From positions 1,318,681 to 1,382,680 of the forward strand of contig OX439035.1 in assembly GCA_949317995.1 (NCBI GenBank): a stretch of DNA of 64,000 nt, in the 5' to 3' direction. Source of the DNA: Acholoe squamosa (lineage: Eukaryota > Annelida > Polychaeta > Phyllodocida > Polynoidae). Each line of letters starts with the position of its first letter. The first letter of the stretch is position 1. Below are positions 1-64,000 of this stretch, one piece after another. Position numbers and translations under genes: made by a program. Under the pieces are notes generated by a model. That model was not told the DNA's origin and ran no database searches. It worked only from the letters and a program-made list of their open reading frames with translations.

Positions 1-318
1 TAATGGCTCAAAACTTCAAACACGACTCGCTGTAGGGCAATAAGAATTAACACCTCTATGTTGGTATGGTATAACACATGCTGGAATAACGCAGCCAGCA
101 GGACTTCAGGTCCACCGTGTCAGGTTGTGGGTGTACTAAAGAAACCTATCAGCCATAACCATTAATACAGTTTAAAACGTTTTAGAAACTTTGAGAAATA
201 ACTTTCAGGCTATATTAGAAGAACAACATTAACATAAACCTTTCTCAATGACTCATTTTTACATTCTTTTGGCCTAAAACTCATTTTTTCACTGATACAT
301 CCAATCTTCTCCTTGCAG

Positions 319-650
319 GCTGTTTTCGCCATCTAGGACAAATATTCCTACGGACACGATGAACCTTATCTCCATACCCCAGCATTACGCCCCCTTCCTC
401 CTGTTCCTCCTCATGCTACAAACTGCAGCCCGCACTGTACCGGAGAACATTGTGGTGCCATCCTGCCCTCCATCTGCCACTTCCTGTGAGTTCCACTTCC
501 GGATTGATTATAACATCACCATGATGAGTTGGCTGATGGCGCCCGACACAGGAGAACCTGACGTCATGATGCCAGTTGTGGTCGAGGCTGATGGAAACTT
601 CTATGCCAAGAGGCGCGACTGCTCCGGGCAGGACATACTTAAGGATGCAG
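319..650 (+). CDS. Multicopper oxidase first coding exon: 5' UTR end, start codon, signal peptide
   Basis: A pyrimidine-rich tract and AG at 317-318 mark a splice acceptor, so at least one further upstream non-coding exon should exist outside the window. The 40-nt leader here has no ATG. The ATG at 359 has A at -3, and the residues after it form a hydrophobic signal peptide (core APFLLFLLMLQTAA, likely cut near residue 24). This supports the start. The exon ends in phase 1 at a GTACGT donor. The mature N-terminus carries paired cysteines (PSCPPSATSC) typical of animal laccase-like enzymes. Confidence 0.85.
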
Positions 651-3600
651 GTACGTTTAAATTGATGTAATGGTATTACCTGAGGAATTACTCCAAGAGG
701 CAGAAATTGATATACTAAAATCCGAGTGAGTAATAGATGTTTAACGCCATTTCGACAGCTAAGGTCATATTCATGGCGAGAACTACATTACACAATTTCA
801 CAGGGGAATGTGTCAGTGCCCGCGCATATGTGCACCACACACATCCCGTGGGGATAGGAAAGAGAAGAAATAGACCCTTTTAAGTGGGCTAGAGAAGCCC
901 AACTAAAATCCGACCAGATCCAGGTAGTTATATGTGATACATGGCTGACAGAAAACAGCTGTGCCTTAGTATTAAAACTCTGTAGAAGATGGTAGTTATG
1001 TTTTAGGGGGAATCCAGGGCTTAGATTTTAATATCATGATGTGTGAATATGGGGAAGGTAGCATGTACTATAACCAGATACATCTTTATATACACTGTTT
1101 TGTATCTTTCCATTTTCAAAACACTTTTCAACATCTTGATTCAGAAATGAAGTCTAGCCATAGAGAATGCCACTCATATTCTATAACCATCTTAGATTTG
1201 AATATCGAATGGCCAAACAGTCTATTGCAGATGTTGTAGTCATTTCTATGTTTTCAGATTTTGAGACATTTCTTGGCGGTGACGGATCATACAAGAAAAT
1301 TCTCTCCATCAACAGCCGGTTCCCAGGGACACCAATTGTGGTCTACAAAGGTCAAACGGTAAGTGGTTCAAGGACGATTTGTCATTCAGATTCACAGATA
1401 TATATCACGATAAGTTTATCCAATGTCAAGCTAGGACAGAGTATGACTTATTTTGACCCCGTTACTCAAAGTGCTCACACAGTATTACTGTGAGGCTGCT
1501 CATTGATGTTGGGGTAGGGGAGGGGTGTTGGGGTAGGCTGGTCTCTGAGGTCAGACAAATGGCAAACACTGGAAGAAGCCATAGAAAGTTGATTTGTTTG
1601 GCTTTCCTCGTAGAAGAGTTAAAGTGATAGATGTAGGGGAGAGGTGCAACCTATTGCATCTAGATGATTAGATAAAACTTATTTCATATTAGAATGATAT
1701 AGAACTCAATGTTGATTGTAGATCTCGGTGTTTGTGACCAACGAGATGGAGAATGAGGTGATCACGATACACTGGCACGGACAGGCACAACGTGGTACTC
1801 CGTGGATGGATGGAGGGGGCGGTGTGTCACATTGTCCTATCACACCAAGACAGACCTTCCAATACAAGTAAGTTCTACCACAATGTCCTATGGCACCAGG
1901 AGAAATAAATCTATAAATGCTTTAATCATAGATCTGCTGCTATGGCTACATGACTCTGTCCAGGTTGCAGACTCTGTGTGAATCGGAGGCTTATAATTTT
2001 TTCCCAAACTCTACCCCGGCTTATAATTGAGATCGACTTATGAACATGGTTTTATGGTACATACAATATCATATATTAGGCCCTTTATATACATTGTTTA
2101 AGGTTTAGGCCACACGGTGGCAGAGGCGTAGGAAGCAAATCTTCATTGGGGGGGCCCCACGAGGGCACCATCGTGACTACCTTGAATTGTCGGCTGACTG
2201 CGTATTTAGAATTCATATAGAAAAGTGATTTTTGGTAAATTTTGGATCTGACTTTAGGCTAAGACCCCCATTCTCCCTATGACATCACCATAATAATCTA
2301 ATTTGAGATCTAAAGTTTTAGCTTCTTTTCCATTGTGTTTATGAGTTCTTGGAAAATATTGGGGGGGGGCCCCAGACATACTCAGGCCCCACCTCCTTCA
2401 TGATTGGGGGGCCCAGGCCCCCCTGGCCCCCCTTTTCCTACGCCCCTGGGTGGGCACATATTCTATAACCTGGACACATCAGATACCAGTATATCACACA
2501 TAGTATTGTGTACCAGCTTTATCTACACATCAATATGTCACATTATACCCTATATTTACATCCTCTTTACACTGTTCTAGGTTTACAGCAGACTCTGTGG
2601 GCACACACTGGTACCATGGACACATCGGGCACCAGCGCACACTCGGCATGATGGGACACCTGACTGTTCTAGAACGGAGCCCGGAGGAGGAGAACAATAG
2701 GAGGGTGAGTCATGTGGGCTATTTAGTACTATCTATCAAAATACTGGTTTCTTCACACATTTGGAACCCTAGAAAAGCCATGAAGTATAGAGGTTTGAGC
2801 TTCTATTCTCTCCCGATTCTCTCTTTCCTGTTAGACTATGTCAAAGAACAATAATCAATTGTCACTCTGAACAGGCTATTTATAATACAGACATATGAAA
2901 ACCTTTAATGGATATTAAAAATAAAAGAATTTTGCACATTCTCGTTATTATGAAATTATACCCGTTTATGTTACAGGGAGATGACCCTCTCCCTACAATA
3001 GACGGAGAGTTCCATATGATGGTTAATGAGTGGACGGACAAGCCGACAGACGAATACAGACACAGTCTGGATGCTGGGTATGGGTAAGTAATATTTGGAT
3101 AAATTGTTGTAAATGGTTTTTATGTTATGACTTTTGGTTATACCTAAGGAGAAAACTATAACTTATCATTTCTAGAGCTCTGCAAAACTTAAGGAGTAAC
3201 CTTTAGTTTGTTTTGTGTTGATTCTAAGTAAAACTGAAATCATGTTCTTGTAGGTTGTATATAGACGAACTGATATAAATTTAAATATTTTATTACAACT
3301 TTGTAGTATAACGGTTGGTATAATGTGATATGTCTTATTCCAGGTTTGCGGGAGGGTTTGAGGCCGAGACGTGCAACCAGCAGCTCTTAATGGCTGATGG
3401 ATCATTCGCTAACTGGGTCCCATTTGAATCCATCCTTGTCAATGGGAAAGGTAAACAATGTTCAAGTATTACACCTTTGGAAGGACCTTCTTTAAATGAA
3501 TGTGTCTGAAATCAGTCCAAACAATATTAGAAACTATTGTCAGAATGTATTTATAGGTTTCATCATTAACCCTGAAGTGCTGCTGATACTTTAATGTATC

Positions 3601-6600
3601 ACGCCCATTGGTCATCATGATGCGTGAATGCAGTCCTGGCGAGTTACTCACCAAGGCTACATTCGTCTACTATGCAGACCCTGCAGTGTCGATATACCTG
3701 TAGGGTCAGCATGATGCACCTAAGAAGTGCTGGTGAGCAGACTCCTGCATCAGTGTTAATCTGCCATGTTATGATGTCTTCACAGGTCATCGCCGCAATA
3801 AGACGACGGGACAGTCACAGATACCCACACTACCGCTGGAGGTCTTCACTGTCCAACATGGCGGCCGCTTCAGGTTCAGATTGGTGAATGCCGGTATGTT
3901 ACTTTATTTCATGCTAATAATGATGGCCAATAGAGATAATGGTACAGTGCCTATTGCTACACCCCCAGAGGCATAAAATGTCTCACTCGCCACTGCTGGT
4001 CATGTGACTTATTAAGATAGTAAATTAAGTGAATTTAAGCACTTTTGAATCAAAATAACATAAAACAAATACAAATCTTTTGGATTGATGGAAATGTTAC
4101 CCGTGGCCGTTTTGATGTATCATAATCTGTTTCTCCTGCTATGTGTGTAATTGTCACAACCTTCATCTTCTGAAGCTTTTCTGTGGAAAAGGAATAACGA
4201 TTATTAGAACATAGAATCTGGAGCTTAGAAATACTGCATTGCCTGCATGCCTGATGCCCATTTCTTTACTTGATGCGTTTCACTGATCCCCATGCATTAA
4301 TCTCCTCGTTCATCGTGGCGTTATGATATCCTCATAGACCTACTCAATCCATTCATGTTGATGTATTAGATCCTCTACAGAAAGGTCTGTCTACACAATA
4401 ACAATCTGTGCGTCTTTATACTCCAGGTCTCCATATGCCGTTCAGCGTGTCCATAGACGAGCACAAACTGCACGTTATAGCATCAGACGGAAGTCCAGTA
4501 AAGACGACGACTGTTGACAGCCTCATCATTGCTGCTGGGGAGCGCTTTGACTTCTGGGTACTGATCTAATAATTTCTACTACTACAAACCTTAATGTTCT
4601 TCAAGGTGCTTTTACTTATCTTTTGTAAGTAATGGTTAAGCAAAATTTTAAACATAGAGAAAACTAATATAGAAACAATGAAGACTAGTTTATAATTTTT
4701 GTATTGGGTCTTGTGGCAGTAAGTGATAAGTCTCAGTAACAATCATGTTTGATTAAGGGTCTATGTTCTAACCTCATAAATCAATGTGTATCAGGTTACC
4801 ATGGTAGAATGTAAGTAAACATTATCTTTTTACGACCCCAGATACAAGCGGATGACCCTACGTCTGCAGGTCACTATTGGATACGGGTACAAACCCTCGA
4901 ACACACAGAGCCCGGGCAGGTAAGATTTCCCTGTTCCTACCAGAGAAAATTTTTAAATGTCACTATTTATCATTTTTTATTACATGTTATCTCAGAAAAG
5001 AAATTTGTATGTGAATATTTCACATGACTTTTTCATATGTCTGAGGGATGATTTCAGGGAGAATGACTAAGTTTGGCCATTGTAAATTCAGCCCTATCTA
5101 GTTTTACTACAGCACTTGTTTATTCACCTCTTTTGCTCATTGTCATTTATCCTGATGATGCCTAGTGTTTTGTTCTCTTGTGAATTAGTAGATACAGTGG
5201 CAATGTTTATATTATTCTACTCAATTTTCCAGTCGCCTGATGAGGGTTTGGCCATCCTGCACTATGACCATGTACAGAAAGCTCGCCCAACAACAAATGC
5301 CCGCAACTGTGTGCAACAAAACTGTGTCAGCCTTAATTCTCCCTACAGGTCAGTAATGGGTCAGTAATGATATCTTAGATAATGCTACAAAAACTGTCTA
5401 TGATAGCTTGGACTAGGTCCAGCACCTAGCAACAGCCTTATACCCCAACACTTTATTCTACAGTAAATTATTGGGTAATAGTTCAATAAGAACAAATATT
5501 GATGTTGAATGGTTCCTATTCATAACTAATATCTTTCAATCATTCCTCAATAGAACTTCAGATGTAACTTTAAACATTAGAAAACAGTAGAATTTAAACA
5601 CAATTTTGTAAACATCCATTATCCATCCATAGGTACCACCATCCAAGTACAAACATTACAGCAATCCCTCTCATGGCACTGCGCAAGCCGGTACCAGAGC
5701 CCACTCTGACACCAGCCGATGGTACCAGGTTTACGGAGTTCATGATGGCACTCGAATCAGGTCTGAGGTCCACCATAAATGGACGAGTGCACCAAATACA
5801 CTCTGTTCCACCGCAGGTTTGTTAACTTTCTCTGTATAGCTATGAGAAAGCCAGTCGGGGAGACTGAATTTCTAAACACTTGTAAAAGATTTTATAGGTC
5901 TGATTAGTTTTAGTAGCTCAAGTAAGATGAAAGATGCACAATAATCCCATCTATCAGAATAATGTTAGATGAACTGATACATTTTATTGAATTGCAAAAT
6001 TTACACCTGAGTTCATATCATATGCAATTTCTGCATGAAGAGAAGTTTCGCTTCTTGTTTTAGAAAGAATGCATTTTCCAAATAACAAATGCGATCACTT
6101 ACATTTGTTATTTATGTTGTTTATTTGTATTTTCAGATATACCCCTCCAGTCAGCGAGATGTAATGTGTAGTGAGGAGACGTGTACTGGTGACGCCAAGT
6201 GTTGGTGTACACATGAACTACAAATACAGATGGGAAATGTTGTACAGATTACCTTCTACGCACATAAATCACCTAGGGGTAAGTTCATATGGACAACCAA
6301 TGAGATAATCCCCTCCATTCACTGCAGATTTCTTAGGGTTAACCTACCATGAAATGGTGCAGCACCAAACCAGATGAGAGGTTCCAGGTCTAGTAATGGC
6401 AACCCACAATAGGGGTCAAGTTTAACCTTTAATTTATTTATACCATGTTAATGTCGTATGGTAGCACTATGTCATGTGATACATACCTGACTCAATAGCG
6501 ATGAATCGGTGCCCGTCCTGCTTTGAAATGTAAATGCCAATCACCATCCCCAGGCGCAATTTCAACAAATGTGCTGTGTCAGGCTGATAACTTTAAATGA

Positions 6601-9571
6601 GTTCAGGACTGCACAGACATCATCAAGATTCCTCACTATACACTGTACTACTGAGAATTAGTGCTGCCACCTGTCTCACCAAGACTGAACTAACTGTGTT
6701 GTTAGTTACCACTAAGTGTTCCTTATGTAGAAGTCTATTTGTACCTACAAACAACAAAGATAGCATGTACAGTGTTATTGTATGGCCAATAGATATACTG
6801 ATATTGTATACAGAAGTGTTCTATGCAGTAAGAAACAGCATTGTTTGCTCAAGTTTCATAAACCCTCATACTGAATAAAATGTACTCTATCCCCTACTCT
6901 GACTGAGCCTCCTGCTGATTGTTTTTGATATGCACTGTAAAAAAATGTCATCAGAATAATGGCGGAATCCTCATGCCAAAGTTACCAGACCGTTGTTATT
7001 TTCACAGATATTCCTTGTACATTTGTGTACCACCGTACTGCCACCTGGGGCTTCTTGTAAAAAACTACACTGGTTCACTGCTGTACAATGACAGTGGTTC
7101 ACCTTTCAGGTTTTATTAGGATTCCTGGTAGATTCAACAGATTATTTTACAGTGTCGTGTTATACTCAGAGTTTGGAGTTTGTGTGTGTCATTAAAAAAG
7201 AAGATTTATGTGGCTTTATTCAATTCCAGCCCCTGCAGGATCAAGCCACCCGATGCACATCCACGGCCACGCGTTCCAGGTGTTGAAGATCGGATGGCCA
7301 GTGTACAACGCTAGTACAATGGTAGACAATACACAGGACATCACATGTGGCAACACAACGCAGACGTAGGTACTTTTAGTTCAACATCTGTGACTTATAG
7401 GTCTATTGCTGTAATAATCTGAAAAAAAATATTAAACAATCATTATTTCACTTACATAATGCTGATTCAATAATCATTGATGGAACTTGGTTATGTTTAA
7501 ATAAGTATTTAACTTCTCACCTGATAACAGTTGTCAAAACCCTTTATCTGGAAGTGCTGTGTTATAAATCATTATTTATTATATCTCTGTATTCAGATGT
7601 AAACACCCGCGGTGGACAGACCCTACCTGGGAGGGTGGTAATGTACCCGGCCTGCTAACAGAGGGAGCCATCAGTAAGGACACAGTCAATGTACCAGCAG
7701 GGGGATACGTCGTTATACGTCTCAAGGCTGACAACCCAGGTAATGGTCAATATATGTATACTTATAGAGACTTACAACCCAGGTTATGAATTATATATAA
7801 ATATATGTACACAAATAGAGTCTTAGACACATCAGTAAGGACCCAGTCAATGTACCAGCAGGGGGATATGTCGTTATCCGCCTCAAGGTTGCCAACCCAG
7901 TTATTGGTTTATGTATATAGAGGTTGACAACCCAGGTGGATAATTAAATAAATATGCCCTCTTTGATGGAGACAGGATTCTGGCTGCCATATTGACCTGT
8001 CCTCAGAGTTTCTCAACATACTGAGATATTTGATACATCTCTATGCTATGATTATAGGTTACTGGCTGCTCCATTGTCACATGGATCTGCATTCAGAGAT
8101 GGGGATGACGCTGGTACTGAAGGTGGGAGATGTGAGTGAGATGCCGCCAGTACCACAAGGCTTCCCCGTGTGTGGTGACTTTGACTGGGACAGTGCAGAG
8201 TTCTACGAGAGGATCACCAACCCACAACCACAACGTATGTAGGATTATTTCTATAAGGGACTAGCACATTGCTAATGCTAGGAGGATCATTTAGGTGGCT
8301 CATGTAGTCGGGGGCTAGATCCATCTTTTGCCTCTTTATATAGTCTAATTTGACTACCTGCCGATTAGTTAATACCCATTGGAATTTTTTGTAAATTATA
8401 TCTATGGGTTCCCCATATCAACATCTTTAACTATTTAGTCATTGATTAGATGAAATATTTCAAATAAAAGAGCAAAGGATTTCTGCTTGATACCATAGTT
8501 CAGTCAATCAGGGCAATGTCTCCCTATCAGTGTTATCACCTGACTTCACACCTAAAACAATAGAGACACCTTTGGTGATTAAGATAAGGGGCAGGATGCA
8601 GCTTATCAGTCTTATCACTGGCCATAGTTCTGGAGGCTGATAAGAAATTTACCCAGAATAACCTGCTCTGGAGTCGGGGGCTAAACCAAGATGGCGACCT
8701 CCATAGCCGGATATGCTAATGCCCTTTATGCACTAATCTACAAACATAGCATATGTTCACTTACTCTCATTATTATTTCATCCATGTTTTGATGTTTATG
8801 AAACAAACTTTCTCAATGAATATCAGTCTCAAAATACATGAGACTATTTATTGTTCATCTTGGTGGTTAATACATCTGTACGGGTCACAGTTGCTCCCTG
8901 TCCGGTGGATCAGCCCCAAGGGGCGAGTTTCCGGATACACTGCTCCCTTTGTGTGTATCATACCGATCCAGGTGTAGTTGGAAGGTGGACATATCAGGCA
9001 AGGATTCATGGTGTAAGGGTTAGCATGATGGATTGGTAAGCCATAGATCCATGTTCGATTCCCTGTTATCCTAGATATTTTCACCGTACTCTACACATCT
9101 ATCACTATAGCACCTGGAATACATATATACTTCTTCTGTTTATCTGGGTTTATTAGTCCATATATTCAGGGGAATATCAAAATCACAGGATTATAGCATA
9201 TGCCTACTCTATTTCAGGCAAAGAAGGCAGCAAGTATTATATTCCACCCCAGTGTGCAATCGGCATTACCCCTATTCTCATGTCTACTGCTATACACTGG
9301 TTGTACTTGATGTGTGTGTTCTTTGTATATTCCAGGTAAAGTTATGGCGCAGGCAGAGACAGACCTATGTACTGTATCAGTCCCAATGACCCATCAGCGT
9401 TACCAAGTAGCCACGGTCATCTTAGGTACCCTGATGTCCATCATGCTACTCGCCATGTTTGCAGTGACGTACAAGACGTGTAAGAGGCGCAAACAGTACA
9501 GGAGGGGCCTTATGGTGGAGGTACCTGCCAGGATGCTACGGTCTGAGGAAACAACACCACTACTCTCATAA
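359..9571 (+). CDS. Laccase-like multicopper oxidase, membrane-anchored, 16 coding exons
   Basis: Coding exons are 359-650, 1258-1358, 1722-1867, 2581-2704, 2977-3083, 3344-3450, 3786-3893, 4427-4557, 4842-4919, 5233-5348, 5633-5816, 6137-6278, 7230-7365, 7597-7739, 8058-8234 and 9336-9571. All introns are GT-AG, the phases match at every junction, and the sum is 2328 nt (775 residues plus stop). The family oxidises phenols, amines or metal ions at a type 1 copper and reduces oxygen to water at a trinuclear cluster. All ligands are present: H148, H150, H192, H194, H552, H555, H557, H644, C645, H646 and H650, with M655 at the axial position. A signal peptide (about residues 1-24), one C-terminal membrane helix (about 722-743) and a short basic tail suggest a type I protein with its catalytic part outside the cell or in a lumen. 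Phenoloxidase and ferroxidase roles are both possible; the substrate cannot be read from the sequence. Confidence 0.93.
1722..1867 (+). CDS. Multicopper oxidase exon 3: first copper motif (HWHG)
   Basis: This exon encodes cupredoxin domain 1 with IHWHGQAQRGTPWMDGG, the classic first copper-binding signature. H148 should bind the type 2 copper and H150 a type 3 copper. The exon starts in phase 0 after TAG at 1719-1721 and ends in phase 2 at a GTAAGT donor. The preceding exon 2 (1258-1358) supplies the INSRFPGTPIVVYKGQ strand that precedes this motif in the family. Confidence 0.9.
2121..2448. mobile_element. Non-autonomous hAT-like element in intron 3
   Basis: The ends are inverted: CAGAGGCGTAGGAA on the left and the complement of CAGGGGCGTAGGAA on the right. 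This 14-bp terminal repeat type is common in hAT-derived miniature elements. GGTGG flanks both sides (2116-2120 and 2449-2453), shorter than the 8-bp duplication expected for hAT, so the class is only probable. The inside is rich in G and C runs and has no coding frame. Confidence 0.6.
2581..2704 (+). CDS. Multicopper oxidase exon 4: second copper motif (HxH)
   Basis: The exon encodes GTHWYHGHIGHQRTLGMMGH, with H192 and H194 as type 3 copper ligands, followed by LTVLE and an acidic linker. It matches the second signature of domain 1 in laccases. It joins exon 3 by completing a lysine codon and ends in phase 0 before GTGAGT. Confidence 0.9.
3568..3776. repeat. Foldback repeat family (ATCATGATGCAT type) in intron 6
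   Basis: This intron copy shares the family core (CATTGGTCATCATGATGC, GAGTTACTCACCA, GCTGGTGAGCAG) with copies near 25.3, 43.1, 46.5, 60.3 and 62.1 kb. The left and right halves are imperfect inverted copies of each other. No coding frame. Confidence 0.65.
6137..6278 (+). CDS. Multicopper oxidase exon 12: cysteine-rich entry to domain 3
   Basis: Starts at the ATTTTCAG acceptor and encodes a segment with four cysteines (MCSEETCTGDAKCWCTHELQ), then a beta-strand region ending at SPRG. A Cys-rich CxCTH stretch before domain 3 is usual in animal laccase-like enzymes and probably forms disulphides. The exon ends in phase 1, matching the acceptor at 7228-7229. Confidence 0.85.
6933..7154. mobile_element. 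Miniature inverted-repeat element with CACTGTAAAAA ends, in intron 12
   Basis: Begins CACTGTAAAAAAAT and ends ATTATTTTACAGTG. The inside shares long stretches (GTACCACCG, TGCCACCTGG, GGTAGATTCAACAG) with elements at 12503, 24245 and 37.9 kb. The flanking duplication is not clear in this copy. Confidence 0.65.
7230..7365 (+). CDS. Multicopper oxidase exon 13: third copper motif (HPMHIHGH)
   Basis: Encodes SSHPMHIHGHAFQVL, where H552 binds type 1, H555 type 2 and H557 type 3 copper. Two donor positions could be read at the exon end. Only the one after 7365 (GTAGGT) keeps the frame into exon 14 as TCKHPRW, so I chose it. Confidence 0.9.
7597..7739 (+). CDS. Multicopper oxidase exon 14: domain 3 core strand
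   Basis: Encodes TCKHPRWTDPTWEGG through VPAGGYVVIRLKADNPG, the strand that leads to the last copper motif. The final 70 bases (7670-7739) have a 91% identical decayed copy in the next intron. Joins exon 13 in phase 2 and exon 15 in phase 1. Confidence 0.9.
7831..7907 (+). pseudogene. Decayed duplicate of the 3' part of exon 14, inside intron 14
   Basis: Bases 7831-7900 match exon bases 7670-7739 at 64 of 70 positions. The frame is still open (ISKDPVNVPAGGYVVIRL), with three silent and three replacement changes. The donor GTAATGG has become TTATTGG, so it should not be spliced as an exon. Shorter echoes of the exon end and donor (ACAACCCAGGT) recur at about 7770 and 7925, so the duplication was probably tandem and repeated. 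Confidence 0.85.
8058..8234 (+). CDS. Multicopper oxidase exon 15: fourth copper motif (HCHMDLHSEMGM)
   Basis: Encodes YWLLHCHMDLHSEMGM. H644 and H646 are type 3 ligands, C645 and H650 type 1 ligands, and M655 occupies the axial position. In the family an axial methionine, instead of leucine or phenylalanine, goes with low or middle redox potential; applying that here is inference. The exon continues to CGDFDWDSAEFYERI, a conserved C-terminal feature of animal laccase-like enzymes. Confidence 0.92.
9011..9072 (+). repeat. Possible tRNA-like head of a SINE in intron 15
   Basis: GTTAGCATGATGGATTGG resembles a pol III A box, and TGTTCGATTCC, about 31 bp later, differs from the B-box consensus by one base. 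The spacing fits a tRNA-derived promoter. No poly-A tail or flanking duplication was identified, so this stays tentative. Confidence 0.3.
9336..9571 (+). CDS. Multicopper oxidase last exon: stem, membrane helix, dileucine tail
   Basis: After the ATTCCAG acceptor the exon encodes a short juxtamembrane stretch, one hydrophobic helix (VATVILGTLMSIMLLAMFAV, residues 722-741), a basic stop-transfer run (KTCKRRKQYRR) and a 26-residue cytosolic tail. The tail ends EETTPLLS and fits the acidic-dileucine sorting signal [DE]xxxL[LI], which in animals recruits clathrin adaptors and directs proteins to endosomes or lysosome-related organelles. An AATAAA overlaps the stop codon. The last 42 nt are also unit 1 of a 57-bp tandem array. 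Confidence 0.9.
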
Positions 9572-10146
9572 ATAAAACTACCCTCTAGGATGCTGCAGTC
9601 TGAGGAAACAACACCATTACTCTCATAAACAGAACTACAGTCTAGGATGCTGCAGTCTGAGGAAACTACGCTACTACTCTCTTAAATAGAACTAAGCTCT
9701 AGGATGCTGCAGTCTGAGGAAACTACGCCACTACTCTCATAAATAGAACTACCCTCTAGGATGCTGCGGTCTGAGGAAACTACACCACTATTGTCATAAA
9801 TAGAACTAAGCTCTAGGATGCTGCAGTCTGAGGAAACTATGCTACTACTCTCTTAAATAGAACTAAGCTCTAGGATGCTGCAGTCTGAGGAAACTACGCC
9901 ACTACTCTCATAAATAGAACTAAGCTCTAGGATGCTGCAGTCTGAGGAAACAACACCACTATTGTCATAAATAGAACTAAGCTCTAGGATGCTGCAGTCT
10001 GAGGAAACAACACCACTACTTTTATAAATAGAACTAACCTCTAGGATGCTGCGGTCTGAAGAAAATACGCCACTATTGTCACAAATAAAACTACCCGCCA
10101 GGATGCTGCAGTCTGAGGAAACTGCCCTGCTACTCTTATAAATGTG
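9530..10146 (+). repeat. 57-bp tandem array, 11 units, beginning inside the last codons of the oxidase gene
   Basis: Units start AGGATGCTRCRGTCTGAGGA at 9530, 9587, 9644 and so on to 10100. Unit 1 contains the coding tail RMLRSEETTPLLS and its stop. Units 2-11 are untranslated but encode almost the same peptide, since 57 is divisible by three. Most end in TAA; the tenth has CAA there. Units 1 and 10 contain AATAAA; most others have AATAGA. A short echo of the unit continues at about 10161. Confidence 0.95.
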
Positions 10147-12502
10147 TAATTTACACTAACGTCTGAGGAAACTGTTCTAATGTAAACGTGTTTAGTGAAC
10201 TACTGTCAAAGCTAATGACACCACTTTTTTTCAAAAATGAAGGACAGTGAACTCAGAGACAGTTGTTGTTTTACCATCTGAAGATGGGCCGTCCCAGGAA
10301 ACTACCCCTGACTGCACTGAAAGTACCAAGGTCGTCAGACTGACGATACCCAAAACTACAACCTTAGGTACTCAGATTGAGCACCCAGGGTAGTCAACCT
10401 AATGGGTTTAGGTCAAGACACTCACCGAGGGTAGTCAATCTGATTACATAAGGTTGTTAGAGTGACAACCTTGGTGCTGACTACCTTGGGTCCTCAATCT
10501 GAGTACCTAAAGCTGTAGATTTGGGTATCGTCAACTTGAGCACCTAAAGTCCTCAGCGGTGAAGACATGAGTGGCACATAACTGCCACCTTGGGAGTATG
10601 TTACATATTGTCAACAGAATGCCATAGACTCATACTGGGGAGAGGTATACTGAGGGAATTCACTACCTGTAAGGTGCTGCCCCCTGTCTATACCTCTTCC
10701 GACCACTCTAGGTCTATGATGGAAGTGGTTATGATGATATTTCTGCCATCAGTGTTATGAAATCACTATTGAGTAACTTCACACTACCACCATTTACCCC
10801 ATATACAAATGTCCCAAGAGGAACCAAGGCTTAGGCTGCACTTCTATAGTAGCAAATTCACAGCAGGGAGTGAACTGCAGCAAACAATCTCACAACCGGA
10901 TGTCTAGATAAACATCCGAATGCTTATCAAAAGTGTAATAATGCCTTCTGGGTATAAATTACTACTAAATAGGTGGATTACAGGCAGGTTCCAAACTATA
11001 CCTCTTTATAAGTCTGCAGCAAATTATAAAACTTCATTTTTGATTTCATCCGTCGAACCAATTCAGGCAGTAGCTTGTTTCCTATGGTACCTGTTTGAGG
11101 CAATGCCCTGCTGGATACAAGCCTGCGGGAAACTGATGTGGAGACAAGATGGCCGCACACAAGCGATCAATGGATTTACCAATACACACCATTTACATAT
11201 ATGTATATGTAATAGACTGTTCACAGAGACTCTGTTGCTGTTAATTATGTCCCTAATATCTGTACTACAGGATTCTGTAGCAAACACATTTCACATTGCG
11301 TCGTTGACAATGAGTAGCCTTCAGAGCAGCAGATTATTTCACAAAGGCATTGATGTCCATCAGAATCTGTAGTATCATTTGATTGATTCAGATATGTATT
11401 TTTTTAATCCATTTATTATACACCTTTTAGACAACCTTTGGAAAGGCAGAGATAACAGACGCTTGCCGCATGATTTCCAAACGCATGCTGTTTTAAGTTT
11501 GTATAAGCGCATTTACCGTCAGTTTCAGAGTACACTCTATGAGTTGTAAATGCATTTCATTTATTGTACTTATAATTATATATCAACATACATGATATGC
11601 ACCTTGTGGTTTTAACTTGGTCTGATGTAAATAATGCACTGCATAGGTGCATCACGCCAGCATTGCACTGGACCATCATCTATGAATATTTGCTTATTAT
11701 TGATTTTCGCCTTTCAATACTCAAAGCTGATATAATTGTTGTACATATATAAAGATGAAAGTCTTACCGCCATATCATTATTACTTTATTTTGTAGGGTT
11801 TATCAATTTCAGATATTTCATCCAATTACAGAGTGTTACACTGTCATAGCGTGAGTTACATTTTGTGTACTTGTATGTTAATGACAACTTACATTTGCAC
11901 AGCTAAAGTGATTGAGCATGTTGTGATATAAAACTCATACATGTCCCACACATCTGTACAACATGTTGATATAGTTCAAAGAAACCCCCGATATCTGCCG
12001 TGTTTATCTTGCTGCATGCCCAAATATTTGTATGATGAGTTAGCACAGCGCAAAAAAAATGCCTGTTAATCTGTGAAAAACATTGACCCATGTTTTATTA
12101 CCACATGCCCAATGGGGCCTCCCCAGCCCAAGGCCATCTTTAAAAGGGGTCTATGTCTTGCTTTTCTATCCTCTCTGAGTGTAGGTGGTGTCCATATGCG
12201 CGGGCACTGGCACATATTCGTTCCTTGAATCTCCTCTTTCCTGTCCCCTCTTTCTTACATGTGTCTGGTGTCCATATGCACGGGCACAGGCACATGTATT
12301 CCTTTGTGACGTGATGTCTAATGTACTTTTTCCGCCATGAATATGACCTTAGCTGTCGGCTTGGCGTTAAACAACCATTACTCACTCACTCCACATGCCC
12401 AAATGTCTGTATGAAAAGTTAGCGTAGCACAAGGAATATCCTGAAATCTGTTATCCATGTAATTGTTATGTTATTGTATGCCCATAATCTGTACCATAAA
12501 CA

Positions 12503-12702
12503 CATTGTAAATAAAAATGTTGTCAGTGCAATCCTCATTACAAAGTTGTCAGAGATCCGTTGTTATTTTCGCACAGATTCTTTGTTCATTTCTGTACCAC
12601 CGGAATGCCACCTGGGACTGGTTCAATGCTATTCACTTACAATGGTCCACTCTTCATTTTTATGAGAGTCCCTGGTGGATTCAGCAGTTATTTCTTACAG
12701 GG
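12503..12702. mobile_element. Diverged miniature element of the CACTGTAAAAA family
   Basis: Shares order and sequence with the intron 12 element: a CATTGTAAATAAAAATG left end, GTACCACCGGAATGCCACCTG in the middle, then GGTGGATTCAGCAG and a TTTCTTACAG right end. The ends are eroded. Confidence 0.55.
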
Positions 12703-13929
12703 CAATGTACTGATAGATTGGGCACTGATGATGCCTTATTTACATTTATTTTCTCACAAATTTCAAGAACTTCAGCTTCATTTGGGACCGATGGTGGCAA
12801 CAATATATACATTTAATAGTTCAGCAGTTCGGTCTTGGGGCACAATTTCTCCAGTAGGCCTAATAGGAGATAGTGAGGTTTACAGATTTTTATCTGGGAT
12901 TTACTGGGGAAAAGGAAATCCGTTTTCTCCCAATCATTTTTTATCTGTCCTCATTTTCTTGTTCCTGCGGTCTGCTGGCTGCATTTTTATCTGCTCGTAG
13001 CTTTGTTCTCCTTGCCAATGCCCTTGCTCTATTCTTGTCAACCAATTGTTCTTCTATACCTGGGCATATCCATGGCAACTTTTTACCTCTAATGCACAGT
13101 ATTTTATGGGACAGGTCTTATTTTACTCTGTATGCATATTTGCACACATAATATCCCAAAAAGTGTTTGGGTCCTGTTATAATAGAAATCATGTTACTTA
13201 AAATCCTTGTTTGCTGAAACTCTTCCTTGGTGTAGTATTTGTATGATCTACAACATATTCTGTGTTAAGGTATTTTTCTTTGGCTTTCTTAATATGATAA
13301 GAATTGGTTGGTGATTGTTTTGCACTGAAAACCCACCGCCACTGGAAGGTCGTCATATATGATGAGTTTAGGGTCGTCAGAGGGTCGTCAGGCCTTCATG
13401 AATACCCTATAGGTCGTCATACTGAGCACCTTGGTTTTACAGCTAGTTTGGGTGTGTGCCATAAGAGGTCCCCACTATTTATTTATGTGGTACAAATGAT
13501 GTATCCTGGGGTGTGTATAGGCTCATAGATATACATTGTTCTAATTATATTTTTTCTATGTAAGGGGAGATATAACAACATTTGATAAATATCTACCTGT
13601 AAAAAGATGGAAATGTTTAAATAGAAGTGTAGAAAGAGAAATAGATCCTTCTGCTAATGACACCTCTCTTATGTATAGGGCTGGAGTATAAGTCCATATC
13701 TATTGAAGGTCTAAGACATAGTAGATGGGTGTACTCACACAGCACTACATACTGTTCAATTGAACCCATGATAGTGGGCTCAGAAGAATAAATACTGATT
13801 GATGGGTGAGGGAATAAGATATATATTACAAAAAAAAAGAAAAGAAACAAACAACAACAACAAAACAACAAAAATATTATCAGTTAATTGTAAATAACAA
13901 TACTAGGATGTATATAATGTCGGCACAGG

Positions 13930-14100
13930 CTGTAAAAGGTACCAAAAGTGACGACTTTAGGTCATCAGTGACGGCCCAAAGTCATCACCTATGACCACCC
14001 CCTGACGACCTAAAGCTGTAGATTTAGGTATTGTCAACCTGAAGACCTTAAGTCGTCAGTATTGACGAGTTTTGGAGCTCCTAGGTTTTCAGTATGAGAG
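13930..14100. repeat. Interspersed repeat with short palindromic GGTCGTCA/TGACGACC motifs
   Basis: The block GACGACCTAAAGCTGTAGAT with TTAGGTATTGTCAACCTGA is repeated at about 10495-10550 (GTACCTAAAGCTGTAGAT, GGGTATCGTCAACTTGA). A related cluster lies at 13340-13445. Many short motifs are self-complementary in the pattern GGTxxTCA...TGAxxACC. The class is unknown. Confidence 0.5.
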
Positions 14101-14278
14101 GCGTGGAAGTAGCACACATGTTTTTTGTCCTCTGCCTGTTGTCAAACTGATCCTACAGATAAGCAGATCTTGTATCTGAACCTTTGACGGAGGTGAATCT
14201 GCCAAATGAGATATATAACGTCTTGCAGTTTGTCAGTGGGAAGCCTAATGTTGACATGCTGACACGAACTCCTTTGTT

Positions 14279-14700
14279 CTAACACCTGTTTGGATCGCTG
14301 ACAATTTCTCTTTGAGTTTCTCGATGGCCTTTGTCAATGGATTCGCCCTGACAACCACCTTTTGTACAATTTCCCTCTCCACACAGAGGGCAGGTTTTCA
14401 TCGCTTTCCTAAAAGTTGCAACATAACTTCCTCTTTTTGAACACTTGAAACAACTTGAGCATTTAGACTTTTTTTCCAAGGCCCTCAAGTTTCAAGACAG
14501 AGCAGGTGCGAGAAGTTTTCATACTTAGCTTGGCCCCTCCTTTGAGAGAGAGCGTCACACCCTCTCCAATCAGGGACATTTGAGAGAAATAGCAACACAG
14601 GTGGAGAACGTTTTTACCCTTGCAGTAGCTGATGGCTGCATGTAAATCCTCCTCCAAAGGGAGAAGCCGCAGCTCATGATCCGGGCACCCTTAGTCTGTG
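14279..14700 (-). other. Possible decayed coding fragment with a Cys-rich segment
   Basis: On the minus strand one open stretch (about 14690-14463) reads LRLLPLEEDLHAAISYCKGK and onward. A second, in another frame (14488-14279), has ordered cysteines: CSSCFKC, then CPLCGEGNCTKGGC, like a small zinc-binding segment. The amino-acid mix looks more protein-like than chance, but I recognise no family and see no splice signals or start context. It could be an old gene or mobile-element fragment, or chance. Confidence 0.25.
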
Positions 14701-15082
14701 AGCCCGTGGCATTATTTCAACTCTAGATCTACACCGGTCTAGGAGTCAATGTGGTAAGAGATCTGTAGGGAAAAACATCACCTTACCTAGCAGCAGCTCT
14801 AGGGATTGATATCCTAATAAAATGGTCACCTCTTTCAAGACACACTTGGAATCTCTGCTCTCGTTAGTAGAAGAGTGTGAAACTGTACTGAGCGAAATTT
14901 TCCAACCTACGACCTGGAACAACATGTGAGATGACAATTATCCATAGAAGCGCATTGTATAACATTATTATTAACTCGAAAAAATTATCAATATACATGT
15001 AAAACTTTTATATTATCTGACTAGTTTACGGCTAGTGCCTGGCCAGTCAAATTCATGACACGGGTAGACCACGATTTGTCTG

Positions 15083-17905
15083 TGATGTGTACAACAGAAC
15101 ACAGAGACAGAGGCAGTAATCGTGTTGTAGGACACTGTGGTACCCATGTGTCTGTCACGGTGTGTATGTGCCAATAGAACATGACACAATGACAGAGGCA
15201 GTAGTCGTGTTGGAAGACACTGTGGTAGCCATGTGTCTGTCACAGTGTGTATGTGCCAATAGAACATGACACAATGACAGAGGCAGTAGTCGTGTTGTAA
15301 GACACTGTGGTATCCATGTGTCTGTCACGGTGTGTATGTGCCAATAGAACATGACACAATGACAGAGGCAGTAGTTGTGTTGTAGGACACTGTGGTACCC
15401 ATGTGTCTGTCACGGTGTGTATGTGCCAATAGAACATGACACAGAGACAGAGGCAGTAGTCGTGTTGTAAGACACTGTGGTACCCATGTGTCTGTCACAG
15501 TGTGTATGTGCCAATAGAACATGACACAGAGACAGAGGCAGTAGTCGTGTTGTAAGACACTGTGGTAGCCATGTGTCTGTCACAGTGTGTATGTGCCAAT
15601 AGAACATGACACAATGACAGAGGCAGTAGTCGTGTTGTAGGACACTGTGGTACCCATGTGTCTGTCACGGTGTGTATGTGCCAATAGAACATGACACAAT
15701 GACAGAGGCAGTAGTTGTGTTGTAGGACACTGTGGTATCCATGTGTCTGTCACGGTGTGTATGTGCCAATAGAACATGACACAGAGACAGAGGCAGTAGT
15801 CGTGTTGTAAGACACTGTGGTACCCATGTGTCTGTCACAGTGTGTATGTGCCAATAGAACATGACACAGAGACAGAGGCAGTAGTCGTGTTGTAAGACAC
15901 TGTGGTACCCATGTGTCTGTCACAGTGTGTATGTGCCAATAGAACATGACACAATGACAGAGGCAGTAGTCGTGTTGTAGGACACTGTGGTATCCATGTG
16001 TCTGTCACGGTGTGTACAATAGAGCATAACACATAGACAGAGGCAGTAGTCGTGTTGTAAGACACTGTGGTACCCATGTGTCTGTCACGGTGTGTATGTG
16101 CCAATAGAACATGACACAATGACAGAGGCAGTAGTCGTGTTGGAAGACACTGTGGTAGCCATGTGTCTGTCACAGTGTGTATGTGCCAATAGAACATGAC
16201 ACAGAGACAGAGGCAGTAGTCGTGTTGTAAGACACTGTGGTACCCATGTGTCTGTCACGGTGTGTATGTGCCAATAGAACATGACACAGAGACAGAGGCA
16301 GTAGTCGTGTTGGAAGACACTGTGCTAGCCATGTGTCTGTCATGGTGTGTATGTGCCAATAGAACATGACACAATGACAGAGGCAGTAGTCGTGTTGGAA
16401 GACACTGTGGTAGCCATGTGTCTGTCACGGTGTGTATGTGCCAATAGAACATGACACAGAGACAGAGGCCGTAGTCGTGTTGTAAGACACTGTGGTACCC
16501 ATGTGTCTGTCACGGTGTGTATGTGCCAATAGAACATGACACAATGACAGAGGCAGTAGTTGTGTTGTAAGACACTGTGGTACCCATGTGTCTGTCACGG
16601 CATGTATGTGCCAATAGAACATGACACAATGACAGAGGCAGTAGTTGTGTTGTAAGACACTGTGGTACCTATGTGTCTGTCACGGTGTGTATGTGCCAAT
16701 AGAACATGACACAGAGACAGAGGCAGTAGTTGTGTTGTAAGACACTGTGGTACCCATGTGTCTGTCACGGTGTGTATGTGCCAATAGAACATGACACAAT
16801 GACAGAGGCAGTAGTCGTGTTGGAAGACACTGTGGTAGCCATGTGTCTGTCACGGTGTGTATGTGCCAATAGAACATGACACAGAGACAGAGGCCGTAGT
16901 CGTGTTGTAAGACACTGTGGTACCCATGTGTCTGTCACGGTGTGTATGTGCCAATAGAACATGACACAATGACAGAGGCAGTAGTTGTGTTGTAAGACAC
17001 TGTGGTACCCATGTGTCTGTCACGGCGTGTATGTGCCAATAGAACATGACACAATGACAGAGGCAGTAGTTGTGTTGTAAGACACTGTGGTATCCATGTG
17101 TCTGTCACGGTGTGTATGTGCCAATAGAACATGACACAGAGACAGAGGCAGTAGTCGTGTTGGAAGACACTGTGGTAGCCATGTGTCTGTCACAGTGTGT
17201 ATGTGCCAATAGAACATGACACAGAGACAGAGGCAGTAGTCGTGTTGTAAGACACTGTGGTACCCATGTGTCTATCACGGTGTGTATGTGCCAATAGAAC
17301 ATGACACAGAGACACAGGCAGTAGTCGTGTTGTAGGACACTGTGGTACCCATGTGTCTGTCACGGTGTGTATGTGCTAATAGAACATGACACAGAGACAG
17401 AGGCAGTAGTTGTGTTGTAAGACACTGTGGTAGCCATGTGTCTGTCACGGTGTGTATGTGCCAATAGAACATGACACAATGACAGAGGCAGTAGTTGTGT
17501 TGTAAGACACTGTGGTACCCATGTGTCTGTCACGGTGTGTATGTGCCAATAGAACATGACACAATGACAGAGGCAGTAGTTGTGTTGTAAGACACTGTGG
17601 TACCCATGTGTCTGTCACGGTGTGTATTTGCCAATAGACACAGAGACAGAGGCAGTAGTCTTGTTGTAAGACACTGTGGTACCCATGTGTCTGTCACAGT
17701 GTGTATGTGCCAATAGAACATGACACAGAGACAGAGGCAGTAGTCATGTTGTAAGACACTGTGGTACCCATGTGTCTATCACGGTGTATATGTGCCAAAA
17801 GAACATGACACAGAGACAGAGGCAGTAGTCGGGTTGTAAGACACTGTGGTACCCATGTGTCTGTCACAGTGTGTATGTTCCAATAGAACATGACACAGAG
17901 ACATT
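15083..17905. repeat. 85-bp minisatellite, about 33 units
   Basis: The unit runs from CACAGAGACAGAGGCAGTAG through GACACTGTGGTACCCATG to GTGTATGTGCCAATAGAAC. It has one shorter unit near 16010 and a small deletion near 17630. Sites that vary between units include AGAGAC/AATGAC, TCGTG/TTGTG and TACCC/TAGCC/TATCC. One minus-strand frame has no stop for about 65 codons in each unit register; this is a repeat artefact. Confidence 0.97.
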
Positions 17906-19355
17906 GCCAGTAAAGAGCTCGTGAGTCTGTTCATTGTGACCATTTTATTGGTTCATCATGTTCACCCATGAGTGCATTATGAGCACCAAGAGGCATGATG
18001 TACTATTGCTGAAGGGTTAAAGTTTACATAGGGCTACATCCCTCATCAACTCTTTTAAAAGTCACATGTTATTGTGTCAATACCCCATGCCTATTACTGC
18101 CATCTTCATGTAAGGATGTGGCATGAAGCAGATATACCATTGGATCAAATGAAATGATCAGAACCAATCAAGTCCCATGCTATAACCAAGTAATATTTTC
18201 TTGCACTTATAGCCAGATGTTTCTTAGGCCGTGCAATGATATAAATGTTCCTTGGGCTGTGGGAGATTTCATCTGTAATGTTCCATAGCCAAAGCATCAA
18301 GGGATCAGTCAATAGGGACAAATTGGGCTGTAGTCCCCAAACGGCTAGTCGCTCCACCCACCATATGTTGTGGCATGGCCATATTGCAGTGACCAGCCCT
18401 GCAAGCCGTGTCTGATGCTCATTCAACATGGATTATTGGTGATTCCTGCCATGCCAATAAAAGCCTGGTAAGGCCGGTAACTATCACATAACATTAGATC
18501 TACCATGGCCGCACACACAGCCTCCAGATTGGTCATTCTAGTAATAATTTATGGATCAACATGGTAAAAGGAACACCCGCGCACCCCCTCACGGGCATAC
18601 CTTTTACTCTGTTGATCCACCATGGTAAATTTCACATGTATAAACTTTCAAGGAAATGGGAATTTATAAGCATATTTTTGTGTGTATTTAAATTCGTGAA
18701 TTCTCAAATTAAAGATACATATTGCCAGGTTGTAGGGACATTGTATATGGAACAAATTATAAAGCCACATGTAGTAACATTCATGACATGAGTTAATTTG
18801 GATCACACACAATGTTTCTCAGTGGTAGCCATTGCTGTGCCTATAAGAGTTTTCACACTTTCTATTTCAGTGTCAGGAAGGGATGGATAGTGAAGTGCTA
18901 GATGGCTTGTTATTGCCTGCAGCTGAAAGGGAAATAGAATATAATGGTTTCCTACCCTCACCCACACCCACCCACCATCCAAATTAGAAAAATGTTCTGA
19001 ATGATCATAGATTTGCTTTCTAATTTTTGCGAAAGTTGCAGAAATATGTACAATGCAAAATAGACTATGGTAACAGTTTATGACTAACACCATCATGGAA
19101 GCTTCAATGCAGACTGAGGTTGTTTTGTAATGCTGATAGCATGATGTCTGTCACAGACTTTAAGTACACCTTCAGAGCCTGGTACAGCAGAACTAACAAT
19201 GGAGGCTTCTTCCACCCACAAGCCTATCATCACCCAGACGATTAATTTAAGATTGTCATAGCATCACTGCCCCTGATCCTATACACAGGGATCATCTGCA
19301 GACAGATCTCTGCCGCTACCGAGGCCAAACGCTGCTTTTGATGCTGCTATTCTTA
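17906..19355. other. Unique sequence, no gene recognised; contains one hairpin
   Basis: Open frames of 76-97 residues show no recognisable features. The only structured element seen is the inverted repeat at 18552-18619. Confidence 0.55.
18552..18619. other. Hairpin with a 20-bp stem and 28-nt loop
   Basis: TGGATCAACATGGTAAAAGG at 18552-18571 pairs with the complement of 18600-18619 at 18 of 20 positions. A further AAATTTA pairing lies outside, offset by about six bases. The loop is C-rich. It could be a small foldback element or a transcribed hairpin. Confidence 0.6.
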
Positions 19356-19359
19356 AATG

Positions 19360-20640
19360 TATAATGTATGCTGCAGTCAATATTACTGTCACTGCTGGTG
19401 TTACTGCTGCTGCTGTTACTGCTGCTATTGTTACTGCTGCTGCTGTTACTGCTGCTACTATTCATGTTGTTGTTACTGCTGTTGTTGTTACTGCTGCTGT
19501 TACTGCTGCTACTGTTACTGCTGCTGTTACTGCTACTACTGTTACTGCTGCTTCTGTTACTGCTGTTACTGCTGCTGCTGTTACTGCTGCTGTTACTGCT
19601 GCTGCTGTTACTGCTGCTGCTGTTACTGCTGCTGCTGTTACTGCTGCTGCTGTAACTGCTGCTGCTGTTGTTCATTTTGTTACTGTTGCTGCTGTTACTG
19701 CTGCAGCTGTTACTGCTGCTGTTACTGCTACTACTGTTACTGCTGCTGTTACTGCTGTTACTGCTGCTGCTGTTACTGCTGCTGTTACTGCTGCTGTTAC
19801 TGCTGCTGTTACTGCTGCTGCTGTTACTGCTGCTGCTGTTACTGCTGCTGCTGTTACTGCTGCTGCTGTTACTGCTGCTGCTGCTGCTGTTACTGCTACT
19901 GCTGTTAGTGCTGCTGCTGCTGTTAATACTGCTGCTGTTACTTCTGTTGCTGTAACTGCTGCTGTTGCTCTAACTGCTGCTGCTGTTACTGCTGCTGCTG
20001 TTACTGCTGCTGCTGCTGTTAATACTGCTGCTGTTACTTCTGCTGCTGTTACTGCTGCTGCTGTTACTGCTGCTGCTGTTACTGCTGCTGCTGTTACTGC
20101 TGCTGCTGTTACTGCTGCTGCTGTTACTGCTGCTGTTAATGCTGCTGCTGTTACTGCTGCTGCTGTTACTGCTGCTGCTGTTACTGCTGCTGCTGTTGCT
20201 GCTGCTGCTGTTACTGCTGCTGTTAATGCTGCTGCTGTTACTGCTGTTACTGCTGCTGCTGTTACTGCTGCTGCTGTTACTGCTGCTGTACTGCTGCTGC
20301 TGTTACTGCTGCTGCTGTTACTGTTGCTGCTGTTACTGCTGCTTTTGCTGATACTGCTGTTCCTGCTGCTTCTGTTGTTGTTACTGCTGTCGTTGTTATT
20401 GCTGCTGCTACTGCTTCTTTTACTGCTTCTGCTGTCACCACTACTGCTGCTGCTGTTACTGCTGCTGTTACTGTACTGTTACAACTGCTGCTGCTGCTGT
20501 TACTGCTGCTACTGTTGTTATTGCTGCTGGTACTGCTGCTACTGTTGTTATTGCTGCTGCTGCTACTGCTGCTACTGTTGTTATTGCTGCTGCTGTTACT
20601 CCTACTGCTGTTACTGCTGTTACTAATGTTACTGCTCCTG
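19360..20640. repeat. Long imperfect CTG/CAG array built on GTTACTGCTGCTGCT
   Basis: Runs of CTG are interrupted at regular 12- or 15-base steps by GTTA. Stops are absent from several frames. The plus strand gives a 420-residue Ala/Val/Thr frame and poly-Leu or poly-Cys frames; the minus strand gives Asn-Ser runs. No start context, splice pattern or flanking domain suggests a gene. Confidence 0.97.
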
Positions 20641-20901
20641 TTGGACAGAGAAGCAGAAATTACTTTAATATGAAATCCACTATGAAATTTGATATGATGT
20701 TTAATAATGAACTCCTTCATTTCTAATCATCTAGATTCGGCTAGAAGTAGCAATTCCTTAAAGAGTAAAAATGAAACAATTGGTTCTATAAATGAATAGC
20801 CCTGCTATTTCTTCGCTCAATGCAGAACACAGCTGCACCTTTCAGGGCAGGCAGCAACTTTCATCTAGAGCCTTTTATTGAAAGCACTTTCTGCTGCAGC
20901 A

Positions 20902-21062
20902 GCCCTTCACTGTAGGCCCTGGCCCTTCACTGTAGGCCCTGGCCCTTCACTGTAGGCCCTGGCCCCTTCACTGTAGGTCCTGGCCCTTCACTGTAGGCCC
21001 TGGCCCTTCACTGTAGGCCCTGGCCCTTCACTGTAGGCCCTAGCCCTTCACTGTAGGCCCTC
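20902..21062. repeat. 20-bp minisatellite, 8 units
   Basis: The unit is GCCCTTCACTGTAGGCCCTG, nearly perfect, with one 21-bp unit near 20962. It sits directly before the 42-bp array and shares the ACTGTAxGCCCT motif with it. Confidence 0.95.
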
Positions 21063-21084
21063 TCTATACTAAAGTAGTTTTAAT

Positions 21085-21920
21085 CTTAAGCCCTTGTTTG
21101 TATGCCCTTTTTGGCTGTATTTCTCACTGAATGACTTGACTGTTTGCCCTTTTTGGCTGTATTTCTCACTAAATGCCTTGACTGTATGCCCTTTTTGGCT
21201 GTATTTCTCACTGAATACCTTGACTGTATGCCCCTTTTTGGCTGTATTTCTCACTAAATGCCTTGACTGTATGCCCTTTTTGGCTGTATTTCTCACTAAA
21301 TACTTGCCTGTATGCCCCTTTTTGGCTGTATTTCTCACTGAATGCCCTTGACTGTATGCCCTTTGTGGCTGTATTTCTCACTGAATGACATGACTGTATG
21401 CCCTTTTTGGCTGTATTTCTCACTGAATGCCTTGACTGTATGCCCCTTTTTGGCTGTATTTCTCACTGAATGCCTTGACTGTATGCCCCTTTTTGGCTGT
21501 ATTTCTCACTGAATGCCCTTGACTGTATGCCCTTTGTGGCTGTATTTCTCACTGAATGCCTTGACTGTATGCCCTTTTTTGGCTGTATTTCTCACTGAAT
21601 GCCTTGACTGTATGCCCCTTTTTGGCTGTATTTCTCACTGAATGCCCTTGACTGTATGCCCTTTTTGGCTTCATTTCTCACTGAATGCCCTTGACTGTAC
21701 GCCCTTTTGGCTGTATTTCTCACTGAATACCCTTGACTGTATGCCCTTTTTGGCTATATTTCTCACTGAATGCCTTGACTGTATGCCCTTTTGGCTGTAT
21801 TTCTCACTGAATGCCTTGACTGTATGCCCTTTTGGCTGTATTTCTCACTGAATGCCCTTGACTGTACGCCCTTTTTGGCTGTATTTCTCACTTAATGCCC
21901 TTGACTGTACGCCCTTTCTG
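21085..21920. repeat. About 42-bp minisatellite, roughly 20 units
   Basis: The unit joins GCCCTTTTTGGCTGTATTTC to TCACTGAATGCCTTGACTGTAT. Length varies by 1-3 bp through T-run and CC/CCC changes. Short open frames on both strands (for example EKYSQKGHTVKAF) follow from the repeat. Confidence 0.96.
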
Positions 21921-23394
21921 CCGCAGTAGTTTTCACCCAAGCCTAAGCCCTTCACTTATAGTCTTTTCTACTGCAGCTGCTAAACCATTCATACACCTGC
22001 CACTACTTCTCTTGATTAGGTCTAGAGTGTGACTGGAGCACTTTGTAACTTATAACCTTGGTTCAACCTGGATATAACTTAACCCCAAATCAAAATGCCC
22101 CAAGGCAGATTATAATTTCCCCTCATACATAGGGCTATTTCTTTTTTATTTTGGTGGAAATTACCCAGTCAAACAGCTTTAGTAGTAGCATCTGTGGTTG
22201 GGCGGTGGTTCTTTTCGCAATTCTCTTTTTTCATACATAGGGCTAAGGACACAAGGCCCTTCCAATTTAAGGGACATGTAGGTTCTTTTCTCTTCTTTTC
22301 TTTTTTATGTCTACCTACATACAAAGGACCTTTACCTGTAGGCAGCATGCAGATATGCTGAGAGGTCTGTGTTAGTGTGTGACGCTTTGTAAGGTAAGTG
22401 TGTCTGTGTGTGTGGGGGGAGGGGGTTAGGGGACAGAGGAGAGGGGGCAGCAGCAGCAGCAGCCTGTGGAGGCAGTGGCAGTCCTCTGTCAGAGACCTGC
22501 TGCATTCTTCCCCCTCCCCCTCACTGTGAGGGAGTGCCATGTTGCAGTACGCTCAGTGCTGGAGCACCGTGCGCACCCCACACCTGTAGGCTCACATCTT
22601 CACACCGTAGGGCCATTTGTACCATTGGAGGGCCTTACAGTCTTGGGCCTCACAGGGGCCTCAGAAGGGCCATAAAGGGACATTGTCTCCACACTGAAGG
22701 GCCATATGTACATGAACCTATAGGATAGGACCTTAAAGGGGCCATAGAAGGCCCTCACCATTGGACACAGAACACTACTGTGGCTCCATTAATGGACCTA
22801 GAGGATCTGTCAGGGGCCATGGAGGGACCTTGAAAGTTGACAAGACATACTCTAGATATGTCCTAAGGCCTATAGATACTTGTCACTGGATTACATCATA
22901 ACTGCCTCTGCTACTATACACCCTATTGTACAGTACAGGGCCTTTCAGGGGCCATAGATTGACTCTAATATATCATGTGTATATTTGCAGAGCCATACTT
23001 CATAGTCCCTAGGCCCTAGGCGGGCACCACAGCCGTAGGGCACTAATGCTGTATGGCCACACTACCTTACAGAAGCTACGTGACTTACCCGTACTATGCA
23101 GTATAGGGCCCAACTAACACCCAGTCAGGGCTTGTCATAGGACACACCACCTCTCAGTGAAGGGCCATACTACATGCACAGGGGGCCATAGCATAGCCTG
23201 ACTGAATATATGACCTTATAAGGGCCATAGAAGGACCTTTGTGTAGATAGATAGAATATAGTGCAACAACGGCTCTTACATATTAAGGTAGGGCCTCACT
23301 GTGGAAAATAACACCCGTATATTGGAGGAATAGAAGGGCCTTGCCATTGGATATAACAACTATAGATCTACAGGTGGCCCCATCCTAGCCTATA
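21921..23394. other. No gene recognised; AGGGCC-rich degenerate repeats in the second half
   Basis: From about 22560 to 23380 short motifs such as AGGGCCATA, GAAGGGCCTT and GGGGCCATAGA recur at irregular spacing. This looks like a very old, decayed minisatellite related in composition to the GCCCT arrays upstream. The 123- and 106-residue frames overlapping at 22.2-22.7 kb lack gene features. Confidence 0.5.
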
Positions 23395-23400
23395 TACCCA

Positions 23401-23876
23401 CTAGTGCCCCTCCCCACTCCCACACCCCCAGTGCCGATACCAATGGGTCCATTAACTAGTGCCCCTCCCCACTTCCACACCCCCAGTGCCCATACCAATG
23501 GGTCCATTTACTAGTGCCCCTCCCCGCTCCCACACCCCCAGTGCCCATACCAACGGGTCCATTTACTAGTGCCCCTCCCGACTCCCACACCCCCAGTACC
23601 CATACCAATGGGTCCATTTACTAGTGCCCCTCCCCACTCCCACACCCCCAGTGCCCATACCAATGGGTCCATTTACTAGTGCCCCTCCCGACTCCCACAC
23701 CCCCAGTACCCATACCAATGGGTCCATTTACTAGTGCCCCTCCCCACTTCCACACCCCCAGTGCCCATACCAATGGGTCCATTTACTAGTGCCCCTCCCC
23801 ACTTCCACACCCCCAGTGCCCATACCAATGGGTCCATTTACTAGTGCCCCCTCCCCACTCCCACACCCCCAGTACC
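23401..23876. repeat. 55-bp minisatellite, about 8.6 units
   Basis: The unit is CTAGTGCCCCTCCCCACTCC, then CACACCCCCAGTGCCCATAC, then CAATGGGTCCATTTA. It is strongly C-rich on this strand. A pair of neighbouring variants (CCCGACTCC with AGTACCC) recurs at 23575 and 23685, showing a two-unit block was copied. Confidence 0.95.
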
Positions 23877-24244
23877 CAGCATGCATCATACTGCAGTGCA
23901 GAAGGGGGCAGTACTAGTCAGCGGATAAAGCGGGCAGTTCTTGTAGCGCCACCTGGTGCCTCCCTGACACATTAAGTACACCTGATACCTTGTAGGGCTT
24001 ATACTACAGGGCCCAGACTCCTTATTCTACTGCAGGGATTAAAGAACCCCGACCACCCTCTGGTGTATTCTCCACATCCTTTTCTTACAAAATGGCCATT
24101 GGAGAAGCACTGATTAAGTTCTTGTAGTAACATAGAGCTGTTTGAGGCAGAACTGTTGCATTCAGGGACTGGGGGAGGGTGGTGCGAGGTGTTTAGAGTT
24201 CATTAGTCTCCTTTGAGTTTCAGACCTAGAAAAAGAATTATGTA

Positions 24245-24344
24245 CAATGTAAAACAAAATGCTGTCAAAATAATGACGCATTCCTGATTCCAAAGGTGCC
24301 AGAGATCGATCAATAGGTAGATTCAACAGTTCCTTTTTACAGTG
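24245..24344. mobile_element. Short deletion derivative of the CACTGTAAAAA miniature element
   Basis: Left end CAATGTAAAACAAAATG and right end CCTTTTTACAGTG enclose fragments also seen in the 6933 element (GTCAAAATAATG, GGTAGATTCAACAG). It is 100 bp long and abuts the start of the 165-bp array. Confidence 0.6.
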
Positions 24345-24349
24345 CACTT

Positions 24350-25100
24350 CTATAGTTGTTATGGACATGTACAACATTAGTACCTCATCTAGCGTTACTC
24401 AATCTCCATCCTCTCTCGTACAGCCATCCCGCTGTTATGGCCACTTACTATAGGGGTGCTACATAGATCTAGTGTAATGCTACCCATGGAGCTATAAACA
24501 CTATAACTATATGTACTGCTATAGTTGTTATGGACATACACAACATTAGTACCTCATCTAGCGTTACTCAATCTCCATCCTCTCTCGTACAGCCATCCCG
24601 CTGTTATGGCCACCTACTATAGGGGTGCTACATCTAGTGTTATGCTACCCATGGACCTATAAACACTATAACTACATGTACTGGTATAGTTGTTATGGAC
24701 ATACACAACATTAGTACCTCATCTAGCATTACTCAATCTCCAACATCCCTCGTACAGCCGTCCCGCTGTTATGGCCACCTACTATAGGAGTGCTACATCT
24801 AGTGTTATAGTATAAATGGAGCTATATACACTATAACTATATGTACTGCTATAGTTGTTATGGACATACACAACATTAGTACCTCATCTAGCGTTACTCA
24901 ATCTCCATCCTCTCTCGTACAGCCATCCCGCTGTTATGGCCACCTACTATAGGGGTGCTACATCTAGTGTAATGCTACCCATGGAGCTATAAACACTATA
25001 ACTATATGTACTGCTATAGTTGTTATGGACATACACAACATTAGTACCTCATCTAGCGTTACTCAATCTCCATCCTCTCTCGTACAGCCATCCCGCTGAG
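24350..25100. repeat. About 165-bp tandem array, 4.6 units
   Basis: Units start CTATAGTTGTTATGGACAT at 24350, 24519, 24684, 24849 and 25014. They contain CATCTAGCGTTACTCAATC and CAGCCATCCCGCTGTTATGG. The first unit has a few extra bases (CATAGATCTAG), and the last is cut after CATCCCGCTG. Confidence 0.93.
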
Positions 25101-25325
25101 ACTACGACAAGTCGTGCTCATGGAGTCCAAACGTGTGGAACGTAAGAGGTAGGTGCAATTTCTTTTTTTTTTTGTTGGATTTTTTGTCTAATATTTTGCA
25201 GATTGATCGATAGCTGGAGAATTTGTTTAGTCAACAAGGAGACAATCCAGTGACTGCTGTGGAAGTTTGTGTTCTTGTACTTATTATTATCAATGGAGGG
25301 GGAGAAAACTACTGGTTTAGAATTT

Positions 25326-25571
25326 AACCCCTTTAAGGATCTCTGATGCAGGAGTGCATCATGCCGATCTGTCATCATGATGCATCAATGAAGTGCAGAC
25401 AGCACTGTTTGCCAGCACTTTATTGATGCATCATGCCGAACCTCTGGGGATGTATCAACCCCGTAGGGCCGGCATGATTCATGAATGTCGAGTTACTCAC
25501 CAGGGCAGCATTCATGCATCGTGATGACGAATGGGTTTGATACATTAATGCCTTAGTGGTCTTTAAAGGGC
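25326..25571. repeat. Foldback repeat, best-preserved copy of the ATCATGATGCAT family
   Basis: The left arm starts CCCCTTTAAGGATCTCTGAT and contains GTCATCATGATGCATCAATG. The right arm, on the opposite strand, starts CCCTTTAAAGACCACTAA and contains GTCATCACGATGCATGAATG. The two arms of about 80 bp are inverted and flank a centre with CACTTTATTGATGCATCATG. No coding frame. Confidence 0.7.
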
Positions 25572-26480
25572 CAGCTTCATCAAATCTATGCCACATGAAG
25601 CTCAGTACCGCAAAACCTGAATAAGCCGACCGTCATCTAATTTGGGGAAAATACATAATTTCTATCACCTACATTATGTATGCACTTTAATAGATACTCG
25701 GGTACAGTGTATAGGCTAATCAATGTCAGTACGTGCCCTTTACACACCATAGTAGACGGGGTTTATTGAAGTGGTAAGATTAAGAACCTACTTCAGGCTG
25801 ATCACCACACCTAATGTCTCCCACCTCACCCTGCGACATGAGCTGATCACCACACCTAACGTCTCCTACCTCGCCTTGCTACATGAGCCTGTGATGGCCA
25901 ATGGCTGCCTGTGGCTGCCTGGTGGTCTCCATTGGGCTGCCAGGAGAAGTAGTGCTCTGTTACAGCTAATGAGGGGTAGCAGAAAGTGGCCTGCACCTGG
26001 GTCTGCTGCAGAGTAACTGCCTCCATATACTCCACCTCATCAAATTGCCCTTATATGTTTAACAGTAAATTGGCAGATAAGGCAGAGTTTTCTTGCAGCA
26101 CAGAACAGCAGGAAAGTTTACAAAGATTATTGTTTTCTATTAGACAGCTACAAATACATGGAATCAATCAAAATATTGTATAGCATCATACAGATATTTC
26201 AATAAAGACACCATCAAGTTGATCATGGAGCATGTCTGAATGATGAAGCAGGGTTTCGACAAACTGCTAAGGGGGAGTGCCCATGATGTAAAAAGATCTG
26301 GACACCTGTCAGGTTCACTCTCATCTTCCTATAATCGGGTGGTTCTCATGGGATTTCAACTTGAGCGTAAACTTTCATTCAAAATATGACACTTTAGAGT
26401 ACTCCTTATTTGTATGCTGTTTTTTTGCAAGTAGGGCAGATAAAAGGAGTATGGAATGCGACTAATATCGATTTAAAATC
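25572..26480. other. No gene recognised
   Basis: Mostly unique sequence. A 47-bp segment (GCTGATCACCACACCTAA and onward) is directly duplicated at about 25797 and 25842. Nothing else stands out. Confidence 0.5.
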
Positions 26481-26487
26481 CATTTCT

Positions 26488-28210
26488 GGCAGGAGTCTGC
26501 CAATCAATAAGTACTAACAGGACCCTTACATAGTTGTGGTAGGAGTCTGTGTAGGACTAAGTACCATCAGGACCCTTACCTAGTAGTGGCAGGAGTCTGG
26601 GTGGGACTAGGTACCACTAGGACCCTTACCTAGTTGTGGTAGGAGTCTGTGTAGGACTAGGTACCACCAGGACCCTTTCATAGTTGTGGTAGGAGTCTGT
26701 GTAGGACTAGGTACCACCAGGACCCTTACCTAGTTGTGGTAGTTGTCTGGGTAGGACTAGGTACCACCAGGACCCTTGCCTAGTTGTGGCAGGAGTCTTG
26801 GTAGGACTAGGTACCACCAGGACCCTTACCTAGTTGTGGCAGGAGTCTTGGTAGGACTAGGTACCACCAGGACCCTTACCTAGTTGTGGTAGTTGTCTGG
26901 GTAGGACTAGGTACCACCAGGACCATTACCTAGTTGTGGCAGGAGTCTTGGTAGGACTAGGTACCACCAGGACCCTTACCTAGTTGTGGCAGGAGTCTTT
27001 GTAGGACTAGGTACCATCTGGACCCTTACATAGTTGTGGCAGGAGTCTGAGTAGGACTAGGTACCATCTGGACCCTTACATAGTTGTGGCAGGAGTCTGG
27101 GTAGGACTAGGTACCACCAGGACCCTTGCATAGTTGTGGCAGGAGTCTGTGTAGGACTAGGTACCATCTGGACCCTTACATAGTTGTGGCAGGAGACTGA
27201 GTAGGACTAGGTACCACCAGGACCCTTGCATAGTTGTGGCAGGAGTCTGAGTAGGACTAGGTACCACCAGGACCCTTGCATAGTTGTGGCAGGAGTCTGG
27301 GTAGGACCAGGTACCATCATGACCTTAACTTAGTTATACCATGAGTCTGGGTGGGACTGGGTACCAACAGGACCCTTATCTGGTTGTAGCAGGAGTCTGG
27401 GTAGGACTAGGTACCACCAGGACCCTTACCTAGTTGTTGCAGGTGTCTGAGTAGGACTAGGTACCACCAGGGCCCTAACCTAGTAGTGGCAGGAGTCTGG
27501 GTAGGACTAGGTACCACTAGGACCCTTACCTAGTTGTGGCAGGAGTCTGGGTAGGACTAGGTACCACCAGGGCCCTAACCTAGTAGTGGCAGGAGTCTGG
27601 GTAGGACTAGGTACCACTAGGACCCTTACCTAGTTGTGGCAGGAGTCTGGGTAGGACTAGGTAGCATCATGATCCTTACCTAGTTGTGACAGGAGTCTGG
27701 GTAGGACTAGGTACAAACAGTACCCTTACCTAGTTGTGGCAGGTGTCTAGGTGGGACTAGGTACCACTAGGACCCTTACCTAGTTGTGGCAGGTGTCTAG
27801 GTGGGACTAGGTACCAACAGTACCCTTACCTAGTTGTGGCAGGTGTCTAGGTGGGACTAGGTACCACTAGGACCCTTACCTAGTTGTGGCAGGTGTCTAG
27901 GTGGGACTAGGTACCACTAGGACCCTTACCTAGTTGTGGCAGGAGTCTGGGTAGGACTGGGTACCATCAGGACACTTACCTAGTAGTGGCACGTGTCTAG
28001 GTGGGACTAGGTACCACTATTACCCTTACCTAGTTGTGGCAGGTGTCTAGGTGGGACTAGGTACCATCAAGACCTTAACTTAGTTAAACCAGGAGTCTGG
28101 GTGGGACTAGGTACTATCATAACACTTATCTAGTCGTACCAGTAGTCTAGGGAGGCAGGGTACCACCTGACCCTTAATCATATTTGGCAGGAGTCTGCAC
28201 AGGACTAAGA
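26488..28210. repeat. 50-bp minisatellite, about 34 units
   Basis: The unit is AGGAGTCTGGGTAGGACTAG, then GTACCACCAGGACCCTTACC, then TAGTTGTGGC. Edge units (26488-26640 and 28060-28210) are more diverged than central ones, as expected for arrays homogenised by unequal exchange. Neighbouring variants (GGTGTCTAGGTGGG) cluster at 27740-28060. Confidence 0.96.
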
Positions 28211-28387
28211 TTGTTGTTACAGATGAACAGCAGAGGTCAGGTCATGTTCATTAGCGTGGTTGATTAGCGTCTGTTTAACCGTTGACATGGATGTCACCGT
28301 GCTAACCTAAGGCCACGCTGACTTCCGTTCCCTGAGGATCTGTCTGATTAGCATTCTTCTACTGAGTGTCTTTCGTTCTCTCAGGTA

Positions 28388-28465
28388 CACTGTAAAAAAT
28401 AACTGTTAAATCTACTTTGGGAAAAGGAATCCTTTTGTTTTTTCAACAACATTCTTTTTACAGTG
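28388..28465. mobile_element. 78-bp minimal CACTGTAAAAA element with TA target duplication
   Basis: CACTGTAAAAAATAA at the left mirrors TTCTTTTTACAGTG at the right, and TA flanks both ends (28386-28387 and 28466-28467). TA duplication and CACTGT ends fit a Tc1/mariner-type miniature element. This is the copy that best defines the family ends. Confidence 0.75.
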
Positions 28466-28469
28466 TACA

Positions 28470-29925
28470 CTAGTGCCAGATTCCCAACATTGCATGTATC
28501 AAAACTTTATCAGACTGTATGTCTTGGTGAAGAACCTGTTTATGAAATCCTCCTCCACTTTTCTGTACAAAGGAAATTTGATAGGGTGGAGACATTTTAT
28601 TTCATTAACTGATAGTTAACACTTGAAGGTATTTCTCATGATGAGGTGGCTAGATAGAAAGGAATGTGCACTTATTATGGAGGACTGGGGATGATAATTT
28701 GTGCGACTGGAAATGGTTGCTTGTGATTAGATATCATATGATAGCGTGTTCAGGTGAAGACTTTGGGAACACAACCAAAACTTGCTGCCCCTCTCTGGTT
28801 ATCTCTCTTCATTCTCAAAACACCCACCTGAACATAATAAAAAGCAATAAGTCTGACATTTAATCAAAGTTTTTGTCTCTGCTATTTCTGTCTTGGTCTT
28901 TGTTATCGTGATGTCAGATTAAGAGCCTTTATCATCCATGCAACCCGTTCTACATCTCCTCAGCTCTAGCGTCAGTTTTCACCTTGCTAAATAATGAAAT
29001 AGACGGTGGAGTGAGATGAATGTAGTGAAGTGCCTCGGCTGTATGTTTTTACATACCCTACCTGATACTTTCCTCATAGAAGAGTATTGTAGGTTATGTG
29101 TAATAAAAGATAATTCATTTCACCTGTAGGTGAAGCCTGTTTTGTATGTAAGCTACATGCTAAGTATGTTACCCTATATTAACACAGGTCCATTGCTACA
29201 CAAATCCTCAATACCCAAGCATATGTCTATGACCATGGAATAGTTTTCATTGTATTGCCCGAGCCGGAGAAGCCATATAATGGCTCTGTTTGACACGCTG
29301 ATCCATCTCCCGTGAAATAAAAACAGTGAAATGTTGGACAAGCCACACATGTATACGCTCTTTGCTGTGCACGAGTCGTCATGATGCGTTAATGATACCG
29401 TGGTGCATCAGTTCCCGGTACCTGACCAGTTTGGCTGATCTGCTTACCAGGCTGTATCCAAGCTTTAAGTACACCTCCTGTGTCCTGACCCTGTCTGCCT
29501 GCAGCCACCTAAGAACTGTTACTGCTCTTTAAGCCGGTACATAAAGCATGGACTGGCACCTCAACATGCACCGCTCCATGTACTCAACTTTTAAACACTG
29601 CCAAAAGTAAACTTTCCCACCAGGCTTCCTTATTTGTGAAGATGAGCGGAAAACTGCTTAACTAAGAACACAGTGAGATAGATCTAAATCAATGCACTGT
29701 AAAACTCCGGTCATAAGCTGATCTTTTCTTAATTATCTTCAAAATAAGTTTCTGACCAATTTTTCAAAACAACTCACTGGCTTATATCCGGGGTTTTATT
29801 ATTATAGATCACAGAGAAAACTGTATAAACTTCAGCCTAAAATCAGCTTATGACATTTTTCCAAAGTCTTATAACATGGGTCGGCTTACGACTGAGGTCT
29901 CACAGTAGGATCTATACAGTATAGA
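28470..29925. other. Unique sequence, no gene recognised
   Basis: Short frames of 65-68 residues only. No repeats or RNA genes seen. It separates the tandem-array region from the triplicated block. Confidence 0.5.
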
Positions 29926-29939
29926 CCCCATAATGCACC

Positions 29940-31450
29940 CAAACTGATCAGGCATCCATTTTGATGATGCACCTTGGGGTATATCCCATAATGCACCTTA
30001 CAGGATGTAAAACTGATCAGGCAGCCATTTTGATGATGCGCCATGGGGTATATCCCATAATGCACCTTACAGGATGTAAACAAACTGATCAGGCAGCCAT
30101 TTTGATGTTGCACCATGGGATAGATCCCATAATGCACCTGTCAGGATGTAAACAAACTGATCAGGCAGCCATTTTGATGTTGCACCATGGGATAGATGCC
30201 ATAATGCACCTTACAGGATGTAAACAAACGGCTGATGATACTCTCACCAGTGTCCCGTGCGAATAAGAGTCTTATTCACACGAGATTTTCTAGTACACAG
30301 GACATCTGAGAAATGGGACTAGTCAAGGAAATTGGGAAACAGCACCACATGATATTCTCTAGTACACAGGACTGCACTACATGTTCTTTGAAAAAGAGGA
30401 CATATCTAGAGTATATTTGGTACACAGAACTACATGAGGAAATTTGGGAAACAGGATCATACAAGATTTTCTAGTATATTTTCTTCCCAAATAAGTAGTC
30501 CAGGTGTCACAGTAGTATTCCGCCCCAGTAAACCTAGGACAGCTAAATAGTCCCAACTAAAACAGTGTTTTGCTTGGTATAATCAGTGCCAGGGGACCTT
30601 ATTTTTATTGCAGATTAATAATTTTGGTACCAGAAGAAAGGGAACGATTGGGGGGGGGGGAAGTTGCAAAATATTTTTGGTCACCATGAAAACCTATTTT
30701 GTCAGAGAGGGGTCCAAGGTCACATTTGTGACTTGTCAGGGGCACCTGTATCATTTAATTTATTCAACATGGTGGTTTCCATGGCAACTGGTGCAAAAAC
30801 GGATCTGACTCCATTATGGTTGACCATGCTAAAAAAAATCAAGAATGACTTCAGCTTTAGTTTAAGCCTTTATTTTAACGCCATCAAATTAGAACCTGAT
30901 TGAGTTTTATGGTGGAAGAGGGGGGGGGAAATCAGAACGTCCTTGGCCCTATTAGTACCGTGACACCTCCAGTCTCCTAAATAACTATAGTCCCTTTTCT
31001 TAAATAACTAGTCCTGTTTCCCAAAAGAACTAGTCCTGTTTCCCAAAAGAACTAGTCCCGTTTCCCAAATAACTAGTCCTGTTTCCCAGAATTTCTGTTC
31101 AGTCCCATTTCCCAGAACTTCTCATGGAGTCCTGTTTCCCAGAATTTTATGTTCTGTGTACTAAAATATCCCATGCGAATAGGAGCGTTATTCCAATGGG
31201 TATCCCATGCGAATATCGCTTCCCTAAACAAACTGATCAGGCAGCCATTTTGATGATGCACTATGGGATAGATCCCATAATGCGCCTTACAGGATATAAA
31301 CAAACTGATCAGGCAGCCATTTTGATGATGTACCATGGGATAGATCCCATAATGCACCTGTCAGGATGTAAACAAACTGATCAGGCAGCCATTTTGATGA
31401 TGCACCATGGCATATAGCTCACAATGCATCATTTAGGGATATAATTATAT
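29940..31450. repeat. 72-bp tandem repeat of copy 1, split by an inserted element
   Basis: The unit contains AAACTGATCAGGCAGCCATT, TTGATGATGCACCATGGGAT and AGATCCCATAATGCACC, with 69-bp variants lacking AAC. TGCACCATGGGATAGATCCCATAATGCA is a near-palindrome, split here only for description as TGCACCATGGGAT plus ATCCCATAATGCA. Four units precede and three follow the insertion at 30240-31224. Confidence 0.9.
30240..31224. mobile_element. Foldback-type transposon, 985 bp, with 9-bp flanking duplication
   Basis: TAAACAAAC lies at both sides (30231-30239 and 31225-31233), and joining the flanks restores the 72-bp repeat. The arms are long imperfect inverted repeats. Landmarks on the left are CGAATAAGAGTCTTATTC, TTTTCTAGTACACAGGAC and AGGTGTCACAGTAGTATT; the right arm carries their complements. 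A 9-bp duplication would fit a Mutator-like class; an 8-bp reading would fit hAT. No transposase frame. Confidence 0.7.
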
Positions 31451-32671
31451 CCCATAATGCACCATCAGAGATAAGAACAAATATCAAAAGTGACTAGGCA
31501 GCAACTTTTGATGAAGCACCCACGATAGGCTCATAATGCTTACCGTATATTTTGCGTCTTGATGAATAATGAATTCAGTCAGTCAACACGACAGTCCCCT
31601 ATGGGCCATACCCGGGGGCTTAGCGACCCACATGACCCATATCCTGATGTTTATTGCTACGCCTAAATCCCCACAAGCAGGCTATGTCTTTTCTTATGGG
31701 CTGAGAAATGACAGGCTTTCTCTCTTAAAATATGATCACAAACACCTCCATTGCATCTTTAGTGTGCAGACTGAAATTAGTAATGCTCTTTTTGTGAGAA
31801 TGGTTATTCTTTGTCAAGAATTTCACATGCATGCTGAAAATATTCCATCAATTGCTATTGGAGGAAATTGGTATGCCCCTTTTATTCTATATGCATATAT
31901 TTTACTAAAGGGTAGGCATGTTTGTCTGTTCCCCTCAAGGATTGGTCCCTATGACCACTCCCTAGTAGCAGATCATGGTATCGTAACATATCTAATCCTG
32001 TACATTGTTTACAATGATTCCCAAATTATGAACTCTCCCCAGAAAGAACAGACCCAGGTTTGGTGAGTTTTCTCACTAGGTCATACTATTTTAGGTGTAT
32101 AAGTGTGGCATGTTTGAGGACTTGTCAGCCTATATCCAGGGCCCTATGGTAAAGAGCTTTCCTCAGTAGACTATACCTGCAAGCTGAGAGGATTCATCAA
32201 CATGGTCTCTGGAGAAATGACTGTAACCCACGCTGACCTGCAGCAGAATGATCCATGGCCTTATACACAATAAATCTATATGTTAGAGGAATCCCCCAGG
32301 ACAGTTATTGTCTGATATTCTTGCGTCACTGGACCACTTTCTTTATTCTTGTTTCGCTAGATGATCTGAAAAGGGGAAGGGCCTCATGAAATGAACCACC
32401 ATAATAGGTTATTTAAGAACTTGGTTTTCAAATGAGCACTGGTCAAAATCTTTGCGGAAAACAACTATAGACATTCATGCTGTGTAATTATTTACCAATT
32501 TATCCTTGATGAAATAATTATGTACTCTTGCTAGGCAAACTAGTAGAACTTTCTCCAATAAATGGAACACCAAACTAAGGGGTATTGAAACAATCTCAAC
32601 CCCTAAAACAGTGTTCAACATTGCCTGGATATGTAAACAGGTCACAATGGAACCATAGATTTCTCCATGAA

Positions 32672-33006
32672 GGTTAGGCCAAGAAAAATAAAAGGTGTGT
32701 TTCTAGTAACATAGCTCAAAGAGCTAGGGTCGGATTTTTTTTTTTAATTTTGTTTTTTACATTTATATGGGAAATGTAAGGGCACATATCAATGGATGTA
32801 TCAAATTCTTTGATTTTTTTTTTGTAAAATAATGATGGGAAAATGGCTAGGAGAGAGGGGAACAACATGAAAAGGATACAGGAAAAATGCTCAAAATGTA
32901 ATGAAAATTTCTTTAAAATATGAAAAAAAATGATTTTTTTTGCCCCTGTTTTGCTAGGGTCGGTCGGGTTACTGGAAACAAACCTTTTCTTTTGTTTGGC
33001 CTTACC
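32672..33006. mobile_element. Inverted-repeat miniature element, 335 bp
   Basis: The left end (GGTTAGGCCAAGAAAAATAA, then GTGTGTTTCTAGTAAC) is mirrored at the right (complement of GGTAAGGCCAAACAAAAGAA, then GTTTGTTTCCAGTAAC). Both arms also carry CTAGGGTCGG/CCGACCCTAG. Copy 3 lacks it at the matching place near 49960, giving an empty site. No coding frame. Confidence 0.7.
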
Positions 33007-33605
33007 TTAAATGACTTACGTGTTGTGGATTAAGTCCTCATGATTTTAATGCATCATACCTAACACAGCATAAGACCAACAAAAGTGACAAAGTGTATAG
33101 CCATGTTGGAAGCAATCTGCCAGGACTGCATTCATGCCAAGAACACCAGTGCTTTTGATTGGGTGGCAAGCCAAGATAATTGCTTAGCATAAAACACGTG
33201 AAACGATTGATCATCTCATTTCCTCCAGAACGACAACCAAAACAACATAATACAGCAGCTCAATCTGGATACTTACGCGTCAATGTGTTGATGGGGGAAG
33301 TACAAGAAAAGCGGAATAAATCAGGCGCCCTGATTGTACCATAGATCATGGAGCCCAGAGGGCATTTCTAAACATGATATGACTGCACCCAACCAATAAG
33401 ACTTGAAAACTTTACCATTAGGGTGGGTGATTGTAGATGATGTGCTACAACTACTCTGTACAATCAGAGTTTATTGTAGTATTTACATAGGGTTTGGTAT
33501 TACAGTTGTACCAGTGCAATCATTAGTCACCACTAGATGTAGGGCTGTAATAGTCGTACCATGTTGAGCAATGGCTTCCTGGTGTCTAAGGGCTGTAATT
33601 ACAGT

Positions 33606-33957
33606 TGTAGGGGCCGGCATCGTTGTATATATATTAGTGCACTTCATCCGAGAGACGTGTTCGTGTGGTGCTCGTTCCTTCTATACCAACCAGGCGTCGC
33701 TTTGCGGTACCCGTTTGTTACAAGAGGGGGCAGCACCACCCCTCACGTCCAGCTCCTACTAAGGAGCCGGCTGAATCGCAGAAGGGGACTGGACGTAGTC
33801 CAGTCCAGACATGTGTTTGTTCTATTAATAAAGGCCTACACGAGCGGTAGGAAGTCTGGGGCTTTGCCCAACCCGAACTACTCGTGTTGTGTTGGTATCT
33901 CTAGTGATAAGCGAGCAAAAGAGCCACCCAACATATAAGTCGAAACGAACCATTACA
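33606..33957 (+). mobile_element. Solo LTR of an LTR retrotransposon
   Basis: The 352-bp segment starts TGTAGGGGCC and ends CATTACA (TG...CA), flanked by CAGT on both sides (33602-33605 and 33958-33961). It has a TATATATATT box near 33630 and AATAAA near 33828, in the order expected for a promoter and polyadenylation signal in an LTR. Copy 3 at about 57150 lacks it, so it is younger than the block duplication or private to this copy. No internal region remains. The family cannot be named from the LTR alone. Confidence 0.7.
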
Positions 33958-34059
33958 CAGTGTTCAGCGCAGGTTGTGATCTACAGCCTGGTCCAACAGT
34001 AGGTGTTAGAGACTAGGCTATACTTGGTCTTATAGCCTTTGTGCTAATAACAAACAGTA

Positions 34060-34167
34060 GAGAGTTAAAGAATTGTCTACTTGCAATGTGTATGGCAATG
34101 TCTATCCTACCATTTCCTATCATTCTAGACGTAGACATTGCCGGACAAGTCATGATCTTAAACTCTC
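34060..34167. mobile_element. Small inverted-repeat element, about 108 bp
   Basis: GAGAGTTAAAGA at the left pairs with the complement of TCTTAAACTCTC at the right, with further pairing around TCTACTTGCAATG and CATTGCCGGACAAG. Copy 3 has no counterpart at about 57243. The target duplication is unclear. Confidence 0.5.
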
Positions 34168-34942
34168 TTATGTCTATAGCAATGGGTCCTACTGGCAGAT
34201 CCAGGATTTTGTCTTAACTACAGTGAAAAATGATAGGGTGCGTGTCCTCGCACCCCGTTCTAAATCCACCACTGAGTCTAGATGGTTGGTCTGTGCTAAA
34301 AATAATCAGAGCCTATACCAACCTACAGGGATACATTATTAACCAATGAGATAATTCCCTTTATTGAGTGCAAACCTTTCCAAGGGCATTACATACCACC
34401 TGCTACCCATCATGCTGACTGTTGTCAGTGCTTATCTCTCCGGTTACCAGTCTAAGCAGTGGTGGCCCCTACTAAGGAAGTTGCATCCGCGGCATAGCAG
34501 TGGGTTCAGATGGGTGGTGTGCACAATAATAATTGACATCAAGAGACTTGTTTGAAGGTACCTTCAGCTTGAAACCACTAGATCAATTTAGGGTCCGAAA
34601 TCAACAGTTGGAATATGCTGTTCCCCAACAGGTATTTGAGGGCATGATACCCACAGGCCATGCCTGATGACATTATCCCCAGATCCTGGGGAGAAGTTCT
34701 CGTGGACTCCACTAGATGGGAGTTTTTATATTCTCCAATCACAGTTTATATTCCAAACATCTATATAGGAGAGACATGTTGAACATTGGGGTGCAAGGGT
34801 GCCCTCTTGTGAGTAAGGGTTAAACAGGGGATGACTGATGGCTAACTTAATAGACATGACCTGCCTGTATGACGTCCCCATCACATAGGCAGTTCACCAG
34901 TCAACAGTTGGATGTCCAAGACCTTGTGCATCATATAGTGTA

Positions 34943-35579
34943 CTGACTGTATGTGGAGTTTACTAAGGCTACCTAGAGTCAGTTGTTGCTGAGGTTGACA
35001 AAGATTACCCATAATGAAACAACTGTATGTGGAGTTTACTAAGGCTACCTAGAGTCAGTTGTTACTGAGGCTGACAAAGATTACCCATAGTGAAACAACT
35101 GTATGTGGAGTTTACTAAGGCTACCTAGAGTCAGTTGTTGCTGAGGTTGACAAAGATTGCCCATAGTGAAACAACTGTATGTGGAGTTTACTAAGGCTAC
35201 CTAGAGTCAGTTGTTGCTGAGGTTGACAAAGATTACCCATAGTGGAACAACTGTATGTGGAGTTTACTAAGGCTACCCAGAGTCAGTTGTTACTGAGGCT
35301 AAAGAAATTACCCATAGTGAAACAACTGTATGTGGAGTTTACTAAGGCTACCTAGAGTCAGTTGTTACTGAGGCTAAAGAAATTACCCATAGTGGAACAA
35401 CTGTATGTGGAGTTTACTAAAGCTACCTAGAGTCAGTTGTTACTGAGGCTGACAAAGATTACCCATAGTGAAACAACTGTATGTGGAGTTTACTAAGGCT
35501 ACCTATAGTCAGTTGTTACTGAGGCTGACAAAGATTACCCATAGTGGAACAACTGTATGTGGAGTTTACTAAGGCTACC
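34943..35579. repeat. 76-bp minisatellite of copy 1, first part (about 8 units)
   Basis: The unit runs CTGAGGYTGACAAAGATTAC, CCATAGTGGAACAACTGTAT, GTGGAGTTTACTAAGGCTAC, CTAGAGTCAGTTGTTG. Two units have a 6-bp shorter form (GAGGCTAAAGAAATTACCC). The array continues after the insertion at 35582-37311. Confidence 0.95.
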
Positions 35580-35581
35580 TA

Positions 35582-37311
35582 CCCAGCAAATTGTCGTTAT
35601 CTGTCGCCATGATTGGTCATCAATGGTGACTCCTTTCTGAGTGATAACTCACTGCGTCATCTTTCGCCACTGTGTGTCAGTCTCACATGGCATGGCAATT
35701 TATCACAACAGTCACCAACATGATCTCACTCATGGCGTGAGTATGTGCCACCCCTTGTCATCCCTCACAAAGCATGGTGACTTATCACCACCATCGCCAA
35801 CATGGATCTAACTCACTGCGTGAGTATGTGCCACTGCCTGTCAACTCTCACTCAGAATGGCGGCTTATCACAAGCATCGCCAACATGGATTGGACTCACT
35901 GTGTGATTATGTACCACACCCGTGCCACTGGCATCAACTCTCACACATAATGGCGACTTATCACTACCATTGCCAACATTGGTCTCACTCAATGCGTGAA
36001 CTTGTGTCACTCCATGTCAATGCTCTCTAAGGATTGCATCATCTGTTACTCACTCTCACTCAGAATGGCAACTTATCACCACCATTGCCAGCCTTTGTCT
36101 CACTCAATGCGTGAATTTGTGTCACTCCAAGTCAATGCTCTCTGAGGATTGCATCATCTGTCACTCACTCTCACTCACAGTGGCAACTTATCACCACCAT
36201 TGCCAAAGGTGTTGAGACAGCACCACTGTTCCACATGTAGCCTATCTAGGAAGTGTGGGCATGAAGTATAAGTCCCATATGTATCAAATGTGCTTTGTTT
36301 CACACTGATTTCCATGTAATACTTCAGAGTTGAATCAAACAAGATTATATAGAGAGAATATCAAATGAATTTAGATAGAGGTATCTCTAAAATGAAAGCA
36401 ACTATCCATAAACACCTTTTCTCTGGTTACAGGAAAAATACATAGGGAAATATCAACATGAACACCTTGTCTGTGGTTAAAGGGAAGATACATATGGCAA
36501 TACCTTCTCTGGCAAAACATACTTTGATCTGGCAGATGTGAGGCTGCATGATTACCAATGTCGATGATCATGAGCTTTTCATCTAACAAGGTGAGTGATC
36601 ACCAGCGTCGCCATCACTGGTGAGTCTGAGTGATCACCACTCTCGCCATCCATGGTGAACCTGCGCTATGACGTGGTGCGCGTTTCATCTAGCGAGGTGA
36701 GTGATCAACCGCCTTGCCATCCCTGGTGAGTGTGAGTCATCACGATCCTCGCCAACCATGGTGAACATGCGCTATGGCAGGTGTGCGTTTCATCTAGCGA
36801 GGTGAGTGATCACTCATGTTGCCATCCCTGGTGAGTGTGGGTGATCAAGATCCTCACCATCTGTGGTGAACCTGTGCTATCACGAGGTACGCATTTTATC
36901 TAGCGAGGTGACTGATCACAATCCTTGCCATCCGTGGTGAATGTGCATTATGACGTGGTGTGCGTCTCATCTAGCGAAGTGAGTGATCACTCATGTCGCC
37001 ATCCCTGGTGAGGATGAGTGATCACTCATGTCGCCATCCCTGGTGAGGATGAGTGATCACGATCCTCGCCATCCCTGGTGAACATGTGCTATGACGAGGT
37101 GCGTGTTTCATCTAGGGAGGTGAGTGATCACCCGCGTCGCCATCCCTGGTGAGTCTGAGTGATCACCATCCTTGCCATCTGAGGTGAGGCCATGTGATCA
37201 CCACCATTGCTATTCCTGGTGATCTTGTGCTATAGCGACGTCGTGTTACATCTAGCGACATGTGTGAGCCACTTCACACAGGTTGACGAGGAGTCACAAC
37301 AATTTGCTGGG
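35582..37311. mobile_element. 1.73-kb TA-flanked element with modular, internally repeated arms
   Basis: CCCAGCAAATTGTCGT at the left matches the complement of the right end (CCCAGCAAATTGTTGT) at 15 of 16 bases. TA flanks it (35580-35581 and 37312-37313), and removing it restores an uninterrupted 76-bp unit. The left arm repeats motifs such as CTCACTCA, GGCGACTTATCACCACCAT and CGCCAACATGG. The right arm repeats ATCTAGCGAGGTGAGTGATC and CGCCATCCCTGGTGAG. About 350 bp of unlike sequence lies between the arms. No transposase frame. Confidence 0.8.
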
Positions 37312-37313
37312 TA

Positions 37314-37876
37314 GAGTCAGTTGTTGCTGAGGTTGACAAAGATTACCCATAGTGGAACAACTGTATGTGGAGTTTACTAAAGCTACCTAGAGTCACTTGT
37401 TGCTGAGGTTGACAAAGATTACCCATAGTGGAACAACTGTATGTGGAGTTTACTAAAGCTACCTAGAGTCAGTTGTTACTGAGGCTGACAAAGATTGCCC
37501 ATAGTGGAACAACTGTATGTGGAGTTTACTAAAGCTACCTAGAGTCAGTTGTTACTGAGGCTGACAAAGATTACCCATAGTGGAACAACTGTATGAGGAG
37601 TTTACTAAGGCTACCTAGAGTCAGTTGTTACTGAGGCTGACAAAGATTGCCCATAGTGGAACAACTGTATGTGGAGTTTACTAAAGCTACCTAGAGTCAG
37701 TTGTTACTGAGGCTGACAAAGATTACCCATAGTGGAACAACTGTATGTGGAGTTTACTAAGGCTACCTAGAGTCAGTTGTTGCTGAGGTTGACAAAGATT
37801 ACCCATAGTGGAACAACTGTATACATGAAAAGTTTACTAAGGCTACCTAGAGTCAGTTGTTACTGAGGTTGAAGTA
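37314..37876. repeat. 76-bp minisatellite of copy 1, second part (about 7 units)
   Basis: Continues the same unit in the same register after the TA-flanked insertion. Units here mostly read TTTACTAAAGCTACC where the first part mostly reads TTTACTAAGGCTACC, so local homogenisation went on in blocks. Confidence 0.95.
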
Positions 37877-38115
37877 TCTTGTCTGACAAATGGTGTTTTT
37901 ATATATCATGCCTACTGTAAAAAAATGAAAGCTTTTAAATCAACGCCAGTACTCCAGCATAGTTTAGAAAAAAATTTCACTCCTATTTTTGTAGGGATTC
38001 TTTGTAACACAGTGGTTTACTGTGCTGCCATCTGGGGCCTGATTTTAGAGACTACATTACTTCACTGCATTACAGATATGGTGGCTCACTGTCTGAGTTT
38101 ACGAGGATCCATAGT

Positions 38116-38326
38116 TAACCATAATGGCCCGTTTAGGCACCCAGGTGCTCATTATTATCTGTACCTCTTTACCCCTACCCTTATTCAAGACAGGTACATA
38201 TTTTAGATAAGCCCATAATATTGATTTCGATACCCTTGTTCCCCGAATTCTTATTTGAGACGGTCTCAAATAAGAATCTGACCAGTATTTATTTGAGACC
38301 CTGACACTGGAATGAGCAATTATGGT
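38116..38326. mobile_element. Miniature element with TACCGTAAT-type ends, copy 1 version
   Basis: The left end TAACCATAATGGCCC and the right end AGCAATTATGGTA are inverted; the better-preserved paralogue at 58494 has TACCGTAGT and ACTACGGTA. The inside has repeated CTTATTTGAGAC motifs. Shared by copies 1 and 3, so it predates their separation. Confidence 0.6.
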
Positions 38327-40353
38327 ATTCACAATGGGTGTCCTCCATTCATTCATGGCACCGCAATACCCAGTGTGATGCTGTCAGACCTAATCAGTGC
38401 TATAACGAGATGTGTTTCATAACCTGATAAGGAGAGAGTCAATACAACGGTGCAAACCCTCCACACCAGCCCACAAAAACTGCAGCCTAAAAGGAATTAA
38501 ATCAGCACCCGAGTAAATGAACTAAATAAATAATGCAATTTGTCGCCTGCATCTGGCCGTATCAGCATAAGGTGTTAATTCAATTTGCATCATTCAGCTG
38601 GCAGCTCTAATCAAGTTGTGAATATTCATTTTGCTGCTCTGCTTGAAACATAAAAAATTAAACGCTAATATTTGATCAGTCTAACACTACATTTAGTATT
38701 GTTAGATTGCTTCAAGGATTTGGATTACCCTATACACAAGTTTTTATCATGAAAATCACAATGATTATCAATGATTATTTGATAAGCACATATCCTTTTA
38801 TACTAATTCTAATCCAGTTCTTTTAGTCTTCTAGAATACATATGGCTTATTTGGACATATATGTACAGGGAACCCTCTCAATGTGGATTCCCGCAGCTAT
38901 CTGACCTCTTAAGAGCCACTTATAAATGCAGTGAGTAACCTCAATAAGGCTGTATTCATGAATCATGAAGACCCTTTAGGGTTTGACACTCCCAGAGGCT
39001 CAACATGATGCACCAATATAGTGCTGGTGAGCACTGGTTCAACCAGCACTTCACGTTGATTGATGGCCATTTTCATCAGTGCTATATTGTTACCACTACA
39101 ATCTGTCATATCACCCAGCTCCTTGGTATTATCTTGCAAATAACCTTGAAAAATAGAAAATACCTAATCATTGTCACTACATTAATTAAAGAAATACTTG
39201 AGCTAGACAGTTCTGGGTATTCTATGGTTGTGATATCATTGTCTATATTTATCTTAGTATATCCCTATGTATCTATATATGACTAATAGACTCATACATG
39301 GGAAGGTAACTCTACCACTTATGTATAATGAACTTGATGCGCTTCTCCGTTAGTGCCCCTGAAAGGGTTAGGTTTCCCAAATTGCTGGATTCTATCAATA
39401 AAGTCAAATGAATTTCTGTTTCCTGACGACAAAAACAAATCAGCTGAAAAAAAAGTGGCTAATCAGATGCACCTGCTGTCCTTGCGGGCACAATGAGGGT
39501 CTTCCAAGCAGAAACAAGCCTCACAGACTCTCACACTTTAAAACAAAAGCTTTTTAGGTTTCAAAGCTGAAGCCATTTGTGATATTCTTTTCCTTTGCAA
39601 ACCCATTTTTTGCTGGTTGCCATAGAAACCAGCCTGTTCAAACAAGCATGAATAAAGGTGCCCTAAATAGGTCATAAACCCAACCTTTGACCCCTTTAAT
39701 GTCATTAGGGGATAGTGAATTGTGTGCTCCCACTAACACAGCCTAAGGAACAATGCAGCATATTTGGATAGCTGCAGCCATACAATAGTAACACCTAATG
39801 CATTGGCTTTACTAACATTGCTGTGGGGAGAGGGTATGTTAGGCCATTGAAATGTTTTCGTGTGAGGCACAGGCTGAAGTAACATGGAATACTAGGCTGC
39901 TGACTAAATATGTTGGGTGTAATGGTGAAGGTAAGACACTGTGGTCTGGGTCTCTCTGTATCACTATCGGCCCTCTACTGTCAATGCACAGACCTATGTA
40001 AAGTGGGCAGTGGGGCCGTTGTTCAGCTTTCTGTGCATCCAGGATCCATAAGGAATAGTGTACCCGGGATACACAAGGAATTGACCAATCAGGAGCAAGC
40101 ACCTGCTCAGCAGATGCATCTGCTACTTTCAAGATGGTGGATGTCTTGGCCACTCAGTTCAGCTTATTTCATCACAGATATCTGCTAGTTTATGAAAGAT
40201 GAAGTACAATTAAAAGCAGCAACTTATCATCTTTGAGCTTACACAAATTCTAGAATGCAGTTTCATTGGAAAGTCAGAATAATTTTACTATTATTTACTC
40301 TCTAAGCATCACTGTCCATACTGGACTTGGGCACTGTGGCGTTTACCAACAAA

Positions 40354-41545
40354 TGGACTGCTTCTGTATCCAGGATCCACAATAGACTGCTTCTGTATCC
40401 AGGATCCACAATAGACTGCTTCTGTATCCAGGATCCACAATAGACTGCTTCTGTATCCAGGATCCACAATATAGACTCCTTCTGTATCCAGGATCCACAA
40501 TAGACTGCTTCTGTATCCAGGATCCACAATAGACTCCTTCTGTATCCAGGATCCACAAGGATCTCCCTTCTGTATCCAGGATCGACAATAGACTGCTTCT
40601 GTATCCAGGATCGACAATAGACTCCTTCTGTATCCAGGATACACAATAGACTCCTTCCGTATCCAGGATCCACAATAGACTCCTTCTGTATCCAGGATCC
40701 ACAATAGACTGCTTCTGTATCCAGGATCCACAATAGACTCCTTCCGTATCCAGGATCCACAATAGACTCCTTCCGTATCCAGGATCCACATTAGACTGCT
40801 TCTGTATCCAGGATCCACAATCGACTCCTTCCATATCCAGGATCCACAATAGACTCCTTCCGTATCCAGGATCCACAATAGACTCCTTCTGTATCCAGGA
40901 TCCACAATAGACTGCTTCTGTATCCAGGATCCACAATAGACTCCTTCCGTATCCAGGATCCACAATAGACTGCTTCTGTATCCAGGATCCACAATAGACT
41001 GCTTCTGTATCCAGGATCCACAATAGACTCCTTCTGTATCCAGGATCCAGATTAGACTGCTTCTGTATCCAGGATCCACAATCGACTCCTTCCATATCCA
41101 GGATCCACAATAGACTCCTTCCGTATCCAGGATCCGCAATAGACTGCTTCTGTATCCAGGATCCACAATAGACTGCTTCTGTATCCAGGATCCACAAAAG
41201 ACTCCTTCTGTATCCAGGATCCATAATAGACTGCTTCTGTATCCAGGATCCACAATAGACTGCTTCTGTATCCAGGATCCACAATAGACTGCTTCTGTAT
41301 CCAGGATCCACAATAGACTCCTTCTGTATCCAGGATCCACAATAGACTGCTTCTGTATCCAGGATCCATAATAGACTGCTTCTGTATCCAGGATCCACAA
41401 TAGACTGCTTCTGTATCCAGGATCCATAATAGACTCCTTCCATATCCAGGATCTACAATAGGCTCCTTCTGTATCCAGGATCCACAGTAGACTGCATCTG
41501 TATCCAGAATCCACAATAGACTGCTTCTGTATCCAGGATCCACAC
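40354..41545. repeat. 29-bp minisatellite, about 41 units, at the junction of copies 1 and 2
   Basis: The unit is CCAGGATCCACAATAGACTG with CTTCTGTAT. Two main forms differ at ACTGCTTCTG versus ACTCCTTCYG. Since 29 is not a multiple of three, each minus-strand frame cycles through all registers and stays open, which explains frames of 366-401 residues (SLLWILDTE, GSWIQKQSIVDPGY). Not a gene. Confidence 0.96.
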
Positions 41546-41767
41546 TTACCGACCTGCCTCCTTCAGCACCAGAAATACCCCTACCCTCCACCGCCTTATA
41601 ACTGCACTCACCCTACCTTTTAGCTAGGCACAATTCTACTGGCACAGAAATACCCCCATGCTATCCTAATGTACTAGATGCAGCAACCACAACTACAGGT
41701 TACCGAGGAATGAGAATACAGTGGGTATCATCCCAGAGTGGGGATTGGGAGCATAAATCAATTTCCT

Positions 41768-41822
41768 AACAGGATGTAAACAAACTGATTAGGAAGCCAT
41801 CTTGATGATGCACCATGGGATA

Positions 41823-41884
<62 letters not shown>

Positions 41885-41960
41885 GCCATTTTGATGATGC
41901 ACCATGTGAAAGATCCCATAATGCCACATTTAGGGATATAAATATATCCCATAGTGCATC
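41768..41960. repeat. 72-bp repeat remnants with an internal (TA)n run
   Basis: One unit with GATTAGGAAGCCATCTTGAT leads into ATATATTT and about 50 bp of TA repeats (41826-41876), then CACACACAGCCATTTTGATGA resumes the unit. The TA run seems to have grown inside the GGATATATCC part of a unit. Confidence 0.85.
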
Positions 41961-42984
41961 ATCAGAGATATTAAAAAATATCCCAAAACCTGATTGGGCA
42001 GCCATTTTGATGAAGCATCATAGGCTCAGTCTCATAATGCTTACGATATATTTTCTGTCTTAATGAATAATAAATACAGTGAGTAAGCATGACAACCCCC
42101 TATAGGCCATGCACAATGACCTTACGACCCACATGAACTATATCCTGATGTTTATTGCTACATCTAAATCCCCAAAAGCAGGACATGTATTTTCTTATGG
42201 GCTGAAAAATGACAGACTTCCTCTTTTAAGATATGATTACAAAATTACTTCGGCTGGGTCTTCAGATTGTAGACTGATATTATTGATGCTCTTCATATGA
42301 GAGTGGTCTTTTTTCAACAACAGGGGGTTGGTAAATTTTCACACACATGCTCAAATCAATTGCTTTTGAAGGAAATATTTCTGTCCCCCTTTTATTGTAT
42401 GCATATTTTTATGATTCTTTCCTTTGCTAAATGGGGACATGTTTTGTTTCTGTACCTCCTATAGATTGGTCCATGTGAACCCATCAACGTCTTTATCATA
42501 AAAAGATTGGCCATTCCTTAATAGCAGATCATGGTGTTTTAGCATTCATCCCTATACATCATTGGCAATGATTCCCCCATCATTAATTATCACAATCAGG
42601 ATCAGATACAGGCTTGGTGATTTATCTCAGTAGACACAAGTACCATGAGTGTAAGCAGTACACATTTGGGGACTTGCTGCCTTATGTACAGTGCTTTATG
42701 CTAAAAGATGTATCAAGATAATTTCCTCAGTAGGCCATACCTGCAGGCTGAGATAGGGTCCCTGGAGAAATGTCTGTGAACCATTAACTGGCCTCCAGCA
42801 GAATGATCCATGGCCTCATACACAATAACTCTATATCTAACCTAGAGATATTGTCTGAAATTCTTCCTCCACGACTTTCTTTATTTTTTTGCTTGGTTAG
42901 ATGACCTGAAAGGGGAAGATATAGAACAAGTCTTTGTGCTTCTGCTACTGCCTCATGTTCAAAAAGTGGATGTCACACCAAGCG

Positions 42985-43290
42985 CTCTATACGTGTCAAA
43001 ATAATGCATCATGCAACACTGCAGTGCTGGTGAGTTTTACTGCTCCGTGAGCTTATCATGGTGTCAAATGTTGCTTTCATGCTACTTACAACCATGAACC
43101 AATAGTGTGCTGATGCAGAAGTCCATCCTGTCCATCGGGTGGCATGATGCACCGATGAAGCACTGTCGAGTGTGCTTCATACCACTTCATGATCCATCAG
43201 AATCAATGTAGCCCTGGCAATCCATACATCAGTACTGCAATTATGCATCATGATGACCAATGGGTATGATGCATTAATTCATTAGTGGCT
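42985..43290. repeat. Foldback repeat in copy 2 with the unexpanded precursor of the 20-bp satellite
   Basis: Contains GCAGTGCTGGTGAG and ends GACCAATGGGTATGATGCAT with TAATTCATTAGTGGC. At 43132-43151 it reads CATCGGGTGGCATGATGCAC once, which is a full consensus unit of the satellite found at the same relative place in copy 3. Confidence 0.8.
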
Positions 43291-44335
43291 GTAAATGAGC
43301 TATGGGGGCTAAAACTAGAGCCTTTGATTGGATGGCGAACGAATATAATTGATCACCTCCTTTCCTCCACAACTACAACCAAATCAACATAAAACAACTG
43401 CCTAATCAGGATATTTACGAATCAATGTGTTGATAACGGAAGTACAAGAAAAGTGGTGCAAATCAGGCACCTTGATTGTGCCATAGATCATGGAGCCAGG
43501 AGGGCATTTCTCAACATGATACGACTGCACCCAGCCATTATGACTTGAAACCTTTACCATTAGCGTGGGTGATGGTAGATGATGTTCTAAGACTACTCTG
43601 TACAATCAGCATTTAATGTAGTATTGATCAAATTGGTTGTGGCCATAATCATTGACAATTAGAGTCTTATTGGAAAGAACCTGCAGGTTGAAACCACTGT
43701 ATAAACTTAGATCTTCCAGGAACAGTCGGATGTCCATGATGGAAGTTGGAAGCATGAATTTTGGAACCATAAATTGCTACAGTTAGTAGTGTTAGATTGA
43801 TCAAAGAACTTAGATTACCCGTACACAAGTGCAACTGCTTTATTAAACAAGTTTAGCATAAAAATCACAATGAATGCTCTTTTCTCAATGAATAATGGTC
43901 AATCACATTTTTCATTACTAATTCTAATTATTACATGTTATTTTAGTCATCTAGAATAATCATACTTTATTGGACATACATGTACAGGGGTTCGTCAGTG
44001 TTGATTCCCTCAGCTCTCTAACCCTTTATAAGCCACTTGAATACAGCGAGTAACCTCAATAGGTCTGTATTTATGAATCTTGCAGACTCTTTACGGTTTG
44101 GACACTCCCAGTGGCTCAACATGATGCACCAATATAGCGCTGGTGACTGATGGCCATGTTCCCTGGTACTGTATTATTACATGTACACCTCAATGTGTGA
44201 TATCACCCAGCTCCTTCATATCTTCTTGTAAATCACCTTGAAAAATAGAAAATACCTAATCATTCTCGCTACATTCATTTGTAATGAACACTTGAGCTAA
44301 ATATTTTTTGGGTAGTTCATGGTCCTGATATTATT

Positions 44336-44336
44336 A

Positions 44337-44387
<51 letters not shown>
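44336..44387. repeat. (TA)n microsatellite
   Basis: About 26 TA units between ATTATTATC and ATCTTGGTATATC. Copies 1 and 3 have only a few TA units at the matching place (39245, 59650), so it expanded in copy 2. Confidence 0.95.
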
Positions 44388-44389
<2 letters not shown>

Positions 44390-44692
44390 TGGTATATCTA
44401 TATGACATATGGACTCCTACATGGTGAGGTAACTATACCCCCTGTGTATAATAAGCTATATGAAAAGGACCAAGTTTGCTAATTATGACGTTAGCTGGGA
44501 ATGCGTCAATATGGTGACCATGGCTTAGATTACCTGTCAGGAGAGATAAAGTCACACAGACTCTAATCATATGACGCTAATTAGGCAGTGTAAGATGAGC
44601 AGCGGGCTAACACTGTGTATTACTATCGGCTGTGTTGAAGCCATTTTGAAGCCTTAGAAAAGTTATAAAAGTTTCTTCAAATGGAGTATATA

Positions 44693-45319
44693 GTCCAAGA
44701 GCCCAGGCACTTTTATTTTTGTTTTTGTGGCCAAAATTTTTGAAGATTCATCCTTATGTGGAATTTTCTGATAAAATCCAATGATGCCTTATCCGGCACA
44801 ATTAGTTCAAAGTCGGGACTCCCCTTTTTTACTGGAATCTTTTTTCTTGATCAACACCCATATTTCACAATGAAGCTATCTTTACCTATGTTTTCAGGTG
44901 TCAGAAATCTGTTTTTCAGACTTTTATATGTATTTAACAGGTGTCATTGAAAATTCCAAAATAGCTACCATAAAACCATCGATTTCAGAACGTTTTAACC
45001 AAGATATCATAAACATCCTCTCATCAGTCCATATACTTGGCTCAAACTGTTCTCAAGTGGTCTTAAAGACTCCACAGTTATTAATTAGATTTGATCGGAA
45101 CCACTAACCATTGGACTGCACCTCTTGAAAAAGAAAACAGATGCCAGTAAAACTGGGGGTTCCTGAATCTGACTTAATTTTGCTGGATAACAGACAGTCA
45201 GATTTTTGTAGGACTTGCATTTCTGAATTCAGCAGAAAATTTTAAATAAGAATTGAGGAGCCTTCAAACCCTATGGTCACAAAAACAAAAACAAAACAAC
45301 AGAGCCTAGGCTCTTGGAC
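44693..45319. mobile_element. 627-bp element with long inverted arms and TA target duplication
   Basis: Left GTCCAAGAGCCCAGGC and right (complement) GTCCAAGAGCCTAGGC are near-identical. Weaker pairing extends about 190 bp inward (GTTTTTGTG, TTTTACTGG, TCTTTTTTCTT). TA lies on both sides. Copy 3 near 60450 reads straight through the site, so the insertion is private to copy 2. Open frames inside are short and featureless. Confidence 0.8.
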
Positions 45320-46282
45320 TAATCACTTCCTTGTATAAGCTGTGTGTGGATGCACATTTGTCAGGGAGCTCATTGTGAGGGGTAAGTTTGGGTCCACTAA
45401 TCTAAGCTAAATGTCGTCAGTCACCTTGTTACTTTGTCAATCCATCATCAATACATCTTGGTGTCATTAGGACTTCTCAAGGGTTTCTAATAAAAATAAC
45501 AACAGACAACAACTGAGTCTGTATATGCTCCCCCTGAGAGCACATTTGATCAGATTTCATTAAGAAAATATCTGGTTGATGAAATTTGTTACTCTTTGGG
45601 AATTCAATAGATATTTGTTTAATACCAGAATATCAGAAAGAAATGCAAATCTAAGAACTATAAATATGGATATATGATAGATTAACGTTAGAGTGAATTC
45701 GCCCCTAAAATATTTACAAGAGTAGAAATTGAATACTGTCCCACTGAGTCCATATGTCATTTCCACTTTCCCCTTGGTGTCTTGTTTCTTCTTTCTTTTT
45801 AGACCTGTTCATCACTGTGTCGTTCCTATGGTGTTATGTTTCCATTTACCCCGAATCCATTCACTTAGATTCAGACGTCAATATTGTCATGTTCCACTAT
45901 CCCTAAATCCATCTGTCTGCACTTTTACATTCAAATAAGGAGGCCATTTTGTTGCATAAGGTGACTTATTTGAAATATAAAGTTATGTTCTCATTTATAG
46001 ATCTATCAAGACAGGATTGCACATTGAATTGCATTTTCTCAGATTAGTCCAAATTGACAGTGTATTAATGGACCTGATTAGAAGGCAAAATTCTATTTGT
46101 TAGGCTGGTTATTTGTCAATCAGTTAAATTCATAGACCTTCACCTTTTTCTCTTTTATCTCTATTTCAGTATGTGGGTGTCTTGTTTTCTGCTAACCTTG
46201 AAGTCGTTTATCTTAATCTCCATTCTCAGGGTGTCTTGTTGACCACTATTCCTGCTACCATTTGTCTCTGTCACACTTGTCG

Positions 46283-46387
46283 AGCATTCTGAAATCTAGT
46301 TCAATTAACTCCAGCAGGGGGAGATATTGACACCGACAGCCTTAAATAACACTGCCCTGAATGATGCAGCCAGCGACACATCAGTTA
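46283..46387. promoter_or_regulatory. Conserved non-coding island, copy 2 (candidate regulatory element)
   Basis: About 105 bp, from AGCATTCTGAAATCTAG to CGACACATCAGTTAAA, match 61853-61957 in copy 3 at about 95%, while sequence on both sides is much more diverged. It contains CAATTAACTCC and CAGCAGGGGGAGATATTGAC. No open frame is kept. A regulatory role is inferred only from this uneven conservation. Confidence 0.35.
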
Positions 46388-46712
46388 AATCTTTAACTCT
46401 TTAACTCTGATGCATTTATAGGTGGTGTGCATGAGGGCATCATGCCCATTGGTTGTCATGATACAGCAATGAAGTCTGCTTGCCAGTACTTCATCGGAGC
46501 GTTTTCCCCATCCTCCAGGGATGTATTAACTCCATAGGGTGAACATGATGCATCAATGAAGCTTCATTTATGAATCATGCAGGGTTGATACGGTTCCCAG
46601 GGGTCAGCGTGATGATAAAATGAAGAGTTCATGAGCACAGACTCGTCAAAACTTCATTGGTGCATCTTGACGACCAATGGACATGATGCACTTCTCCATT
46701 AGTGCCCCTTTA
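46387..46712. repeat. Foldback repeat of the ATCATGATGCAT family, copy 2
   Basis: Starts with TTTAACTCTGATGCATTTAT and ends GACATGATGCACTTCTCCATT then AGTGCCCCTTTAAGG, with GGTTGTCATGATACAGCAATG and CTTCATTGGTGCATCTTGACG between. Its partner in copy 3 is at 61975-62272. Confidence 0.6.
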
Positions 46713-47850
46713 AGGGTGAGGTTTCTCACATTGCTGGATTATGTCAGTAAAGTCAAATGGGTTTCTTCTCCCTGGCAACAAAAACAAATAAGCTGGAAAG
46801 GAACATGGCTTATCAGATGTGCCAGCTGTCCTTTCCGGGCATAATGAGACTCATCCAAGCAGAAACAATTCCCCAAAACTAGCCTCTCAAACTCTCACAC
46901 TTTAAAACAAAAGCTTTTTAGGTTTCAAAGCTGAAGCCATTTCTGATATTTTTTTACTTTGGTCATAAATGCAACCTATGACCCCTTTAAGTCATTCTCG
47001 GTAAATATTCTGTGCTCCCAATAACAAATAGTGCAGACTATAAGCAGCTGCAGCTGCAGCCACACAACAACTGAGCCTAATGTGATAGGTATAGATTTCG
47101 CTAACATCGCAGAGGGGAGGTTATGTTAGGCTGTTGAAATATCCTCATGCTAGGCAAAGGCTGAAATATATAGGCAAAGTTTTACTCATATTGGGTCTGT
47201 CTGATCCTACGGGAGACACCCTCCTCAGAGTGGAGTGACCCCAATATACGCCATGGTTGTTTAGTTCATGTAAGCGCAGTCTCCATATTGTTTTATTCTG
47301 TACTGTGAAGTGAGATAGCAAGCAGCCGATTGTAACTTATCCTGTACGCTCAAACCTGCCACTAGAAAGTAGCCAGGAGCACCCAGAGAGGCCCTCAACT
47401 TGGCACTCCCTAAGCATATGTTTCAGACTACAAAAAGGTGTGCTTGTAGAGTGAAGAGTATTTCCTGTTCCATTTCCTGTTCCATAGTGGGACATAGTGG
47501 GAGTTATATATAGTCTACAACCACTGTGTGTTGCTGCTTCCTGTATGGTGGTGCCCTGGGGGGTCAAACCTCCGGCCACCAGAGTACCAGAGTTCTTATA
47601 GCTTAGAGCAACATGACAAATGACAAAATAGGAACACTTACCAACCTGCCTCCTTCAGCACCAGAAATAGCCCTACTCTCATTACTACACTCACCATACC
47701 TCATAGCTGCGCACAATTCTACCGCTACAGAAATACCCCCAAGCTATCCTAATGTACTAGATGCAGCATCCACAGCTAGAGCTTACCTAGAAATGAGACT
47801 ACAGTGGGGGTCATCCCAGAGTGGGGATCGGGAGCATTAATCAATGGCCT

Positions 47851-48640
47851 TACAGGATGTAAACAAACTGATCAGGCAGCCATTTTGATGATGCACTATG
47901 GGATAGATCCCACAATGCAACTTACAGGATGTAAGTCTGATTAGGCAGCCATTTTGATGATGCACTATGGGGTATATCCCACAATGCATCTTACAGGATG
48001 TAAAACTGATTAGGCAGCCATTTTGATGATGTACTATGGGGTATATCCCACAATGCATCTTACAGGATGTAAAACTGATTAGGCAGCCATTTTGATGATG
48101 CACTATGGGATAGATCCCATAATGCACCTTACAGGATGCAAACAAACTGATCAGGCAGCCATTTTGATGATGCTCCATGGGATATATATCCCCAAATGCA
48201 CCTTACAGGATGTGAACAAACGAGTGGTCCATGACACGAGTCGGAGAGTTTAAGCAGGGACGGTTTAAGCTGAGACGTGGTTGAAGCAGGGACACGTTGT
48301 AGGTCCCCCTATCTCTGTCTGACACATCATTGAAAACAAATAATTCATTGAAAACGATTAAAACCATGATAACATCCCTCTCTTCTTATAGAATTTGAAC
48401 GTTAGCCCTAACCCTAGTGATACTGTCCCTACGCCGTAGAATCATGAAATGGGTAAAGATAGGACTCTGTCTCTGCTTAAACCGTCTCAGCTTAAACCTC
48501 ACTGTCCCTGCTTAAACTCTCCGACTCGTGTCATGAATACATGGAACAAACTGATTGTGCAGACATTTTGATGATGCACCTTGGGGTATATCCCACAATG
48601 CACCATTTGGAGATATGATTATATCCCATAATGCACCATT
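47851..48640. repeat. 72-bp tandem repeat of copy 3, split by an inserted element
   Basis: Five units (47868-48213) with GATCAGGCAGCC or GATTAGGCAGCC, then the insertion at 48222-48543, then a further unit starting AAACTGATTGTGCAG. The unit is the same as in copy 1. Confidence 0.9.
48222..48543. mobile_element. 322-bp inverted-repeat element with 8-bp target duplication
   Basis: GAACAAAC flanks both ends (48214-48221 and 48544-48551). The arms carry CATGACACGAGTCGGAGAGT and TTTAAGCAGGGAC in opposite orientation, and the inner parts repeat GTTTAAGCTGAGACG. Joining the flanks restores the 72-bp unit. Eight bases would fit hAT or P-type insertion. No coding frame. Confidence 0.75.
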
Positions 48641-50269
48641 AAGGATATGAAGAAATATCTCAAAAAACTGCTTGGGCAGCCATTTTGATGAAGCACCACA
48701 GGTGCAGTCTCATAATGCTTACCTTATATTATCCGTCTTCATGAGTAATGAATACAGTAAGTCAGCATGATGGCCCGCTATAGGCTACACCGCATGACCT
48801 ACATGAACCATATCCTGATGTTTATTGCTACACCTAAATCCCCACATGCACAGGCTTTGTTTTTTTCTTATGGACTGACAAATGACAGGTTTCCTCTCTT
48901 AAGGTGGGTCGCTACCATTGAATATGTACCGACTATGCAGGGCGCTGCACATGTAGATTATTTTTATGAAAGTAAAACCATATTTGGTATGCTCAAAACT
49001 ATGTTCCTCCTAAATCCCCACAAACAATGTCGGACAATTATGCTCAAAATTGAGCATTTTATGACTATTTAAGATTTTGGCACATTTCACTTCTGGATTT
49101 CTTTCTGCATTCCCTTGGACATCATCTTGTACCTTATCATTATAACCATCACTTTCCCGAGAGACTGTTTTAAAAGTTCTCAGCTGCTGAGAACTTTCCT
49201 CATGCGAGGTTTCATATTTCTGTGTTTGTTGGTTATGATAGAAAAAATCATCGAAGTGAAAACCTTTCCATCAATTATTCTTGGAGAAAGTTTTCTGCCC
49301 ATCTTTTATTCAATACTCAAATGCAGAATATTTCTTCTGTTAAACGAGGGGCATTTTTCTCTGTTCCTGCTAAAGCTTGGTCCCAGTCAACCCATCAACT
49401 CGCCTATCAGTAATAAGATTCCTTAAAAGCAGATCATGGTGTTTTAGCAGATAGTCCTGTGCATTATTTGCAATGATTTCCATGTCTTTAACTCTCATCA
49501 TAAAGATGAGATGCAGGCTTGCTGAGTTATCTCACGAGGCTACACATTATGTGCTGCAAAGACGCCACTACCATGAAACCCAGTGTTTAAGTACCACAAT
49601 TTTGCAGACTTGTGATCTTATACACATGGCTTCATGGTGAAGATGGTTTAACGGGATTTCCTCAGTAGGCCGTACCTGCAGGCTAAGAGGATTCATGAAC
49701 TTAGTCCTTGGAGGAGGGTTAACCACATACTGGCCTCCAGCGGAATACAACCCTATGGACAGCAATCACTCGCCTCTAGCTCGCACCACTGATGAAATCT
49801 GGACCTTAACGCTGTGGGACTTTTCATCACTGTTTGTGCAGGAAACAGTATTCAAATCAGGGCTGATCTCAAATAAGGGCCAGGGTAGAGTGTTATTAAA
49901 ATTAAAAGTGCCTGCATGTTTAAACTGGGCACAACGGTACCAAAGATTTCTTAATGAAGGCTACTAGAATCCTGAACTTGACTTGCCTGAGGTGTTGTGG
50001 ATTAATCCTTAGGATTTAAATGCATCCTACCTAACACAGCTTAACAACAATGCATGTGACAAAGTGTATACTCATGGTGGAAGTGACTTGCCAGAACTGC
50101 ATTCAATTAAACAGCGGATGGCAAACTAAACGCTCTATAAATGTCAAAATAATGCATCAATGCAGTGCTGGTGAGTTCCACTGGTGCTCCATGCATGATC
50201 CCAAATGTTGCTTCCAGGCTTCTTACAACCATGAACCAATGATGTGCTGATGCAGGAGTGCTTGCTATA

Positions 50270-53200
50270 CATTGGGTGACATGATGCAGCATTGGGTGGC
50301 ATGATGCAGCATCCGGTGGCATGATGCACCATGGGGCGGCATGATGCACCATTGGGCGGCATGATGCACCATTGGGCGGCATGATGCACCATTGGGTGGC
50401 ATGATGCACCATTGGGCGGCATGATGCATCATCGGGTGGCATGATGCACCATGGGGCGGCATGATTCACCATTGGGTGGCATGATGCACCATCAGGCGGC
50501 ATGATGCACCATCGGGCGGCATGATGCACCATCAGGTGGCATGATGCAGCGTTGGGTGGCATGATGCACCATCGGGTGGCATGATGCACCATTGGGTGGC
50601 ATGATGCACCATCGGGTGGCATGATGCACCATTGGGTGGCATGATGCAGCATTGGGTGGCATGATGCACCATCGGGTGGCATGATGCACCATCGAGTGGC
50701 ATGATGCACCATTGGGTGGCATGATGCACCATGGGGTGGCATGATGCACCATTGGGTGGCATGATGCACCATCGGGTGGCATGATGCACCATCGAGTGGC
50801 ATGATGCAGCATTGGGTGGCATGATGCACCATTGGGTGGCATGATGCACCATCGGGTGGCATGATGCACCATCAGGTGGCATGATGCACCATGGGGCGGC
50901 ATGATGCAGCATTGGATGGCATGATGCAGCATTGGGTGGCATGATGCAGCATTGGGTGGCATGATGCACCATCAGGTGGCATGATGCACCATGGGGCGGC
51001 ATGATGCAGCATTGGGTGGCATGATGCAGCATTGGGTGGCATGATGCACCATCAGGTGGCATGATGCACCATGGGGTGGTATGATGCAGCATTGGGTGGC
51101 ATGATGCAGCATTGGGTGGGATGATGCACCATCAGGTGGCATGATGCACCATCAGGTGGCATGATGCACCATCGGGTGACATAATGCACCATGGGGCGGC
51201 ATGATGCAGCATTAGGTGACATGATGCAGCATTGGGTGGCATGATGCAGCATTGGGTGGCATGATGCAGCGTTGGGTGGCATGATGCAGCATTGGGTGGC
51301 ATGATGCACCATCAGGTGGCATGATGCACCATCGGGTGACATAATGCACCATGGGGCGGCATGATGCAGCATTGGGTGACATGATGCAGCATTGGGTGGC
51401 ATGATGCAGCATTGGGTGGCATGATGCAGCGTTGGGTGGCATGATGCAGCATTGGGTGGCATGATGCACCATCAGGTGGCATGAGGCACCATCGGGTGGC
51501 ATGATGCACCATGGGGCGGCATGATGCACCATTGGGTGGCATGATGCATCATTGGGCGGCATGATGCACCATCGGGTGGCATGATGCACCATGGGGCGGC
51601 ATGATGCACCATCGGCTGGCATGATGCACCATGGGGCGGCATGATGCACCATTGGGTTGCATGATGCACCATTGGGTGGCATGATGCACCATCAGGTGGC
51701 ATGATGCACCATCGGGTGGCATGATGCACCATCGGGTGGCATGATGCACCATGGGTGGCATGATGCACCATCGGGTGGCATGATGCACCATGGGGCAGCA
51801 TGATGCACCATTGGGCCGCATGATGCACCATTGGGTGGCATGATGCAGCATAGGGCGGCAAGATGCACCATCGGGTGGCATGATGCACCATCGGGTGGCA
51901 TGATGCACCATCGGGTGGCATGATGCACCATCGGGTGGCATGATGCAGCATTGGGCGGCATGATTCACCATTGGGTGGCATGATGCACCATCAGGTGGCA
52001 TGATGCACCATCGGGTGGCATGATGCACCATCGGGTGGCATGATGCACCATCGGGTGGCATGATGCACCATCGGGTGGCATGATGCAGCATTGGGTGGCA
52101 TGATGCACCATTGGGTGGCATGATGCAGCATTGGGTGGCATGATGCAGCATTGGGTGGCATGATGCACCATCAGGTGGCATGATGCACCATGGGGCGGCA
52201 TGATGCAGCATTGGGTGGCATGATGCAGCATTGGGTGGCATGATGCACCATGGGGCGGCATGATGCAGCATTGGGTGGCATGATGCACCATCAGGTGGCA
52301 TGATGCACCATGGGGCGGCATGATGCAGCATCGGGTGGCATGATGCACCATTGGGTGGCATGATGCACCATTGGGTGGTATGATGCAGCATTGGGTGGCA
52401 TGATGCACCATGGGGCGGCATGATTCACCATCGGGTGGCAGGATGCACCATTGGGTGACATGATGCAGCATTGGGTGGCATGATGCACCATTGGGTGGCA
52501 TGATGCAGCATTGGGTGGCATGATGCACCATCAGGTGGCATGATGCACCATCAGGTGGCATGATGCACCATCAGGTGGCATGATGCACCATCGGGTGACA
52601 TAATGCACCATGGGGCGGCATGATGCAGCATTGGGTGACATGATGCAGCATTGGGTGGCATGATGCAGCATTGGGTGGCATGATGCACCATTGGGTGGCA
52701 TGATGCAGCATTGGGTGGCATGATGCACCATCAGGTGGCATGATGCACCATGGGGTGGCATGATGCAGCATTGGGTGGCATGATGCACCATGGGGCGGCA
52801 TGATTCACCATCGAGTGGCATGATGCACCATTGGGTGGCATGATGCAGCATTGGGTGGCATGATGCACCATCAGGTGGCATGATGCACCATGGGGCGGCA
52901 TGATGCACCATGGGGTGGCATGATGCACCATGGGGTGGCATGATGCAGCATTGGGTGGCATGATGCACCATGGGGTGGCATGATGCACCATGGGGTGGCA
53001 TGATGCAGCATTGGGTGGCATGATGCAGCATTGGGTGGCATGATGCAGCATTGGGTGGCATGATGCACCATCAGGTGGCATGATGCACCATGGGGCGGCA
53101 TGATGCAGCATTGGGTGGCATGATGCAGCATTGGGTGGCATGATGCACCATCAGGTGGCATGATGCACCATGGGGCGGCATGATGCACCATGGGGTGGCA

Positions 53201-56200
53201 TGATGCACCATGGGGTGGCATGATGCAGCATTGGGTGGCATAATGCACCATGGGGCGGCATGATGCACCATCGAGTGGCATGATGCACCATTGGGTGACA
53301 TGATGCACCATTGGGTGGCATGATGCACCATTGGGTGGCATGATGCACCATCGGGTGGCATGATGCACCATCGGGTGGCATGATGCACCATTGGGTGGCA
53401 TGATGCAGCATTGGGTGGCATGATGCACCATCGGGTGGCATGATGCACCATCGAGTGGCATGATGCACCATTGGGTGGCATGATGCACCATTGGGTGGCA
53501 TGATGCACCATCGGGTGGCATGATGCACCATCAGGTGGCATGATGCACCATGGGGCGGCATGATGCAGCATTGGATGGCATGATGCAGCATTGGGTGGCA
53601 TGATGCAGCATTGGGTGGCATGATGCACCATCAGGTGGCATGATGCACCATGGGGCGGCATGATGCAGCATTGGGTGGCATGATGCAGCATTGGGTGGCA
53701 TGATGCACCATCAGGTGGCATGATGCACCATGGGGTGGTATGATGCAGCATTGGGTGGCATGATGCAGCATTGGGTGGGATGATGCACCATCAGGTGGCA
53801 TGATGCACCATCGGGTGACATGATGCAGCATTGGGTGGCATGATGCAGCATTGGGTGGGATGATGCACCATCAGGTGGCATGATGCACCATCAGGTGGCA
53901 TGATGCACCATCGGGTGACATAATGCACCATGGGGCGGCATGATGCAGCATTAGGTGACATGATGCAGCATTGGGTGGCATGATGCAGCATTGGGTGGCA
54001 TGATGCAGCGTTGGGTGGCATGATGCAGCATTGGGTGGCATGATGCACCATCAGGTGGCATGATGCACCATCGGGTGACATAATGCACCATGGGGCGGCA
54101 TGATGCAGCATTGGGTTACATGATGCAGCATTGGGTGGCATGATGCAGCATTGGGTGGCATGATGCAGCGTTGGGTGGCATGATGCAGCATTGGGTGGCA
54201 TGATGCACCATCAGGTGGCATGAGGCACCATCGGGTGGCATGATGCACCATGGGGCGGCATGATGCACCATTGGGTGGCATGATGCATCATTGGGCGGCA
54301 TGATGCACCATCGGGTGGCATGATGCACCATGGGGCGGCATGATGCACCATCGGCTGGCATGATGCACCATGGGGCGGCATGATGCACCATTGGGTTGCA
54401 TGATGCACCATTGGGTGGCATGATGCACCATCAGGTGGCATGATGCACCATTGGGTGGCATGATGCACCATCGGGTGGCATGATGCACCATGGGTGGCAT
54501 GATGCACCATCGGGTGGCATGATGCACCATGGGGCAGCATGATGCACCATTGGGCCGCATGATGCACCATTGGGTGGCATGATGCACCATCGGGTGGCAT
54601 GATGCACCATCGGGTGGCATGATGCACCATCGGGTGGCATGATGCAGCATTGGGCGGCATGATTCACCATCGGGTGGCATGATGCACCATCAGGTGGCAT
54701 GATGCACCATCGGGTGGCATGATGCACCATCGGGTGGCATGATGCACCATCGGGTGGCATGATGCACCATCGGGTGGCATGATGCAGCATTGGGTGGCAT
54801 GATGCACCATTGGGTGGCATGATGCAGCATTGGGTGGCATGATGCAGCATTGGGTGGCATGATGCACCATCAGGTGGCATGATGCACCATGGGGCGGCAT
54901 GATGCAGCATTGGGTGGCATGATGCAGCATTGGGTGGCATGATGCACCATGGGGCGGCATGATGCAGCATTGGGTGGCATGATGCACCATCAGGTGGCAT
55001 GATGCACCATGGGGCGGCATGATGCAGCATCGGGTGGCATGATGCACCATTGGGTGGCATGATGCACCATTGGGTGGCATGATGCAGCATTGGGTGGCAT
55101 GATGCACCATCAGGTGGCATGATGCACCATCAGGTGGCATGATGCACCATCAGGTGGCATGATGCACCATCGGGTGACATAATGCACCATGGGGCGGCAT
55201 GATGCAGCATTGGGTGACATGATGCAGCATTGGGTGGCATGATGCAGCATTGGGTGGCATGATGCACCATTGGGTGGCATGATGCAGCATTGGGTGGCAT
55301 GATGCACCATCAGGTGGCATGATGCACCATGGGGTGGCATGATGCAGCATTGGGTGGCATGATGCACCATGGGGCGGCATGATTCACCATCGAGTGGCAT
55401 GATGCACCATTGGGTGGCATGATGCAGCATTGGGTGGCATGATGCACCATCAGGTGGCATGATGCACCATGGGGCGGCATGATGCACCATGGGGTGGCAT
55501 GATGCACCATGGGGTGGCATGATGCAGCATTGGGTGGCATGATGCACCATGGGGTGGCATGATGCACCATGGGGTGGCATGATGCAGCATTGGGTGGCAT
55601 GATGCAGCATTGGGTGGCATGATGCACCATCAGGTGGCATGATGCACCATGGGGCGGCATGATGCACCATTGGGTGGCATGATGCACCATTTGGCAGCAT
55701 GATGCACCATTGGGTGGCATGATGCACCATCGGGTGGCATGATGCACCATCGGGTGGCATGATGCAGCATTGGGTGGCATGATGCAGCATTGGGTGGCAT
55801 GATGCAGCATCGGGTGGCATGATGCACCATTGAGTGGCATGATGCAGCATTGGGCTGCATGATGCACCATCGGGTGGCATGATGCAGCATTGGGCTGCAT
55901 GATGCACCATTGGGTGGCATGATGCACCATCGGGTTGAATGATGCACCATCAGGTTAAATGATGCACCATCGGGTGGCATGATGCACCATCGGGCGGCAT
56001 GATGCACCATCGGGCGGCATCATGCACCATCGGGCGGCAAGATGCACCATCGGGCGGCATCATGCACCATCGGGCGGCATGATGCACCATCGGGCGGCAT
56101 GATGCACCATCGGGCGGCATGATGCACCATCGGGCGGCATGATGCACCATCGGGCGGCATGATGCACCATCGGGCGGCATGATGCACCATCGGGCGGCAG

Positions 56201-56588
56201 CATGATTCATCATCGGGCGGCATGATGCACCATCGGGCTGCATGATTCACCATCGGGCAGCAGGATGCAGCATCGGGCAGCATGATGCACCATCGGGCGG
56301 CATGATGCACCATCGGGCGGAATGATGCACCATCGGGCGGCATGATGCACCATCGGGCGGCATGATGCACCATCGGGCGGCAGGATGCACCATCGGGCGG
56401 CATGATGCACCATCGGGCTGCATGATTCACCATCGGGCAGCAGGATGCAGCATCGGGCAGCATGATGCAGCATCGGGCAGCATGATGCACCATCGGGCGG
56501 CATGATGCACCATCGGGCGGAATGATGCACCATCGGGCGGCATGATGCACCATCGGGCAGCATGATGCACCATCGGGCGGCATGATGA
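50270..56588. repeat. 20-bp satellite, about 316 units
   Basis: The consensus is CATCGGGTGGCATGATGCAC. Main unit forms have CATCGGGTGG, CATTGGGTGG (usually after GATGCAG), CATGGGGCGG or CATCAGGTGG. Two 19-bp units at 51750 and 54490 shift the register. The last 600 bp (55.98-56.59 kb) are a separate block of almost uniform CATCGGGCGG units. All minus-strand frames of up to 290 residues (MPPDGASCHPMVHHATRWCI) are repeat artefacts. Confidence 0.98.
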
Positions 56589-57558
56589 ATGCAGAATGAA
56601 TGCAGACCTGACAAGTCATGCACCAACACTGCATTTATGCATCATGATGTCCAATGTGTATGATCCATTTATTCATTAGCTGAACTGAATGGGCCTAACT
56701 AAAGGGCTAAAACCAAGGAGACCAGGGTTTCTGATTGGGTAGCATTATCGCTCGTATAAAACATGAAATGATTGATCACCTCCCTTCTTCCAACATGACA
56801 ACCAAAGCAACATAAAACAACAGCCAATCAGGATATTTATGAGTCAATGTGTTGATGTGGGAAGAAGGGGCACAAATCAGGTGCCCTGATTGTGACATAG
56901 ATCATGAGACAGGAGGCGTTTATCAACATGGTCGGTGATTGTAGGTGACCAACTACGACTACTCTGTACAATCAGCATTTATTGTAGTATTAGGGTTGGT
57001 ACTGCAGTCGTACCAGTGCAATCATTAGTGACCACTAGATGGTGGCCTGTAATGGCACTACAGTGAGAGATCCTACTATGATTTGCAGGGGTCTAGTCAT
57101 ACCATATTGAGAAATAGACATCTTCCTGGTGTTAAGGGCTGTAATTACAGTGCTGAGGGCAGGGTGTGATCTTTATCCCATTCCAACACAAGGTATTAGG
57201 GACAGTTATACTGGGTCTCATGTAGGCTTTGTGCTAATAACTAACATTGTCTATAGCAATGAGTCCCAGTGGCGGATCCAGGATTTTGAAAAGGAGAGGT
57301 CAAGCTCCTTGTTTATCCCCTATTTTTGATTAATTTACAAAAGTGGGTGCAAGCTTCTAAACCTGCCACTTATTCCAGATGGTTTGTGTGCACAGCCATA
57401 ATTATCGACCATGAGCCTTGTTGGAAAGTTTGAAACAGCTTGAAACCACTTTATCATCTTAGGATACAACTGCAACAGTTGAAATTCCAAGATGAAAGTT
57501 AGCATAGATTTATCGACCAAAGTATAATCCACAAACTTCTTTGCACTGCTTCAGATCT

Positions 57559-58260
57559 GAGTTGCTGCTGAGGCTAACAAAGGCTGCCTATGTTGGGGCA
57601 GCCTTATTGCCAGTTTACCGAGGCTACCCACAGTGAGTTGCTGCTGAGGCTAACAAAGGCTGCCTATGTTGGGGCAGCCTTACTGCCAGTTTACCGAGGC
57701 TACCCACAGTGAGTTGCTGCTGAGGCTAACAAAGGCTGCCTATGTTGGGGCAGCCTTACTGCATGTTTACCGAGGCTACCTACAGTAAGTTGCTGCTGAG
57801 GCTAACAAAGGCTGCCTATGTTGGGGCAGCCTTATTGCCAGTTTACCGAGGCTACCCACAGTGAGTTGCTGCTGAGGCTAACAAAGGCTGCCTATGTTGG
57901 GGCAGCCTTATTGCCAGTTTACCGAGGCTACCTACAGTGAGTTGCTGCTGAGGCTAACAAAGGCTGCCTATGGTGGGGCAGCCTTACTGCCAGTTTACCG
58001 AGGCTACCCACAGTGAGTTGCTGCTGAGGCTAACAAAGGCTGCCTATGTTGGGGCAGCCTTATTGCCAGTTTACCGAGGCTACCCACAGTGAGTTGCTGC
58101 TGAGGCTAACAAAGGCTACCTATGTTGGGGCAGCCTTATTGCCAGTTTACCGAGGCTACCCACAGTGAGTTGCTGCTGAGGCTAACAAAGGCTGCCTATG
58201 GTGGGGCAGCCTTACTGCCAGTTTACCCAGGCTACCTACAGTGAGTTGCTGCCGAGGTTG
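57559..58260. repeat. 76-bp minisatellite of copy 3 (about 9 units), diverged from copy 1 version
   Basis: The unit is GAGTTGCTGCTGAGGCTAAC, AAAGGCTGCCTATGTTGGGG, CAGCCTTATTGCCAGTTTAC, CGAGGCTACCCACAGT. Length and order match the copy 1 unit (76 bp), but roughly a third of the positions differ in all units. Confidence 0.95.
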
Positions 58261-58493
58261 AAGTGCCTTGGCTGGCAGAGCATACATGTATAGTGTTCAC
58301 TATATAAAAAAGCTGTTGTCTGACATCGTTAGGACAAATATTTCACCACTATTTTTGCAGGGATTCTTTGTTACACAGTGGTTTACTGTGCTGCCATCTG
58401 GGGCTTCATTGTAGAGACTGCACTGTTTCACTGCATTACAAATATGGTGGCACGCTGTTCAATTTTATGAGGATACATGGTAGAATGGACAGT

Positions 58494-58683
58494 TACCGTA
58501 GTCTCCCATTTAAGCACCTGGGTGCTTATTAATTTCTGTACCACTTTACCCCCAGGCCTTGTTAGAGACAGGTGCTTATTTCAATAAGTCCTTTTGATTG
58601 TTTTCAATACTGTTGTTCCCCGAATGCTTATTTTAGGCCAGTGCTCGTTTGAGACCCTGACACTGAAAGGAGTAACTACGGTA
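58494..58683. mobile_element. Miniature element with TACCGTAGT ends, copy 3 version
   Basis: TACCGTAGTCTCCC at the left and GGAGTAACTACGGTA at the right form terminal inverted repeats. The inside carries AGCACCTGGGTGCTTATT and CGTTTGAGACCCTGAC. Same position in the block as 38116-38326. Confidence 0.65.
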
Positions 58684-60195
58684 TTTCTTAGAGTATGCTT
58701 GTGTGTGTGCGTCGGGGTGGGGGAGGGGCAGAAAAGGGGTGTCCAACACTTATTCATGGCACTGCAACTACCCAGTCCGATGCTGTCAGAGCTGATCAGT
58801 GCTATAAGGAGATCTGCTTCATCACCTGATAAGGAGACTGTCCATACGACGGTGCAAACCCTCCACACCAGCCCACACAAACTGCAGCCCACAGGAATTA
58901 AATCAGCACCCGCGTAAATGAACTAAATGAATATGAACATTAGCTGTCCCAGTGCTCAGTGTTAATTCATTTCGTGTCGTTCGGCTGGCAACTCTAATTG
59001 AGTCGGTAATATTCATTTTGCTGCTCTCCTCCATGAGGGAAAAATATATCAAGTTATGAAATATTTAGCAGCTAATATTTTATCACCCTAACACTAGTCT
59101 AACGCTACAGTAAGTAATGTTAGATTGATCAAAGAACTTAGATTACCCATACACAAGTGCAACTGTTTAATTAAACAAGTTTAGCATGAATGCTCTTTTC
59201 TCCATGATTAATTGTTAATCACATATTTCATTACTAATTCTAATTTATACATATTATCTTAGTCTTCTAGAATAATCATGACTTTATTGGACATACATGT
59301 ACAGGAATTACCCAATGTGGATTCCCTCAGCTATCTCATCTTTTATAATCCTCTTATGAATGCAGCGAGTAACTCAATAGGTCTGTATTTATGAATCATG
59401 AAGACTTTTTACAGTTTGGACACTCCCAGAGGCTCAACATGATGCACCAATATAGTGCTGGTGACCGATGTCCATGCTCCCTGGTACCTTATTATTACAT
59501 GTACATCTCAATGTGTGATATCACCCAGCTCCTTCATATCTTCTTGTAAATCACCTAGAAAAATAGAAAATACCTATTCATTGTTGCTACATTCTTTTGT
59601 ACCAAAAAATTGAGTTAGATATTTCTTTGTCTTTCATGGTCCTGATATTTATCTTGGTATATCCCCATATATCTATATGACTAATAGACTTATACATGGG
59701 AAGGTAACTGCACTCCCTGTATATTAAGCTATATGAAAGGGACTTAGTTTGCTAATTATGACTTTGCCAGGGAATACGTCAATATGGTGACCATGGCTCA
59801 GATTACCTGTCACGACAGATTAAGTCACATGACTCTTATTATATGACGCTAATTAGGCAGTGTAAGATGAGCAGTGGGCTACCTCTGTATATTGCTAAAT
59901 ACTTCCAACTAATCAACTCACACAGAGTCTGGTAACTCTGAAACTATTGAAGGACTGCATTACACTTTTGAGCACTTCAGTTATTTGCTATCACGATTCT
60001 TATATGCAACCCTTGGGTTTGAATCCCTGTTGAGTTAAGCATGAGAGCTGCATCCATGCATCATGCTGGCCCTATGGGGGTGATGCATACCTGAGGATTT
60101 GGCATGATGCACCAAAGCAGTGCTGGTGATAATTGTGAAACATGATGACCCTTTAAGACAATCCTAACTCTGTGATAACAGCAGTGTAAGGCATT

Positions 60196-60396
60196 AACCT
60201 GTTAAGGCACACTAATGTAGGAGTGCATCATATCTATTGGTTGCCATGACGACTCACCAGGACTTCATTCAGCATGGGGGAGTGTATCAACTCTAGGAGG
60301 TCATCATGATGCCTCAATGCAGTCCTGGCAGGTTGCAGACCAGGGCTGCATTCATGCATCATGAGCAGCAATGCCTCACTCCATTATTAGCTCTTG
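60196..60396. repeat. Foldback repeat of the ATCATGATGCAT family, copy 3
   Basis: Contains CTAATGTAGGAGTGCATCAT, CTCACCAGGACTTCATTC, GTCCTGGCAGGTTGCAGACC and GCTGCATTCATGCATCATGA. A shorter relative lies at about 60036-60130. Confidence 0.55.
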
Positions 60397-61002
60397 AAGA
60401 GTTTGAAGTCCTAGAAGGGTTATAAAAGTTTCTTCAAAGGGAATATGATTTATTGCATAAGCTATTTGTGGATGTTCATTTGTCAGGGAGCTTATAGTCA
60501 GGGGTCATTCTTAGCTCACTAATCTAATTGTTGTTATGGATGCTCCCCGGGCAATGTTACTTCATGTCGGACTGCAACTGGAGTCTGCGTCAGCCCCGGG
60601 ACATCAGCCAAATGTCTTCATTCACCTTGTTACTTTGACAATACATCATCAGTATATTATGGTGTACTCAGGACTTCTTGGGTGATGCATTACTATGCCA
60701 AGAACTATTTTTGTTAAAAATCCTACGTAAAACAGAAAAAAACTATGGATATATATATCCATAGAATAAGGTGGAAATTGAAAAAAAAAACAATTTTTGG
60801 CAATTTTCCAACTTTGGGCCACCATAGCTCAAAAAATATTGGTCCGACATACGCAAATTTGCCCTCGTTTTGAAGCTTAACATGTTTTCTTTCAAATGAG
60901 ACCATAAATAAGAAGATTGGTTGAACAGTTTTTATTCTGGAGCCACATGTATCCAAAAAGACCCCAAAAACCCAAAGGTGGGGCAGTTCACAGGAATCAC
61001 CC

Positions 61003-61003
61003 A

Positions 61004-61094
<91 letters not shown>
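61003..61094. repeat. (TA)n microsatellite
   Basis: About 45 TA units with one GTA interruption near 61029. It creates Ile-Tyr frames on both strands, which are not genes. Confidence 0.97.
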
Positions 61095-61098
<4 letters not shown>

Positions 61099-61852
61099 TA
61101 ACAATCATTTTGACAGTTGAGAGGACATTTAACCAGTTTTCATTAAGGAAATATCTGATTAATGAAATTTGTTACTCTTTGGGAATTCAATAGCTATTTG
61201 TTTGGTTCCAGAATATCAGAAGGAAAAGCAAATCATGGATATGCAATAGATCACCATTTTATTGGAGTTGTCCCTAAAATATTTACCAGAGTAGAACTTG
61301 AAAACTGTCCCTCTGAATCCATCTATCATCTGCCTGTTCTCCCCGGTGTCTAATTTCTCACTCATTTTAGAGCCGTTCATCAATGTGTCCTTCCTCTGGT
61401 GTTATTATTCCATTTATCCTAAAGCCATTCATCTAGATTTATACCTGAATATTGTCATGTTCCTCTTACCCTAAATCCATTTGTCTGCACTTCTACATTT
61501 AGATGACGAATACAATGGAATTAGGTGGAAATTTATAAGGTGAAATAAGAGATGAGGCTGCAAAAAAGCAGTAGAATTTCACTTTCTCATTTATTGATCA
61601 ATGGATTGATTTCTTTTTAGATTAGTCCAAATTGGTAGTGTATTCAAGGATCTGATAAGAAAGCAAAATTTTATTTCTTAGGCTGGTTTTTTATCAATCT
61701 GTTAAATGTATAGGCCTTCACTATTTTCTCTCTTATATCTATTTCTGTTTAAAGGTGTCTTGTTTTCTGCTAACCCTCAAGCTATCTCGATTTCCATCCT
61801 TGGGGTGTCCTGTTCCTGATCCTGAGGCCATTTGTTTCTGTCAGACTTGTCA

Positions 61853-61957
61853 AGCATTCTGAAATCTAGTTCAATTAACTCCAGCAGGGGGAGATATTGA
61901 CACCGACCCCCTTAAATAATACTGCCCTGCTTGATGCAGCCAGCGACACATCAGTTA
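61853..61957. promoter_or_regulatory. Conserved non-coding island, copy 3 (candidate regulatory element)
   Basis: Partner of 46283-46387, with about five differences in 105 bp. The region is AT-rich at its left side (CTAGTTCAATTAACTCC) and carries GATATTGACACCGAC and GATGCAGCCAGCGACACATC. It has no open frame and no hairpin that I can see. Confidence 0.35.
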
Positions 61958-61974
61958 AACTTTAATGCTGATGT

Positions 61975-62272
61975 AGTTATTAGCGGGATTCATTGGTCGT
62001 CATGATGCAGCAATGATGTGCTGCTACGTTTAGTTGCCAGTACTTCATCATAGCATCATGCCCATCCTCCAGGGGTGTATCCATAGGGTGAACATGATGC
62101 ATCAATGTAGCTTCATTCATGCATCATGCTGACCTTACAGGGTTGAATCACTCCCAGGGGTCAGCATGATGCTCAAATGAAGTGCTCATGAGCAGAGATT
62201 CATCAAAACGGCATTGGAACATCATGAAGACCAATGGACATGATGCCCTCATGCATAAACATCCCTTCTAGG
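61975..62272. repeat. Foldback repeat of the ATCATGATGCAT family, copy 3
   Basis: Carries TTGGTCGTCATGATGCAGCA, CTTCATTCATGCATCATGCT and GACCAATGGACATGATGCCC. It aligns with 46387-46712 in copy 2. Confidence 0.6.
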
Positions 62273-62807
62273 GTCAGATTTCCCACATTGCTGGATTATG
62301 ACAATAAAGTCAAGTGAATTTCTTCTCCCTGACGACAAAAACAAATCAGCTGGAAAAGAACATGGCTAATCAGATGTGCCAGTTGTCCTCCGGGCACAAT
62401 GAGGCTCTTCCAAGCAGAAACAATTCTCCAAAACAAGCCTCACAGACTCTCACACTTTAAAACAAAAGCTTTTTAGGTTTCAAGGCTGAAGCTATTTCTG
62501 ATCTCTTTTTTCCTTTGTAGGTCCATTTCTTTTGCCAGTGCCATAGAAACCAGCCTGTTCAAAGAAGTTATGTATATAGGTGCCTCAAGCAGGTCACAAA
62601 TTTAATACAACCTTTGACCCCTGTGTGTCATTAGGAGTTAGTGTATTCTGTGCTAACACAGCCGATTAAACATCACTGCATGGGGGGGTGGGGTATGTTA
62701 GGCCATTGAAATGTTTTTGTCTGAGGCACAGGATGAAATAACATGGAATACTAGGCTGCTGACTAAATATGTTGAGTGTGATGGTGAAGGTAAGACACTG
62801 TGGTCTG

Positions 62808-63528
62808 GAGCTTAATTCAAAACATCCTGGGATTGCAACCCCAGGGATCTTAGTGTAGGCACATATCATAAGACCTGGCTGGTCTACCCTATCTAATGCA
62901 GTGGTTGCAGGCCTCTCAGGAATAGCAAGTCCTGGGATCACTTCACTATTCCTTTTCCAGCGCTAAGATCACTGCGATCTTAGTGAAAGAATTGCATAGT
63001 GGTTTCACCTGAGTACAAGACCACTTACAGGGAACACTCCTGATCAAAAGAGTGAATACCCTGCTGCATACATATAGAGGGGAGGGAAGACGTTTGTTGA
63101 GTGTCCTTGAGGGCTCTTGGGGCTACTCATGCATTCAGTGCACTGTAAGGTACTTCTTTCCTTCTCTCTCTTTGTCCTGGGGGGGCACAATGCTTCTAAT
63201 AGGCAAGCATAAATCATACTTTCATGGGAACAACTCCTAAATACTGTACGGGGTCAACTGCTCCCTCTTTTGTTAGCCCATATGGGGACGGGGACTGACA
63301 CTGTTGTGAAGAAGAGCGACTCCACAGCTATACTTTATTTTGGGACTCTTACCCCTGTGCCCAGTCAGTACTTCTTGGAATAGTGTAGGAGGGCTGAGGC
63401 TAAGATCAAAGCAATCTTAGTGCTGGCTAGGAAATGTGAACGCAGTCTAATCTTAAGATCGCTTAATAGGATAAGGTAGAATTATTCCTCGCTGGAGTTG
63501 CGATCCCAGGATGTTTTGAATTAACCTC
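62808..63528. mobile_element. 721-bp inverted-repeat transposon with a natural empty site in copy 1
   Basis: The left end GAGCTTAATTCAAAACATCC and the right end (complement) GAGGTTAATTCAAAACATCC extend to about 33 bp of terminal repeat. Copy 1 reads TGTGGTCTGGGTCTCTCTG unbroken at 39942-39957; here CTG (or CTGG) is duplicated at both sides. A 3-bp duplication would fit PIF/Harbinger-type insertion. Inside are repeated GATCTTAGTG motifs on both strands and no transposase frame. Confidence 0.75.
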
Positions 63529-64000
63529 CTGGGTCTCTCTGTATCACTATCGGCCCTCTACTGTCAATGCACAGGCCTATGTAAAGTTGTGCCACCAACA
63601 TTGGCTAAGGTGACGTTTGATATCTGCATTCATCTCTGCACCACTTTGCGATTCCACTGTCTATGGGTACATATCTTATGCCCCGAGTGTCCTCTCTTTT
63701 GTCCATGTGAAGAACAACTGTCCATAAATTTAACACTAGGGTGGCATATACCACATTGCTGGTCATACAACATATTTTGATGCTAAACTCATTGAATTTA
63801 ATCATTTTCATATCAATATTTTATGAAATAGATACAGACCTAAACGTCATACAGGCATACAGGGTCGATGTTCCCCTCGAGGACTGTCATCAACTCGGGC
63901 TTTGCCCCAGGGGGAGAAAGCCCCCCATCAGGGTGGATCGTGCAAAATGTATGCCATGGTCATTTAGTTCTGTCTAAATACTTAACTATGTAACAGCAGC

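What the first reader, a model, noticed from the sequence alone, without database searches (positions are those of the whole stretch)
50270..56588. Birth of a 6.3-kb satellite from a single 20-bp motif, caught by paralogue comparison
In copy 2 the foldback repeat reads CATCGGGTGGCATGATGCAC once (43132-43151), between TGAACCAATAGTGTGCTGATG and the ATGCATCATGATGACCAATG tail. In copy 3 the same left flank (TGAACCAATGATGTGCTGATG, 50231) and an equivalent right flank (ATGCATCATGATGTCCAATG, 56637) enclose about 316 copies of that unit. So the pre-expansion site and the expanded satellite sit in one window, and the seed is a piece of a foldback transposon-like repeat. This gives direct evidence for how such a satellite starts.
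Basis: partly seen in the sequence, partly recalled or inferred. Interest (0 to 1): 0.72.

Follow-up and report, generated by a model that had tools for sequence, protein, structure and literature searches.

The report
Transposon arm grown into a minisatellite
A 20-letter piece of a small, hairpin-shaped jumping element that sits in this animal genome in large numbers was multiplied about 316 times in a row at one place, and unexpanded copies of the same element let us see roughly what the site looked like before.

Summary
Copy 2 has CATCGGGTGGCATGATGCAC once (43133-43152); copy 3 has 316 units at 50270-56587 inside matching flanks. The carrier is a dispersed, near-palindromic ~263-bp TTAA-ended MITE whose right end matches 4139 places. 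The motif in its single-copy context matches 2647 places; the 20-bp dimer pattern occurs only here (299 of 299 hits). So the array is derived.

Corrections: (1) it is a single-locus minisatellite, not a satellite; (2) copy 3 lost the element's centre, so the array joins left-arm to right-arm sequence, and the other arm holds a near-copy of the motif, so 'one motif' is not proven; (3) growth included a recent ~2.4-kb block duplication (8 substitutions in 2260 bp); (4) paralogues differ by ~20%, so copy 2 is a cousin, not the ancestor.

Other MITE copies carry arrays of other segments (17, 17, 26, 34, 36, 56 bp). Four of six arrays counted have a junction direct repeat of 4 bp or more. Against specialness: MITE sequence is not denser in arrays than its surroundings. 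Known kind, unusually clear case.

The parts
50270..56587 (+). 20-bp minisatellite array, 316 units, consensus CATTGGGTGGCATGATGCAC
   Evidence: only such array found in the 1.48-Gb assembly (299 of 299 dimer-pattern hits at up to 2 mismatches)
50630..53088 (+). first copy of a block duplicated inside the array
   Evidence: unit-level alignment with 53309-55647: 113 unit pairs, 105 identical, 8 substitutions in 2260 bp, 14 gained or lost units; score 168 against at most 12 in 30 shuffles of unit order
53309..55647 (+). second copy of that block
50106..50269 (+). left remnant of the MITE-like insertion in copy 3: extra stretch shared with copy 2, then MITE left arm from about 50243
   Evidence: 81% to copy 2 over 161 columns; aligned to the family; left junction lies where copy 1 has no insertion
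56588..56715 (+). right-arm remnant of the MITE in copy 3 (joins the array at the family's GGCATGATG...AATGYAG)
   Evidence: 72% to copy 2 over 116 columns
42961..43310 (+). unexpanded paralogous MITE insertion, copy 2
43133..43152 (+). single motif CATCGGGTGGCATGATGCAC in copy 2 (family positions 42-61)
43153..43190 (+). element-centre sequence kept in copy 2 and lost in copy 3
   Evidence: 16 of the first 22 bases equal the family consensus; matches family centre better than array unit
33134..33137 (.). copy 1: the same position without the insertion (never inserted, or lost)
   Evidence: 33012-33134 matches 49984-50105 and 33137-33551 matches 56713-57053
25324..25570 (.). another, unexpanded copy of the MITE family in the window
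61991..62274 (.). another, unexpanded copy of the MITE family in the window

Best explanation
Copy 3 is a minisatellite born inside one old copy of a very numerous, near-palindromic TTAA-ended MITE. SHOWN: the 20-bp unit is the element's left-arm segment (family positions 42-61); its single-copy state is the rule in the family; the array lies between left-arm and right-arm sequence, and the element's centre is gone; no other 20-bp dimer of this core was found in the assembly; a block of about 2.4 kb of the array was duplicated recently. INFERRED: the first duplication arose by slippage or template switching while the fold-back element was copied or repaired. It was helped either by the short CCA repeat at exactly 20-bp spacing in the unexpanded element, or by the near-copy of the motif in the other arm, which a deletion of the hairpin centre would bring next to it. 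Once two units existed, ordinary slippage and unequal exchange of units, and later of blocks, made 316. I expect no function; it is most likely neutral and length-polymorphic.
For: Family and palindrome: consensus of 32 full-length copies, 263 bp, 244 of 263 positions equal to its own reverse complement, folds as one hairpin. Right end: 2067+2072 matches at up to 3 mismatches, control 0. Motif in context: 1327+1320 matches at up to 2 mismatches, control 0. Uniqueness. Position of the array in the element. At spacing 20 the only exact direct repeat of 3 bp or more in the type-B consensus is CCA at position 41, one base before the array's start point; in type A it is one of two. Copy 2 is not a contracted array. 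Block growth. Same process elsewhere in the family: 34 bp x 8.4 (L065), 17 bp x 3.5 (L079), 17 bp x 2.2 (L102), 26 bp x 49 (L032) and 56 bp x 4 (L009), units being segments of the MITE with MITE flank on both sides or, in L032, clearly on the right only. Junction direct repeats, exact: 6 (14 with one mismatch), 9, 4, 4, 2, 1 bp for L065, L079, L102, L032, L009, L063; 4 of these 6 reach 4 bp, against 1.7-2.9% of breakpoints in the consensus (binomial 1e-6 to 1e-5). With the two rows dropped from that count (copy 3, L056) it is 4 of 8 (6e-6 to 4e-5).
Against: For copy 3 itself the microhomology is only 3 bp in the family consensus and 2 bp (CC) in copy 2; in the collapsed copy 3 sequence the score was 1, though indels shift the frame there, and L056 scored 0. 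L009 and L063 have only 2 and 1 bp (L063 abuts the element and takes in flank). The null was computed on the consensus, whereas L079 and L102 start from rearranged elements. No allele or sister species was seen, so neither birth date nor step order is observed. An array in the ancestor of copies 2 and 3 that shrank back to one unit in copy 2 is not strictly excluded. The reverse strand of the array unit also matches the segment after the copy-2 motif (score 21, 1 of 500 shuffles), as expected of a palindromic element but a caution against reading too much into that comparison.
Confidence: 0.8

Rival explanations
1. Left-arm/right-arm fusion: a deletion of the hairpin centre put the left-arm motif next to its near-copy in the right arm, making a 20-bp dimer at once; slippage from a single motif was not needed.
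For: The array's right edge joins right-arm sequence and the centre is missing in copy 3. The consensus has internal direct repeats CATGATGC at spacing 101 and GGCATGATGC at spacing 72. L079 and L102, read against the consensus, also carry their 17-bp arrays at an internal deletion.
Against: Units at both ends of the array are nearer the left motif (16-17 of 20) than the right motif (14-16 of 21). The right motif is one base longer in the consensus.
Confidence: 0.4
2. Contraction: the common ancestor of copies 2 and 3 already had an array and copy 2 shrank to one unit.
For: Copies 2 and 3 share the GGGTG core, which differs from the commonest family forms.
Against: The same core followed by CCAATGAAG is found exactly in 6 other places on five contigs, so it is a family variant. 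Copy 2 keeps family-centre sequence directly after the motif.
Confidence: 0.08
3. Hot element: the palindromic MITE is a special minisatellite nursery, with its hairpin provoking repeated births.
For: Seven arrays of different, partly overlapping segments of the family were seen at different loci, copy 3 included.
Against: In 20 loci of 5.3 kb, arrays of period 10 or more number 32 in 94.9 kb outside the element and 2 in 11.1 kb inside it (3.8 expected; one of the 2 is native arm similarity). Up to three of the 32 may themselves contain MITE pieces (L056, L063, L066).
Confidence: 0.2
4. Assembly artefact: array length or block duplication created by the assembler.
For: Reads were not available.
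Against: The two blocks differ by 8 substitutions and 14 gained or lost units, and the array carries 56 unit kinds, unlike a simple duplicate contig.
Confidence: 0.04

Closest known systems
Alu-derived human minisatellites (Jurka and Gentles 2006; Ahmed and Liang 2012, PMC3389668)
   Same: A very numerous transposable element whose internal segments, some between short direct repeats, became tandem arrays. Passages of PMC3389668 seen; the 2006 paper only as cited there.
   Different: Here a DNA-transposon MITE that is a near-perfect palindrome, in an unnamed animal genome, with an expanded and an unexpanded paralogous insertion 7 kb apart.
miDNA4 MITE satellite of Xenopus (Scalvenzi and Pollet 2014)
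   Same: MITE with a monomer present once in some copies and as an array in others, with short direct repeats of 5 bp or more flanking. Seen only as described in passages of PMC12628747 and PMC9659126.
   Different: There one internal monomer, thought to be captured, varies across the family; here different segments are expanded at different loci, and the 20-bp one at a single locus.
Xstir repeats on the Xmix MITE (Hikosaka and Kawahara 2004)
   Same: Tandem repeats derived from internal MITE sequence (as described in passages of PMC12628747).
   Different: There the model joins two neighbouring elements; no such pair is needed here.
Tetris foldback transposon of Drosophila virilis (Dias et al. 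2014, PMC4079207)
   Same: Foldback element supplying tandem repeats that grow into satellite-like arrays (abstract and section 19 read).
   Different: TIR-220 units are about 220 bp, lie in the inverted repeats of the element and form longer satellite-like arrays; here one locus and a 20-bp unit.
Minisatellite birth models: Haber and Louis 1998; Taylor and Breden 2000
   Same: First duplication between short direct repeats or by slipped-strand mispairing, then expansion (as cited in passages of PMC6947457 and PMC3389668; Taylor and Breden asked for and not held).
   Different: No difference in kind; this is a case with a well-known ancestral sequence.

Membership tests
MITE (non-autonomous DNA transposon) | short, terminal inverted repeats, no coding capacity, many dispersed copies | tested here: met
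   263 bp, 244 of 263 positions palindromic, 0.90 mean identity of 32 copies to the consensus; right-end matches listed on contigs C1-C18 (first 100 of 4139 places). Coding was judged only from length; no protein search of the element was made.
MITE (non-autonomous DNA transposon) | target-site duplication | tested here: inconclusive
   Copies begin and end with TTAA or decayed forms, but no filled/empty pair with a clean TTAA was seen; copy 1 lacks the insertion and also a TTAA.
piggyBac- or Kolobok-type TTAA superfamily | related autonomous transposase with the same termini | not tested
   No transposase search was made; the link between TTAA and these superfamilies is recalled.
Minisatellite | tandem units of about 10-100 bp in an array of up to tens of kb at one locus | tested here: met
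   20 bp, 6.3 kb; 299 of 299 genome hits of the dimer pattern in this array
Satellite DNA (genome-scale family) | long arrays at many loci or in heterochromatin | tested here: not met
   single locus at up to 2 mismatches in the dimer pattern; dimers of the common TCGT-core variant were not excluded because that search did not complete
Classical foldback element (FB, Tetris, Galileo) | inverted repeats themselves made of tandem repeats in most copies (recalled for FB) | tested here: not met
   3 of 60 end-anchored copies have an internal array (L065, L079, L102); the consensus is a simple palindrome
Haber-Louis birth (short direct repeats at the junction) | direct repeat of 5-10 bp bounding the seed | tested here: inconclusive
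   copy 3: 3 bp in consensus. Exact junction repeats: L065 6 (14 with one mismatch), L079 9, L102 4, L032 4, L009 2, L063 1, copy 3 1 (frame shifted by indels), L056 0

The most novel reading that the evidence does not exclude
This MITE family is a natural replicate experiment in minisatellite birth: one known 263-bp palindrome pasted thousands of times, from which arrays of different units (17, 20, 26, 34, 36, 56 bp) were born independently, with start points predictable from the element's own internal direct repeats and often coupled to loss of the hairpin centre. Birth rate, breakpoint choice and early growth (2, 3, 8, 49, 316 units) could then be read from one genome.
Probability: 0.4. Interest if true: 0.62.

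Novelty: new member of a known kind. Interest (0 to 1): 0.42.

Why it matters
How a minisatellite takes its first step is hard to study because the starting sequence is usually unknown. Here it is known from a very large number of dispersed copies of one short palindrome, and a paralogous insertion 7 kb away shows the unexpanded form of the same insertion. That makes the first step (which breakpoints, how much microhomology, whether the hairpin centre is lost first) countable in one genome.

Tried and rejected
Copy 2 as a contracted array: judged unlikely. A genome-wide 20-bp satellite: rejected. The MITE as an array hotspot: not supported by the density control. Rows dropped before the array counts: L066 (96 bp x 2.0, native similarity of the two arms), L080 (34 bp x 3.4, not a clean tandem), L056 (39 bp x 17.9, only 19 bp match the MITE; kept as possible only). 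L024-L030 are seven near-identical places in the first 324 kb of C3, counted as one birth; the one followed has about 36 units and its right end is not MITE, so its junction was not scored. L063 is counted as abutting, not internal. From the eight junctions scored, copy 3 and L056 were left out of the '4 of 6'; with them it is 4 of 8. An early reading that L009 starts at a 5-bp CAGTG repeat was wrong: the collapsed junction gives 2 bp.

Gene content: Pfam found nothing in four open frames of the window, nor in 1-3000 frame 1. In 37801-47402, six frames, all the weak hits (DUF6445, DUF5553, DUF6218; DUF6445 above its curated cut-off) lie inside the 29-bp array at 40352-41544, so I take them as chance. 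The rest of the window was not scanned. Copy 1 as an empty site: junction found, but with no TTAA, so insertion and loss cannot be told apart. The three paralogues are about equally distant near the element (0.80 each), so their branching order is open.

Searches not answered: the 34-bp junction pattern, the TCGT-core dimer pattern and a further array cluster at C3:3251455-3252337. These questions stay open.
Full report
WHAT IS THERE. The window lies at C1:1318681-1382680 of a 1.48-Gb assembly in 63 contigs. It is rich in minisatellites: Tandem Repeats Finder covers 20,701 of 64,000 bases. Three paralogous segments, roughly 31.4-40.0, 41.5-47.0 and 47.6-63.6 kb, align to each other. Near the element they are about 80% identical pairwise, with no clear branching order; further right, copies 2 and 3 reach 89%. 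The finding's array is in the third segment: 50270-56587, period 20, 315.9 copies, resolved here into 316 units of 56 kinds.

THE ELEMENT. A search with the copy-2 element gave 933 first-look candidates; 40 were scored, giving 52 matches on many contigs. The family is a short element with ends TTAACCCTTTAA...TTAAAGGGTTAA. I read 60 of the 100 listed copies with an exact 47-base right end; 32 of the 60 were full length by the script's rule (a left end found, 225-270 bp) and gave a 263-bp consensus. Of its positions, 244 of 263 equal its own reverse complement, and it folds into one hairpin; mean identity of the 32 copies to it is 0.90. The right-end 47-mer matches 2067+2072 places at up to 3 mismatches, none for the reversed control. 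Because the element is a palindrome, one copy can be counted twice, so this is 'places', not elements. Of 63 exact hits on the twelve contigs whose length I had, 55 lie within 15 Mb of a contig end, against an expected third.

THE SEED. In the family alignment the array starts at the left-arm segment CATTGGTCGTCATGATGCAC (positions 42-61), which is single in that place in the aligned members that keep it. Copy 2 has CATCGGGTGGCATGATGCAC there. The motif with its normal continuation, CCATYGGGTGGCATGATGCACCRATGAAG, matches 1327+1320 places at up to 2 mismatches (again places, not elements; 100 listed), 7 exactly: copy 2 and six places on five contigs (C1, C3, C8, C10 twice, C12). So the GGGTGG form is a family variant and the motif followed by CCRATGAAG is the ancestral state. 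By contrast the 20-bp dimer pattern gives 299 hits genome-wide and 299 in the window. At this sensitivity the array is unique. Dimers of the TCGT-core variant would need more mismatches; that search did not complete.

COPY 2 IS PROBABLY NOT A SHRUNKEN ARRAY. The 48 bases after its motif score 28 against the type-B family centre (0 of 500 shuffles as good) and 22 against type A (2 of 500), but 14 against the array unit (25 of 500). The reverse strand of the array scores 21 (1 of 500), as expected for a palindromic element.

First, copy 3 lost the element's centre. Its array begins in the left arm and ends in the right arm (GGCATGATG-AATGCAG). The element carries near-copies of the motif core in both arms in direct orientation (CATGATGC at spacing 101, GGCATGATGC at spacing 72). 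So either slippage from one motif or a centre deletion that joined the two near-copies could make the first dimer. Units at both array ends are nearer the left motif (16-17 of 20) than the right motif (14-16 of 21), which favours the left motif but does not settle the order of steps. Second, growth was not only unit by unit: 50630-53088 and 53309-55647 pair as 113 units with 105 identical and 8 substitutions in 2260 bp (0.35%), plus 14 gained or lost units; score 168 against at most 12 in 30 shuffles. Third, copy 1 lacks the insertion (33134/33137). Copies 2 and 3 share the insertion and an extra stretch to its left, so they carry one and the same insertion, but about 20-28% divergence makes copy 2 a distant cousin of the pre-expansion site.

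THE SAME THING ELSEWHERE IN THE FAMILY. Among the 60 end-anchored copies, 3 carry an internal array (L065 34 bp x 8.4; L079 17 bp x 3.5; L102 17 bp x 2.2) and one has an array abutting it that takes in its end and flank (L063 17 bp x 59). Among the loci brought, L009 has a 56-bp unit x 4, L032 a 26-bp unit x 49, and seven near-identical places near the start of C3 (L024-L030) a 36-bp unit, at least 26 copies and about 36 in the one followed; the right end of the last is not MITE. Units of these match the MITE consensus at E of 1e-3 or less, L063 excepted. Collapsing arrays to one unit gives exact junction direct repeats of 6 (14 with one mismatch), 9, 4, 4, 2 and 1 bp for L065, L079, L102, L032, L009 and L063. 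Only 1.7-2.9% of breakpoints in the consensus have 4 bp or more, so 4 of 6 is unlikely by chance (1e-6 to 1e-5). The same call also scored copy 3 (1 bp, frame shifted by indels) and L056 (0 bp, doubtful MITE origin); with them it is 4 of 8 (6e-6 to 4e-5). The sample is small, and L079 and L102 start from rearranged copies. For copy 3, CCA at position 41 is the only exact repeat of 3 bp or more at spacing 20 in the type-B consensus, one base before the array's start point; in type A it is one of two.

A CONTROL THAT CUTS THE OTHER WAY. In 20 loci of 5.3 kb, arrays with period 10 or more number 32 in 94.9 kb outside MITE sequence and 2 in 11.1 kb inside (3.8 expected), one of the two being native arm similarity; up to three of the 32 may hold MITE pieces. 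The palindrome is therefore not shown to be a hotspot. This genome makes minisatellites in many sequences, and the MITE mainly lets one see the starting sequence.

MECHANISM. Shown: position, polarity, uniqueness at the stated sensitivity, centre loss, block growth. Inferred: slippage or template switching at microhomology or between arm near-copies in a fold-back element, then slippage and unequal exchange. These models are in print: Haber and Louis 1998 and Taylor and Breden 2000, as cited in passages of PMC6947457 and PMC3389668; MITE versions by Hikosaka and Kawahara and by Scalvenzi and Pollet, as described in passages of PMC12628747 and PMC9659126; the foldback case Tetris in PMC4079207 (abstract and section 19). 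Pearl-family MITEs with internal repeats are known in bivalves (passages of PMC5139131). I did not find this MITE family named; my five paper searches looked for kinds of event, not for this sequence.

VERDICT. Observation confirmed. Interpretation partly supported: a single-locus minisatellite derived from one arm of a palindromic MITE, with an unexpanded paralogue nearby and a very large number of unexpanded relatives. It is a new member of a known kind; its worth is as a countable system for minisatellite birth.

Noticed in passing
G000:C3:3251455-3252337: Eight matches to the seed-in-context pattern at spacings of 111, 61, 72, 182, 61, 295 and 72 bp: probably another tandem array made of MITE pieces. 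Fetching it did not complete.
   Followed up: no
L024-L030 (seven places within C3:2-324 kb), L111: Repeated block, in both orientations near the start of contig C3, with a 36-bp MITE-derived array plus 30-bp and 34-bp arrays.
   Followed up: partly
L063:3791-4794: 17-bp unit x 59 directly left of a full-length MITE copy; the unit spans flank plus TTAACCCTTT of the element's end, so insertion end and array are linked.
   Followed up: partly
G000 contigs C1-C12: Exact-end MITE copies crowd the outer 15 Mb of contigs: 55 of 63 listed against 33% expected.
   Followed up: partly
window 29940-30229, 31225-31428, 47848-48213: 72/72/69-bp arrays with similar units beside or in paralogous segments 1 and 3, apparently older than the duplication, unlike the 20-bp array.
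   Followed up: no
window 34946-35581, 37312-37872, 57558-58257: Three 76-bp-period arrays; the first two have similar consensus units.
   Followed up: no
window 19277-20626: 1.2-kb CTG-rich imperfect repeat with long open frames on both strands (Ala/Val/Thr- and Ser/Asn-rich); probably not a gene.
   Followed up: no
L056:739-1439 (locus turned so that the MITE right end reads forward): 39-bp unit x 17.9 of which only 19 bp resemble the MITE arm; possible old or second-family case.
   Followed up: partly
L066:1564-1969 (locus turned as above): 44-bp unit x 9.2 containing TTTAACCCTTTA..GGCTGC, which looks like the MITE's end sequence within a flank-derived unit.
   Followed up: no
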